A stretch of DNA of 64,000 nt from Dastarcus helophoroides. Lineage: Eukaryota > Arthropoda > Insecta > Coleoptera > Bothrideridae. The translations under genes and the position numbers were made by a program. The DNA is taken from the NCBI GenBank assembly GCA_028583605.1, contig CM053327.1, positions 46,464,010-46,528,009 on the forward strand, given 5' to 3'. Shown in pieces: positions 1 to 64,000 of this stretch; the first letter of the stretch is position 1, and each line of letters begins with the position of its first letter. The notes beneath the pieces were generated by a model, which was given only the letters and a program-made list of their open reading frames with translations, did no database searches and was not told the DNA's origin.

Positions 1-2188
1 GACCTTGTGTGCATGTGACCTTGAACTCATGTGGCTATGACCTTACGTGATCTTCAGACAGAGATAAAAAATTTAAATTAATTTGATTTTTCTATACTTC
101 ACTTTTTTGAAATTTTTGACCCCCATTTCTTTTAGTTGAGGCTTTTTTATTCAAATTTTGAATTTTTTACGAAATTTCACTTCTATTGTTATTTGAAATA
201 AATAATCAATGAAAAATTTTACTCAAAATTTTAAGTTGAAGCTTTCAGTTTTTTTTAGACATTTCTAGGAAATTTCGATTTTTTTCTGAATAAGTTATTT
301 AAGAAAATTGCGTTTGATCTCAAAATTTTAACCCATTTTTAAAATTTCGATATTTACTTTATTTCTTTCTTAATTTTAAATTGTAACTTGAAATTTTGAG
401 TTGTATCAGCTATGTTTCAACGTTGACTTTATAAAGCCTTGAAAGAACGTGACCTTGTGCGCATGTAACCTTCAACACATGTGACCTTGACCTCACGTGA
501 CCTTGAAAGAACCCGACCTTGTGTGCATGTGACCTTGAACTCATGTGACTTTGACCTTACGTGATCTTGAAAGAACGTGACCTTGTACGCATATGACCTT
601 GAACTAGCGTGATTTTGAACGTGCATAACATTGAACTCACGCGACCTCAAGTGCACATGAGCTTGAACTCAGGTGACCTTGACCTCATAAAGCCTTAAAA
701 GAACGTGACCTTGTGCGCATGTGACCTTGTACACGTATGACCTAGACCTCACGTAACCTTGAAAGAACCTGACCTTGTGTGCATGTGACCTTGAACTCAT
801 GTGACTATGACCTTACGTGATCTTCAGACAGAGATAAAAAATTTAAATTAATTTGATTTTTCCATACTTCGCTTTTTTGAAATTTTTGATCCCCATTTCT
901 TTTAGTTGAGGTTTTTTTTTCAAATTTTGAATTTTTTACGAAATTTCACTTCAATTGTTATTTGAAATAAATAATCAATGAAAAATTTTACTCAAAATTT
1001 CAAGTTGCAGCTTTCAGTTTTTTTTAGACATTTCCTGGAAATTTCGATTTTTTTCTGAATATGTTATTTTAGAAAATTGCGTTTGATCTCAAAATTTTAA
1101 CCCATTTTAAAAAATTCGGTATTTACTTTATTTCTTTCTAAAATTTTGAATTGGAACTGGAAATTTTGAGTTTTTTCAGCTGTTTCAATGTTGACTTCAT
1201 AAAGCCTTGAAAGAAAGTGACCTTGTGCTCATGTGACCTTCAACACATGTGACCTTGACCTCACGTAACCTTGAAAGAACCCGACCTTGTATGCATGTGA
1301 CCTTGAACTCATGTGACTTTGATCTTACGTGGTCTTGAAAGAACATGACCTTGTACATACATGACCTTGAACTAACGTGACTTCGAACGTGCATAACATT
1401 GAACTCACGTGACCTTGACCTCATAAAGCCTTGAAAGAACGTGACCTTGTGCGCATGTGACCTTGTACGCATATGACCTAGACCTAACGTAACCTTGAAA
1501 GAACCTGACCTTGTGTGCATGTGACCTTGAACTCATGTGACTATGACCTGACGTGATCTTCAGACAGATAAAAAATTTAAATTAATTTGATTTTTCTATA
1601 CTTCGCTTTTTTGAAATTTTTGATCCCCATTTCTTTTAGTTGAGGCTTTTTTATTCAAAATTTGAATTATTTACGAAATTTCACTTCAATTGTTATTTGA
1701 AATACATAATCAATGAAAACTTTTACTCAAAATTTCAAGTTAAAGCTTTCAGTTTTTTTTTAGACATTGCCTGGAAATTTCGATTTTTTTCTGAATAAGT
1801 TATTTTAGAAAATTGCGTTTGATCTTAAAATTTAAACCCATTTTTAAAAATTCGGTATTTACCTTATTTCTTTCTAAAATTTTGAATTGGAACTTGAAAT
1901 TTTGAGTTTTTTCAGCTATGTTTCAACGTTAACCTTATAAAGCCTTGAAAGAACGTGACCTTGTGCGCATGTGACCTTCAGCACATGTGACCTTGACCTC
2001 ACGTGACCTTAAAAGAACCCGACTTTGTGTGCATGTGACCTTAAATTCATCTAACTTTGACTTTACTTGATTTTGAAAGAACGTGACCTTGTACGCACAT
2101 GACCTTGAACTAGCGTGACTTTGAACGTGCATAACATTGAACTCACGCGACCTTGAGAGCACATGAGCTTGAACTTAGGTGACCTTTA
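1..2188. repeat. Higher-order satellite: TGACCTTGA blocks alternating with AT-rich spacers
   Basis: Three long units begin with the same sequence near positions 1, 774 and 1507, so the period is about 730-770 bp. Each has an AT-rich spacer (about 60-420, 835-1190 and 1565-1930) followed by a block of ~20-bp subrepeats built on GTGACCTTGA with variable links such as ACTCAT, CGCAT or AAGAAC. Minus-strand open frames through the blocks (e.g. 429-656, 1197-1520, 1935-2162) are translations of the subrepeat (recurring SRS, KVT, HVQ) and I do not take them as genes. The spacers are nearly identical to each other, which suggests recent amplification or homogenisation. Confidence 0.93.
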
Positions 2189-4020
2189 GCTCATAGGGCC
2201 TTAAAAAGACGTGACCCAGTGCGCATGTCACCTTGAAAGCATGTGACCTTAACTTTACGTCATTTTGATCTCACATGACCTTGAATAAACGTGAAATTGT
2301 GCGCAAATGACCTTAAAATTATGTGTCCTCGACCTCACGTGATCTTGGAAAAACGTGACTTTGTGCGCATATGACCTTGAACTAGCATAACTTCGAACGT
2401 GCATAACATTGAACTCACGCGACCTTGAGCGCACATGAGCTTAAACCTAGGTGACCTTTGGCTCATAGGGCCTTAAAAAGACGTGACCCAGTGCGCATGT
2501 CACCTTGACCGCATGTGACCTTGACTTTACGTCACCTTGATCTCACATGACCTTGAATAAACGTGGCATTGTGCGCAAATGACCTTAACATTATGTGTCC
2601 TCGACCTTACGTGACCTTGGAAAAACGTGACTTTGTGCGCACATGACCTTGAACTAGCATGACTTCGAACGTGCATAACATTGACCTCACGCGACCTTGA
2701 GCGCACATGAGCTTGAACTTAGGTGACCTTTAGCTCATAGAGCCATAAAAATACGTGATTCGGTGCGCATGTGATCTTGAACGCATGTGACTTTGACTTT
2801 ACGTGACCTTGATCTCACGTGACCTTGAAAAAACGTGGCATTGTGCGCATATGACCTTAAACTTATATGTCCTTGACCTCACGTGACCTTGAAAAAACTT
2901 GACATTGTGCGCACATGACCTTGAACTAGCGTGGCTTTGAACGTGCATAACATTGAACTTAGGCGACCTTGAGCACACATGACCTTGATCTCAGGTGACC
3001 TTTAGCTCATAGAGTCTTGAAATGACGTGACCTTAGGCACATGTGACCTTGAACGCATGTGACCTTGAACGCATGTGACTTTGAACGCATATGACCTTGA
3101 TCTCACGTGACCGTGAAAGAACGTGGCATTTTGCGCATATGAACCTTGAACGCATGTGATCTTGACCTTACGTGACCTTAAAAGAATGTGACCTTGTGCA
3201 CACATGACTAAACTAGCTTGACTTTGAACGTGCATAACATTGAACTCACGCGACCTTGAGCGCACATGAGCTTGAACTCAGGTGACCTTTAGCTCATAGG
3301 GCCTTAAAAAGACGTTATTTAGTGCGCATATGACCTTAAACGCATGTGACCTTGAACGCATATGACCTTGACCTCAAGTGACCGTGAAATAACGTGGCAT
3401 TGCACGCATATGAACCTTGAACGCATGTGACCTTGACCTCACGTGACCTTAAAAGGATGTAACTTTGTGCACACATGACTTTGAACTAGCTTGACTTTGA
3501 ACGTGCATAACATTGAACTCACGCGACCTTGAGCGCACATGAGCTTGAACTCAGGTGACCTTTAGCTCATAGGGCCTTAAAAAGACGTAACCTAGAACGC
3601 ATGTGACCTTGACTTCACGTAACCTTGACCTCACATGACCTTGAAAAAACGTGGCATTGTGCGAATATGACCTTGATCTCACGTGACCTTGAAAAAAAAC
3701 GGGATCTTGTGCGCACATGACCTTGAACTAGCGTGGCTTCGAACGTGCATAACATTGAATTCACGCAACCTTGAGCGCACATTGACCTTGAACTCAGGTG
3801 ACCTTTAGCTCATAGAGCCTTGAAAGGACGTGCATAACATTGCATTTACGTGACCTTGAGCGCACATGACCTTACTCTCACGCGATCTTGGGCGTACATG
3901 ACCTTCAACTTTGGTGACCTTGATACTTTGAACTCACGTAACTCTGAACTTACGCGACCTTGAATACACGCGACCTTGAATTAACGCAATCTTGAACTAA
4001 GGTGATTTTGGGTTATTATT
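2189..4020. repeat. Diverged continuation of the TGACCTTGA satellite
   Basis: The same TGACCTTGA subrepeat continues without the AT-rich spacer. A recurring landmark (AGCTCATAGGGCCTTAAAAA and variants) falls near 2189, 2460, 2731, 3009, 3291, 3562 and 3807, giving a secondary period of about 240-290 bp. Other landmarks are AACGTGCATAACATTGA and GCGACCTTGAGCGCACATGA. Order decays toward the right, as expected at the edge of a tandem array. Confidence 0.88.
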
Positions 4021-4760
4021 TATGGTAGACTCTTCTTGGTCGGTGATGTTGTGTTTAACATTTTTGCGACCCAGGGTGGAAATATTTAATATTTTTTTGA
4101 TCTTGGGCTCACGTAACCCTGTCTTCACGCGTTCTTGAGTGTATTTAACTTTGAACTAACGTGACCTTGACATTACATGACTTCTAGCTCACATAACATA
4201 AAACTTCCATAACCTTGAATTCGCGGGAATCCGAGATCACGTGGCCTTGAGCTCACGTGATAGTGAACCCACGTGCCATTAAGCTCCTGTGATTCTGAAT
4301 CCACGTGACCTTAAAATCAAATGAATGTGTGACTTTGACCACAGGCGAGCTTGTCCTAACGTGACCTTGCACTTGTTAGATTACCTTGACCGCCATTTAA
4401 CGTGATCTTAGACTCCCGTTACTTTATGGACTTTTAGGATCTAGAAAATGGAGAAGTTTTGAAACAAAGGTCGCAACTGCAATTTCCAAAAAATTGAAAT
4501 TTCGAATTTGAAGACGTTAGTTCAACACGAATATTATCAACAGTTTAAGGGAAAAAGCACAACTTTGACCACAGGCGACCTTAATCCTTCTCCTCTCATG
4601 ACCTTAAACGTATCATGTGATCATAGCCTTGCGTCATTTTAATCTAGAACGACTGTTCAGCCTTAGCATCACCTTAGTCCAATGTGGTCTTATTGTTAGA
4701 CTCACCCAACTTTGTCTTCGTTGCACGACACACCACCACTTTTATCGTCGAATTTGACAA
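4021..4760. repeat. Degenerate edge of the TGACCTTGA satellite
   Basis: Scattered CGTGACCTTGA-like motifs persist (about 4155, 4235, 4305, 4365, 4565), but no regular period is visible and unrelated sequence lies between them. I see no gene here. Confidence 0.55.
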
Positions 4761-4819
4761 CTAAGTTTACATTTTTATTACAAAATTGGACATACTTAAA
4801 AAAAATATGAAATTTGTTA

Positions 4820-5078
4820 TTTTTATCGAGGAAAATTGCATTACAAAACGTTATTTTCTTGAAAAAAAAAGTGCATTACAAAAGATTATTTTCTTGAAAA
4901 AAAAGTGCATTTCAAAAGATCATTTTCTTGAAAAAAAAGTCCAAGTTTCAGGTAATCATACAATTTCTAAAGAGCATTAAAAGTTTCCAAAATTGTTTCT
5001 AGAAACTTGCACAATTACCTGAATCGTGGACTTTTCTTTCAAGATCTTTCGTAATGCAGTTTTCCTCGATATTTGGAC
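4820..5078. repeat. Short tandem repeat with an inverted partner (fold-back)
   Basis: Three copies of a ~36-bp unit (GCATTACAAAAGATTATTTT then CTTGAAAAAAAA) lie at about 4838-4945. The leading part, around 4827-4845 (ATCGAGGAAAATTGCATTAC), recurs inverted near 5050-5073 (GTAATGCAGTTTTCCTCGAT). A transcript would form a long hairpin. The 64-codon frame at 4786-4980 only translates the repeat. Confidence 0.7.
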
Positions 5079-5685
5079 GTACATAAGTAGCGACAACTGA
5101 GTTTCGATTTTGGCCAAAAGTAGAACAGAAATGGAAATTCGATTCAGGTGTCGACCAATCGTCTATTTTCGATCGGTCTCTGGTAATAACAAAAATCTAT
5201 GGAACTTCCAAGCTATGGAACTCGTTACCAAAACATTTCCCCAATATTTCACCCTTTACGAGTGGATTAAACTTACAAAAAAAAAGAAGGAATGTAAGGA
5301 AAGAAGGCACGTGAATATCTCAGAATGAATTAATTTTATTACTGTAATTCATGAAAATTTAAAAATGAGGTTTATTTGCATTCGTGCCATCGATCCTTGA
5401 ATCTGTTACAAGCGCAGTGGAACAAAACTATTTTTTTTACTAATTACATATTCTGTCATCTTTAGCACATGATTGGGACATTACCAAATACAAATATCAG
5501 TTAACATCAATTAAGTAGGTGTCTCTAATTGCAAATTGTGAATTGTTTCTAACTATTGACTTATTATTAACACTATTTATTAGAAAATAAATATCACTGC
5601 TCGTTTGATTGATTTATGAATTTGGAAAAGTAGTCGATTTCTAACGTAACCATTTATTTTTTCCACATTTGCGCTATTTAAGTTG
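5079..5685. other. AT-rich stretch, no gene recognised
   Basis: Mostly unique sequence. A short block near 5260-5300 (CGAGTGGATTAAACTTA followed by an A run) recurs near 59826-59850, so it belongs to a dispersed repeat. The 72-codon frame at 5110-5328 shows no domain, and its tail is a poly-A-encoded lysine run. Confidence 0.5.
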
Positions 5686-5938
5686 TAAAAAAATATATAA
5701 CCAATGGAAAATTGTACTCAAAATTTCAAGCTGAAGCTTTCAGTTTTTTTTTTAGAAATTTTGATTTTAAAACTGGAAATTTGGATTTTTTTTTTCGAAA
5801 CAAGTTATTTTTAGAAATTGGGTTCGAACTCAACACTTTTAGCCCATTTCCAAAAATTCGATATTTACTTTTTTCTTTCTTTAATTTTGAATTGGAACTG
5901 GAAATTTTGAGTTTTCTCAGCTATGTTTCAACGTAGTT
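5686..5938 (+). repeat. Solo copy of the satellite AT-rich spacer
   Basis: This stretch matches, in the same order, the spacer of the satellite at 1-2188: ACTCAAAATTTCAAG, then GCTTTCAGTTTTTTTT, GAATTGGAACTGGAAATTTT and CAGCTATGTTTCAACG. No TGACCTTGA blocks adjoin it. The spacer therefore exists outside the satellite and may be an older repeat captured by it. Confidence 0.8.
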
Positions 5939-6420
5939 GTTTTGAAAAATGCATTCTCAGCTTAACGATATGTTAAAGAAGAAAAATGAAAAATCGAAGA
6001 CCACCTATGGATAGCGCGAAATTAACACATCTTAAAGGCGCTCCTAAGGCTTTAACTGAATGGTAAATACATAAATCACGAGAAGATGTCACTCTATAAT
6101 TGACTTCTCGGAAACTTCTGGGTGTGAAAAATGGAAATAACTTTAGTAGGTTTCAACAAACAATTAACTGCTTCGACAAATAAAAAAATTAAGAAGTCAA
6201 ACACAACAGAATGGCTCTTATTCCCTGGAAGCAGGTGTTTCAAGCCATAAAATGTCAATAAGGATTTTACACTTGTAACTGGTGGAAGTTAAACTAACTA
6301 CAGGTTTGTCGCGAGGTTCGAAAACTTAAAACGGTTAGTCGTTCGAAATATTTGATGTACAACAAGATGATTAATCTACTTTTTTTAATTACTTGAAAGA
6401 GACCATTCTGTATATGATAA
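5939..6420. other. Unique AT-rich DNA, no gene recognised
   Basis: I see no coding region, long repeat or RNA gene in this interval. Confidence 0.4.
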
Positions 6421-6550
6421 CAAAGGCTTCCACGGCCAGAGTCAGTACAGGATATACTTCTTCCGGGATTGGACCTGTCAAAAAACTACTAAAAGTGTTC
6501 GAGGTTTCGCCCACCATTATAGGGGGCTTCTTTAGGAACAAAGAAACAAT
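6421..6550 (-). mobile_element. Fold-back family G copy (degenerate hammerhead-like core)
   Basis: This contains the family-G landmarks GGCTTCCACGGCCAG, GTACAGGATATACTTCTTCC, CAAAAAACTACTAAAAGTGT and, on the minus strand, a block related to the CTGAAGA / GCCC hairpin / GAAAC core seen at 43.5-43.9 and 57-58.4 kb. Here the core reads CTAAAGA, so a cleaving structure is unlikely. The copy appears single and not part of an array. Confidence 0.75.
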
Positions 6551-6589
6551 AAATGAAAAATAAAATACAAGGAAATATACAAAATTGAA

Positions 6590-6748
6590 AAAAGGGACCA
6601 ATTTCAAAACATCAGAGCACGGTAACTCAGTATGTCCACCAAACCAGAGGCGAAACTCTTCCGAATTGAAAATCGGTACAAAGGACAAGAAAGTTTAGAC
6701 AGAAGAGCACGGTAACTCAGTATGTCCACCATACCAGAGGCCAAACTC
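6590..6748. repeat. Paired short repeat, also present inverted near 56.8 kb
   Basis: AGAGCACGGTAACTCAGTAT followed by GTCCACCA, ACCAGAGGC and AAACTCTTC occurs twice (about 6614-6662 and 6704-6751). The reverse complement of the same pair is at about 56757-56925. GTATG TCCAC CATAC in copy 2 forms a perfect 5-bp hairpin. The element is unidentified. Confidence 0.75.
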
Positions 6749-6751
6749 TTC

Positions 6752-7718
6752 TGTTTCAATTATTACATTTTTTTAAGGAAGAACCAAAGAGGCATAAAAG
6801 AATATAGATGGCAATAAACTTAATTGAAATGAGAATTCTTAGGAAAATGCTCAGCAGCAAATTATAGTTCTTTAGAAAAAAAATCTTTGTGGGTAGAAGT
6901 TCAAGTTGCACCGAAAAGGATCTTGCTGCCTTCGAGGGTCTTATATGCCTTAAGAACGACGTTGTTCTTGAGAAAGACATTGCTCTTGAGGAAGACGTTG
7001 TTCTTGAGGAAAACAATCACCAGCTGTTGCGAACATCTTCCAAGAAAGTACTTATAAGTACACTAAAGAGACCAATCATCCACACGTCTTCCAGTTCTGG
7101 GGAGACTTGGTCAACTAATTAAACGAATTTTTTTTCTTTGAATGAAATCCAAATAAGGCAAAAGTTTTGGGAATGAACACCAGACATAAGAATGGTATAC
7201 CAGTATTGGGTCTTTATAAAGTAAGAAGCTGATTCGATGGGAAGTATTTCAACGTTTCAAAAGGAAGCCTAGCTTTTGAGATACGTATTGGCATGGCATA
7301 TTGGTTAAGCTCCTATTTAACAGTAAGAATACACTAATAAAATGTAATTATAGAATTTAGTGCCTAAGGAATTTTTCTAGAAAAAATTGATAAGGGGAAG
7401 CTGTCGCGATAATAAACCAAACGACAGATAAGCACTCCAGAAATTTCCGCAAACGATAAGTGTTATCTGCTCGTTCCTTCTAGAACCCGGAACGGGATCT
7501 ATAGAGAGTCCGGTGGCTTTCCCTCAGTTAATTAGTCAGCCAATAAATAAGTTAGTTAATTAAACAGTGTTAGTAAGTTAATTAGACAATTGGTCAATTA
7601 AATGAATTACAATTGTAGTGTTTCGAGATCAGTTTGGAAATAAAGTGGTTACAATTCACGCAGTTTTAATTTCGAACCGATAACAAGCAAGATACACTAA
7701 CACAGAACAAGCTCTTAC
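6752..7718. other. Non-coding stretch left of the eh1-type gene
   Basis: This should be intron if the minus-strand gene at 7719-8296 continues leftward. It contains a short ~21-bp coding-like repeat (GACGTTGTTCTTGAGGAAGA, about 6957-7010) that makes frames on both strands, and a cluster of TTAATTA-type sites at 7524-7612. I found no homeodomain-like exon in it. Confidence 0.5.
7524..7612. promoter_or_regulatory. Cluster of TAATTA homeodomain-type sites
   Basis: Within about 90 bp there are several copies of TTAATTA or close variants (GTTAATTAG, GTTAATTAAAC, GTTAATTAG, TCAATTAAA) plus CAATTG. TAATTA is the generic core bound by Antp-type and paired-type homeodomains. The cluster lies just downstream, in gene orientation, of the second exon of a probable transcription factor. 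AT-richness makes chance occurrence fairly likely, so an intronic enhancer is only a suggestion. Confidence 0.3.
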
Positions 7719-7943
7719 CTTGCATTCCGAAGATTTGACTAGAATTCTTATGTTCTGAACTGGAGCTTAACCAATTCGCATACAAAAGGGGAGATGGTGT
7801 GCCACCAGCGTGTAGATGGTATGGCATAAATGATCCCGTGATATTTTGCTCAGTGGTGAGCTTTTGATTGGTTAGAAAATTCGCCAGACCAGGATCGGGA
7901 GGTTCCGAATCTTCATAATGAGGAAGCTGTAGGTAACTGGTCC
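7719..7943 (-). CDS. Exon 2 of a probable eh1-motif transcription factor
   Basis: The acceptor TTTATAG precedes GGACC at 7943, and the donor GGTAAGAG begins at 7718. Phase agrees with the exon at 7996-8296: one base carried in, one base carried out. The exon encodes about residues 101-175, a Pro/Ser-rich low-complexity stretch with an LPHYEDSEPPDPG segment and the motif PLLYANWL (about residues 152-159). Short Trp-containing motifs of this kind often lie just before the homeodomain in Antp-superclass factors, but no homeodomain is in the window. It would have to be in an exon further left, possibly outside the window. The frame is open past the donor only as far as an intronic stop. Coding potential is supported by the exact phase match and good splice sites. 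Confidence 0.6.
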
Positions 7944-7995
7944 CTATAAAATCCACTATTCAAAGAATTACTGATAAGTTACGCCACATACTGAC
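7944..7995 (-). other. 52-nt intron of the eh1-motif gene
   Basis: Donor GTCAGT, acceptor TTATAG. Skipping these 52 bases joins GGA-G to GG-ACC in frame. An alternative acceptor 12 nt earlier (GAATAG) would also keep the frame but would leave a 40-nt intron, which is less likely. Confidence 0.6.
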
Positions 7996-8296
7996 CTCCA
8001 TCTCTAGGGATTATCGTTAACGGTGTCGGTCTAACAAATTTGCCATCTCGACTGCTGAAATTTTCTGATTCTTTTTCGTCACAGTCTTTCTTATCTAAAC
8101 CTAATATACTGTCTATTGAAAACTTGTTCCCACTGACACTCGTATCACAATCTGTCTTGAGTTTATGGTATTGCACAATATGTGGGTCTGTGTTGATCAC
8201 ATCGACGCACTCGTCGTCGTCAGAAGAGAAATCTGAATTAACTTCATTTCGTTCTTCTTCGGAGAGAGGGTCACTGCATCCGGAATAATTTTCCAT
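7996..8296 (-). CDS. Exon 1 of a probable eh1-motif transcription factor
   Basis: The start ATG at 8296 follows ATAAG. The exon encodes 100 residues plus one base and ends at a donor (GTCAGT at 7995). The protein begins with an acidic Ser/Asp/Glu-rich region (residues 8-30). It then has FSIDSILGLDKKD at residues 59-71, which closely fits the engrailed-homology-1 motif F-x-I-x-x-I-L that recruits the Groucho/TLE co-repressor; such motifs sit N-terminal in many homeodomain repressors. The flanking LGLDKKDC resembles the eh1 context I recall from HESX/VSX-like proteins, but I cannot assign a family. The intron to exon 2 is only 52 nt, which is acceptable in insects. Alternative: an unrelated nuclear protein with a chance eh1 match. 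Confidence 0.62.
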
Positions 8297-8439
8297 CTTA
8301 TAGAAATCGATTGGATGATGAAGCTTTTTTCATTGTGTCATCCTCTGCTTTGATGCTGTTAAAAAACTCTGCCCACTGCTAGAAAAACATTTAAGTAAGA
8401 AAACAAATTAAATAAATACGATTTTAAATTGTACTTATA

Positions 8440-8650
8440 AAGATTTTTTTTTGGTGGAATTAGTCCTTGACTATTTTCAAAAATTGATAAACAAAGCTTG
8501 TCCCCTGAAACCAAGAAAGTTAAAAAAACAACCACAGTTTCTCAATATCTCCCTGAAGATGATAGCTTGGCCATCGAAACACATTCGGTTGCTTTTTTTA
8601 CTCTTTCTTGGTTTCAGGAGACAATCTTTGTATATCAACTTATGAAGATA
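8440..8650. mobile_element. Fold-back family C copy with hammerhead-like centre
   Basis: The termini are TTTTTGGTGGAATTAGTCC on the left and an inverted arm on the right. The arms carry TGTCCCCTGAAACCAAGAAA and its inverse TTTCTTGGTTTCAGGAGACA. At the centre is CTGAAGA-T-GATAGC-TTG-GCCATC-GAAAC (about 8552-8581), a hairpin with one G-T wobble pair flanked by hammerhead-like core bases. See the family discussion at 19141 and 20128. Confidence 0.75.
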
Positions 8651-8819
8651 TTTATCGAAATTAACAAGCTATGATTCTATTTGCCAATGATTGTTGTTTT
8701 CTGAAACATACCGAGTCGTAGCATTTAGGTGTGCAGGTCGTGCCCCCATAAGGGCGGCAGCAGTTTGACTAATTGTCTATGCTTAGACTCCCTAATTTTT
8801 TTTCTGTGATGGGAATACT

Positions 8820-11020
8820 TTTTGATCATAATATTTCGACGAAAGCGCTAGCTTATTTTGCAAAAGGAATGAATCAGTTCCTTTTTTTGAGAAATTTCCA
8901 CCTTTGAACTAAAATGTCATTCTAATCTTCCAAATTTTGAGAAAAAGTTGAAATTTCTAAATCGTTTGAAATTATGAAATTTTGACGAAAGATCTTGTTT
9001 ATTTTGTGGACAACGAATCAGTTCAGCTTTAACTTTTTTTGCGAAATTCCACCTTCGAACTAGAATGTCATTCGAATCTTCCAAATTTTGAGAAAAAGTT
9101 GAAATTTCTAAATGGTTTGAGATCATGAAATTGTGATGAAAGATCTTATTTATTTTGTGGACAACAAATCAGTTCGGATTTAAATTTTTTCGCGAAATTG
9201 CACCTTTTGAACTAGAACGTCGTTGGAATCCTCCAAATTTTGAGGAAGAGTTGAAATTTCTTTATCAATTGAGATCAGGAAATTGTGACGCAAGAACTTC
9301 TTTATTTTGTCAAATGAACGAATCAGTTCAGCTACAACTTTTTTCGCGAAATTTCCACCTTCGAACTAGAATGTCATTCGAATCTTCCAAATTTTGAGAC
9401 AAAGTTGAAATTTCTAAATCGTTTGAGATCATGAAATTGTGACGAAAGAGCTTGTTTATTTCGTAGGGGGAACGAATCAGTTTAGTTTTAACTTTTTTCG
9501 CGAAATTTCCACCTCTGAACTAGAACGTCGTTCGAATCTTTTAAATTTTGAGAAAAAGTTGAAATTTCTATATCAATTAAGATCAGGAAATTGTGACGAA
9601 AGATCTTCTTTGTTTTGTCAAATGAACGAATCAGTTCAGTTATAACTTTTTTCGCGAAATTTCCACCCTTGAACTAGAACGTTATTCGAATCTTCCAAAT
9701 TTTGAGAAAAAGTTGAAATTTCTAAATCGTTTAAGATCATGAAATTGTGACGAATATCAATTGAGATCATGAAATTGTGACGAAAGAGCTTGCTTCTTTA
9801 TTTTGTCAAATAAACGAATCAGTTCAGCTACAACTTTTTTCGCGAAATTTCCACCTTCGAACTAGAATGTCATTCGAATCTTCCAAATTTTGAGAAAAAG
9901 TTGAAATTTCTAAATCGTTTGAGATCATGAAATAGTGACGAAAGAGCTTCTTTATTTTGTCAAATGGACGAATCAGTTCAGCTTCAACTTGTTTCGCGAA
10001 GTTTCCACCTTTAAACTAGAATGTCATTCGAATCTTCCAAATTTTGAGAAAAAGTTGAAATTTCTAAATCGTTTGAGATCATAAAATTGTGACGAATATC
10101 AATTGAGATCATGAAATTGTGACGAAAGAGCTTGCTTCTTTATTTTGTCAAATAAACGAATCAGTTCAGCTTCAACTTTTTTCGCAAAATTTCCACCTTT
10201 GAACTAGAATGTCATTCGAATATTCCAAATTTTGAGACAAAGTTGAAATTTCTAAATCATTTGAGATCATGAAATTGTGACGAAAGAGCTTGTTTATTTT
10301 GTAGAGGGAACGAATCAGTTCAGCTTCAACTTTTTTCGCGAAATTTCCACCTTTGAACTAGAACGTTATTTGAATCTTCCAAATTTTAAGAAAAAGTTGA
10401 AATTTCTATATCAATTGAGATCATGAAATTGTGACGAAAGAGCTTCTTTATTTTGTGAAATGAACAAATCAGCTAAGCTTCAACTTGTTTCACGAAGTTT
10501 CCACCTTTAAACTAGAATGTCATTGGAATCTTCCAAATTTTGAGAAAAAGTTGAAATTTCTAAATCGTTTGTGATCATGAAATTGTGACGAAAGAGCTTG
10601 TTTAATTTGTAGAGGGAACGAATCAGTTCAGCTTTAGCTTTTCGCGAAATTTCCACCTTTGAACTAGAACGTCGTTCGAATCTTTTAAATTTTGAGAAAA
10701 AGTTGAAATTTCTATATCAATTAAGATCAGGAAATTGTGACGAAAGAGCTTCTTTATTTTGTCAAATGAATGAATCAGTTCAGCTTCAACTTTTTTCGCG
10801 AAATTTCCACCTTTAAACTAGAACGTCATTCGAATCTTCCAAATTCTGAGACAAAGTTGAAATTTCTGTATCAATTAAGATCATGAAATTGTGACGAAAT
10901 AGCTTCTTCATATTGTCAAGTAACGAATGGGTTTAGCTACAACTTTTTTCGTGAAATTTCCACCTTTGAACTAGTACGTTGTTCGAATCTTACAAATTTT
11001 GAGAAAAAATTGATATTTCT
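8820..11020. repeat. ~150-bp tandem repeat array
   Basis: About fourteen units carry the order AATCAGTTCAGCTTCAACTT, CGCGAAATTTCCACCTT, GAACTAGAATGTCATTCGAA, TTGAGAAAAAGTTGAAATTT, GATCATGAAATTGTGACGAA. The landmark AATCAGTT recurs roughly every 145-160 bp, with a few extra partial duplications (about 9757-9785 and 10085-10115). Short plus and minus frames inside it are repeat translations. Confidence 0.9.
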
Positions 11021-11027
11021 AAATCAG

Positions 11028-11190
11028 TTAATATACAAATCTTGTCCCCTGAAACCAACAAAGATTTAAAAAAGCAATAAAAGTTGCTCTATTGTGTTTT
11101 TTTAAACTTTCTGGGCTTCAGGGGGACAAAATTTGTATATCAATTTTTAAAGATAACCAAGGACTAGTCCGTTCCACCAAATTTCTAAAT
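11028..11190. mobile_element. Fold-back family C copy lacking the central core
   Basis: The inverted arms CTTGTCCCCTGAAACCAA and TGGGCTTCAGGGGGACAA surround a short centre without the CTGAAGA...GAAAC block. The right terminus GGACTAGTCCGTTCCACCA matches the family end. It is useful as an internal-deletion derivative for defining the element ends. Confidence 0.75.
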
Positions 11191-11580
11191 TAATAACGAA
11201 AATGTCAAGAATATGCTTCATTTTTAAAAAGAAGCAATTACAAAATTTCCAATTTGTGAAACAAAGGGAAAGAAGAAGTAAAAATGACAAGTTTTAAGTT
11301 GAAATCTTGAGAAAAACAAAATAAAATAAAAAAAACTGAATTTTATTTTACAAAATTTCTAGTTGAGTGTCTATTTCTAAAAGTTATGAACTCTCGAGAT
11401 TAAAATAAAGTTTCTAGTGCCAATAAATTAAAAGTTTAAATGCCCAAATATTTGAGAAAAAAAGTGGACCTCAGTCAAATTTTTGAAATTATTTTTTTTA
11501 ATTTGGATTTCTAGAACTTTTGAGTTTAAGAAGGTAATGTGTCCCATTCTCATAAAATGTCGATTTTAAACTCAAATTAT
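11191..11580. other. AT-rich flank, nothing recognised
   Basis: A- and T-rich sequence between two satellites. I see no gene or RNA gene. Confidence 0.4.
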
Positions 11581-11584
11581 TTTC

Positions 11585-14500
11585 TAGTTTAGCCTAGTCT
11601 AGACTAGTTTACCCTAGTCTAGACTAGTCTAGTCTAGTCTAATCTCTAGTCTAGTCTAGTCTAGGCTAGGCTAGTCTAGTCTAGTCTAGTTTAGTCTCTA
11701 GTCTAGTCTAGTCTCTAGTCTAGTCTAGTCTCTAGTCTCTAGTCTCTAGTCTAGTCTAGTCTAGTCCAGTCTCCAGTTTTAGTCTAGTCCCCAGTCTAGT
11801 CTAGTCTAGTCTAGTATAGTCTAGTCTAGTCTAGTCTCCAGTCTCCAGTCTCCAATCTAGTATAGTCTAGTCTAGTCTAGTCTAGTCTAGACTAATCTAG
11901 TCTAGTCTAGGCTAGTCTAGTCTAGTGTAAACTAGTCTAGTCTAGTCTAGTCTCCAGCCTAGTCTAGTCTAGTCTAGTCTAGTGTAGTCTAGTCTAGTCT
12001 AGTGTAGTCTAGTCTAATCTAGTCTAGACTAATCTAGTCTAGTTTAGTCTCTAGTCTAGTCTAGTCTCTAGTCTCTAGTCTCTAGTCTCTAGTCTCTAGT
12101 CTCTAGTCTAGTCTAGTCTAGTCTCCAGTTTGGTCTAGTCTCCAGTCTAGTCTAGTCTAGTCTAGTCTAGTCTATTCTCCAGTCTCCAGTCTCCAGTCTC
12201 CAGTCTCCAGTCTCCAGTCTCCAGTCTCCAGTCTCCAGTCTCCAGTCTCCAGTCTCCAGTCTAGTATAGTCTAGTCTAGTCTAGTCTAGTCTAGACTAAT
12301 CTAGTCTAGTCTAGTCTAGTCTAGTGTAAACTAGTCTAGTGTAAACTAGTCTAGTCTAGTCTAGTGTAATCTAGTCTAGTCTAGTCTAGTCTCCAGACTA
12401 GTCTAGCCTCCAGCCTAGTCTAGTCTCCAGCCTAGTCTAGTCTAGTCTAGTGTAGTCTAGTGTAGTCTAGTCTAGTCTAGTCTAGTCTAGTTTAGTCTCT
12501 AGTCTAGTCTCTAGTCTCTAGTCTCTAGTCTCTGGTCTCTAGTCTAGTCTAGTCTCCAGGTTAGTCTAGTCTCCGGTCTAGTCTAGTCTAGTCTAGTCTA
12601 GTCTAGTCTCCAGTCTCCAGTTTAGTATAGTCTAGTCTAGTCTAGTCAAGTCTAGTCTAGTCTAGACTAATCTAGTCTAGTCTAGTCTAGTCTAGTGTAA
12701 TCTAGTCTAGTCTAGTCTCCAGTCTAGTCTAGTCTAGTCTAGTGTAGTCTAGTGTATTCTAGTCTAGTCTAGTCTAGTTTAGTCTAGTCTAGTCTAGTCT
12801 AGTCTAGTATAGTCTAGTCTAGTCTAGTGTAGTCTAGTCTATTCTTTCGTCTAGTCTCCAGTCTAGTCTAGTTTAGTCTAGTCTAGTCTAGTCTAGTCTA
12901 GTCTCCAGTCTAGTCTAGTCTAGTCTCCAGTTTAGTCTAGTCTTCAGTCTAGTCTAGTCTAGTCTAGGCTAGTCTAGTCTCCAGGTTAGTCTTGTCTAGT
13001 TTAGTCTAGTCTAGTCTAGTCTATTCTCCAGTCTCCAGTCTAGTCTAGTCCAGTCTAGTCTAGTCTAGTTTAGTCTAGTGTGGTCTAGTCTAGTCTAGTC
13101 TGGTCTCCAGTTTAGTCTAGTCTAGTCTAGTCTAGTCTAGTCTAGTCTCCAGTTTAGTCTAGTCTCCAGTCTAGTCTAGTCTCCAGTCTCCAGTCTCCAG
13201 TCTCCAGTCTCCAGTCTCCAGTCTCCAGTCTAGTATAGTCTAGTCTAGTCTAGTCTACTCTAGTCTAGTCTACTCTAGTCTAAGCTAATCTAGTCTAGTC
13301 TAGTGTAATCTAGTCTAGTCTAGTGTAAACTAGTCTAGTCTAGTCTAGTCTAGTCTAGTCTAGTCTAGTCTAGTCTAGTCTAGTCTCCAGTTTAGTATTG
13401 TCTAGTCTAGTCTAGTCTATTCTAGTCTAGTATAGTCTATTCTCCAGTCTCCAGTCTAGTCTAATCTAGTCTAGTCTAGTCGAGTCTAGTCTAGTCTAGT
13501 GTCCAGTTTAGTCTAGTTTCCAGTCTAGTCTATTTTCCAGTCTAGTCTAGTCTGGTCTAGTCTAGTCCAGTCTAGTCTCCAGTTTAGTCTAGTCTCCAGT
13601 CTAGTCTAGTCTAGTCTAGTCTCCAATTCGGTCTAGTTTCCCGTCTAGTCTAGTCTAGTCTAGTCTAGTCTAGTCTAGACTAATCTAGTCTAGTCTAGGC
13701 TAGTCTAGTCTAGTGTAAACTAGTCTAGTCTAGTCTAGTCTCCAGCCTAGTCTAGTCTAGTCTAGTGTAGTCTAGTCTAGTCTAGTGTAGTCTAGTCTAG
13801 TCTAGTCTAGACTAATCTAGTCTAGTTTAGTCTCTAGTCTAGTCTAGTCTCTAGTCTCTAGTCTCTAGTCTCTAGTCTCTAGTCTCTAGTCTAGTCTAGT
13901 CTAGTCTCCAGTTTAGTCTAGTCTCCAGTCTAGTCTAGTCTAGTCTAGTCTAGTCTATTCTCCAGTCTCCAGTCTCCAGTCTCCAGTCTCCAGTCTAGTA
14001 TAGTCTAGTCTAGTCTAGTCTAGTCTAGACTAATCTAGTCTAGTCTAGTCTAGTCTAGTGTAAACTAGTCTAGTGTAAACTAGTCTAGTCTAGTCTAGTG
14101 TAATCTAGTCTAGTCTAGTCTAGTCTCCAGACTAGTCTAGCCTCCAGCCTAGTCTAGTCTCCAGCCTAGTCTAGTCTAGTCTAGTGTAGTCTAGTGTAGT
14201 CTAGTCTAGTCTAGTCTAGTCTAGTTTAGTCTCTAGTCTAGTCTCTAGTCTCTAGTCTCTAGTCTCTGGTCTCTAGTCTAGTCTAGTCTCCAGGTTAGTC
14301 TAGTCTCCGGTCTAGTCTAGTCTAGTCTAGTCTAGTCTAGTCTAGTCTCCAGTTTAGTCTAGTCTCCAGTCTAGTCTAGTCTCCAGTCTCCAGTCTCCAG
14401 TCTCCAGTCTCCAGTCTCCAGTCTCCAGTCTCCAGTCTCCAGTCTCCAGTCTCCAGTCTAGTATAGTCTAGTCTAGTCTAGTCTACTCTAGTCTAGTCTA

Positions 14501-15536
14501 CTCTAGTCTAAGCTAATCTAGTCTAGTCTAGTCTAGTCTAGTGTAATCTAGTCTAGTCTAGTCTAGTCTAGTGTAAACTAGTCTAGTCTAGTCTAGTCTA
14601 GTCTAGTCTAGTCTAGTCTAGTCTAGTCTAGTCTAGTCTAGTCTAGTCTAGTCTAGTCTAGTCTAGTCTAGTCTCCAGTTTAGTATTGTCTAGTCTAGTC
14701 TAGTCTATTCTAGTCTAGTATAGTCTATTCTCCAGTCTCCAGTCTAGTCTAATCTAGTCTAGTCTAGTCGAGTCTAGTCTAGTCTAGTGTCCAGTTTAGT
14801 CTAGTTTCCAGTCTAGTCTATTTTCCAGTCTAGTCTAGTCTGGTCTAGTCTAGTCCAGTCTAGTCTCCAGTTTAGTCTAGTCTCCAGTCTAGTCTAGTCT
14901 AGTCTAGTCTCCAATTCGGTCTAGTTTCCCGTCTAGTCTAGTCTAGTCTAGTCTAGTCTAGTCTAGTCTTCAGTCTAGTATAGTCTAGTCCCTACTTTAG
15001 TCTAGTCTATCTAGTCTAGTCATTTCTAGTCTCTAGTCCAGTTTGGTCTAGTCTAGTCTAGTCTAATCTTGTCTAATCTAGTCTAGTCCAGTCTAGTCTA
15101 ATCTCCAGTCTCCAGTCTAGTCTAGTCTAATCTAGTCTAGTCTAGTCTAGTCTAGTCTAGTCTCTAGTCTAGTCTAATCAAGTCTTGTATAGTTTAATCT
15201 AGTCTTGTATAGTCTAATCTAGTCTAGTCTCCAGTCTAGTCTAGTCTAGTCTAGTCTAGTCTAGTCTCCAGTCTAGTGTCTAATCTAGTCTAGTCTAGTA
15301 TAGCCTAGTCTAGTTTAGCCTAGTCTAGTCTAGTCTAGTCTAGTCTAGTCTAATATAGTCTAGTCTAGCCTCTAGTCTAGTCTAGTCTAGTCTAGTCTAG
15401 TTTAGTCTAGTCTAGTCTAGTCTAATCTAGTCTAGTCTAGTCTATAGCCTAGTTTAGTCTAGTGTATAGTCTAGTTTAATCTACTCTAGTCTAGTCTATA
15501 GTCTAATCTAGTCTAGTCTGGTCTAGTCTAGTTTAA
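11585..15536. repeat. (TCTAG)n pentanucleotide satellite with variants
   Basis: Nearly 4 kb of TCTAG units, mixed with 6-bp TCTCCAG and TCTCTAG runs and point variants. Irregular landmarks recur: CAATTCGGTCTAGTTTCCCG near 13625 and 14912 (about 1.29 kb apart), and TCTCTGGTCTCTAG near 12530 and 14265 (about 1.74 kb apart). Large segments of the array have therefore been duplicated as blocks. No open frame of note. Confidence 0.95.
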
Positions 15537-17045
15537 AAATCACAACATCCAGAAAAAGTAAGAAAAATCATACAGTTCACTTATAAATTTCATTACCAAA
15601 GTTAAAATTTTAAGACTAAATTCGACATTCGGAGGATTTTTGAGGGTCATTTTTTCGAAATGTTAATATTTCTTTCAAAATTGTGAGTTTAAATTTGCAA
15701 ATTTTATTTTTATCTGAAATCTTAACTTTAATTTAGAAGTTTCGAAATTTTTTATTCAAAATTTATAGTTTTTTCCAAATATATCAAATTTTTTTATGAA
15801 TTTTGAGCTTTTATTTTGAAAATGTCGACTTTCTTCCGAAGTTTGAATTTTTTTTTTAAATTATCACCTAATCGCACAACTTTTTCTTCGAGATTCATCT
15901 TTTTTGAAAATTCGAACATTTTTTGTTAAATTTTTTTATTTTTAAATTCCCCTGTTCGCAAAATTCAACTTTTTCTCTTCAAATGCAATTTTTTTCCTGA
16001 AAAATGTCGAATCTTTTTCCCAATTTTTAAGAATGTTTATTAAAATTTGACGGTTTTCTTTAAATTTCGTATTTTTTTGGAAATTTTGTTATTTTTCGTA
16101 ATACTGGACCCTTTTTTATATTTATTTCTTCTAGAATCTGAATTTTCAGAAATTTTAAATATTTCAACTTTTTTTTTGAAATTTATTTGTTTATGTCAAA
16201 ATCAGTTTTCTGAAAATGACGAATTTTTCTTCGAAATTCGTCTTTTTTTCGATGAAAACATCGAAATTTCGATGAAAACATCAAAATTTCGATTGTTTTT
16301 TCAAAATTTTCGAAATTTAAGACTTTTTCCTCGAAATGTCGACGTTTGCGTTGAAATCCAATTTACGAAAATTCAGATTCGGAATTTTCAGAAATTTTGA
16401 ATATTTTCACTTTTTTTCGAAATTCTCCTGTTGATGTCAAAATCAGCTTTCTAAAAATCACGTATTTTTCTTCGAAATCCGTCTTTTTTTCGATGAAAAC
16501 ATGGAAATTTGATTTTTTTTTAATTCATTGTTTTTGGAAATTGAAGTTTTTCATCGAAATTTCGATGTTTGTGTTAAAATCCAGTTTTTCGAAATTTGGA
16601 TTTTATCTCAAAATCAGAATATTTGTGATTTTGGAAATCTCATCTATTTCCTCGGTATTCATCTCTCGAAATTTCAAATTTTTCGTTCGAAATTCATCTA
16701 TTTTATAAACGGCTGCGTATCAAGATTTTACTACGTTCTCAAAATTTAGAATTTCTTCAAAATTATACTATTTTCTTAAAATTTAAATATTTTTTCCAAA
16801 TATGATTTTCAAAAATGCCATTTGTTTTCTGAAAATTCGTCTTTTTTCTCAAAAATCGTATTTTCTCGGAATTTCGACTATTTTTTCAAATTTCGTTTGG
16901 TTTTTTTTAAGTTTGACTTTATTTGCAAAATTCAACTTTTCTTAAAATTGACCTTCGTTGAAAAATGTTTAAAGCTTTTCTTGAAGCTACGTTATTTTTC
17001 TTAAGACTGTGTTTTTTTTGGAAATTTCGACCTTTTGAGATCTCA
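15537..17045. repeat. TTTCGA-rich low-complexity DNA
   Basis: Poly-T/A sequence with the recurring word GAAATTTCGA and relatives. Partial ~350-bp repetition is visible: the segment around 16195-16420 (TTTCTTCGAAATTCGTC, TTTTTTCGATGAAAACATC) recurs around 16440-16620. Several phenylalanine-rich frames (16047-16749) follow from TTT/TTC bias and are not genes. Confidence 0.75.
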
Positions 17046-17389
17046 GTAAACCCAAATGTTGAAAATATCCTAAATTTATAAAAGAAATTTATTTAGTATC
17101 TGCAACAAATTAAAAATAAAACACTTTATCGACATTTTGATGCAAAAAAGACCCAAAATGAAGACAGACCTTCAACAAAATGATTTAAAATTATTAGGAT
17201 GACAAAATTAATATAATATAAAAATTTCGAAATTATTCTTGAAATAACAGACAAAATTGAAAGTTTCATCTCAGAATTTAGGGAAAAAAAAATCGATAAA
17301 ATACCTGACGTATAATTTAAAATAATTTCAATATTTGAAAAATATTGAGTTTTAAAAAATAAAAAAGATCTGAATTTTTTTATATTACA

Positions 17390-18375
17390 CTCAAATTTCG
17401 AGAAAAGGTTGAAATTTGCAAATTAAAGTTGAAGTTTTAAAAAGGCCAACATTTTAAGTGTTGAAATTTAAGCCTCATATGTAAAATTATAGAAAAAAAC
17501 AAAGATAAAAACTGAAAGGACTAAATTTGGAAAAAAATCGAAATTTAGAAAAGGCCAAAATGTTAAGAATGGAAATTTGTGTGTTTTACAACCAAAACTT
17601 TAGAAAAAATAATTTTAAAATTGAACGTGCCGAGAATTTCGAAAAAAAGTCGAATTTTTGAGCGAGGTGTTAAAATTTTAAAATTAATTTAGTTTCGTAC
17701 ATAAAAAAAACTATACTTTGAATTAGTGGCAAATAAGTCAACCGTAATTTCCTATTCGCTATGATCAACCAAAGAAAGCGGATTTTTAAAGTATTACACT
17801 TAAAAATTCGAGAAAAAAGTCAAAATGTTGAAACTATAGTCAAAGTTTTGAAAGAGCCAGCATTAGTGGCTTACAAGGGAAATTTTAGAAAACAACAGAA
17901 ATAAAAGCTAAAATTAAACTTCTATAAGAAAGCTGGCGTTTCACGATTAAAATCGCAATTTAAAAAAAATATGAAAGACTTGAAATATTTCATATTACAC
18001 TCGAAATTTTGAGAAAAAAATTCTAATTTAAAAGTTAAACTCGAAGATTTAAAAAGGCCAACATTTTAAGTGTCGAAATTTGAGCATCAAAATCGAAATT
18101 TTAGAAAAAAAAATAAAAAGAAAAACCGAAAGGACTGAACTCCGAAAGTCGAAATATTGAAAAGACCAAAACGTTAAGAGTGAAAATTTGTCTTTTACAA
18201 CCGAAACTTTAGAAAAAAAAAGATATTAAAATTGAACGTGTCAAGTCTGAATATCGAAAAAAAGTCGAAATTTTGAGAGAGAAATTTTAAAATTAATTTA
18301 TTTTTTTATACTAAAAAATATACTTTAAATTATTTGCAAATAAGTCAACATTAATTTCCTGCAACTCTCTGATCA
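17390..18375. repeat. Two diverged ~600-bp tandem copies, AT-rich
   Basis: The order AAAAAGGCCAACATTTTAAG, GAAAGGACTAAA, AAAATTGAACGTG, GAAAAAAAGTCGAA, then CAAATAAGTCAAC is seen at about 17390-17760 and again at about 18000-18365. The spacing is about 600 bp. No coding region is evident. Confidence 0.7.
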
Positions 18376-18499
18376 GTGGAGTAAAATGACGTTTGAAAAT
18401 TCGAGAAAAAAGTGAAAATTTTGAAGTTTTGAAAAGACCAACATTTTAAATGGCGTTTGTGTCATACAGCTTTAGAAAGCCACAGAAATAACTGAACTG

Positions 18500-19130
18500 A
18501 ACTGAACTGAACTGAAAGTGCTGAATTTCGAAAAGAAAGTCGAAATTTTAGGAAACAAAATTTTAAACTTTAAATTTTTTTCATTCGTTTGGTTCTGTAT
18601 TGGTGGAATGCGAAGAGCTTTTGTTCTAATGGGTCACTTGGATAATGAAACGAAACGTACCAGATATCGCTTTAAAATAATTAGAACGTCACCCACAACG
18701 ACACAAAATATCCGTCGATAGATTTCCATTGCAAAAAAAAATCATTTTAACGAATGATTAATCGTTAATCACTGATAAGACATGAACGTGTAAGTGGCAG
18801 ATGAGAGATGAAGAGCGCGACTAATATCGCTTCCGTGAAGTGTTAGTTGGACCATTATATGGTTTGTTGAATAAACTAACACTTCTACCTGTACCTCCCT
18901 CTGAGATCCCGCCCCGCGTGCTTTTCAAGCCAACATCGCGCCGCTACAGATTGGTATTTCGCGTGTTCGAAGCTTCCTCAAATTTATCTTCGCCCCTTTA
19001 TACTTCCGTCAACATGAGGTCCTCAACCGTTTCCACAATCGAAATTTACTGATACCAGCAAAGAACTCTCTCTTAAGCAGAGATATTTGCTATTTTTTTG
19101 CAACTTTGAACTATTTTTATCATTATATCC
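18500..19130. other. Less repetitive island, no gene established
   Basis: This stretch is richer in G+C than its surroundings. It has short plus frames (18518-18721 and 18840-19052) without recognisable domains. A small palindrome, AGTGTTAGTT...AACTAACACT, lies at 18839-18883. The island could be a regulatory element or an old exon remnant; nothing here lets me choose. Confidence 0.3.
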
Positions 19131-19275
19131 CTAACAGTATCTCTCTGAAGATGATAGCTTGGCTACCGAAACGCGTTAGAGCAACCTTTGTTGTGTTTTT
19201 TAATATTTCTTGGTTTCAGGGGATCAGGGGACAAAAGTATTTCAATTTTTAAGATAACCCCGGTCCACCAAAAAA
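19131..19275 (+). mobile_element. Fold-back family C, right half
   Basis: Only the centre and right arm are present, ending CCCCGGTCCACCAAAAAAAA. The left arm is absent. Confidence 0.75.
19141..19181 (+). ncRNA. Hammerhead-like ribozyme candidate, family C
   Basis: In order: CTCT (stem I), CTGAAGA (core, fits CUGANGA), an unpaired T, GATAGC, loop TTG, GCTACC (stem II, one mismatch), GAA, ACGCGT (2-bp stem III with a 2-nt loop), T as position 17, then AGAG closing stem I. The family-C right arm follows (TTCTTGGTTTCAGGGGATCA near 19208). A one-base insertion before stem II and the very short stem III are departures from canonical hammerheads, so activity is unproven. Confidence 0.45.
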
Positions 19276-20044
19276 AAATACCCCTAATGATCTAGCTATG
19301 ACCCTCGACTTCGTCAGCGAACGTAAATAAATAATTGTCTTTTCGAAATTTCGATCTTTTTCTCGATATTTCAAATTGTTACTGGATTTCGATTTATTTT
19401 GATAAAATTTCGATATTTTTCCCAAAATTTCGATCTTTCTTTTCGAAATGTCGATGTCTCTTCTCGAAATGTCGATCTTTCTTTTCGAAATTTCGATCTT
19501 CCTTTTCGAAATTTCGATCTTTTTCTCGAAGATTCAAATTGTTTTTTAAAATTCGTGTTTGTTTTTGGAAATTTTAATGTTTTTTCATTCGCTTTAAATC
19601 CAACTTTCTGGAAATTTTAATTGTTTCTCAAACTGTCGATGTTTATTTGAATATGGGACATTTTCTGACACCGCTGTGGGGGTAAGTTTTTCCTTGAAAT
19701 TCCGACCCTCAAAATTTGCTTTTTTTTTAATCTCAACATCTAATTCTCTTTGTTAATTCTGTTGTACTAAATTACGACTTTTTTTCTCATTTTTGATCTT
19801 TCTTCCAAAATCGATTTTTTTCTTGAAAATTCAATCTTTTTTTCGAAATTTCTCGTTTTTTTAATGGTTTTTTGTAAGTAAGGATTTTTTTTTAATTCGT
19901 CTTATTCCCGGAATTTCAGTATTTTTCTTATTTTTTTTTTTTAGAAATATGTTCAAAAGTGGACTCTCTCTCTAAAAAAAATTGTAATTTTTACTGAATT
20001 TGTAATTTTTACTGAATTTCAATTTTTTCAAGAAATTTCCATCA

Positions 20045-20325
20045 TTTTAAAAATTGAAATACAGATCTCGTCCCCTGAAACGAAGAATGGTTGAAAAACA
20101 CAACAAATGTTGCTTTAGAGAGATACCCTCTGAAGATGATAGCTTGGCTATCGAAACGCGTTAGAGCAACCTTTGTTGTGTTTTTTTAATATTTCTTGGT
20201 TTCGGGGGATCAGGGGACAAAAGTATTTCAATTTTTGAAGATAACTAGTCTTTCTTGGTTTCAGGAGACAAGATTTGTATTTCAGTGTTTGAAGGCAACC
20301 AAGGATCAGTCTGTCCCACCAAAAT
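20045..20325. mobile_element. Fold-back family C element inserted in the satellite
   Basis: The left arm (GTCCCCTGAAACGAAGAA) and right arm (TTCTTGGTTTCGGGGGATCA, then a second partial arm near 20249) surround the hammerhead-like centre. The right terminus reads GATCAGTCTGTCCCACCAAAA. The element interrupts the TTTCGA array, so it arrived after the array formed or was amplified beside it. Confidence 0.8.
20128..20168 (+). ncRNA. Hammerhead-like ribozyme candidate, family C
   Basis: Stem II is perfect here: GATAGC, loop TTG, GCTATC. Core CTGAAGA and GAAA are intact, followed by ACGCGTT and AGAG. Stem I is weaker (CCCT against AGAG, one mismatch). Confidence 0.42.
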
Positions 20326-23300
20326 TCTATCTTTTTCCCAGAATTTCGATCTTTTTTCCAAATTTCAACCTTTTTCTCGAAATTTCCAATTATTTTTCAA
20401 GATTCCTTTTTGTTTCTGGAAATTTCAATGTTTTTTAAATCCAACTATCTGCAAATTCTAATTTGCTTCTCAAACTGTTAGGGTTTATCTGAATATTGGA
20501 CATTTTCTGACACCACTGTGGGGCAGGTTAAAGCCCTTGTCTCCCTTCGACTTTTTTCTTGAAATTTCGACTTTTTCTCAAGATTTGTTTTTCAAAATTT
20601 CAACAACATTCAACCCCTTTTGTAAATTCTCCAGTTTACGATATTTTTCTCAAAATCTGTTTTTTTTAATATAATCAAAATGTTTTCCCTGAGGAACTTT
20701 GAATTTTTTTCATAAAATTTCGATCTTTTTACCCAAAATTCAGATGCTTATTCGAAATTTCGATCTTTTTTCAGAATTTTGACGACTTTTTTCTTTAATT
20801 TTCGATATTTCTCTCGAAAGATTGATGTTTCTTTTTGAAATCTCAATCTTTTTTTCGAAATTACGCATTTTTTGGAAATGGTTTTTGTTTTTGTAAATAT
20901 TGATTTTTTTCGTTAGAATTCATTTTTTTCTCGAAATTTCGATTTTTCTTCAAAATTCATTGTTTTCTCGACATTTCGATATTTCTCTCAAAATCTGTTT
21001 TTTTTTAATATAATCAAAATTGCACTCTCTCTCAGGAATTTTGAATCTTTACTGGATTTCGATTTATTTTCATAAAATTTCGATCTTATTCTCAAAAGTT
21101 CGATCTTTTATTCAATAATTTGATGTTTTTCTCGAAATGTTGAATTTTTATTCAAAATTCGTTTCTGTTTTTGGAAATTTTAATGTTTTTTAAATCCAAC
21201 TTTCTGGAAATTCTAATTTGCTTCTCAAAACTGTCGAGGTTTATCTGAATATTGGACATTTTCTGACACCACTGTGGGACAGGTTGAAGACCTTGTCTCC
21301 CTTCGCCTTTTTTCTTAAAATTTCGACTTTTTCCCAAGATTGGTTTTTCAAAATTTCAACAATATTCGACCCTTTTTGTGAATTGTCCAATTTTTACCAA
21401 ATGACGACTTTTTTCTCTAATTTTCGATATTTCTTCCGAGAGATTGATCTTTTTTTTGAAATCTCAATCTTTTTTTCGAAATTTCGCATTTTTTGGAAAT
21501 GGTTTTTGTTTTTGTAAATATCGATTTTTTCTTTAAAATTCATCTTTTTCTCGAAATTTCGATTTTTTCTTCAAAATTCATTGTTTTCCCGAATTTTCGA
21601 TATTTCTCTCAAAATCTGTTTTTTTAATATAATCAAAATTGCACTCTTCCTGAGGAATTTTGAATTTTTACTGGATTTCAATTTTTTTCATAAAATTTGG
21701 ATCTTTTTTCCAACATTCACATGTTTTTTCGAAATTTCGATCTTTTTCTCAAAAGTTCGATCTTTTTTTTAATATTTCGATCTTTTTCTCGAAATGTTAA
21801 ATTGTTATTTAAAATTCTTTTCTGTTTTTGGGAATTTCAAGGTTTTTTAAATCCAACTTTCTGGAAATTCTAATTTGCTTCTCAAACTCTCAAGGTTTAT
21901 CTGAATATTGGACATTTTCAGACACCACTGTGGGGCAGGTTGAAGCCCTTGTCTTCCTTCGACTTTTTTCTTAGAATTGCGAATTTTTCTCAAGATTTGC
22001 TTTTCAAAATTTCAACAACATTCGACCCTTTTTGTAAATTCTCCAATTTTCACTAAATGACGACTTTTTTCTCTAATTTTCGATGTTTCTCCCGAAAGAT
22101 TGATCTTTTTTTGAAATCTCAGACTTTTTTTTGAAATCTCAATCTTTTGTTCGAAATTTCGCATTTTTTGGAAATGAGTTTTGTTTTTGTAAATATTTTT
22201 TTCTTCAAAATTCATCTTTTTTTTTAAAATTCATCTTTTTCTCGAGATTTCAATATTTTTCCCAAAATCCGTCTTTTTTTTAAGAAACAGAATCAAAATT
22301 AAACTCTCCTTAAAAAATTTCGAATTTTTACTGGATTTCGATTTTTTTCGTGAAATTTCGATCTTTTTCCCAACATTCAAATGTTTTTTCAAAATTTCGG
22401 ACTTTTCTTCAAAATTTCGAACTTTTTTTCTAAATTTCGATCTTTTTTTTAAAATTTCGATCTTTTTCTGAAAATATTGAATTGTTTTTCAAAATTCGTT
22501 TCTATTTTTGATAATTTGAATGTTTTTTAAATCCAACTTTCTGCAAATTCTAATATTTTTCTCAAAACTGTCGAGGTTTATCTGAATATTGGACATTTTC
22601 AGACACCACTGTGGGGCAGGTTGAAGACCTTGTCTCCCTTCGCCTTTTTTCTTAAAATTTCGACTTTTTCCCAAGATTGGTTTTTCAAAATTTCAACAAC
22701 ATTCGACCCTTTTTGTGAATTCTCCAATTTTTACTAAATGACGACTTTTTTCTCTAATTTTCGATGTTTCTCCCGAAAGATTGATCTTTTTTTGAAATCT
22801 CAGTCTTTTTTTTGAAATCCCAATCTTTTGTTCGAAATTTCGCATTTTTTGGAAATGATTTTTGTTTTTGTAAATATTTTTTTCTTCAAAATTCATCTTT
22901 TTCTTCAAAATTCATCGAGATTTCTCGAGATTTCAATATTTTTCCCAAAATCCGTCTTTTTTTTAAGAAGCAGTCAAAATTAAACTCTCCTTAAGAAATT
23001 TCGAATTTTTACTGGATTTCGATTTTTTTCGTGAAATTTCGATCTTTTTCCCAACATTCAAATGTTTTTTCAAAATTTCGAACTTTTCTTTAAAATTTCG
23101 AACTTTTTTTTAAAATTTCGATCTTTTTTTCAATTTTTCGATCTTTTTCTCGAAATGTTGAACTGTTTTTCAAAATTCGTTTCTGTTTTTGGAAATTTTA
23201 AGGTTTTTAAATATAACTTTCTGGAAATTCTAATTTGCTTCTCAAAACTGTCGAGATTTATCTGAATATTGGACATTTTCTGACACCACTGTGGGGCAAG

Positions 23301-26290
23301 TTGAAGCCCTTGTCTCCCTTCGCCTTTTTTCTTAAAATTTCGACTTTTTCCCAAGATTGGTTTTTCAAAATTTCAACAACATTCGACCCTTTTTGTGAAT
23401 TGTCCAATTTTTACCAAATGACGACTTTTTTCTCTAATTTTCGATGTTTCTCCCGAAAGATTGATCTTTTTTTGAAATCTCAGTCTTTTTTTTGAAATCC
23501 CAATCTTTTGTTCGAAATTTCGCATTTTTTGGAAATGAGTTTTGTTTTTGTAAATATTTTTTTCTTTAAAATTCATCTTTTTTTTCAAAATTCATCTTTT
23601 TCTCGAGATTTCAATATTTTTCCCAAAATCCGTCTTTTTTTTTAAGAAACAGAATCAAAATTAAAGTCTCCTTAAGAAATTTCGAATTTTTACTGGATTT
23701 CGATTTTTTTCGTGAAATTTCGATCTTTTTCCCAGCATTCAAATGTTTTTTCAAAATTTCGAACTTTTCTTCAAAATTTCGAACTTTTTTTCTAAATTTC
23801 GATCTTTTTTTTAAAATTTCGATATTTTTCTGAAAATATTGAATTGTTTTTCAAAATTCGTTTCTATTTTTGGTAATTTGAATGTTTTTTAAATGCAACT
23901 TTCTGCAAATTCTAATTTGCTTCTCAAAACTGTCAAGGTTTATCTGAATATTGGATATTTTCTGACACCACTGTGGGGCAAGTTAAAGACCTTGTCTCCC
24001 TTTACCTTTTTTCTTAAAATTTCGACTTTTTCCCAAGATTGGTTTTTCAAAATTTCAACAACATTCGACCCTTTTTGTAAATTCTCCAATTTTTATTAAA
24101 TGACGACTTTTTTCTCTAATTTATGATATTTCTCACGAAAGATTGATCTTTTTTTGAAATCTCAGTCTTTTTTTTTAATCTCAATCTTTTGTTCGAAATT
24201 TCGCATTTTTTGGAAATGATTTTTGTTTTTGTAAATATTTTTTTCTTCAAAATTTATCTATTTCCCGAAATTTCAATATTTTTCTCAAAATCCGTCTTTT
24301 TTTTAAGAAATTCGTTTCTGTTTTTAAAAATTTCAGAGTTTTTCAAAACCAACTTTCTGGAAATTCTAATTTGCTTCTCAAGCTGTCAATGTTTATCTGA
24401 ATATTGGACATTTTCTGAAGTCACTGTGGGGCAGGATGAGGCCCTTGCCTTTCTTCGACTTTTTTCTTGAAATTCTTACTTGTTCTCAAGAGTCGCTTTT
24501 TCAGAATTTCAGTAACATCCGACTCTGTGAATTCTGCAATTTTTACTAAATTACGATTTTTTTTTCACTAATTTTCGATCTTTCTCCCGAAATGTCGATT
24601 TTTTTCGACATTTTAATGTTTTCTTCGAATTTTAATCTTTTCTTCCCTTTTTTAAAATGGTTTTTTTGTAAATATCAATTTTTTTTCTTCAAAAGTCGTC
24701 TTCTTTTCGAAGTTTTGGTATTTTTCCCAATCCGTCTTTTTTTATAAATATCGTCAAAGCTAATCTCTGGGAAATATTGAATTTTGACTATATTTCGACT
24801 TCGATCACGAAATTTCGACCTTTTTTCAAAAGTTTCGACCTTTTGCTCCAAATTTCGATCTTTTTTTAGAAATTTCCATGTTTTTCTCGAAATTTTGATC
24901 TTATTTTTTCAAAATTTCAATCTTTTTTTCAATATTTCGATTTTTTCTCGAAATGTTGAATTGTTATGCAAAATTCGTTTCTGTTTTTGGAAATTTCAAT
25001 GTTTTTTAAATCTGAATTTCTGGAAATCTTAATTTGCTTCTCAAAACTGTCGAGGTTTATCTGAATATTGGACATTTTCTGCCACCACTGTGGGGCAGGT
25101 TGAAGCCCTTGTCTTCCTTCGACTTTTTTCTTGGAATTGCAACTTTTTCCCAAAATTTATTTTTCAAAATTTCAACAACATTCGACCCTTTTTGTAAATT
25201 CTTCAATTTTCACTAAATGACGACTTTTTTCTCTAATTTTCGATATTTCTCCCGAAAGATGGATCTTTTTTTGATATCTCAATCTTTTTTTTTAAATCCC
25301 AATCTTTTTTTCAAAATTTCGCAGTTTTTGGAAATGATTTTCGTTTTTGTAAATAGCTTTTTCTCGAAAATAATTCTTCTTCTCGAAATGTCAATATCTT
25401 TCTCAAAATCCGTCTTTTTTTGAAGAAATATAATCAAAATCAAACTCTTCTTAAGAAATTTCGAGTTATTACTAGATTTCGATTTTTTTAATGAAATTTC
25501 GATTTTTTCCCAACATTCAAATGTTTTTTCGAAATTTCGATCTTTTTTTTTCAAAATTTCGATCTTTTTTTCAATATTTCGATCTTTTTCTCGAAATGTT
25601 GAATTGTTTTTTAAAATTCGTTTTCGTTTTTGGAAATTTCAGTGTTTTTCAAATCCAACTTTCTGGAAATTCTAATTTACATCTCAAACTGTCAATGTTT
25701 ATCTGAATATTGGGTATTTTCTGACGGCACTGTGGGGCAGGGTGAGGCCCTTGTCCCTCTTCGAATTTTTCCTTGAAATTCCTATTTTTCTCAAGAGTCG
25801 CTTTTTTTCAGAATTTCAGTAACACCCAACTCTGTGAATTCTCCAATTTTTACTAAATTACGAGTATTTTTTTTTTTCACTAATTTTCGATCTTTCTTCC
25901 GCAATGTCGATCTTTTTTTCGAAATTTCAATGTTTTCTTCGAAATTCAATCTTTTTTTCGAAATTTCGCTTTTTTAAAATGGTTGTATTTGTAAATATCG
26001 ATTTGTTTTTTTCCAAAGTCGTCTTCTTTTCGAAGTTTGGTATTTTTCCCAATGCGTCTTTTTTTAGAAATATCGTCAAAGTTAATATCTGGGAAATATT
26101 GAATTTTGACTAGATTTCGACTTTGTTCACGAAATTTCGGTCTTTTCTCAAAAATTTCGATCTTTTCTCAAAAATTTCGTACTTTTCTTAAAAATTTCGA
26201 TCTTTCTTCGAAATTTCGATCTTAATCTAGAAATGTCGATGATTTTCTCGAAATTTCGACCTTTTTCTTGAAATTTTTTATTTTTTTTCA

Positions 26291-27126
26291 AAATTGGTTT
26301 TTGGTTTTAAAAATTTCGATTATTTCCCTCAAAATTCGATGCCCGATAAGATTTTCTCCCACCAAATTTGCCCAATGCACCTAAAAAAAAATGTTCGCTT
26401 TAAAAAAGCAATAAAAGTTTTCGAAATAAATTTTAGATGTAACGATTACGTTATCAAGTTTATTTTGGCAATTTTCAACATATATTGTTAACGTGTGGCT
26501 TGCGAAGTAAAAGATTCTGCTTTTTGGCATCACTGGAATCACCAGACGCACCTATTATAATTCTCCCACACTACTCAAGCAGCTGAGTTTTTCATAACAG
26601 CGAGATATTGCCGAATTAACGGCCTTTGTGTTAGTTATTTAATGTTCTCTGGTTAACAGGATTCAGCAAATGGGGGAGATAAATGTAGTTAAGTGGTTGA
26701 TATCATTTTACAACGTGAATCTGCATCTACTCCTTATTGTTTGCTCTAAGTAATGCGCTAACCCCCATCAATACATCCCTTTAAAATTAGTATTATTATC
26801 CTTTAATGTACTTTCCAGTTCATCTATAAATAGATTTATGATTGTATTTCCGCGTTGTTTTTTGTTCAATCACTTTTAAGTTTTAACTATACAAATTAAA
26901 ATGGATTTTTATCATGTACATGCCATATAGAGTGTCATTTATTACAGAAGTGCAAACGCTTTAGATTTAAATCAAAAAGCTTGGAAAAAAAATCAAAATT
27001 TGAACAAAAAATCCAAAGTTTATATTTAAAAAAATAAGACAGTCTTAGAGACTGCCGACAGAAGTGAAAACTTAAAACTGGATAACAACAATTTCTATGT
27101 AGTCTAGTTTGACACACGCACTAACC
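26291..27126. other. Unique AT-rich DNA, no gene recognised
   Basis: A short plus frame (26294-26491) and a minus frame (26935-27117) are present, but neither shows a domain or good context. Confidence 0.4.
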
Positions 27127-28323
27127 CTAGTATATAGTATATAGTATGTAGTATATAGTATATAGTGTATAGTGTATAGTGTATAGTGTATAGTGTATAG
27201 TGTATAGTGTATAGTGCATAGTGTATAGTGTATAGTATATAGTATTAGTATATAGTACATAGTATATAGTATATAGTGTATAGTCTATAGTATATAATAT
27301 ATAGTATATAGTATATAGTATATAGCATATAGTATATGGTATATGGTATATAGTATATAGTATATAGTATATAGTATATAGTATATAGTATATAGTATAT
27401 AGTGTATAGTATATAGTATATAGTATATAGTACATAGTATATAGTATATAGTATATAGTGTATAGTCTATAGTATATAATATATAGTATATAGTATATAG
27501 TATATAGCATATAGTATATAGTATATGGTATATGGTATATAGTATATAGTATATAGTATATAGTATATAGTATATAGTATATAGTATATAGTATATAGTA
27601 TATAGTATATAGTATATAGTATATAGTATACGGTATATAGCATATGGTATATGGTATATGGTATATGGTATATGGTATATAGTATATAGTAGATAGTATA
27701 TAGTATATAGTATATAGTATATAGTATGCAGTATATAGTACATGGTATATAGTATATAGTACATAGTACATAGTACATAGTATATAGTATATAGTATATA
27801 GTATATAGTATATAGTATATAGTATATAGTATATAGTATATAGTATATAGTATATAGTATATAAAATATAGTATATAGCATATAGTATATAGTATATGGT
27901 ATATGGTATATAGTATATAGTATATGATATATGGTATATGATATATGGTATATGGTATATAGTATATAGTACATAGTATATGGTATATGGTATATAGTAT
28001 ATAGTATATAGTATATAGTATATAGTATATAGTATATAGTATATAGTATATAGTATATAGTATATAGTATTTAGTATATAGTGTACAGTATATAGCATAT
28101 GGTATATGGTATATATAATATAGTATATAGTATATAGTATATAGTATATAGTATATAGTAGATAGTATATAGTATAGTATATAGTATATAGTATATAGTA
28201 TATAGTATATAGTATATAGTATATAGTATATAGTATATAGTATATAGTATATAGTATATAGTATATAGTATATAGTATATAGTATATAGTATATAGTATA
28301 TAGTATATAGTATATAGTATACT
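27127..28323. repeat. (TATATAG)n heptanucleotide array, ~1.2 kb
   Basis: A tandem 7-mer GTATATA with point variants (GTGTATA, GTACATA, GGTATA), almost uninterrupted. Seven is not a multiple of three, so all minus frames stay open where TAG is absent and give long Tyr/Ile/Leu repeats (up to 323 codons). These are not genes. Confidence 0.97.
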
Positions 28324-28715
28324 GTTAACATGTTGATAAAGGGTGATGGTGACGCGTGATGGTCACGTGAAACCATTGACCACTTATCCAAAATTGCTCA
28401 ACGCGCTTTAAAAATCTCAAACTTTTTAGCTTTAGCATTTTAAAACGTAAAGTTGAAAATTCCACACGTTTAAAATTCAGAATTTATAAAAAATCGAATT
28501 TATACACGAAAGTCAAATTGAAACTGGCAATTTCTAAAAAAAAACTTGACCTTTTACTATTAAATTCAAAATATCAAATGAAAAACTTTCAAAGAAGCAC
28601 TAAATTTATTGTTGTTTTTAAAAAGTTTCGAAATTTCAATTTTGTGGAAGTTTTGGATTTCTAAACAAAATATTGAATCTTCGAAATTCTGAGTTTAAAC
28701 TTGACACTTTTAAAG
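28324..28715. other. AT-rich DNA, no gene recognised
   Basis: I see no feature apart from TTTCGA-like words. Confidence 0.4.
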
Positions 28716-29034
28716 TCGAATATGATAAAGTCCAAAGAAGGTTTCACCCCTTTACCGCATCGGCAATTAAATACATAATTACGCGATACGTATTTCGCCA
28801 GCAGAACTGGCATTTTTTTTTTATCGATTTGAATCTCAATGCAGATGACGTCGATGCATCTTTTGCTAATCTTTTTAGATTAGTGCGCTTGAAAATGCCA
28901 GTTCTGCTGGCGAAATACGTATCGCGTAATTATTTATTTAATTGCCGATGTGGTAAAGGGGTGAAACCTTCTTTGGACTTGATCACAAGCCACAGTGTTT
29001 AGTTCAGTGCTTTAGAGCGTATCGAATATGATAA
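28716..29034. mobile_element. Inverted-repeat element with 13-bp flanking direct repeats
   Basis: The left arm (28729-28813) begins AGTCCAAAGAAGGTTTCACC and the right arm (28892-28979) ends with its inverse. About 85 bp per arm are nearly identical, including CGCGATACGTATTTCGCC. The element is bordered by TCGAATATGATAA on both sides (28716-28728 and 29022-29034), consistent with a target-site duplication. About 40 bp of non-palindromic sequence follow the right arm. The plus frame at 28673-29002 just reads through the hairpin. Confidence 0.8.
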
Positions 29035-29039
29035 GTCAA

Positions 29040-32000
29040 ATTTAAAATTTGGTAATTTTGACTTCAAATATTCGACTTTTTGGAGGCTTAAACTTTTCTG
29101 GAAAATTTCTACTTTCTTCGAAATTTTCGACTTTTTTTCAAAATTCCACCTCTTTTAAAAACTGAAATACAAAACTTGTTCTCAAATTTCGGCTCTAAAA
29201 TTACGACCCTTTGAAAATTTCGACTGATTTTCAAAGTTGCAAATTTTTTAATCAACAATTTTTAAAAATTTGCATTTTTTGAAAAGTTTGCTCATTCTCA
29301 AAATTTCTTTTATTTTTTGAACACTTCGCTTTGTTCAACATTTTGATTTTTCTTGGTAAATTTGGATTTTATTCGAAGAATCGACCTTTTTTGTTCGACT
29401 TCTGAAAAAATATGATAAATTTTGCAATTTTTGGGCAAACTTTTTTCAAAATGTCAACTTATTTTTTTTTTTTAAATTTTGACCTTTTTCAAAATGTCGA
29501 CTCTTGAAAATTCCAATTTTTTTTAACATTCCATAATTTTTACAAGTTTTCAATTTTTTGGGAACAATTTCGACTTTCTGTGAAATTTTGACTTTCTCTT
29601 TTTCAAATTTTCGAATCTTTCTGAATATTTTGCAGTTTGGGCAAATTTGAACTTTTTTCAAAATGTCGACCTCTTCTTTTTATTTAAAATTTTGACCTTT
29701 TTCAAAATGTCGACTCTTGAAAACTCCAACTTTTTTTAAAATTCCATAATTTTTACAAACTTTTAATTTTTTGGGAACAATTTCGACTTTCTGTGAAATT
29801 TTGACTTTCTCTTTTTCAACTTTTCGAATCTTTCTAAATATTTTGCAGTTTGGACAAATTTGAACTTTTTTCAAAATGTTGACCTCTTGAAAATTCCAAC
29901 TTTTTTTAAAATTCCATAATTTTTACAAACTTTTAATTTTTTGGGAACAATTTCGACTTTCTGTGAAATTTTGACTTTCTCTTTTTCAACTTTTCGAATC
30001 TTTCTGAATATTTTGCAGTGTGGACAAATTTGGATTTTTTTCAAAATGTCAACTCTTGAAAATTGTGACTTTTTTCAACATTTCATAATTTTTGCAAATT
30101 TTCGATCTTTTTTGAGAAAATTTCGACTTTCTTTGAAATTTTGACTTTTTATTTTTCAATTTTTTGACTTTTTTTGAATATTTTGCAATGTTTGGACAAA
30201 TTTGGGCTCTTTTCAAAATGTCGACTCTTGAAAATTCAGACTTTTTTCAAAATTTCATAATTTTTGCAAATTTTCGATCTTTTTTGGGGAAAATTTCGAC
30301 TTTCTTTGAAATTTTAACTTTATATTGTTCAACTTTTCGAATCTTTCTGAATACTTTGCAATGTTTGGGCAAATTGGGACTCTTTTCGAAAGGTCGATTC
30401 TTTTGAAAACCCGACTTTTTTCAAAATGTCATAATGTTTGCAAACTTTCGATCTTTTTTGGAAAAATTTCGACTTTTCTTGAAATTTTGACTTCTTATTT
30501 TTTAACTTTTGGAATTTTTCTTAAAATTTGCAATGCTTGGACAAATTTGGACTTTTTTCAAAATGTCGACTCTTAAAAATTCAGACTTTTTTCAAAACTT
30601 CATAATTTTGAAAATTTTCGAACTTTTTTGGGAAAATTTCGACTTTCTTTGGAATTTTGACTTCTTATTTTTCCACTTTTCGAATCTTTCTGAATATTTT
30701 ACAATGTTTGAACAAATTTGGACTTTTTTCAAAATGTTGACCCTTGAAATTTCAGACTTTTTTCAAAATTTCATAATTTTTGCAAATTTTCGATCTTTTT
30801 TGGGAAAAATTTCGACTTTCTTTGAAATTTTAATTTTTATTTTTCAACTTTTCGAATCTTTCTGAATACTTTGCAATGTTTGGGCAAATTGGGACTCTTT
30901 TCAAAAGGTCGATTCTTTTGAAAACTCCGACTTTTTTCAAAATGTCATAATGTTTGCAAACTTTCGATCTTTTTTGGGAAAATTTCGACTTTTCTTGAAA
31001 TTTTAACTTCTTATTTTTCAGCCTTTCAAATTCTTCTGAATATTTTGCAATGTTTGGACAAATTTAGACTTTTTTCAAAATGTCGACTCATTTGAAAATT
31101 TCGATCTTTTTCAAAATTTCATAATTTTTGCAAACGTCCGATAATTTTTTTGAGGAAAATTTCGACTTTCTTTGAAATTTTGACTTTTTATTTTTCAATT
31201 TTTCGAATTTTTCTGAAAATTTTGCAATGTTCGGACAAATCTTGACTTTTTTTCAAAATGTCGACTCTTTTTTTTGAAAATTTCACGTTTTTTTCAAAAT
31301 TTCGCCTTTTTTCGAAATTCAATAATCTTTGCAAATTTCTCATCTTTTTTTGAAAGTTTTACTTATTATTTTTAGACATTTCGCATTTGACTACAGATTT
31401 TGCAATTTCTGGGTGAATTTGGACTTTTTTTAAAATGTCTAATTTTTTTATTCGACTTTTTTGAAAATTTAATAATTTATGCAATTTTTGGGTAAATTTA
31501 AACATTTTTTAAAATGTCAACTTCTTTTTTTTTTCAAAATTTTGGCCTTTTTCAAAATCTCATAATTTTTGCAAACTTTCGATTTTTTGGGAATAATTTT
31601 GACTTTCTTTATAATTTTGACTTCTGATTTTTCAACTTTTCGAATTTTTCTGAATATTTTGCAATGTTTGGACAAATTTGAACTCTTTTCAAAATGTCGA
31701 CTTTTGAAAATTCCGACTTTTTCAAAATTTCATAGTTTTTGCAAATTTTTGATCTTTTTTGGCAAAATTTCGACTTTCTTTCAAATTTTGTCTTTTTACT
31801 TTTCAACTTTTTAAATCCTGAATATTTTGCAATGCTTGGACAAATTTGGACTTTTTTCAAAATGTCGACTCTTGAAAATTTAGACTTTTTTCAAAATTTC
31901 GTAATTTTTCCAAATTTTCGATCTTTTTTGGCAAAATTTCGACTTTCTTTGAAATTTTGACTTTTTATTTTTTAACTTTTGGAATTTTTCTTAAAATTTG

Positions 32001-35000
32001 CAATGCTTGGACAAATTTGGACTTTTTTCAAAATGTCGACTCTTAAAAATTCAGACTTTTTTCAAAATTTCATAATTTTTGCAAATTTTCGATCTTTTTT
32101 GGGGAAAATTTCGACTTTCTTTGAAATTTTGTCTTTTTATTTTTCAACTGTTCGAATCTTTCTGAATATTTTGCAATGCTTGGAAGAATTTGGGCTTTTT
32201 TCAAAATGTCAACTCTTGAAGATTCTGACTTTTTTCAAAATTCCATAAGTTTTGCAAATTTTTGATCTTTTTGGGGGAAAATTTCGACTTTCTTTAAAAT
32301 TTTGACTTTTTATTTTCAACTGTTCGAATCTTTCTGAATATTTTGCAATGCTTGGACAAATTTGGACTTTTTTCAAAAAGTCGACTCTTGAAAATTCAGA
32401 CTTTTTTCAAAATTTCATAATTTTTCCAAATTTTCGATCTTTTTTGGGAAAATTTCGACTTTCTTTGAAATTTTGACTTTATTTTTCAACTTTTCGAATT
32501 TTTCTGAATATTTTACAATGCTTGGACGAGTTTGGGCTTTTTTCAACATGTCGACTCTTGAAGATTCCGACTTTTTTCAAAGTTCCATAATTTTTGCAAA
32601 TGTTTGATCTTTTTTGGGAAAATTTCGACTTTCTTTGAAATTTTGTCTTTTTATTTTTCAACTTTTCGAATCTTTCTGAATATTTTACAATGCTTGGACG
32701 AATTTGGGCTTTTTTCAACATGTCGACTCTTGAAGATTCCGACTTTTTTCAAAATTCCATAATTTTTGCAAACGTTCGATTTTTTGGGGAAAATTTCGAC
32801 TTTTTATTTTGACTTTCTATTTTTCAACTTTTCGATTTTTTCTGAAAATTTTGCAATGTTCGTACAAATTTGGACTTTTTTCAAAATGTCGAGTCTTTTT
32901 CTTGCAAATTTCGACTTTTGTTTCAAAATTTCATAATCTTTGCAAATTTTCCATCTTTCTTCGAAATTTTGACTTTCATTTTTAGACATTTCGAATTTCA
33001 CTAAAAATTTTGCAATTTCTGGGTAAATTTGGACTTTTTTCCAAATATCTACTTTTCTTATTCGACTTTTTTGAAAATCTCATAATTTTTGCAATTTTTG
33101 GGTAAATTTAAACGTTTTTTAAAAATTCAACACCTTTTTTTTCCAAAATTTTTGACCCTTTTCAAAATCTCATAATTTTTGCAAACTTTCGATTTTTTGG
33201 GAAAAATTTCGACTTTCTTTGAAATTTTGATTTTTTATTTTTCATCTTTTCGAATTTTTTGAAAATTTTTCAATTTTTGGACACATTTGGACTCTTTTCA
33301 AAATGTCGACTCTTTAAAAATAACGACTTCTTTCAAAATTTCATAAGTTTTGCAAACTTTCGATTTTTTGGGGAAAATTTCGACTTTCTTTGAAATGTTG
33401 AGTTTTTATTTTTCAACTTTTCGAAACTTTTTCAATATTTTGCAATGTTTAGACAAATTTGAACTTTTTTTTAAATGTCTACTCTTTTGAAAATTCCAAC
33501 TTTTTCAAAGTTTCGTAATTTTTGCAAACATTCGATTTTTTGGGAAAAATGTTGACTTTCTTTGAAATCTTGACATTTTATTTTTCATCTTTTCGAATTT
33601 TCTGAAAATTTTGCAATTTTTGGACACATTTGGACTTTTTTCAAAATGTCGACTCTTTTTTAAAAATAGCGATCTCTTTCAAAATTTCATAATTTTCACA
33701 AACTTTCGATTTTTTGGGAAAAATTTCGACTTTCTTTAAAATTTTGAGTTTTTATTTTTCAACTTCTCGATTTTTTTTTAATATTTTGCAATGTTTGGAC
33801 AAATTTAAGCTTTTTTCAAAATGTCGACTCTTGAAAATTCGGACTTGTTTCAAAATTTCATAACTTTTGCAAATTTTTGATCTCTTTTTGGGCAAATTTC
33901 GACTTTCTTTGAAATTTTGACTTTTTATTTTTCAACTTTTCGAATTCTTCTGAAAATTTTGCAATGTTTAGATAAATTTGGACTCTTTTCAAAATGTCGA
34001 CTCTTTAAAATTCAGACTTTTTTCAAAATTTCGTAATTTTTCCAAATTTTCGATCTTTTTTGGGAAAATTTCGACTTTTTTTAAAATTTTGACTTTTTAT
34101 TTTCAACTGTTCGAATCTTTCTGAATATTTTGCAATGCTTGGACGAATTTGGGCATTTTTCAAAATGTCGACTCTTGAAGATTCCAACTTTTTTCAAATT
34201 CCATAATTTTTTCAAATTTTCGATCTTTTTTGGGAAAATTTCGACTTTCTTTAAAATTTTGACTTTTTATTTTCAACTGTTCGAATCTTTTTGAATATTT
34301 TGCAAGGTTTGGACTAATCTAAACTTTTTAAAAATGTCGTTTCTTTTGAAAATTTCGACTTTTTTCAAAATTTCATAATTTTTGCAAACGTTCGATTTCT
34401 TGGGAAAAATTTCGACTTTATTTAAAATGTTGACTTTTTGTTTTCAACTTTTCGAATCTTTTTGAATATTTTGCAAGGTTTGGACTAATTTAGACTTTTT
34501 AAAAATGTCGTTTCTTTTGAAAATTTCGACTTTTTTCAAAATTTCATAATTTTTGCAAACGTTCGATTTCTTGGGGAAAATTTCGACTTTATTTGAAATT
34601 TTGACTTTTTATTTTTCAACTTTTCAAATTTTTTTGAAAATTTTGCAATATTCGGACAAATTTAGAGTTTTTTTAAAATGTCGGCTCTTTTTTTGAATAT
34701 TTCGCCTTTTGTCAAAATTTCATAATATTTGCAAATTTCCCCTCTTTTTTTGAAAGTTTTGCTTATTATTTTTAGACATTTCGAATTTTAGTAACAAATT
34801 TTTCAGTTTCTGGGTAAATTTGGACTTTTGTCAAAATGTCCACTTTTTTTATTCGACTTTTTTGAAAATTTTATAATTTTTACAATTTTCGGGTAAATTT
34901 AAACTTCTTTTAAAATATCGACTTCTTTTATCTTAAAATTTCGACTTGTTTCAAAATTGCATAATTTTTGGAACTTTCGCTTTTCGAATTTCGACTTTAT

Positions 35001-35440
35001 TTAAAATATCGACTTTTTTTGTAGTTTTTGGGCAAATTTAGATATTTTTCAAAGTGTTGACTGTATTTTGAAAATTTCGATTTTTTGCAAGTATTTGATT
35101 TTTTTGGAAATTTGACTTTCTTTAAAATGTTGACCATTTTTCAGTATTTCGAATTTTTCCGAAAATTTTGCAATTTTTGGACAAATTTGTACCTTTGTAA
35201 TGTCGACTGTTTTCGAAATTTCGACTTTTTCCAAAAGGTCGACTCTTCAAATTCCCAACTTTTTTCAACATTTCATAATTTTTGCAAATTTTCGATCTGT
35301 TTTGGGAAAATTTCGACTTTCCTTGAAATTTTGACTTCTTATTTTTCAACTATTCGAATATCTCTGTTCAATGTTCGGACAAATTTGGACCTTTTTCAAA
35401 ATGTCGACCCTTTTGTTGAAAATTTCACGTTTTTTCAAAA
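29040..35440. repeat. ~172-bp satellite of TTTCGACTTT words
   Basis: A monomer contains TTTTCAAAATGTCGACTCTT, TTCATAATTTTTGCAAATTT, TCGATCTTTTTTGGGAAAAT, TTCGACTTTCTTTGAAATTT, TTTTCAACTTTTCGAATCTT and GAATATTTTGCAATGTTTGG. The landmark GCAATG/GCAGTG/ACAATG occurs at about 30015, 30185, 30358, 30530, 30700, 30873 and 31047, giving a period of 170-174 bp. Order is clear from about 29.5 to 34.6 kb and looser at the edges. Phe-rich plus frames and Lys-rich minus frames are artefacts. Confidence 0.92.
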
Positions 35441-35515
35441 TTTCCCCACAACAAAGGTTGCTCTAACGTGTTTCGACAGCCAAGCTGTCATGTTCAGAGA
35501 GAAACTGGCTCTTAG
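35441..35515 (-). mobile_element. Fold-back family C fragment (minus orientation)
   Basis: The reverse complement reads CTCT, CTGAACA (core G8 changed to C), T, GACAGC, TTG, GCTGTC, GAA, ACACGTT, AGAG, then GCAACCTTTGTTGTG. Stem II differs from the GATAGC/GCTATC version by a compensated base pair (T-A to C-G). Confidence 0.7.
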
Positions 35516-36340
35516 GCTGTTTACAATTTTTTTTTTAAATGGACTTCTTCCTTTCTTAACTTTTTTTGGAAATTTAATAAATTATGCGCATCAATATTTG
35601 TGTTTAAACATTTAATTCTATTATTTTAATTTCAATTAAGCTATATTTTGTATTGAACTTGCTTAATTTTCGATACAATAAATAATTTGAAAATATAAAA
35701 AGTTTTCAGTTTTCACTTCTCTTGGTAGTCTGCACACTTTTAATAATAATAATTAATAATTTAATTAGTGTATGTTCTTAGCTTTTACAAGTAAGAGAAA
35801 CCGAATCTTAAATCTTAAAAGTCTCGAGCGTCTAGGGAATAAATTGAAAAAAATAATCTTTTTATCTGGGCAACTCGGGCGCCATTATGCATAATAATAA
35901 TTTATTTTATTGTGATTACCCGAAGTGTCATCCCATTAGAGAGATTCCGGATGAGAAGTAGCTGCCATTGGTAGTAGGAAATCTGCGCGAGCAACTCCTT
36001 TATTTGTTCGCCCCTCTCACTAACCGCTTTTATACCAACCTATTCCATGTTTTCATTTCATCTATTGTTGGGGGTAATAAATGATTTCTCTGCAAGCAGA
36101 CACCTTCTAAATGGGTTTAATTTTTCCCTGAAAATGCCCGAAACTACCTTAATATATCTTGCAAGCACGCCTTTACCAAATAAACGACCGAGAATTTTAG
36201 AAACCGTGATAGCTGTTTAAGGCTGAAAGAAGTTCGTATTGTTGATGGATTTTTATTTTATCCACATACCGAAATTGTTTCTATTAACTCGAAAAATACA
36301 ACATATTTATCAATTATTAGGTACAAACCACTCCTAACAA
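35516..36340. other. Unique, less repetitive DNA, no gene recognised
   Basis: A moderately complex stretch (about 35870-36130) without an open frame of note. It could hold regulatory sequence; nothing is identifiable. Confidence 0.4.
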
Positions 36341-36344
36341 GATA

Positions 36345-36475
36345 AGGAAGGCTTCCACGGCCGGTCAGTCAGTACAGGATATACTTCTTCCGGGATTGGA
36401 CCGTGTTAAAGTACTACTAAAAGTAGTAGTAGTTCTTTGACACGTTCCAATCCCGGAAGAAGTATATCCTGCACT
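36345..36475. mobile_element. Fold-back family G, palindromic copy without core
   Basis: GTACAGGATATACTTCTTCC with GGGATTGGACCGTGT, and its inverse CCAATCCCGGAAGAAGTATA, meet at ACTACTAAAAGTAGTAGTAG. The hammerhead-like block is missing. It is a short perfect-type palindrome. Confidence 0.8.
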
Positions 36476-36663
36476 CAACAACTTTAGGTGACTTTGTCAG
36501 CAAACTTGAACGGATAACTGTAATGCCTTTGAATGGAAGTTTTTTTTTTTAAATCAATTACATTGAAATTAATTTTCAAATCGGTAACCGAAGTGTTAAA
36601 TCTTAAAAGTCTCGAGCGACTATCACTGAAATCGATAACATATATACTTACTTATATGGTAAC

Positions 36664-37305
36664 CACAGATTAAATAGACTGAACGTTTCAATGTTGTCTC
36701 ATGCGTACAGTTGAAGCTAAAATCCGGGGAAGTGGGGAGGTACATTCCACTACTCTTTGATATGGTCGGATTAAGTAAAATTTATAAATACGAAACTTGC
36801 CGCGTAACGGTTCTAACGATTTAGATGAAACTTTAGAATTAGGGGCTTTTGGACCACTAGGATAATTTTTATAAGTGCTTTTTGGTAAAAGTTCAGGAGA
36901 GCTATTTTCAAAGACATCTTGGTTTAATAGTAAAATAATTTTCTTTCAATACGCGTCGCCTGTGTACAATATTGTTAAGCCGGTGCTGTAAACACGTCAT
37001 GATTGCAGTGAAATGGCGGCACGCGCACGTCGATAATTGAATATTTATATATTTTATTTTTACCTACCCAAAGAACGAAACTCTTGATTTTCCTTCACTA
37101 ATGTGTTCACTGAGGTTTCAACAATGATCCACAATACACTTCCCCATATTTACAGCCCATTTTCTTTAAAAAAAAACAGATGTTATCTTCGCAAAGGTCT
37201 GTCAAATAATAAGAGGGCATTGCGAGCTAGATGGAGCTAGGCTTTCGCCAGGCTTTCAACTGGCTTCACTACTTAACGTGTTAGGTTCAGTCTATTTAGT
37301 CTCTG
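36664..37305 (+). mobile_element. 642-bp non-autonomous hAT-like element
   Basis: The ends are CACAGATTAAATAGACTGAAC and the inverse of CAGAGACTAAATAGACTGAA. An exact 8-bp duplication ATGGTAAC flanks it (36656-36663 and 37306-37313), as expected for hAT. It has no transposase frame. A second copy of identical length lies inverted at 38202-38843. Confidence 0.85.
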
Positions 37306-37574
37306 ATGGTAACAGTTCAAGGATCTAAGAAGAGAGGTCGTTATCAAAATAAACATCACAGAGTTGACAGTTACGTTTTTCTATGATTATTTACAGTACA
37401 TCGTATAAAAAGGTTATTTAGGCTTTCCAAATGGAAGTTTGGGATAAAAAATAGACTTCTATCTGTTCCGCATTATCTATCTCTATACCATCTATATACC
37501 ATCTATACCAATTTCGTTGAAATTGCTAACCGACACACTTTCGCATTTAACGAGATTTTTATACCTTATCGAAC
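37306..37574. other. Short unique interval between transposons
   Basis: A small ATCTATACC repeat lies at about 37476-37510. I see no gene. Confidence 0.4.
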
Positions 37575-37587
37575 TAAAGCGAGACAT

Positions 37588-37672
37588 TTCGTAGGTATAT
37601 AAGGCAGCTTAGCCCAAATTCACATCCAGAATATTCAATCTTAAATCAGTAGAATTTAAAATGAGTGATCAA
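37588..37672 (+). promoter_or_regulatory. TATA-type promoter with an ATG cut off by a SINE
   Basis: GGTATATAAGGCAGC (about 37592-37606) is a good TATA context. About 60 bp later comes AATTTAAAATGAGTG, with the ATG at 37661 in a favourable context. The frame reads only MSDQRLGVV before it enters the tRNA-like repeat at 37674. It may be the 5' end of a gene broken by the insertion, or a chance TATA in AT-rich DNA. Confidence 0.3.
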
Positions 37673-37673
37673 C

Positions 37674-37739
37674 GATTGGGAGTCGTACCCAGGCCTTCAC
37701 GTTAGAGGCAGGATTCCTAACCACGGAGATATGGCCCCA
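37674..37739 (-). mobile_element. tRNA-derived SINE head (tRNA-Glu-like)
   Basis: Read on the minus strand: GGGGCCATATCTCCGTGGTT, AGGAATCCTGCCTCTAACG, TGAAGGCCTGGGTACGACTC. Spacing and words resemble tRNA-Glu (A box around CTCCGTGGTTAGGA; B box GGTACGACTCC, one change from GGTTCGANTCC). The acceptor stem does not pair, so it is not a functional tRNA. Shorter pieces with the same head are at about 37862-37885 and 38844-38866. Confidence 0.6.
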
Positions 37740-37785
37740 GTATTTTCAACTCTATCCATTCACTTCACGTACCGCACGCTCCAGA

Positions 37786-38131
37786 GACTAAAATAGACTG
37801 AACGTTTCAATTTCGTAGCATGAGAACCGTTGAATGTAAAATACGGGGAAGAGAGACTTCCTAACCACGGAGCTATGGCCCCACTACTACCCAAAGAATG
37901 AGACTCTTGATTTTTCTTCACTAATATGTTTACTTACGTTGCGACAGTGTTCCACAATACATTTTCTTATATATAATGCCTGTTTGCTAAAAAAAAACCA
38001 GATGTTGTCTTCGCAAAGTTCTGTTAAAGAATACGAGCGCGTTGCGAGCTGAGCTTTCACTCAGCTACCAACTGCCTTCACTGTTACCATGCAGCGTTCA
38101 AGTTTATTTGGTATCTGGAAACTTCCAATGT
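37786..38131 (+). mobile_element. Diverged, interrupted copy of the hAT-like family
   Basis: It starts CAGAGACTAAAATAGACTGA. Its left part is followed by the SINE-head piece (CTAACCACGGAGCTATGGCC) and then by the right half of the element (CCCAAAGAATGAGACTCTTG to the end near GTATCTGG). Many substitutions set it apart from the 642-bp copies. Confidence 0.7.
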
Positions 38132-38201
38132 AATGTACGTCTACTGTAACAAAGATGTCGCCACCATATACACATAAGCACCCAAAACTAAGTGTTAATG
38201 T

Positions 38202-38843
38202 CAGAGACTAAATAGATTGAACCTAACACAGTAAGCAGTGAAGCCAGTTGAAAGCCTGACGAAAGCCTAGCTCTATCTAGCTCGCAATGCCCTCTTATTA
38301 TTTGACAGACTTTTGCGAAGATAACATCGGTTTTTTTTAAAGAAAATGGGCTGTAAATGTGGGGAAGTGTATTGTGGATCATTGTTGAAACCTCAGTGAA
38401 CACATTAATGAAGGAAAATCAAGAGTTTCATTCTTTGGGTAGGTAAAAATAAAATATATAAATATTCAATTATCGGCGTGCGCGCGTCGCCATTTCACTG
38501 CAATCATGACGTGTTTACAGCACCGGCTTAACAATATTGTACACAGGCCTCTCGTATTGAAAGAAAATTATTTTACTTTTAAACCAAGATGTCTTTGAAA
38601 ATACTTCTCCTGAACTTTTACCAAAAAGCACTTATAAAAATTATTATATTGGTCCAAAAGCCCCTAATTCTAAAGTTTCATCTAAATCGTTAGAACCGTT
38701 ACGGCGGCAAGTTTCGTATTTATAAATTTTACTTAATCCGTCCATATCAAAGAGTAGTGGAATGCACCTCCCCACTTCCCCGGATTTTAGCTTCAACTGT
38801 ACGCATGAGACAACATTGAAACGTTCAGTCTATTTAGTCTCTG
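38202..38843 (-). mobile_element. Second 642-bp hAT-like element, inverted
   Basis: Begins CAGAGACTAAATAGATTGAA and ends GTCTATTTAGTCTCTG. It is close to the reverse complement of 36664-37305 over its whole length. The flanking octamers (GTTAATGT and CTAACCAC) differ, so there is no target duplication here; recombination with a related copy is likely. The frame at 38188-38403 is inside it and is not a gene. Confidence 0.85.
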
Positions 38844-39186
38844 CTAACCACGGAGCTATGGCCCCACTACTACCCAAAAAATGAGACTCTTGATTTTCCT
38901 TCACTAATATGTTTACCTATGTTGCAACAGTGTTCCACAATACATTTTTTCATATTTAATGCCTATTTGCTAAAAAAAAACCGGATGTTGTCTTCGCAAA
39001 GTTCTGTTAAAGAATACGAGCGCGTCGCGAGCTGAGCTTTCGCTAGGCTTCCAATTTGCTTCACTGGTTACCTAGCAGCGTTCAGTCTGTTTGGTTTCTG
39101 GAAACTTCTAATGTAATGTACGGCTACTGTAACAAAGATGTCGCCACCATATACACATAAGCACCCAAAACTAAGTGCTAATGTGT
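38844..39186. repeat. Second copy of the 37862-38200 segment
   Basis: The order CTAACCACGGAGCTATGGCC, GAGACTCTTGATTTTCCTTC, GTTGTCTTCGCAAAGTTCTG, GAATACGAGCGCGT, then CCAAAACTAAGTGCTAATGT repeats the left flank of the 38202 element. The hAT copy therefore sits between two direct copies of this segment. Confidence 0.75.
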
Positions 39187-39236
39187 ATATGGTGGGGACA
39201 TCTTTGTTACAGTAAACGTACATTACATTAGAAGTT
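39106..39236. repeat. Hairpin with ~58-bp arms
   Basis: GAAACTTCTAATGTAATGTA with ACAAAGATGTCGCCACCATA (39106-39163) returns inverted as TATGGTGGGGACATCTTTGT with TACATTACATTAGAAGTTTC (39185-39236). The left arm also exists near 38105-38170, so the right arm is an inverted local duplicate. Confidence 0.8.
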
Positions 39237-39410
39237 TCCGAAGTTTCTATTTCGCGGTAAATCCCCTAGATATTGGGTTATTTAGAAGTCATAATGCAAT
39301 TTGTTAGTCTTGTTGTCAACGTCTACGTTCCGTGTGTGTTTTGTAGTGTTCATTCAATACAAACTGAAGTTATTCGTTTTATTTTATAAAAAGATTTATT
39401 CAAGACATTT

Positions 39411-39745
39411 AGTATATACTACACTGTTGAAGTCTTCTGTTAATGTTAGTTAATTGGACTGTTAGTGACGGTATAAAAACGCAGTGAAAATCCGATGATT
39501 GTGAAAACTGCTTACAGTGGCTTTCATTGGTATTGGTATTCGAATCATTTGAAAATAAACAGAAAATTATCCCGACTTAAACTTCACTTAAACTTGTGTT
39601 TTGATATTTTAGTAAAAAAAAACTATGACAATTACAAATACACGATTATTTTCAAAAGAAAAACATGTGTGGACTGAAAACAACTCATGAAGTTTAGTTC
39701 CACTTTCTGGCGAGTGAATAGGATTCTTGCAAGGAGGAAGGATCT
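39411..39745 (+). promoter_or_regulatory. TATA promoter plus putative non-coding exon, copy 1
   Basis: GACGGTATAAAAACGC (about 39466-39481) is a strong TATA box. The following ~260 bp end at a perfect donor, ATCT before GTAAGTACAC (donor at 39746). The whole segment is duplicated at 42189-42546 with the same TATA and donor. A good acceptor (TTCCTTCCTGCTTCCAG) lies just before the signal-peptide exon at 44216, so this may be an untranslated first exon of that gene. The junction is inferred; RNA evidence is needed. Confidence 0.4.
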
Positions 39746-39746
39746 G

Positions 39747-40400
39747 TAAGTACACGATTATTAAGTTCTTGAGATTTTCGGTTTCGAAACTGTTACGAAG
39801 TGGAAGCAAATGAAGAGGGCATTTTACCTCCTTAAGCTATTGATAATGAAGACTTCTACAGTCAAAGACGGGATTGAATTGTAACTGAAAGTGTTCATTG
39901 TCCATTGAACGAACTAGTCTCTGGAACGAGCATCTTCAGTAGTTGCATGACACGTTCCAATTCGGAGGAAGACTATATTTAGCCACGAGATTTCGTTCAA
40001 AAGCAGTTTATTTCATGTTGCACCAATTAAAACACAAGACAATTTTTCAGCATTTTTTTATTAAAGATTAATTACAATTTTCGAGAGCTGCGTCTACTTG
40101 AACCCGCACTATAATCGAGCATAATATTTGTTCTTAAATTGGAAAAAATTTCAATCCACCTTGTGCGCGTTTCCTCGTTTATTAACACCTAAAATAAAAA
40201 CAATACAAATCCTTGAATATTTCCAGTTAATGTAAACAAAACGAGAAAAATGATTGATGACGTTTCGTTATTGACGGAAATACCTAATATTTCAAAACAT
40301 AAAGGCATTCCCATAAGGAAAAATAACAGAATAGCGAGATACAACTTCAATATATTCAGGCTTTAGATTCTGATTTTAGATTAGAAAGTGATACTTTGAA
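39747..40400. other. AT-rich DNA, no gene recognised
   Basis: The interval contains CACGTTCCAATTCGGAGGAA near 39952, a diverged scrap of fold-back family G. Nothing else is identifiable. Confidence 0.4.
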
Positions 40401-41172
40401 TAAACATTATTTAATTAAAATTGTTTGCTTTCTTAGGAATAAAATTATATCGCTTTATCATGAAAACTGCATTTGAAGATAAAATGTATTTTATTACAAA
40501 ATTCTAATTAAACTCTACAAAAACACAAAAAAAATATTTTTTTAAACAACATTACGATCTTTTAAAGAAATAAAGTGTTCATTACTTTCTCAGCAAAATT
40601 GTTTAAATCCAAATTTCCAAAATTAATAATTGGACCCTAGAATGGGTAGTTCTATCTCTTTGTGAATAGCCGTACTATTGGCACAGTTAGGCCTGTAAGC
40701 GGCACAATTGGCAATCGCAATCAAATCAGTCGGTACCTACGCATTTAGCATCATAAACCGTAAATACACACTCCAAACTCTAACTCGTACTCACCATTTG
40801 GCAATATCGCATAAGCGCGGAGCGGCGTACCGCACCTCGGGCTAGCTTTAGCGTGATGTTCTGTAGTTTATTTCTCCGTATCCCGTGGAGACCGTTGATA
40901 GGCATTGCATGGTAGCCACGCTAGGTGCATAATTCTGCGCGCACCAACGTATTTCAATTCAATTTCCTTATGGTATATAATATAATGGAATAGAAGTTTG
41001 CGTACTTTATTCCAAGTCACTCACAAGTATTATTAGTTAATTATTATATCATTATTTGGGTTTAAAAATGTGATAAAATAAATCCAAGACTTTTACATTA
41101 AGTAGAAAAGAATAGATCGCTCATTTCACGAGGAACGCGCGCTCTTGCGCTCTTTAAGACCAGCCGCCACTG
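40400..41172 (-). mobile_element. hAT-like element (CAGTGGCGGCTGG family), truncated
   Basis: It reads as the reverse complement of the complete element at 48367-49259. The terminus GACCAGCCGCCACTG is intact at 41158-41172. The internal landmarks (GTACCTACGCATTTAGCATC, AAGCGCGGAGCGGCGTACCG, CATTTCACGAGGAACGCGCG) are present. The other end fades near 40400 and no terminal repeat is seen there. Confidence 0.8.
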
Positions 41173-41509
41173 TGGATCACCCTAAAATCTAAGCTACTTT
41201 TTTTTTAGGTCTTGTGTTTTTCTGCCAATTCCTGGCTCACAACTCTGTATACTCGATCAAAGTGGTAATAAAAAGAAATTAAAAGTTTGTTTTAAAGTTT
41301 AATCCTGGTGAAATTATTGTAATAGTTTTGATGCTAGTGTTATAAAATATAATAAAATTCGTCTTTGAATGTCCAACGAAGATAACCAGCTTTGACAATT
41401 AGTACTTTTGAATGTAGAAGGTGAAAATATTCAACAAAATTTGTCTGTAGGTTATATTAAATCACACAATAACAATTACAAATAAATCAAACCAAAAACA
41501 ATACAATAT
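41173..41509. other. AT-rich interval, no gene recognised
   Basis: This lies downstream of the cathepsin-like fragment in its orientation. I see no AATAAA on the minus strand close to the stop codon. Confidence 0.4.
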
Positions 41510-41761
41510 TTAGACGACAGGGTAAGAGGCGTCTGTTGCAATGCCACAGTTGTTATCACGATTGCGCGACATTCTGATGTAACCGTTTTCGCCCCATTCC
41601 GGTCCCCACGAATTTTTAACTATCCAGTAATGCTGATTATTCTCGGTACAGTAACCGACGGCCAGAATTCCGTGATTCAACATCGAAGTGCTGCATCAAT
41701 CTTCATAAAAGATCCCGGATTCATACAATTAAAAATAAGATGCATCCACACCAACGGAAAT
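41510..41761 (-). pseudogene. Cathepsin L-like cysteine protease, 3' fragment
   Basis: On the minus strand the frame reads ISVGVDASYF, stop, LYESGIFYED, stop, [16 protein letters not shown], then [38 protein letters not shown] and a stop at 41510-41512. This is the C-terminal end of a papain-family (C1A) cathepsin L, with the catalytic His (LNHG) and Asn (KNSWG) regions preserved. Two in-frame stops (TAA 41729-41731, TGA 41696-41698) and a roughly two-codon deletion after DAS mark it as a pseudogene. GYC replaces the usual GYG. Homology stops at 41761, where a hAT-like repeat begins. Alternative: the part from 41690 down could be an intact terminal exon after a poor acceptor (GATGCAG), which I consider less likely. 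I saw no other cathepsin exon in the window. Confidence 0.82.
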
Positions 41762-42189
41762 AAGTACCTACGTATTTAGCATCATAAACCGTAAATACAC
41801 ACTTCAAACTCTAACTCGTACTCACCATTTGGCAATATCGCATAAGCGCGGAGCGGCGTACCGCACCTCGAGCTAGCTTTAGCGTGATGTTCTGTAGTTT
41901 ATTTCTCCGTATCCCGTGGAGGCCATTAATAGGCATCGCATGGCAGCCAGGCTAGGTGCCTAATTCTGCCCGCCTCAACGTATTTCAATTTCCTCATAGT
42001 ATATAATGGAATAAAAGTTTGCGTACTTTATTCCAAGCCATTCACAAGTATTATTAGTTAATTAGTATATCGTTATTTTGTGTTTAAAAATGTGATAAAT
42101 CCAAGACTTTTACGTTAAATAGAAAAGAATAGATAGCTCATTTCACGAGGAGGGCGCTCTCTTGCGCTCTATAAGACCAGCCGCTACTG
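41762..42189 (-). mobile_element. hAT-like element (CAGTGGCGGCTGG family), partial
   Basis: It has the same landmarks as the 40400-41172 copy and ends GACCAGCCGCTACTG at 42189. It is truncated at GTACCTACG, exactly where the cathepsin-like homology ends. Confidence 0.8.
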
Positions 42190-42546
42190 GTATATACTGC
42201 ATAGTGTTGAACTTTTCTGTTAATGTTAGTTCATTGGACTCTTAGTGGCGGTATAAAAAATGTGAAAATCCGATGATGATGAAAACTGCTTACAGTGACT
42301 AGAAAACTGCTTACAGTGTCTAGAAAACTTTCATTGCTATTCAAATCATTTAAAAATAGAAAGTTATCCCAACAAGACATCTTATTCCTTCACTTAAACT
42401 TGTCTTTGGATATTCTAGTAAAAAAACTATGACAATTACAAATACACTGTTATTTTCAAAAGAAGAACTGAAAAGTTTAATAACTTTTGAAGTTTAGTTC
42501 CACTTTCTAGCGCGTGAATGGGATTCTTGCAAGGATTTTTTGATCT
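42190..42546 (+). promoter_or_regulatory. TATA promoter plus putative non-coding exon, copy 2
   Basis: Duplicate of 39411-39745: GTTAGTTCATTGGACT, GGCGGTATAAAAAATG, AAAATCCGATGATGATGAAA, CTTGCAAGGA, then a donor after GATCT (GTAAGTACAC at 42547). A small internal triplication of TAGAAAACTGCTTACAGTG is added near 42281-42330. Being closer to 44216, it is an alternative candidate first exon. Confidence 0.4.
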
Positions 42547-43390
42547 GTAAGTACACGATAATTTTTGCTACGTTAGTTTTACTCCAACGTTTACTTTTGT
42601 CTATCATCGGATATCTATTTGCCTACCCTGTCTCAAGTGACATTGCACGCCACTGCAACAATGCTATAAACTGTTACTTTGAATATAGATCAAGAAATGA
42701 TAAAAGGAGTATATATGCACCACTAATATTTTACTTGCTTCTATTCAAGTGTCTAATATTTGTTAGGTAGTTACGTGAGGTTGAAAATCTCACTGAAGAG
42801 CTTTTAGTGATGATTTATCTGCTCCGGATTGCCTGTCATATGCGCGTTGGAAGCCTGCAAGGGTGGTTATACGGTTTTAAACAGGTGTTCCGGACACCTC
42901 TATTCACACTGTTTCCACATCCTTATGGATTTTCAAAACTCACACATAAAAAAATTACTGTGGCCATCCACAAGTTCATAAAGATTATAATTTTAGAAGC
43001 TATCGAAACGAAAACGCTTTTGACACATAATCCTTTTTTTATTAATAGATTTATTATCACTAACGTCACTATAACACTGTAGGATTAATAGGCCATTGAT
43101 TTTATAAGTATGATTCAAAAAAAGACACCTCAAAAAAAAATCTGTAATAGTTCTTTGACATAGTCCAATTCTGAAAGAAGTGTATTTTACAAAACTTACA
43201 AAAATGACGAAAACTTTACAAAAATTATTAGGTAGGAGGTATTAATCACACTGTAGTTATTCGGTGGTGAATATCTCGACTGATTTAATCAGAAATAAAT
43301 CAACTATCCGCTGCAACCCCAATCAAGGCGATAGTTGCCCATATTACTGATTCTTGTTGTTTGAGTTACGATAAACTTTAAAAAAGTGAT
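42547..43390. other. Mostly unique DNA, no gene established
   Basis: Frames at 42540-42770 and 42807-43082 have no domain and weak context. A diverged family-G scrap lies near 43147-43195, and the word AGGTAGGAGGTATTAATCAC occurs at about 43230 and 43405. Confidence 0.4.
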
Positions 43391-43514
43391 TACAAAAATT
43401 ATTAGGTAGGAGATATTAATCACACTGTAGTTGATAACGAAGGCTTTCCACAGCCTGAGTCAGTACAGGATATACTTCTTTCGGGATTGGACCCTGTCAA
43501 AGAACTACTAAAAG

Positions 43515-43561
43515 TGTTCGACACGTTTCGCCCACCATCGTAGGGGGCTTCTTCAGGAACA
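43515..43561 (-). ncRNA. Hammerhead-like ribozyme candidate, family G (minus)
   Basis: Minus strand: TGTTC (stem I), CTGAAGA, A, GCCC, 11-nt loop, GGGC, GAA, ACGTGT (stem III of 2 bp), C17, GAACA (stem I). All core bases fit CUGANGA...GAAA...GUC. Confidence 0.5.
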
Positions 43562-43642
43562 AAGAAAAGAAAAAATGAAAAAAGGAATTCTTTCATTTTT
43601 GCATATTCTCTCATATTCCTCTTTTCATTTTTTTCTTTTCTT

Positions 43643-43689
43643 TGTTTCTGAAGAAGCCCCCTACGATGGTGGGCGAAACGTGTCGAACA
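43643..43689 (+). ncRNA. Hammerhead-like ribozyme candidate, family G
   Basis: TGTTT (stem I, one G-U pair), CTGAAGA, A, GCCC, loop, GGGC, GAA, ACGTGT, C, GAACA. Confidence 0.5.
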
Positions 43690-43856
43690 CTTTTAGTAGT
43701 TCTTTGACACGGTCCAATCCCGGAAGAAGTATATCCTGTATTGACTCTAGCCGTGGAAGCCTTCGTTATCAACAAAGAAAAGAAAAAAATGAAAAGAGGA
43801 ATTCTTTCATTTTTACATATTCCCTCATATTCCTCTTTTTAATTTTTTCTTTTCTT

Positions 43857-43901
43857 TGTTCCTGAAGAAGCCCCCTACGATGGTGGGCGAAACGTCGAAC
43901 A
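43857..43901 (+). ncRNA. Hammerhead-like ribozyme candidate, family G
   Basis: TGTTC, CTGAAGA, A, GCCC, loop, GGGC, GAA, ACGT, C, GAACA. Stem I is perfect over 5 bp. Stem III is reduced to ACGT with no loop, so activity might need a dimeric fold. Confidence 0.5.
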
Positions 43902-44215
43902 CTTTTAGTAGTTCTTTGACACGGTCCAATCCCGGAAGAAGTATGTACTGGTCCTTGGTTATCTTTAAAAATTGAAATACAGAACTTGTGTTGAAATGAA
44001 TTGTTTGCGTTACGATAAATCTTAATAAGTTTCATGACAATTAATACAGCTGTATTCGTGTTAGATCTAACGGGCTTTCCAGTCTACTGAAATACTAATG
44101 CAGAAAAAATTCTAAGATTATTTCATGCCCATAAACCGAGTAAACGCTTGTAGTTGCAAGATTCCTTCCTGCTTCCAGTATTAAGACGAACAGTACCATC
44201 ACGACCGTCAAAGAA

Positions 44216-44454
44216 ATGATTTCTTATTTTTTAGTTCTGGTGTTACTGTCGACGTATTTTCCTGACCGAAAGTGTGCTAATAATGTAATCGATGTGGATG
44301 ATATTCTTTCGATCGATTTCATGCCTGGCACTGCTCTGCTTCTGCTGGAAAATAAAAAGGAAAATTTGACAAAATCAAACAGAAATGAAACCATCGATTA
44401 TTCTCAAATGGACGGATCGCTGGATAAAGCCATGAAAACGATGGGATTTCATCG
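44216..44454 (+). CDS. Exon with signal peptide: secreted/membrane Gly-rich protein
   Basis: The ATG at 44216 follows CAAAGAA. A strong acceptor (TTCCTTCCTGCTTCCAG, exon start 44179) lies just upstream, so a 5' untranslated exon probably exists. Residues 1-20 form a signal peptide: a hydrophobic FLVLVLLSTYF core, then a likely cleavage near CAN. Residues 21-79 are polar and acidic with NLT and NET glycosylation sequons. The donor is CG before GTAAGC (44455); the split Arg codon is completed by the A that opens the exon at 57303. The protein family is not identified by name. Together the four exons give 345 residues, and the end of the protein is not found in the window. Confidence 0.75.
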
Positions 44455-44639
44455 GTAAGCAAATTAATATTACAAGCTAATGTGTAAGCTTTTTTTACAT
44501 TTTGTGGGGGCTTTTATAAGCCCTGTCACCTACCAGGCAACCAAAAAAGTTCGCGCGGTTTTGAAGGTTAAAAAATACTAACACAAAAAAAGAGTTTAAC
44601 TTAAATTTATTTTGAAAAATAATCACCTTCAGCGGGTAT

Positions 44640-47600
44640 TACCCTCGAGAAAAAATTCGAAATTTCGAGATCAAAGTCCACATTTTACAAAGGCGTAGAA
44701 AGACATTGATTAAAAAAAATTATATTTTGAAATTTCGACATTTTACAAAAAGGCTTAAAATAGACACTGATTTAAAGAAATATTTAAAGAGATTTTGAAT
44801 TTTTTTTCGAAATGTCGATTTTTTTTGGAAATTTCGACTTTTTTTATCGAAATTTCGACTTTAATCTCGAAATTTCGGATTTAAACTCGAAATTTCGGCT
44901 TCACACCCGAAATTTCGACTTTTTTCTGGAAAATTCGACTTTTTTCTTAAAATTTTTACTTTTTTCCTAGAATTCCGAGATTAATCTCGAAATTTCGACT
45001 GTGATATCGAATTTTATCTGTAAATTTCGAGAATAAGTCGCTCTATAATAGGCATATTCTATGGTTAAATTAGGCAGACGACAGTTACATCCCACCACTC
45101 CTCTTTCCCGACAATTTTGACAGTTGGTAGTAGGGTGCGACCAATAATTGCTATTTTTAATTAGCAAATTTTGGTCTTTTCCTTAGAAATTTCGAGATCA
45201 AAGTTGAAGTTTCGAGAAAAAAGTCGAAATTTCGCGTTCTAAATCGAAATTCCGAGATTAAGATCAAAATTTCGGGAAATAAGTCGGAATTTGAAAAAAA
45301 GGTTGAAATTTGAGAAAAAGTCGAAAATTCGACCTTATAAGCTCGAAATTTCGAGAAGAGTCGAAATTTAAGAAAAACTTTATTTGAAATTCCGAAAAAA
45401 GTCGAAATTTGAGAAAAAAGTCGAAATTTGTAGAAAAAAGTCGAAATTTCGAGAAAAATGTCGAAATTTCGATATCAAAGGCAAAATTTCGAGAAAAAAG
45501 TCCATATTTGAGAAAACGTCGAAATTTCGAAAAAAAAATTTGGTAAAAACTGGAGATTTCGAGAAAAAAGTCGAAATTTTAAGAAAAAAGTCGAAATTTC
45601 AAAAAAAAAAGTCGAAATTTTGATTAAAAAAAAGTCGAAATTTCCAAAAAAATGTCGAAATTTCTATATTAAGGTTGAAATTTAAAAGAAAAAAAAAACG
45701 GAATTTTTGCGAAAAAGGTCGAAATGTCAAGAAAAAAATCGAAATTTTGAGAAAAAGAGTCGAAAATTAAGAAAAAAGTCGAAATTTCGAGTTTAAAATC
45801 GAAGTTTGGGAAAAAAAGTCAAAATGTCTAAAAATAACATTTTTTTTAATCGATGCCCTTTCTACACTTTTATAACACTTCGAAAAAGTTTAAATTCTCA
45901 AAACAAAGTCAAAATAATTTCCAGAAAAAAGTCGAATTTTGAGGAAAAAGTCGAAATTTGGTAAAACCTGGAGATTTCGAGAAAAAAGTCAAAATTTTGA
46001 GAAAAAAAAGTCGAAATTTTTGAAAAAATGTCGAAATTTCTATACTAAGGTCAAAATTTCGAGAAAAAACTTGAAATTTGAGAGAAAAAAACGAAATGTT
46101 GCGAAAAAGGTCGAAATGTCAAAGAAAAAAGTCGAAATTTTGGGACAAAAAGTCGAAATTTAAGAGAAAAGTCGAAATTTCGAGAAAAAAGTCAAAATTT
46201 TGAGAAAAAAAAGTCGAAATTTTCGAAAAAATGTCGAAATTTCTATATTAAGGTCAAAATTTCGAGAAAAAACTTGAAATTTGAGAGAAAAAAAACGAAA
46301 TGTTGCGAAAAAGGTCGAAATGTCAAAGAAAAAAGTCGAAATTTTGAGACAAAAAGTCGAAATTTAAGAGAAAAGTCGAAATTTCGAGAAAAAAGTCGAA
46401 ATTTCGAGTTTAAAATCGAAGTTTGGGACAAAAAGTCGAAATTTCTAAAAATAACATTTTTTTTAATCGAAGTTCTTTCTACACTTTTGTAACATTTCGA
46501 AAAAGTTTAAATTCTCAAAACAAAGTCAAAATAATTTCCAGAAAAATGTCGAATTTTAGGAAAAACGTCGAAATTTAAGAAAAATCTCAAAATTTTGAGA
46601 AAAGAAGTCGAAATGTTCAGTTTAAAGTCGAAATTTCGAGAAAAAAGTCGAAATTACGATACTAAGGTCAAAATTTCGAGAAAAAAGTCAAAATTTGAGA
46701 AAAACTTCGAAATTTCGAGAAATAAGTTGGAATTTCAAAATATTTCGAGAGAAAGGTCGAAATTTGAGAAAAAGGTCGAAATTTCGAGAAAAAAAGTTCA
46801 AATTTTAGAGAAAAATAGAAATTTCGAGAAAAAAAAGTCGAAATTTCGAGAAAAATGTCGAAATTTTGATATTAAGGTCAAAATTTCGAGAAAAAAGTCG
46901 AAATTTGGGAAACAACAACCAAGTTTCGAGAAAAATTTCGAAATTTCGACAAAAAATCCAAATTTGAGGAACAAGTCAAAATTTCGAGAAAAAAGTCGAA
47001 ATTTTGAGAAAAAAAAGTCCAAATTTGAGAAAAAAGTCGAAATTTCGAGAAAAAAGTCGAAATTTCAAGAAAAATGTCGAAATTTTGATATTAAGGTCAA
47101 AATTTCGAGAAAAAAGTCGAAATTTGAGAAACAACAACCAAGTTTCGAGAAAAATTTCGAAATTTCGACAAAAAATCCAAATTTGAGAAACAAGTCAAAA
47201 TTTCGAGAAAAAAGTCGAAATTTTGAGAAAAAAAGTCCAAATTTGAGAAAAAAGTCGAAATTTCGAGAAAAAAGTCGAAATTTCGAGCAAAAAGTCGAAA
47301 TTTCGAGCTTAAAATCGATATTTGAGGAAACAAGTCGAAATTTTTAAAAATAGCATTTTTTAAATTGATTTCCTTTCTGCGTCTTTGTATCATTTCAAGT
47401 TCAAGTTTCAGTTTTAAGTTCAAGTTCAAATTTTCGGAAAAAAGTCGAAATGTCCAGAAAAAAGTCGAAATTTTGAGAAAAGAATCGAAATTTGAGAAAA
47501 ACGTCAAAACTTGCAATAAAAGTCGAAGTTTGAGAAGAGTCGAAATTTTTAAAATAACATTTTTTTTATCGTTGTCCTTTCTACGCCTTGGTAACATTTC

Positions 47601-47770
47601 GTTAAATTTCGATTTAAAAATTGAAATTTCTTCTTTTTTCTAGAAATTTCGACTCTAAACTCCAAATTTCGACTTTTTTTCGAAATTTTGATCTTAAAGT
47701 CGAAATTTTGACTTTAATCTCGGGATTTAGAGGAGAAAAAGTCAACATTCCGTGATAATTTTTTTTTTAA
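44640..47770. repeat. TTTCGA-rich array, inverted orientation, ~615-bp units
   Basis: Words are mainly GAAATTTCGAGAAAAAAGTC, a ~21-bp minisatellite. A landmark AACATTTTTTTTAATCGA with CTTTCTACACTTTT recurs near 45836 and 46453 (about 615 bp apart) and in variants near 47353, 47558 and 47760. A ~210-bp block (GAAACAACAACCAAGTTTCG) repeats near 46912 and 47122. The Lys-rich plus frames (e.g. 46595-47347) and Phe-rich minus frames are artefacts. Confidence 0.88.
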
Positions 47771-47799
47771 TTGATGTCCTTTCAACGCTCTTGTAGGTT

Positions 47800-47880
47800 G
47801 GGTTTAATCAGGGGTCCTTTAAAAATTTAAAAATTTAAAGGACACCTGATTAAACCCAACCTAGCAGAAAACGAAGTTTT
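47800..47880. repeat. Short palindrome around AAATTTAAA
   Basis: GTTGGGTTTAATCAGG with TCCTTTAAAA returns inverted as TTTTAAAGGA, CCTGATTAAACCCAAC. A third partial copy follows at about 47876-47920. Confidence 0.7.
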
Positions 47881-48039
47881 AAAATTTTAAAGGACACCTA
47901 GTTAAACCCAACCTAGCAGAAAGCGACCGATGTCGACTGTATAGAACTGAAAAGGAAACTAGCAGAAAGCGACTCACTGGACACGAATTCGTGGCCAGTG
48001 AGCAGACCTAGTGCTTTACTTAGTCTGCTTTTATTCATT

Positions 48040-48366
48040 GCAATAAGTACTTCAGCCCTTGATTGCAAGATTTTATCTGTCAGCAATCAAGGGCTACTTC
48101 AGCTCTTGATTGCAAGAGTTTATCCGTCAGCAATCAAGGGCTGAAGTACCTAATATGTAAGTTTACTTCTTACCACATCTTTCATGCAGAAGAAATAATG
48201 ATAATTTAACTTTCACGGTTTGTTTTTTAGCCAAACGTTGGTTGCTCCTTGATATCCAAACTCTAGAGAATTTGGATACCTAAAGGCAGCAATTTAATCT
48301 TTAGAACCTTTGATTGCAAGGGTTTATTTATCAGCAATCAAGGGCTAAAGTTCTTAATATGTAAGC
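48040..48366. repeat. Repeated hairpins and first unit of a ~190-bp tandem repeat
   Basis: AGCCCTTGATTGCAAG pairs with the following TCAGCAATCAAGGGCT to form hairpins (three near 48057-48145 and 48300-48350). From about 48168 the order CTTCTTACCACATC, ATGATAATTTAACTTTCACG, TTGGTTGCTCCTTGATATCC, GATTGCAAGGGTTTATTTAT is the first unit of the tandem repeat that continues at 49268. Confidence 0.75.
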
Positions 48367-49259
48367 TAGTGGCGGCTGGTCATAAAGCGCGCAAGAGCGC
48401 GCGCTCCTCGTGAAATGAGCGATCTATTCTTTTCTGTTTAATGTAAAAGATTTGGATCTATCACATTTTTAAACACAAAATAATGACATACTACACATAA
48501 TAATACTTGTGAATGACTTGGAATCAAATACACCAACGTTTGATTCCGTTATACATATTAAATATTATAAGGAAATGGAAATAAGTTGGTGCGCGCAGAA
48601 TTATGCACCTAGCGTGGCTGCCGTGCGATACCTAGCAATGGTCTTCACGGGATACGGAGAAATAAACTACAGAACACCACGTTAAAGCTAGCCCGGGGTA
48701 CGCCGCTCCGCGCATGTGCGATATTGCCAAATGGTGAGTACGAGTCAGAGTTTGGAGTGTGTAGTTACGTTCATGATGCTAAATGCGTGGGTCCCGGCTG
48801 ATCTGATTGCGATTGCTAATTGTGCCGCTTCCAGGCCTAACTGCCAATAGTACCGCTATTCACAAAGAGATAGCAGTACCCATTCTAGGGTCTAATTATT
48901 CATTTATAGATTTGAATTTAAACAATTTTGTTGAGAAAGTAATGAAGACTTTATTTCTTTAAAAGATCGTGAAGGGGATTTTGTTTCAAAAAAATTTTTT
49001 TTTTGTGTTTTTGTAGAGTTTAATTAGAACCTTGTAATAAAATATATTTTATTTTCAAATGCAGTTTTCATGAAATGGAAATTATAAGATGGTAATTAAA
49101 TTTAATTCGTAAAAATACTATTAAATATCACACCTTTTGTGTCACTTTTGTTTCTCTTAAATTTAATATCTTGCTATGACACTGGAGTCACCTAAACTCT
49201 TAACTGCTAATATTTTTGCATCTGCGCACCCCCTGTCAAAAAGTCACCAGCCGCCACTG
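48367..49259 (+). mobile_element. 893-bp non-autonomous hAT element (CAGTGGCGGCTGG)
   Basis: The terminal inverted repeats are TAGTGGCGGCTGGTCA (first base changed from C) and, inverted, the ACCAGCCGCCACTG end. Near-perfect 8-bp duplications flank it: ATGTAAGC (48359-48366) and ATATAAGC (49260-49267). An empty version of the site, AATATGTAAGCTCACTTC, is present in the next tandem unit near 49463. I see no transposase frame. Confidence 0.88.
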
Positions 49260-49662
49260 ATATAAGCTCACTTCTTACCACATTTTTTTTATGAAGGAAT
49301 AATAATGATAATTTAACTTTCACGGTTTGTTTTTTAACCAAACATTGGTTGCTCCTTGATATCCAGGCTCTAGAGAATTTGGATACTCAAAGGCAGCATT
49401 TTAATCTTTAGAACCTTTGATTGCAAGGGTTTATTTATCAGCAATTAAGGGCTAAAGTTCTTAATATGTAAGCTCACTTCTTACCACATTTTTTTATGAA
49501 GGAATAATAATGATAATTTAACTTTCACGGTTTGTTTTTTAACCAAACATTGGTTGCTCCTTGATATCCAGGCTCTAGAGAATTTGGATACTCAAAGGCA
49601 GCATTTTAATCTTTAGAACCTTTGATTGCAAGGGTTTATTTATCAGCAATCAAGGGCTAAAG
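49260..49662. repeat. ~190-bp tandem repeat, units 2 and 3
   Basis: Two nearly identical units, each starting near GTAAGCTCACTTCTTACCAC (about 49263 and 49467) and ending with GCAATCAAGGGCTAAAGTT. Confidence 0.85.
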
Positions 49663-50358
49663 TTTCGATCCGGTTTTTCTATGGACCAATAGGTGGTAGT
49701 ACTAAGAGTCACTCGCTTGACGTCTGTGAATGTTTTCGTACTTACTTGTCGGAACATTTGTTAGCATTCGAGTTGGATATACCAAACTGACGAGATTTAA
49801 CAAGATCGAAACCGGTATTTGGTCTCCAAACTTCGAATCTAATAAATGTCCAAACCTATTGGTCTGTGCATTAGAATCCTTGTCTTCTGGGAACTCTCCT
49901 AGAGAGCAACCGCTTCGCTAGGTGGCAGTGTTTCAACTGTTGGTAGTTCAGCTACCTATGATTCACTATACACGCCGCCTGGAGGGATGCATGAATTTGT
50001 AGTCTAGGTTGCATTCTTCTTGCAAAAGACTAGATAGTTTTAGCTGAAGGATCGCAGCAGAAAAACAATTGGACGCGAAACTTGAACTTAAAAAAAAACC
50101 ATCTAATCTTCCAGAATTTAGAAAGAATATTCAAATTCTAAATGTTCGGGTACAAACTTTAAATTTGGGATAAAAGTTAAAATCATGAATTTGATTAACA
50201 TTTAAAAAAAATTTTTAAAAAAGGTTTTTCTCCAGCTGACTTCAAACTATGTCTTCAAATAGAGCACTTTCTATAGGCATTTTTCATACAAAACTGCGGG
50301 TTATAGAAGTCAAAGATAAATTTTAGTAAAGGAATATCTTTCGACTAATTTTATCATC

Positions 50359-50652
50359 TTAGGTTAGGTTAAGTTAGCTTAGGTTAGGTTAGGTTAGGTT
50401 AGGTTAGGTTAGGTTAGGTTAGGTTAGGTTAGGTTAGTATAGATTAGGTTAGGTTGGGTTGGGTTGGGTTAGGTTAGGTTACGTTAGGTTAGATTAGGTT
50501 AAGTTAGGTTAAGTTAGGTTAGGTAAGGATAGATTAGGTTAAGTTAGGTTAGGTAAGGATAGATTAGGTTAGGTTAGGTTAGGTTAGGTTGGGTTGGGTT
50601 GGGTTGGGTTGGGTTGGGTTGGGTTGGGTTAGGTTAAGTTAGGTTAGGTTAG
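50359..50652 (+). repeat. Interstitial (TTAGG)n array 1
   Basis: About 290 bp of TTAGG with TTGGG runs near 50454-50470 and 50588-50632, and some TAAGG/TTACG changes. TTAGG is the ancestral arthropod telomere repeat. Confidence 0.93.
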
Positions 50653-51664
50653 GCATTTTTCATACAAAACTGCGGCTTATAGAAGTCAAAGATAAATTTT
50701 TGAAAAGGAATATCTTTCGAGTAATTTTATCATCTTACCCACACATTGCTTTTATTTGGGAATTAGATTTAAGATAAATAAGCAACGTTGTTGTTAAATT
50801 ACTTTGTTAGAATGTTAGAAGAGTTAGACAATAATAATATTAATAGTAAAGTAGTATTGGGCCGTGGTTTCTGAGCTCTAACCTAAACGCAAACAAAGAC
50901 TAGGTACTATAATGCACAGAGAGATTTGAACATTTATTAGATTCGAAGTTTGGAAACCAAATACCGGTTTCGATCCGGTTTTTCTATGGACCAATAGGTG
51001 GTAGTACTAAGAGTCACTCGCTTGACGCATGTGAATGTTTTAGTACCTACTTGTCGGAACATTTGTTAGCATTCAAGTTGGATATACCAAACTGACGAGA
51101 TTTAACAAGATCGAAACCGGTATTTGGTCTCCAAACTTCGAATCTAATGAATGTTCAAACCTATTGGCCTGTGCATTAGAATCCTTGTCTTCTGGGAACT
51201 CTCCTAGAGAGCAACCGCTTCGCTAGGTGGCAGTGTTTCAACTGTTGGTAGTTCAGCTACCTATGATTCACTATACACGCCGCCTGGAGGGCTGCATGAA
51301 TTTGTAGTCTAGGTTGCATTCTCCTTGCAAAAGACTAGATAGTTTTAGCAGAAGGATCGCAGCAGAAAAACAATTGGACGCGAAACTTGAACTTAAAAAA
51401 AAAACATCTAATCTTCCAGAATTTAGAAAGAATATCCAAATTCTAAATGTTCGGGTACAAACTTTAAATTTGGGATAGAAGTTTAAATTATGAATTTGAT
51501 TAAAATTGGAAAAAAATTTAAAAAAAAAGGTCTTTCTCCAGCAGACTTCAAACTATGTCTTTAAATAGAGCACTTTCTAAAGGCATTTTTCATACAAAAC
51601 TACGGGTTATAGAAGTCAAAGATCAATTTTAGTAAAGGAATATCTTTCGAGTAATTTTATCATC

Positions 51665-52259
51665 TTAGGTTAGGTTAGGTTAGGTTGGGTTAGGTTAGGT
51701 TAGGTTAGGTTAGGTTAGGTTAGGTTAGGTTAGGTTAGGTTAGGTTAGGTTAGGTTAGGTTAGGTTAGGTTAGGTTAGGTTAGGTTAGGTTAGGTTAGGT
51801 TAGGTTAGGTTAGGTTAGGTTAGGTTAGGTTAGGTTAGGTTAGGTTAGGTTAGATTAGGTAAGGTTAGGTTAGGTTAGATTAGGTTAGGTTAGGTTAGGT
51901 TAGATTAGGTTAGGTTAGGTTAGGTTAGTATAGGTTAGGTTGAGTTGGGTTGGGTTGGGTTGGGTTGGGTTAGGTTGGGTTGGGTTGGGTTGGGTTGAGT
52001 TGGGTTGAGTTGAGTTGAGTTGGGTTGGGTTGGGTTGGGTTGGGTTGGCTTGGCTTGGCTTGGCTTGGCTTGGCTTGGCTTGGCTTGGCTTGGCTTGGCT
52101 TGGCTTGGCTTGGCTTGGCTTGGCTTGGCTTGGCTTGGCTTGGCTTGGGTTGTGTTGGGTTGGGTTGGGTTGGGTTGGGTTGGGCTGGGCTGGGTTGGGT
52201 TAGGTTAGGTTAGGTTAGGTTAGGTTAGGTTGGGTTAGGTTAGGTTAGGTTAGGTTAGG
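51665..52259 (+). repeat. Interstitial (TTAGG)n array 2, grading into TTGGG and TTGGC
   Basis: A nearly perfect TTAGG run (about 51665-51940) is followed by TTGGG/TTGAG (51945-52045), pure TTGGC (about 52046-52147), TTGGG again, and TTAGG at the end. The pentamer makes three open frames with WLGLA repeats (52015-52213), which are not genes. Confidence 0.95.
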
Positions 52260-52975
52260 CATTTTTCATACAAAACTGCGGCTTATAGAAGTCAAAGATA
52301 AATTTTAGAAAAGGAATATCTTTCGAGTAATTTTACCATCTTACCCACACATCTGCTTTTATTTGGAAATTAAATTAATATAAATAGGCAACGTTGTTGT
52401 TAAATTACTTTGTTAGAATGTTAGAATAGTTAGACAATAATAATATTAATAGTAAAGTAGTATTGGACCGTGGCTTCTGAGCTCTAACCTAAACGCAATC
52501 AAAGCCTAGGTACTATAATGCACAGACCAATAAGCTTGAACATTTATTAAATTCGAAGTTTGAAAACCAAATACCGGTTTCGATCCGGTTTTTTTATGGA
52601 CCAATAGGTGGTAGTACTAAGAGTCACTCGCTTGACGCATGTGAATGTTTTAGTACTTACTTGTCGGAACATTTGTTAGCATTCAAGTTGGATATACCAA
52701 ACTGACGAGATTTACCAAGATCGAAACCGGTATTTGGTTTCCAAACTTCGAATCTAGTAAATGTTCAAATCTATTGGTCTGTGCATTAGAATCCTTGTCT
52801 TCTGGGAACTCTCCTAGAAAGCAACCGCTTCGCTAGGTGGCAGTGTTTCAACTGTTGGTAGTTCAGCTACCTATGATTTACTATACACGCCGCGTGGAGG
52901 GCTGCCTGAGTTTGTAGTCTAGGTTGCATTCTTCTTGCAAAAGACTAGATAGTTTTAGCAGAAGGATCGCAGCCC

Positions 52976-53395
52976 ACCCCCCCCCCCCCCCGAAAAACAC
53001 CCTAGTTACGGGCCTGATGTAAGCTTACTTTTTACTACATTTTTTATGCAAAAATAATAATGATAGTTTATTTCGGGGCATCGACAATCTAAAAAGAAAA
53101 GAAAATCCTGATAAACAGAAATTTGTAAAAATAGAATGCAACCTGAACTACGTGCAACCTTCTAGGTGTGCATAGTGAATCATATGTAGCTGAACTACGA
53201 ACAGTTGAAACACAAACGTTTAGCAAAGCGATTGCTCTCTGGAAAGGTCCTAGAAGACAAGGATTCTAATGCACAGACCAATAGGTTTAAACATTTATTC
53301 GATTTGAAGTTGGGAAACCAAATACCTTGGACCTAAACAAGATTTAAACCGTTCTTTGGTTTCCAAACCTTCGAATCTAATAAATGTTCAAACCT
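52976..53395. repeat. Poly-C tract and diverged family-T copy
   Basis: A run of about 15 C lies at 52979-52992. Then comes AT-rich DNA and an inverted-type family-T segment (AGAAGACAAGGATTCTAATG, GCACAGACCAATAGGTT) from about 53130 to 53395. Confidence 0.7.
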
Positions 53396-53396
53396 A

Positions 53397-56300
53397 CTTT
53401 TTGAAAATGATCATAACTTGAAAACGTGAAAAATGTGTTAACGTTTACGAAATTTTGTTTTTCTTAAAATGTTACACTTTTTTATTACAAATTAATTTCA
53501 ATTTAAAAAAATATCAACTTTCTGTCTTAATATTCGATTTTATTAAGTTCCAATTTCTTAAAAACCTTTTCCGTGAGCTTTTTAGCTAAAGCTGGAAACT
53601 TTTTATTTTTATTTTCCTAAAATTTAAACCTTAAATACAAAACTGAATTTTCTTCTGGAAATCCTGCCGTTGATTTACAAATTTTAATTTCATTCATAGA
53701 AAATCAAAATTTGGACTCTTTTTTTTTCAAAAATGTTAACTTTTTTTCTATTGAAATTTAGACGGTTTTTTTATGAGATTTCGAATTAAAACACGAAATA
53801 ATAATATCACGTAGTCGCATTTCAAAAACTGTTTATAAAATTGTCAACAAACCATAGAAATTTAAATATTTCCAAACTGGGCCGAAGAAATGTTAAACAA
53901 ATTGAAAAAAACGAAATAAAAGATTGCAAATTCGAGTTAAAATTCGCAATTTCGAAATTGTTACTTGAAAATTCTGAATGACTGAAAATCTTGATCTTTT
54001 TAAAAACGTCGAATAAAAAAATCCATTTTGGAAATGTTAAATTTAGAAAAAAACGACTTTTTAGAAAACTTTCACTGTTTCTAGTTTTTTATTGAGAATT
54101 TAGAACTCATTTGAAACTTTGACGCTTGTGTTGAAAAGAAAATGCCAACAGAATACCAACTGGACTACAGTCATACTTATATAGTGAATCATAGGTAGCC
54201 GAACTACCAACAGTTGAACCACAAACACTTGGCGAAGCGGTTGTTCTCTAGGAAGGTCCTAGAAGACAAGGATTCTAATACACAGACCAATAGGTTTAAA
54301 CTTTCATTCGATTCGAAGTTGGGAAACCAAATACCTTCGATCTAAACAAGATCTAAACCGTTCTTTGGTTTCCAAACCTTCGAATCTAATAAATGTTCAA
54401 ACCTACTTTTTGAAAATGATCATAACTTGAAAACGTGAAAAATGTGTTAACGTTTACGAAATTTTGTTTTTCTTAAAATGTTACACTTTTTTATTACAAA
54501 TTAATTTCAATTTAAAAAAATATCAACTTTCTGTCTTAATATTCGATTTTATTAAGTTCCAATTTCTTAAAAACCTTTTCCGTGAGCTTTTTAGCTAAAG
54601 CTGGAAACTTTTTATTTTTATTTTCCTAAAATTTAAACCTTAAATAGAAAACTGAATTTTCTTCTGGAAATCCTGCCGTTGATTTACAAATTTTAATTTC
54701 ATTCATAGAAAATCAAAATTTGGACTCTTTTTTTTTCAAAAATGTTAACTTTTTTTCTATTGAAATTTAGACGGTTTTTTTTTGAGATTTCGAATTAAAA
54801 CACGAAATAATAATATCACGTAGTCGCATTTCAAAAACTGTTTATAAAATTGTCAACAAACCATAGAAATTTAAATATTTCCAAATTGAGCCGAGGAAAT
54901 GTTAAACAAATTGAAAAAAACGAAATAAAAGATTGCAAATTCGAGTTAAAATTCGCAATTTCGAAATTGTTACTTGAAAATTCTGAGTGACTGAAAATCT
55001 TGATCTTTTTAAAAACGTCGAATAAAAAATCCATTTTGGGAATGTTAAATTTAGAAAAAAACGACCTTTTAGGAAACTTTCACTGTTTCTAGTTTTTTAT
55101 TGAGAATTTACAATTCATTTGAAACTTTGACGCTTGTGTTGAAAAGAAAATGCCAATAGAACACCAACTGGACTACAGTCATGCTTATATAGTGAATCAT
55201 AGGTAGCCGAACTACCAACAGTTGAACCACAAACACTTGGCGAAGCGGTTGTTCTCTAGGAAGGTCCTAGAAGACAAGGATTCTAATGCACAGACCAATA
55301 GGTTTAAATTTTCATTCGATTCGAAGTTGGGAAACCAAATACCTTCGATCTAAACAAGATCTAAACCGTTCTTTGGTTTCCAAACCTTCGAATCTAATAA
55401 ATATTCAAACCTACTTTTTGAAAATGATCATAACTTGAAAACGTGAAAAATGTGTTAACGTTTACGAAATTTTGTTTTTCTTAAAATGTTACACCTTTTT
55501 ATTACAAATTAATTTCAATTTAAAAAAAATATCAACTTTCTGTCTTAATATTCGATTTTATTAAGTTCCAATTTCTTAAAAACCTTTTCCGTGAGCTTTT
55601 TAGCTAAAGCTGGAAACTTTTTATTTTTATTTTCCTAAAATTTAAACCTTAAATAGGAAACTGAATTTTCTTCTGGAAATCCTGCCGTTGATTTACAAAT
55701 TTTAATTTCATTCATAGAAAATCAAAATTTGGACTCTTTTTTTTTCAGAAATGTTAACTTTTTTTCTATTGAAATTTAGACGGTTTTTTTTTGAGATTTC
55801 GAATTAAAACACGAAATAATAATATCACGTAGTCGCATTTCAAAAACTGTTTATAAAATTGTCAACAAACCATAGAAATTTAAATATTTCCAAACTGGGC
55901 CGAAGAAATGTTAAACAAATTGAAAAAAACGAAATAAAAGATTGCAAATTCAAGTTAAAATTCGAAATTTCGAAATTGTTACTTGAAAATTCTGAGTGAC
56001 TGAAAATCTTGATCTTTTTAAAAACGTCGACTAAAAAATCCATTTTGGGAATGTTAAATTTAGAAAAAAACGACCTTTTAGAAAACTTTCACTGTTTCTA
56101 GTTTCTTATTGAGAATTTAGAACTCATTTGAAACTTTGACGCTTGTGTTGAAAAGAAAATGCCAATAGAATACCAACTGGACTATAGTCATGCTTATATA
56201 GTGAATCATAGGTAGCCGAACTACCAACAGTTGAACCACAAACACTTGGCGAAGCGGTTGTTCTCTAGGAAGGTCCTAGAAGACAAGGATTCTAATGCAC

Positions 56301-56421
56301 AGACCAATAGGTTTAAACATTCATTCGATTCGAAGTTGGGAAATCAAATACCCTCGATCTAATAAGATCTAAACCGTTCTTTGGTTTCCAAACCTTCGAA
56401 TCTAATAAATGTTCAAACCTA
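53397..56421. repeat. Three tandem units of 1008-1009 bp
   Basis: Boundaries fall after AAACCTAC at 53397, 54406, 55414 and 56421. The units are nearly identical. Each contains AT-rich DNA (GATCATAACTTGAAAACGTG, TTTTTAGCTAAAGCTGGAAA) and ends with a family-T fold-back. The minus frames at 54831-55034 and 55840-56043 are the same position in two units and differ by a few codons; they show no domain, so I do not call a gene. Confidence 0.93.
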
Positions 56422-56760
56422 CAAGATTTTAATGAGGTTCTCTAAGTCACTGAATCATAGGTGGTCGAACTACCAACAGTTAAAACACAAACACTTAGCG
56501 AAGCAGTTGCTCTTTAGGCGCGTGTATAGTGGAATTATAGGTAGCTGAACTACCAACAGTTAAAACACAAACACTTAGCGAAGCGGTTGCTCTCTAGGAA
56601 GTTCCCAGAAGACATGCATAGGCCAATAGATTTGAACATTTATTAGATCCAAAGTTTGGAAACCAAGGATCGGTTTCGATCTCTTTAGATGTCGTCAGTT
56701 TGGTATATCCAACTTGAATGGCAACAAATAAATGTGCTAACCTATTGGTCTGTAAAGAGT
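56422..56760. mobile_element. Fold-back family T copies
   Basis: Two partial copies of GAATCATAGGTGGTCGAACT / GAATTATAGGTAGCTGAACT with ACCAACAGTTAAAACACAAA, followed by GAACATTTATTAGATCC and GGTATATCCAACTTGAATGG. Confidence 0.75.
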
Positions 56761-56925
56761 TTCGTCTCTGGTGTGGTGGACATACTGAGTTAACGTGCTC
56801 TTCTGCCTAAACTTTCTTATCCTTTGTATCCTTTGTACCAATTTTCAATTCAGAAGAGTTTCGCCTCTGGTATGGTGGACATACTGAGTTATCGTGCTCT
56901 AATGTTTTGAAATTGGTCTTTACAT
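56757..56925. repeat. Inverted copy of the 6.6-kb paired repeat
   Basis: GAGTTTCGTCTCTGG, TGGTGGACATACTGAGTTAA, CGTGCTCT, then again GAGTTTCGCCTCTGG and CGTGCTCT. It is the reverse complement of 6590-6748. Confidence 0.8.
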
Positions 56926-56973
56926 TTTTGCATATTCCCTTATATTCCTCTTCTCATTTATTGTTTCTTTCTT

Positions 56974-57018
56974 TGTTCCTGAAGAAGTCCCCTACGATGG
57001 TGGGCGAAACGTCGAACA
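56974..57018 (+). ncRNA. Hammerhead-like ribozyme candidate, family G
   Basis: TGTTC, CTGAAGA, A, GTCC, loop, GGGC (one G-U pair), GAA, ACGT, C, GAACA. It lies in intron 1 of the Gly-rich gene on the same strand. The copy's tail CTGGAAGAAGTATATCCTGT follows. Confidence 0.5.
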
Positions 57019-57302
57019 CTTTTAGTAGTTCTTTGATACGGTCCAACCCTGGAAGAAGTATATCCTGTATTGGTTTGTAATTTAGAGGAATTTATAACTT
57101 ATATGTTTCGAAAGTTTTATTTTCACGTTATTCACTCGATTAGTTTCATTTTTTGTCTTTAAACAATCTGAAACATATGTGGGAAGAAATAGGCGATCGA
57201 AATTACCACTGAATACTATGGTATCATAAATAGTGGCTACAATAATATTAAATTCTAGTACTGCATCACGGTGGTTGCAATAATTATCCTTGTTTGCTCT
57301 AG

Positions 57303-57506
57303 ACACAAAATGAACGAATATTTATGCAGAGGTTTCGTTGCTGAACAAATTGTAAACGAAATGACTTCGTCGCGTATCAAAAGAATGGGGGCTGTCACCC
57401 ACACTCCAGGAATGTCCCCATTTTTAACAGCAAGAAGCCCTGGAGCACTGAAAAATAACCTATTGGGTGACGAGGGGTCCTCCAGTTACAAAGACTGGCT
57501 TACCAA
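57303..57506 (+). CDS. Exon 2 of the secreted/membrane Gly-rich protein
   Basis: The acceptor TTTGCTCTAG precedes ACACAAAATG. The first A completes the Arg codon left open at 44454. The exon encodes residues 80-148, starting HKMNEYLCRG. RIKR at residues 104-107 fits the furin-type R-x-K-R site and is followed by MGAVTHTPGMSPFLTARSPG. Ser/Gly/Asp residues precede YKDWLT at the end. The donor is AA before GTGAGT (57507), and the split codon AA-A gives Lys. The length of 204 nt is a multiple of three, so skipping the exon would keep the frame. No domain family is recognised. Confidence 0.72.
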
Positions 57507-57914
57507 GTGAGTAGTTAATTCGCGAATTTTGTATCTGCTTAAGCAGCTGACTAGGCTTGACAATTTTTACTACTGTGTTCCAATTTTATTTAATAAATGT
57601 TTTTTTAAGCAGCTTTTTTTGAACAGCTTTTTTTTTAAACAGTTTTTTTAAACAGATTTTATTAAACAGTTTTTTTTTATGTTTGATGGAACGGACTGGT
57701 CCTTGATTGATAACGAAGGCTTCCACGGCCAGTGCAGTCAGTACAGGATATACTTCTTCGGGGATTGGACCGTGTCAAAGAACTACTACTTTGACATTTC
57801 GCCCACCATCGTACAGGGCTTCTTCAGGAACAAAGAAAAGAAAAAAGTGAAAAAAGGAATTCTTTCATTTTTGCATATTCCTTCATATTCCCCTTTTCAT
57901 TTTTTTCTTTTCTT

Positions 57915-57961
57915 TGTTTCTGAAGAAGCCCGCTACGATGGTGGGCGAAACGTGTCGAACA
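57915..57961 (+). ncRNA. Hammerhead-like ribozyme candidate, array unit 1
   Basis: TGTTT, CTGAAGA, A, GCCC, loop, GGGC, GAA, ACGTGT, C, GAACA. All core positions agree with CUGANGA and GAAA, and GUC precedes the predicted cleavage site. Confidence 0.5.
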
Positions 57962-58128
57962 CTTTTAGTAGTTCTTTGACACGGTCCAATCCCGGAAGAA
58001 GTATATCCTGTATTGACTCTAGCTGTGGAAGCCTTCGTTATCAACAAAGAAAAGAAAAAAATGAAAAGAGGAATTCTTTCATTTTTGCACATTCCCTCAT
58101 ATTCCTCTTTTTAATTTTTTCTTTTCTT

Positions 58129-58173
58129 TGTTTCTGAAGAAGCCCCCTACGATGGTGGGCGAAACATCGAACA
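58129..58173 (+). ncRNA. Hammerhead-like ribozyme candidate, array unit 2
   Basis: TGTTT, CTGAAGA, A, GCCC, loop, GGGC, GAA, ACAT, C, GAACA. Stem III is changed (ACAT), but A-T still pairs and AUC is a permitted triplet. Confidence 0.45.
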
Positions 58174-58340
58174 CCTTTAGTAGTTCTTTGACATGGTCCA
58201 ATCCCGGAAGAAGTATATCCTATACTGACTCTAGCCGTGGAAGCCTTCGTTATCAACAAAGAAAGGAAAATATTGAAAATAGGAATTTTTTCATTTTGGC
58301 ACATTCCCTCATATTCCTCTTTTTAATTTTTTCGTTTCTT

Positions 58341-58385
58341 TGTTCCCGAAGAAGCCCCCTACGATGGTGGGCGAAATGTCGAACA
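58341..58385 (+). ncRNA. Hammerhead-like block, array unit 3, core mutated
   Basis: TGTTC, CCGAAGA (U4 changed to C), A, GCCC, loop, GGGC, GAA, ATGT, C, GAACA. The U4 change should impair cleavage. Confidence 0.4.
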
Positions 58386-58490
58386 CTTTTAGTAGTTCTT
58401 TGACATGGTCCAATCCCCCAAGCAGTATATCCTGTACTGGTCCTTGGTTATCTTTAAAAATTGAAATACAGAACTCGTCCCCTGTTATTT

Positions 58491-58531
58491 CCCTCTGAAG
58501 ATGACAGCTTGGCCGTCGAAACACGTTAGAG
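58491..58531 (+). ncRNA. Hammerhead-like ribozyme candidate, family C
   Basis: CCCT, CTGAAGA, T, GACAGC, TTG, GCCGTC (one mismatch), GAA, ACACGT, T, AGAG. Core bases are intact, stem I has one mismatch. Confidence 0.4.
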
Positions 58532-58786
58532 CAACCGTTGTTGTGTTTTTTAATCTTTCTTGGCTTCAGGGGACAAGTTTTGTATTTCAATTTTTGAAAA
58601 TAAGCAAGGACCAGTTCATTTCATCAACAAAGTTGATTGGATATTCTCTGTATTTTCTTTGCGACGTTTCGTTAATTTCATTCCTACTGATTGGCATTTT
58701 CTTCGCCAATTGGGGCAATCTATAAAAGATTGACATTCCTTAACATTCCTTAGCTTAACTGTTAATGGTTCCAATACAATTTGTAG

Positions 58787-59205
58787 AAGTACAACACTAG
58801 AGGATATTTATCGTCATTACGATCACATGCAGAACAGAATAGACGAACATGGTTACGATGAAGAAGATAAAGATGATGATTTAAATGAAGAGTACGATGG
58901 ACACGTAACTGGTTACACTTACCAGCATCATGGTGGTCCTCCTCCCAAGCTTGGACACAGCGGTGGTGGATATTATCCATATCCAGCTAGTCAGGGAGGA
59001 TACGGTGGAGGCTACACTGGTGGCGGTGGAGGCCACAGCGGCGGCGGTGGAGGCCACAGCGGTGGCGGTGGAGGCTATGGCGGCGGTGGAGGCTATAGCG
59101 GAGGTGGTGGAGGCTACGGCGGAGGAGGTGGTAGCAGCTACACCTCCAATGGGCATAGCGGATACGGAGGATCAGTCGGTTCTTATGGAGGATCATCGGG
59201 ACATG
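58787..59205 (+). CDS. Exon 3 of the Gly-rich protein: acidic and glycine-rich region
   Basis: The acceptor ACAATTTGTAG precedes AAGTACAAC. The first A completes Lys148. Residues 149-200 run STTLEDIYRHYDHMQNRIDE and then an acidic DEEDKDDD stretch and YTYQHHGGPPP. From about residue 204 to 287 the sequence is mostly Gly with Tyr, Ser and His, in GGGGGHS and GGGGGY repeats built from a GGCGGTGGAGGC-type DNA repeat. The donor is GGACATG before GTGCGT (59206), with one base carried. Such Gly/Tyr-rich tracts occur in extracellular matrix and cuticle proteins, but with the membrane helix of exon 4 a structural surface protein is equally possible. Frames in the other phases (58930-59340 and minus strand) are shadows. 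Confidence 0.82.
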
Positions 59206-59928
59206 GTGCGTTTCATCATCTTAATAGAGGCCTTTACACTTTTACTCTTTGGCGCTGGTTTAGCGCGCTCCGTTTCGATTGCGCGCGAAAAAAGCGTCAA
59301 TAAAAATGCAAAATGGTCACCTGAGAAAAGAATGAGTTAAAATACCATGAATTGATTCAAGGTAAAAGATCGCGAGCGTATGGAATGTAGCATTCCTAAT
59401 AACGAACTTCTGTAACGCCACGTTCTTTGCATATCGCTTGGAACGTGCGATTGGCGCGTCCTGACAAGATCACGCGAAAAGACTGTAAGAAGGCGTATGC
59501 ATTGTTGGCGATGGCCATAGTTTCTCTATGGGCCATTAGGTGGCAGTACTAAGAATCACTTGCTTGACGTCTGTGAATGTTTTAGTACTTACTTGTCGGA
59601 ACATTTGTTAGCATTCGAGTTGGATATATCAAACTGACGAGATCTAACAAGATCGATACCGTCGGACTTGTCGGAACATTTGTTTGGTTTCTCCAAACTT
59701 CGAATCTAATAAATGTTCACACCTATTGGCCTCTGTGCATTAGAATCCTTGTAAGAAGGTGGTTCATCGCCATCTATCTTTGTTTCCGCATCCTACTCGC
59801 AGTGCTTTGAATGGGGTTACCCTTTGCGAGTGGATTAAACTTAAAAAAAAAGTGTAAAGGAGCCTTAATAAAACAATTGTGCTTTATTTTCAACTTTTGC
59901 AACAAATGTAACGTACTTTGCTTTTAAG
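59206..59928 (+). other. Intron 3 of the Gly-rich gene, with a family-T fragment
   Basis: Donor GTGCGT, acceptor TTGCTTTTAAG. A fold-back family-T segment (ATTAGGTGGCAGTACTAAGA to GCATTAGAATCCTTGT) occupies about 59530-59752. A dispersed CGAGTGGATTAAACTTA repeat follows near 59835, shared with 5268. Confidence 0.65.
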
Positions 59929-60101
59929 GTCACGCTGATTATGGAGGAAGTAACGAATATAACCACGTGCCTAAATACCATGGAGACGGTGGTGATGACA
60001 AACACGACCTAAGTGACCTATTTGATATTGCTTTGACTGCACTCGCTTATTTATCATTCGGAATGTTCATCATCCATGTAATAATGTGCATCACTATGAC
60101 G
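59929..60101 (+). CDS. Exon 4 of the Gly-rich protein: hydrophobic helix
   Basis: The acceptor TTTTAAG precedes GTCACGCTG. GT completes Gly288 from the previous exon. It encodes HADYGGSNEYNHVPKYHGDG, then DDKHDLSDLFDIALTALAYL and SFGMFIIHVIMCITMT. A strongly hydrophobic segment spans about residues 319-343 and could be a membrane helix; this DLFDIALTALA-type segment resembles one I associate with uncharacterised insect proteins. The likely donor is ACG before GTAATT (60102), in phase 0. If it is not used, translation stops at 60149 after 15 more residues. I could not find the next exon with confidence; it may lie beyond 64000. Confidence 0.72.
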
Positions 60102-60309
60102 GTAATTTATACTTCTTCATTATTCTTCTTATTAAATTCTTCTTATTAAATTCTTCAACTAAAAAATAGTCAATTGCAAAAAAAACTAAATTTATTTACA
60201 AAAATGTGTTCAGCATTTCGAGTTGAGTTCCTATTTTTAGTAATTTTGTAGTCCTGAGATTGTAAAATGGTCTTAAAATGCGAGTTCAGCGCTTTAGTTA
60301 AAATGGCAA

Positions 60310-60600
60310 CCAATTCCTATGCAAGTAGAATGCAACCTAAACTACAAATTCATGCAACCCTCCAGGCGGCGTGTGTAGTTGCGAATCATAGGTAGCTGAA
60401 CTACCAACAGTTGAAACACTGCCACTTAGCGAAGCGGTTGCTCTCTAGGAAAGTTCCCAGAAGACAAGGATTCTAATGCACAGACCAATAGGTTTGAATA
60501 TTTATTAGATTCGAAGTTTGATTCGGTATTTGGTTTCCACCAATTTCGAATCTAATAAATGTTCAAACTTATTGGTCTGTGCATTATACAGGATCGGCCA
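60310..60600. mobile_element. Fold-back family T element
   Basis: The left arm runs AGAATGCAACCTAAACTAC, CCTCCAGGCGGCGTG, GAATCATAGGTAGCTGAACT, AACTACCAACAGTTGAAAC, GAAGCGGTTGCTCTCTAGG, GATTCTAATGCACAGACC. The inverted right arm has CGAATCTAATAAATGTTC and TTATTGGTCTGTGCATTA. The same family is at 49.7-50.0, 50.9-51.3, 52.5-52.9, 53.1-53.4, 54.2-54.4, 55.2-55.4, 56.2-56.7 and 59.5-59.8 kb. Confidence 0.8.
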
Positions 60601-60975
60601 GTACACTATTTCGGTCTGCTTGCCAATGAGAACGACAAAGCAAACTTCTGATTTGAGGCAAGACGGAAAGAGAAACTAAATCGGCAGAGATGCCACATGG
60701 TAATTCATTTATGTGTATCTCCTTCATTATGACCGGGATAAATCGCTTCAGCGCTTCTTCGATTCAACAATTGGGAGAATGATAAGGGTACATGTGTAGC
60801 GCACATGTCACCTGGCATCGATTGGCATTATTTCTACATGGACTTACGACTGGACCGAATCTGCATTAAATAAATCATCCTCTAGTAATCCGTCCGTCGC
60901 GGGCGTAAGGAGCATACAACGCATACGGGCGGCACTATCGAGGAGGCGGCAATAGGCATGTAGTCGGGGATTTAA
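60601..60975. other. Unique, more GC-rich interval, no gene established
   Basis: It is not obviously repetitive. CGTCCGTCGCGGGCGTAAGG and CGGGCGGCACTATCGAGGAG are unusually GC-rich for the window. A short frame after TTATACAG (60593) reads DRPVHYFGLLANENDKANF and a stop, but I do not trust it as a terminal exon. Confidence 0.35.
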
Positions 60976-63660
60976 TCCAAATTAAAAATACTTCAAAATC
61001 GAATTTTCCGAACTTTTAAACTCAAATATTTCATATTGTTCCTTAAATTGTGACAGTAATCCGAAAATGTTAGTCAAAAATTTGCGGAAAAAACCGAAGT
61101 TTCTAGTTTTTTCAGTTAACACTCAAAAAAAAGTAGAACTTCAAAAAAAATTTTAAAATCTCTTGAAAAAAAAACGAAGTTTCGAGTTTATGCCAACAAT
61201 TTAAGAGAAAAAGTAAAAATTTAAAATAAGAACTCGAAATTTTGTGAAAAAAAATTTGTAAAATTTTAAAAATAAAGGAAAAATCTCCCCAAAAAGACAA
61301 ACTAGCTTATAAATTTAGTTTTCTTGAAGATAATAAAAAAGTATAAATTTAATACTTAGAATTTAGGAAATAACTTCCAGCAAAAAAAAAGAAATTTTTA
61401 GCAAAATGTTTGGATGAAACTCGACAAAAAAGTAAAACATTAAAAAAAAATATTTTAAAAATGTTCGGCACTTTGAGAATAAAATTGAAGATTAATCGCG
61501 AGTCCAACCGCTACTTCGATACACGCTTCGCTATCGGCCAAAAAAAAGTGTTTTCATTAATTTTACATAAAATAGGCCATTTGTTAATTTATAAGGTTTC
61601 TAAAAATGTGTAAATTCGAAGACTGGTAATTAGTAAATTGTTAAACAAAAGCTACTAACTAAATTCCTTATGTGGAGATCTTATGGCAAGATTAAGTTGT
61701 ATACTAATAGGAAATCTTGCAATGTTTTTAACTGTCATAACATTATAATTTAGATATTAAATATACTATCTAAACTATTAAGAAATTTAATTTTTGTTAG
61801 GTTTTTCATGGTTTAAAAAATTAATAATTACCAGATTGATTATAACAATTATAAATATCGCAAAATTACAATAATATTAAGTATAGTTGCCATAAAACCT
61901 TAGCGAAGGAAAAAAAACATATTAGCAACTTTAATAATTATTATTCTACTTGGAGTCTAAACGAAAAATCTAAAACTTTATGTAAATCATTTTTTCCAGC
62001 AGATTTTTTTTCTTTTACAGTTTTAGATGATTTGGTCAATTTGTGAAATTTTTGAATTAATATTTAATAACATAATAAAAAAGAATTTTACTTGCTTTGT
62101 TTTTGAAATAATTGCGAAAAACTGGACTGTTTTTTTCAAATCTTTAATTGTTAATAACAGCGGCAATTGTTTATGTGTCGATATTTAGATCCAAAAATTC
62201 GGACTTTTTTCTCAAAATAAAAAACTATAAATTTCCAGAAAAGATAAAACTTCGAAGAAAATAATTAAAATTAAGCAACATTAGTCGAATAATGTTGTAT
62301 AAAATTTTACTTTTTTCTTTGAAATTTGAAGTCTTAATTTCAGATTTTAAAACTGATATTTATCGAATTTAAATACAAACTTTGGTTGCTATTTCTGCAA
62401 CTTTGAATTTTTAAAGGGATCATTTTGTAAAGAAAGAAAAAATCTGAGACAAATACACCATTCGTTGAAAATTCAAAAATGTTTAAACAAATTTCTGGAG
62501 TTGAGAAATTTGAGTTTAGACTGAAAATTTTAACAAAAAAAAGTGTAATTTTCGAGAAAGCATACTTTTTTAAAATATAAATATTCTAGACATTACGAAT
62601 TTTTTCTGAAATTTCATAAGTTATTTAAATTTAAAGATTTTTATTTTTTGACTTAAAATTTTGACCTTTAATTCAAATTTCTGGAAAAAAAAAGGTTGAA
62701 TTTAGAAGTCAAAATTTAAACTTTGCATTTCTTAAAATCCAAACTCCAAATTAAAAACAAAACAAAAATATTACATTTCAATCAAGAAAACACTCAACAT
62801 TTAGACATTTTTTGGGGTGAAATTGTGAACTTTTTTGGAAATTCTTTTTTTTTTCTCGAAATTTGAACATTAAATTAAAAATGAATTATGAATTTTCGAC
62901 TTTAAAGACGAATTTTTTTCAATTTTTAAACTCAATTTTTCAATGTTGTTGCAATTTTAAAATTGCGACAAATATGAGAAAGTGTTACTTTAAAAATGTG
63001 AGAAAAAATTTGAAATTTTGATAAGAAAGTTTCTGAAAAAATGAAAATTTTGGAAAAATTTTAAATCTTATAAAAATAAAAAACCAGAGATTTAGAGTTA
63101 AAACTATTATAATTTTAATATTTTGAGAATACATTTCAAATTCTTTAAGGCACTTTTACTTTCTTATAAAATTCCTAATTAGTTACTTCAAATTTTATTT
63201 ACTTATTTTTTTACTTCAATTTTATATTTCAAAGTCGATTTTTTACATTAAATTCAAACTTTTAATCTTGTTCTTGAAATTCGTTAAGAATGGTTTCTGA
63301 AATTTCGATTTTCAATTCGAATTTCCGAATTTTAAGTCAAACTTTCAAAAATAAGTTAGATTTTTGAATTCAATCATTTTTTTAAATGAAAATTAAAATT
63401 TTAATTAGTTTAAATGATCGTCTTGACATTTTAAGAAAAAAAATGAGATTGCGAAAAAAGTCTACATTTTAAGGTCATAATTTTAGAAAAGAGTAGAATT
63501 TCGAATATAAACTCGAAATGCGGACGCATGGGTTCTCATAATTTGATAAGAGATTCGGTCGAACAGTATTAAATTTATTGAATCGTCCAACAATTTCCAC
63601 TCTTAACCATCTTCTTACAGAATTCGAGTAATTAATTTGTCTTTACACATCCAGCTGACC
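60976..63660. other. AT-rich low-complexity DNA, no gene recognised
   Basis: Words such as AAATTTTGAAA and TTCGA are present, but I see no regular period. Frames at 61112-61300 and 61410-61613 show only composition bias. Confidence 0.5.
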
Positions 63661-63688
63661 GAAATTATGATGTATTGGCCAACTCGGG

Positions 63689-64000
63689 ATGTTATTGTTA
63701 TTCGATTCAGAAGAAAAAGTGCTAATTATTAAGTGGTATTTAACCTCCCAGAGCGGTGAAGAAGTCGTTGGGCGATTCGCTTTTTCCTACGAAGATCGAC
63801 CAATACCTGATGCAAAGGCGGTGTTAAATATCGTCCACAAATTTGAAAAATCGGGATGCATAACAGGTTGTAATAATAAGTGTTGTTTGGAAGCGCGTCA
63901 ACCTGAATGTGACAGGCCATTATCCGACGAAAGAATGGCTAAGGAGTTAGCTGTATTGCATTTGTCGAAGCAAAATGAACCTTGTTCTAGTGAACAGATC
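63689..64000 (+). CDS. Transposase-like helix-turn-helix protein, 5' part
   Basis: The frame is open from the ATG at 63689 (in-frame TGA at 63668) to the window end, 104 codons without a stop. The translation has SEEKVLIIKWYLTSQSGEEV, then GRFAFSYEDRPIPDAKAVLN, IVHKFEKSGCITG, a Cys-rich linker (CNNKCCLEARQPEC) and DRPLSDERMAKELAVL followed by CSSEQI. This layout (a KxxIIKWY helix, a RF...Y.DRP.P line, VLNIVHKFEKSG, then GRP-like DRPLSDE) fits the N-terminal DNA-binding region of mariner/DUF4817-type transposon proteins in arthropods. The extra Cys pairs are odd. It may be a transposon, a domesticated gene, or one exon of a larger gene; the catalytic part is outside the window. The minus-strand frame 63729-63920 is a shadow. 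Confidence 0.6.
   Translation, partial: MLLLFDSEEKVLIIKWYLTSQSGEEVVGRFAFSYEDRPIPDAKAVLNIVHKFEKSGCITGCNNKCCLEARQPECDRPLSDERMAKELAVLHLSKQNEPCSSEQI

What the first reader, a model, noticed from the sequence alone, without database searches (positions are those of the whole stretch)
57915..58531. Direct array of hammerhead-like ribozymes with ~210-bp monomers inside an intron
Three direct units (57915, 58129, 58341) share TGTTY, CTGAAGA, one extra A, a GCCC/GGGC hairpin, GAAA, a minimal stem III, a UC triplet and GAACA. TGTTY and GAACA pair as stem I, and the rest fits the hammerhead rule CUGANGA-stem II-GAAA-stem III-UH. Short tandem monomers with minimal-stem-III type I hammerheads are known from animal retrozymes and Penelope-like elements. 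Here they are on the transcribed strand of intron 2 of a host gene, so a cleaving RNA could affect pre-mRNA or give small circular RNAs. The fit is by eye; the extra base before stem II and the tiny stem III are departures.
Basis: partly seen in the sequence, partly recalled or inferred. Interest (0 to 1): 0.87.

Follow-up and report, generated by a model that had tools for sequence, protein, structure and literature searches.

The report
Jumping-gene ends carrying weak hammerhead motifs
Three repeats in an intron of a beetle-like gene look like leftover end pieces of a Penelope-like jumping gene, a kind known to carry a stripped-down self-cutting RNA motif at this spot, so the ribozyme-like signal is probably real but of a known kind and probably does nothing here.

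Summary
The three repeats and the hammerhead-like grammar are there, but the third unit's core is broken (CCGAAGA): two of three cores are intact. A grammar allowing one base before stem II gave 2 hits in 200 shuffled windows. Rfam shows no hammerhead here; I built no relaxed stem-III model.

Best explanation: solo pseudo-LTRs of a Penelope-like element (PLE). One inverted copy faces three direct copies head to head, between 11-bp target-site duplications, inside the tail of another palindromic element. Copies end at two places after an ATG in loop II: +103..105 (7 of 12) and +67..76 (5 of 12). That fits the optional ~31-bp PLE 'tail' in print. PLEs are reported to carry minimal hammerheads lacking helix III.

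Cleavage in this intron looks unlikely. Stem I has a mean probability of about 0.002 or less in 15 folds of five copies, unit 1 is sequestered by its inverted copy, and the PAc PLE hammerhead needed PLE protein in vitro. No PLE enzyme was seen in the window (10 of 144 listed ORFs scanned) and the host genome could not be searched. New member of a known kind; low interest.

The parts
57507..58786 (+). Host intron (GT donor at 57507, AG acceptor ending at 58786) holding the whole structure
   Evidence: Splice sites read; joined exons align without a break at the junction to a Tenebrio molitor protein, 84/141 identical
57682..57705 (-). Left end of palindromic element B, interrupted by the insert; its last 11 bases are one copy of the target-site duplication
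   Evidence: Joined flanks match 11181-11122 (88%, 60 bp), 20323-20262 (79%, 62 bp) and 58627-58567 (87%, 61 bp) across the junction
57695..57705 (.). Target-site duplication, left copy (ACTGGTCCTTG)
   Evidence: Longest exact repeat between the two boundary regions compared, 11 bp
57706..57860 (-). Inverted pLTR-like copy, 3' end outward, tailed (+105); its hammerhead has lost most of stem I (right edge approximate)
   Evidence: BLAST to 57707-57860 and end point
57861..58044 (+). Direct copy, unit 1, ending at +105 (left edge approximate, inside a palindrome)
57915..57961 (+). Hammerhead-like motif of unit 1: TGTTT - CTGAAGA - A - GCCC..GGGC - GAAA - CGTG - TC - GAACA; core intact
58045..58256 (+). 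Direct copy, unit 2, ending at +105
58129..58173 (+). Hammerhead-like motif of unit 2; core intact, stem III strand ACAT
58257..58435 (+). Direct copy, unit 3, tailless (+76)
58341..58385 (+). Hammerhead-like motif of unit 3; core changed to CCGAAGA
58436..58446 (.). Target-site duplication, right copy (ACTGGTCCTTG)
58436..58627 (+). Remainder of palindromic element B (arms 58433-58484 and 58567-58618; right edge approximate)
58491..58531 (+). Second hammerhead-like motif (family B): CTGAAGA - T - GACAGC/GCCGTC - GAAA - CACG - TT - AGAG; weak stem I, one mismatch in stem II
   Evidence: it does not pass the strict scan

Best explanation
The array is a nested insertion of solo pseudo-LTRs (pLTRs) of a Penelope-like retroelement: one inverted copy head to head with three direct copies, inserted into the tail of another palindromic element inside an intron of a beetle-like gene. 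Each pLTR carries the minimal, helix-III-less type I hammerhead reported at the pLTR/ORF junction of PLEs, with an ATG in loop II. In a living element the motif may cleave tandem transcripts as a dimer or with the help of the PLE protein (taken from the literature). In this intron it is most likely an inert, decaying fossil. Shown here: copies, end points, TSD, paralogous empty site, head-to-head order, grammar, broken third core. Inferred: PLE parentage (no RT or endonuclease seen), and lack of activity.
For: Copies end at +103..105 (7 of 12) or +67..76 (5 of 12) after the ATG in loop II; counted by distinct flank this is 5 and 4, because some junctions are shared. In print the PLE 'tail' is an optional 30-40 bp (PMC11167929) or 31-bp (PMC3846280) extension, and PAc RT starts 111-118 bp into the ORF. 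Each of the three A composites (57706, 43430, 36341; the first two share descent) has one tailed and one tailless outer end, as told of Pen2a_Av. Head-to-head pLTRs, palindromes at the inverted junction and TSDs of 8-10 bp are in the same passages, though some copies there have none; here the TSD is 11 bp and the joined flanks match three other stretches across the join. PLE hammerheads usually lack helix III and the PAc ORF starts at stem II. Here 35 codons are open from the ATG on a composite reference, and unit 2 itself is open there. Inserts of one or two bases between CUGAnGA and a stem are not excluded in known alignments. Stem III strands can self-pair in 7 of 9 A copies, counting G-U, as dimer hammerheads need.
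Against: No PLE reverse transcriptase or GIY-YIG sequence was found; only 10 of 144 listed ORFs were scanned with Pfam. Rfam shows no hammerhead for family A: none in 28 rows at E up to 10 for 57000-59600 and none in a 71-base search of the 43862 copy. No compensatory change in nine copies. Core positions change at 2 of 90 cells against 21 of 431 in the tail, too few to show selection on the ribozyme. Three of nine copies carry a 2-base insert (CGTG) after the ATG that shifts the frame. The 43862 end is 71 ungapped, and could be 76 with a gap (my reading). The host genome could not be searched.
Confidence: 0.85

Rival explanations
1. A retrozyme: a non-autonomous element of ~212-nt tandem monomers whose hammerheads cut the transcript and give circular RNA, later reverse transcribed by a PLE enzyme. 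(It overlaps with the best explanation; the odds are not exclusive.)
For: Monomer of 212 bp in fixed register, GC 0.37-0.40, TSD longer than 4 bp. Published animal retrozymes are 150-450 bp tandem repeats with GC <50% and, when present, TSDs longer than 4 bp. [quoted passage not shown] The same monomer junction occurs at two loci.
Against: The coral paper sets the minimal PLE-type hammerheads apart from the canonical ones found in retrozyme repeats, and most invertebrate retrozyme motifs are said to form a stable helix III. The two loci also share the junction to the B tail, so they descend from one composite and are not two rolling-circle events. Single and inverted copies with PLE-like tails need no circle.
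Confidence: 0.1
2. A working intronic ribozyme array that cleaves the host pre-mRNA or makes small circular RNAs with a host role.
For: Motif on the transcribed strand of a real intron; two intact cores; the stem III strands of units 2 and 3 are complementary, 4 of 4. Conserved human intronic hammerheads are in print (passage of PMC3088659).
Against: Third core mutated; mean stem I probability at most 0.00204 in 15 folds, about 1e-12 for unit 1 in 800 nt, and about 1e-13 and 3e-5 for units 1 and 2 in the intron fold; the insert has the TSD of a mobile element; PAc hammerhead RNA was inactive without PLE protein in vitro. Complementary ACAT and ATGT are also what decay of one CpG on either strand gives (inference).
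Confidence: 0.03
3. Chance resemblance: a palindromic DNA repeat that only looks like a hammerhead. (The pLTR reading could still hold.)
For: No Rfam hammerhead; extra base; almost no stem III; about 0.01 hits per shuffled window, with a grammar fixed after the fact; no covariation.
Against: Family C in the same window has the grammar with other stems and matches Rfam HH9 at 27.7 bits, E 1.6e-5 for the 101 bases searched; the site was chosen first, so over 64 kb this is nearer 0.01, and the gathering score is 52. Family B is similar, with one U-A to C-G double change, but that is not beyond shuffles and no B copy passes the strict scan. The A motif sits where PLE hammerheads are reported relative to the tail ends.
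Confidence: 0.08

Closest known systems
Minimal hammerheads in pLTRs of Penelope-like elements (Cervera & de la Pena 2014; Lunse et al. 2017; neither held; known here through passages of PMC6155905, PMC7761336 and PMC6466107)
   Same: Type I order, no real helix III, core CUGANGA/GAAA/UH, tandem context, stem III strand that can self-pair in 7 of 9 copies
   Different: One extra base before stem II (the passage allows inserts of one or two); only solo pLTR-like copies, no ORF seen; no cleavage shown
PAc, Poseidon PLE of Anolis carolinensis (PMC11167929, main text read)
   Same: Hammerhead near the ORF start; genomic copies end at two RT start sites separated by the tail
   Different: ATG in loop II here, at the start of stem II in PAc; cut site 17-19 nt after the ATG here against 26; ends at +103..105 against RT starts at 111-118
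Pen2a_Av and Pen2 of Adineta vaga (PMC3846280, passages)
   Same: Direct plus inverted pLTRs, head-to-head order, palindrome at the 5' end of the pLTR, optional 31-bp tail at one end, 9- and 10-bp TSDs
   Different: No coding region between the copies here; three direct copies in tandem; TSD of 11 bp
Animal non-LTR retrozymes (PMC7229834, sections read)
   Same: ~212-bp tandem monomers, low GC, TSD longer than 4 bp
   Different: Hammerhead of the minimal PLE type; no RNA evidence; single and inverted copies with discrete tail ends

Membership tests
Type I hammerhead ribozyme | Core CUGANGA, GAAA and UH in type I order | tested here: met
   Seven of nine A copies keep CTGAAGA; unit 3 (CCGAAGA) and the minus copy near 6538 (CTAAAGA) do not; GAAA and TC are present in all nine. 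Of the finding's three units, two of three
Type I hammerhead ribozyme | Stem II directly after the core | tested here: not met
   One extra A in nine of nine copies; [quoted passage not shown]
Type I hammerhead ribozyme | Stable helix III in the monomer | tested here: not met
   ACGT, ACGTGT, ACAT, ATGT or ACCT: at best one or two pairs
Type I hammerhead ribozyme | Covariance-model support (Rfam) | tested here: not met
   a model with relaxed stem III was not built
Type I hammerhead ribozyme | Compensatory change in stems | tested here: inconclusive
   Nine copies, 96.3% of cells paired, no double change
Type I hammerhead ribozyme | Self-cleavage | not testable with these tools
   Needs an assay
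Penelope-like element (solo pLTR) | Optional tail of about 30 bp: two discrete 3' ends | tested here: met
   +103..105 in 7 of 12, +67..76 in 5 of 12
Penelope-like element (solo pLTR) | Head-to-head inverted copy, palindrome at the junction, TSD | tested here: met
Penelope-like element (solo pLTR) | Minimal hammerhead lacking helix III in the repeat | tested here: met
   By sequence grammar only
Penelope-like element (solo pLTR) | ORF starting at or in stem II | tested here: inconclusive
   ATG in loop II and 35 open codons on a composite reference; three of nine copies are frameshifted; no parent ORF known
Penelope-like element (solo pLTR) | RT and GIY-YIG ORF of the parent element | tested here: inconclusive
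   None among 10 of 144 listed ORFs scanned; genome not searchable
Animal retrozyme | 150-450 bp tandem repeat, GC <50%, TSD longer than 4 bp | tested here: met
Animal retrozyme | Canonical type I hammerhead | tested here: inconclusive
   Minimal motif without helix III; loop contacts not analysed; amphibian retrozymes also lack a clear helix III
Animal retrozyme | Linear and circular monomer RNA | not testable with these tools
   Needs RNA data

The most novel reading that the evidence does not exclude
The 212-bp monomer array is a retrozyme in the making: PLE pLTRs that have begun to spread without the PLE body as tandem hammerhead monomers, which would tie animal retrozymes to Penelope-like elements by descent.
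Probability: 0.1. Interest if true: 0.5.

Novelty: new member of a known kind. Interest (0 to 1): 0.2.

Why it matters
It shows that a by-eye hammerhead call can be right in kind and still be explained by transposon anatomy. A review passage calls the in vivo role of PLE hammerheads 'still a mystery'. A beetle-like genome with three hammerhead-like families side by side, one of them (C) closer to canonical, could be a useful place to test it. The intronic position by itself is no evidence of function.

Tried and rejected
Rfam at the gathering threshold on the window found 0 matches. At E up to 10 on 57000-59600 it gave 28 rows, none a hammerhead and all below their gathering scores; most are miRNA-type matches to the palindromes. 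An exact scan of viral contigs for the A motif found 0. A Pfam scan of 10 of the 144 ORFs listed (295 before a low-complexity filter) found no retroelement enzyme, only DUF4817 and papain-family matches. Covariation gave no support in A and one double change in B that shuffles reach. Conservation of core against tail was too weak to call. A protein search for PLE relatives with the 35-codon tail peptide was considered and not run, because the tool returns only proteins of similar length.

B and C end points also seem to cluster (B about +99..103 and +115..127; C about 184-194 and 231-238 from the core start, besides shorter and longer matches). These are local-alignment ends not checked base by base and are not used as evidence.

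Full report
What is there. The finding's three units exist, with cores at 57920, 58134 and 58346. Each reads TGTT[T/C], core, one A, GCCC...GGGC, GAAA, a short stretch, UC, GAACA. The third core is CCGAAGA, so the statement that all share CTGAAGA is wrong. Putative cut points lie 212 nt apart. BLAST of the unit against the window finds an inverted copy at 57707-57860 facing unit 1, a sister composite at 43430-43989, single copies at 56917-57072 and 6415-6593 (minus; these two share a longer stretch, 56755-57072 with 6750-6443), and fragments at 36341-36475 and 43142-43185.

Is it more than chance. A grammar scan found six family-A and three family-C hits. 200 dinucleotide shuffles gave 2 hits with the extra base and 3 without at the same stem lengths, and 9 with stem II of at least 3 bp and no extra base. 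The grammar was set after reading the motif and the copies are one origin, so the weight is about one in a hundred. Rfam does not see family A or B (one copy). It matches one family-C copy as Hammerhead HH9 at 27.7 bits, E 1.6e-5 for 101 bases, below the gathering score of 52.

What it is. The main evidence is the shape of the insert. It sits between two copies of ACTGGTCCTTG (57695-57705, 58436-58446). Joining the flanks gives a stretch that matches other copies of a palindromic element B straight across the join: 88% over 60 bp at 11181-11122, 79% over 62 bp at 20323-20262, and 87% over 61 bp at 58627-58567, the element's own other arm. So family A inserted into the tail of a B element that was already in the intron. 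Aligned to a 105-nt reference that starts at the ATG in loop II, seven of twelve copies end at +103..105 and five of twelve at +67..76. By distinct flank these are five and four: units 1, 2 and 43648 share one junction, and 43862 and 58346 another. The end of 43862 is 71 as aligned and could be 76 with a gap. Each of the three A composites has one tailed and one tailless outer end; two of the three share descent.

Comparison with print. In Adineta vaga, Pen2a_Av has two direct pLTRs plus an inverted pLTR, a 9-bp TSD and an optional 31-bp tail at one of the inverted pLTRs. Head-to-head order is called the most frequent, palindromes mark the junctions, and some copies have no TSD (passages of PMC3846280). 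[quoted passage not shown] main text of PMC11167929). Passages of two reviews state that PLE hammerheads are usually minimal and lack helix III (PMC6155905, PMC7761336). Another says dimer hammerheads need a palindromic stem III sequence and tandem motifs (PMC6466107). Here the strands are ACGT or ACGTGT in five of nine copies, ATGT in two, ACAT and ACCT in one each; seven of nine can self-pair if G-U counts. [quoted passage not shown] The two primary papers on PLE hammerheads were not held.

How it probably works. In an active PLE, tandem transcripts would place two such motifs in one RNA, and cleavage could occur as a dimer or with protein help; PAc hammerhead RNA showed no cleavage without protein. 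Here ViennaRNA gives stem I a mean probability of at most 0.00204 for five A copies in three contexts each. For unit 1 within 800 nt it is about 1e-12, because the inverted copy pairs with it; in the intron fold (57509-58786) it is about 1e-13 for unit 1 and 3e-5 for unit 2. Family C forms stem I at about 0.82 in four of six folds; the other two gave 0.33 and about zero. These energies ignore tertiary contacts and protein. The host intron (57507-58786) is supported by a Tenebrio molitor protein aligned across the junction. The search with residues 1-120 returned four proteins: Tenebrio, Cryptolaemus, Onthophagus and Cloeon (that these are three beetles and a mayfly is recalled).

Limits. Parentage is inferred from the ends, not from an RT gene: 10 of 144 listed ORFs were scanned and the genome could not be searched. 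Nothing here shows cleavage or its absence. Covariation is uninformative, and the core is not measurably better kept than the tail (2 of 90 against 21 of 431 cells).

Noticed in passing
49787, 51092, 52702 (+): A better hammerhead than the one reported: ACCAAA-CTGACGA-GAT..ATC-GAAA-CCGG-TA-TTTGGT, palindromic stem III ACCGGT, Rfam HH9 27.7 bits for the copy tested (49787), in tandem units of about 1.3 and 1.6 kb; degenerate copies at 59634 (+) and 56698 (-).
   Followed up: partly
about 50360-50650 and 51660-52260: Long TTAGG-type (insect-telomere-like, recalled) arrays inside the tandem hammerhead units, flanked by direct repeats of 88 bp (50274-50361 and 50650-50737, 95%).
   Followed up: partly
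8553, 19145, 20130, 58495 (+), 35504 (-): Second hammerhead-like family (B) with an ATG at the start of stem II; one U-A to C-G double change in stem II in two of five copies; the minus copy has CTGAACA.
   Followed up: partly
53172-56422: Tandem repeats of about 1009 bp carrying inverted pieces of the family C hammerhead region.
   Followed up: no
11583-15532 and 27128-28321: Very long short-period arrays (TCTAG and TAGTATA); a 411-aa reading frame runs through the second.
   Followed up: no
63674-63997 (+) and 41513-41695 (-): A DUF4817 helix-turn-helix ORF near the window end and a papain-family protease fragment.
   Followed up: partly
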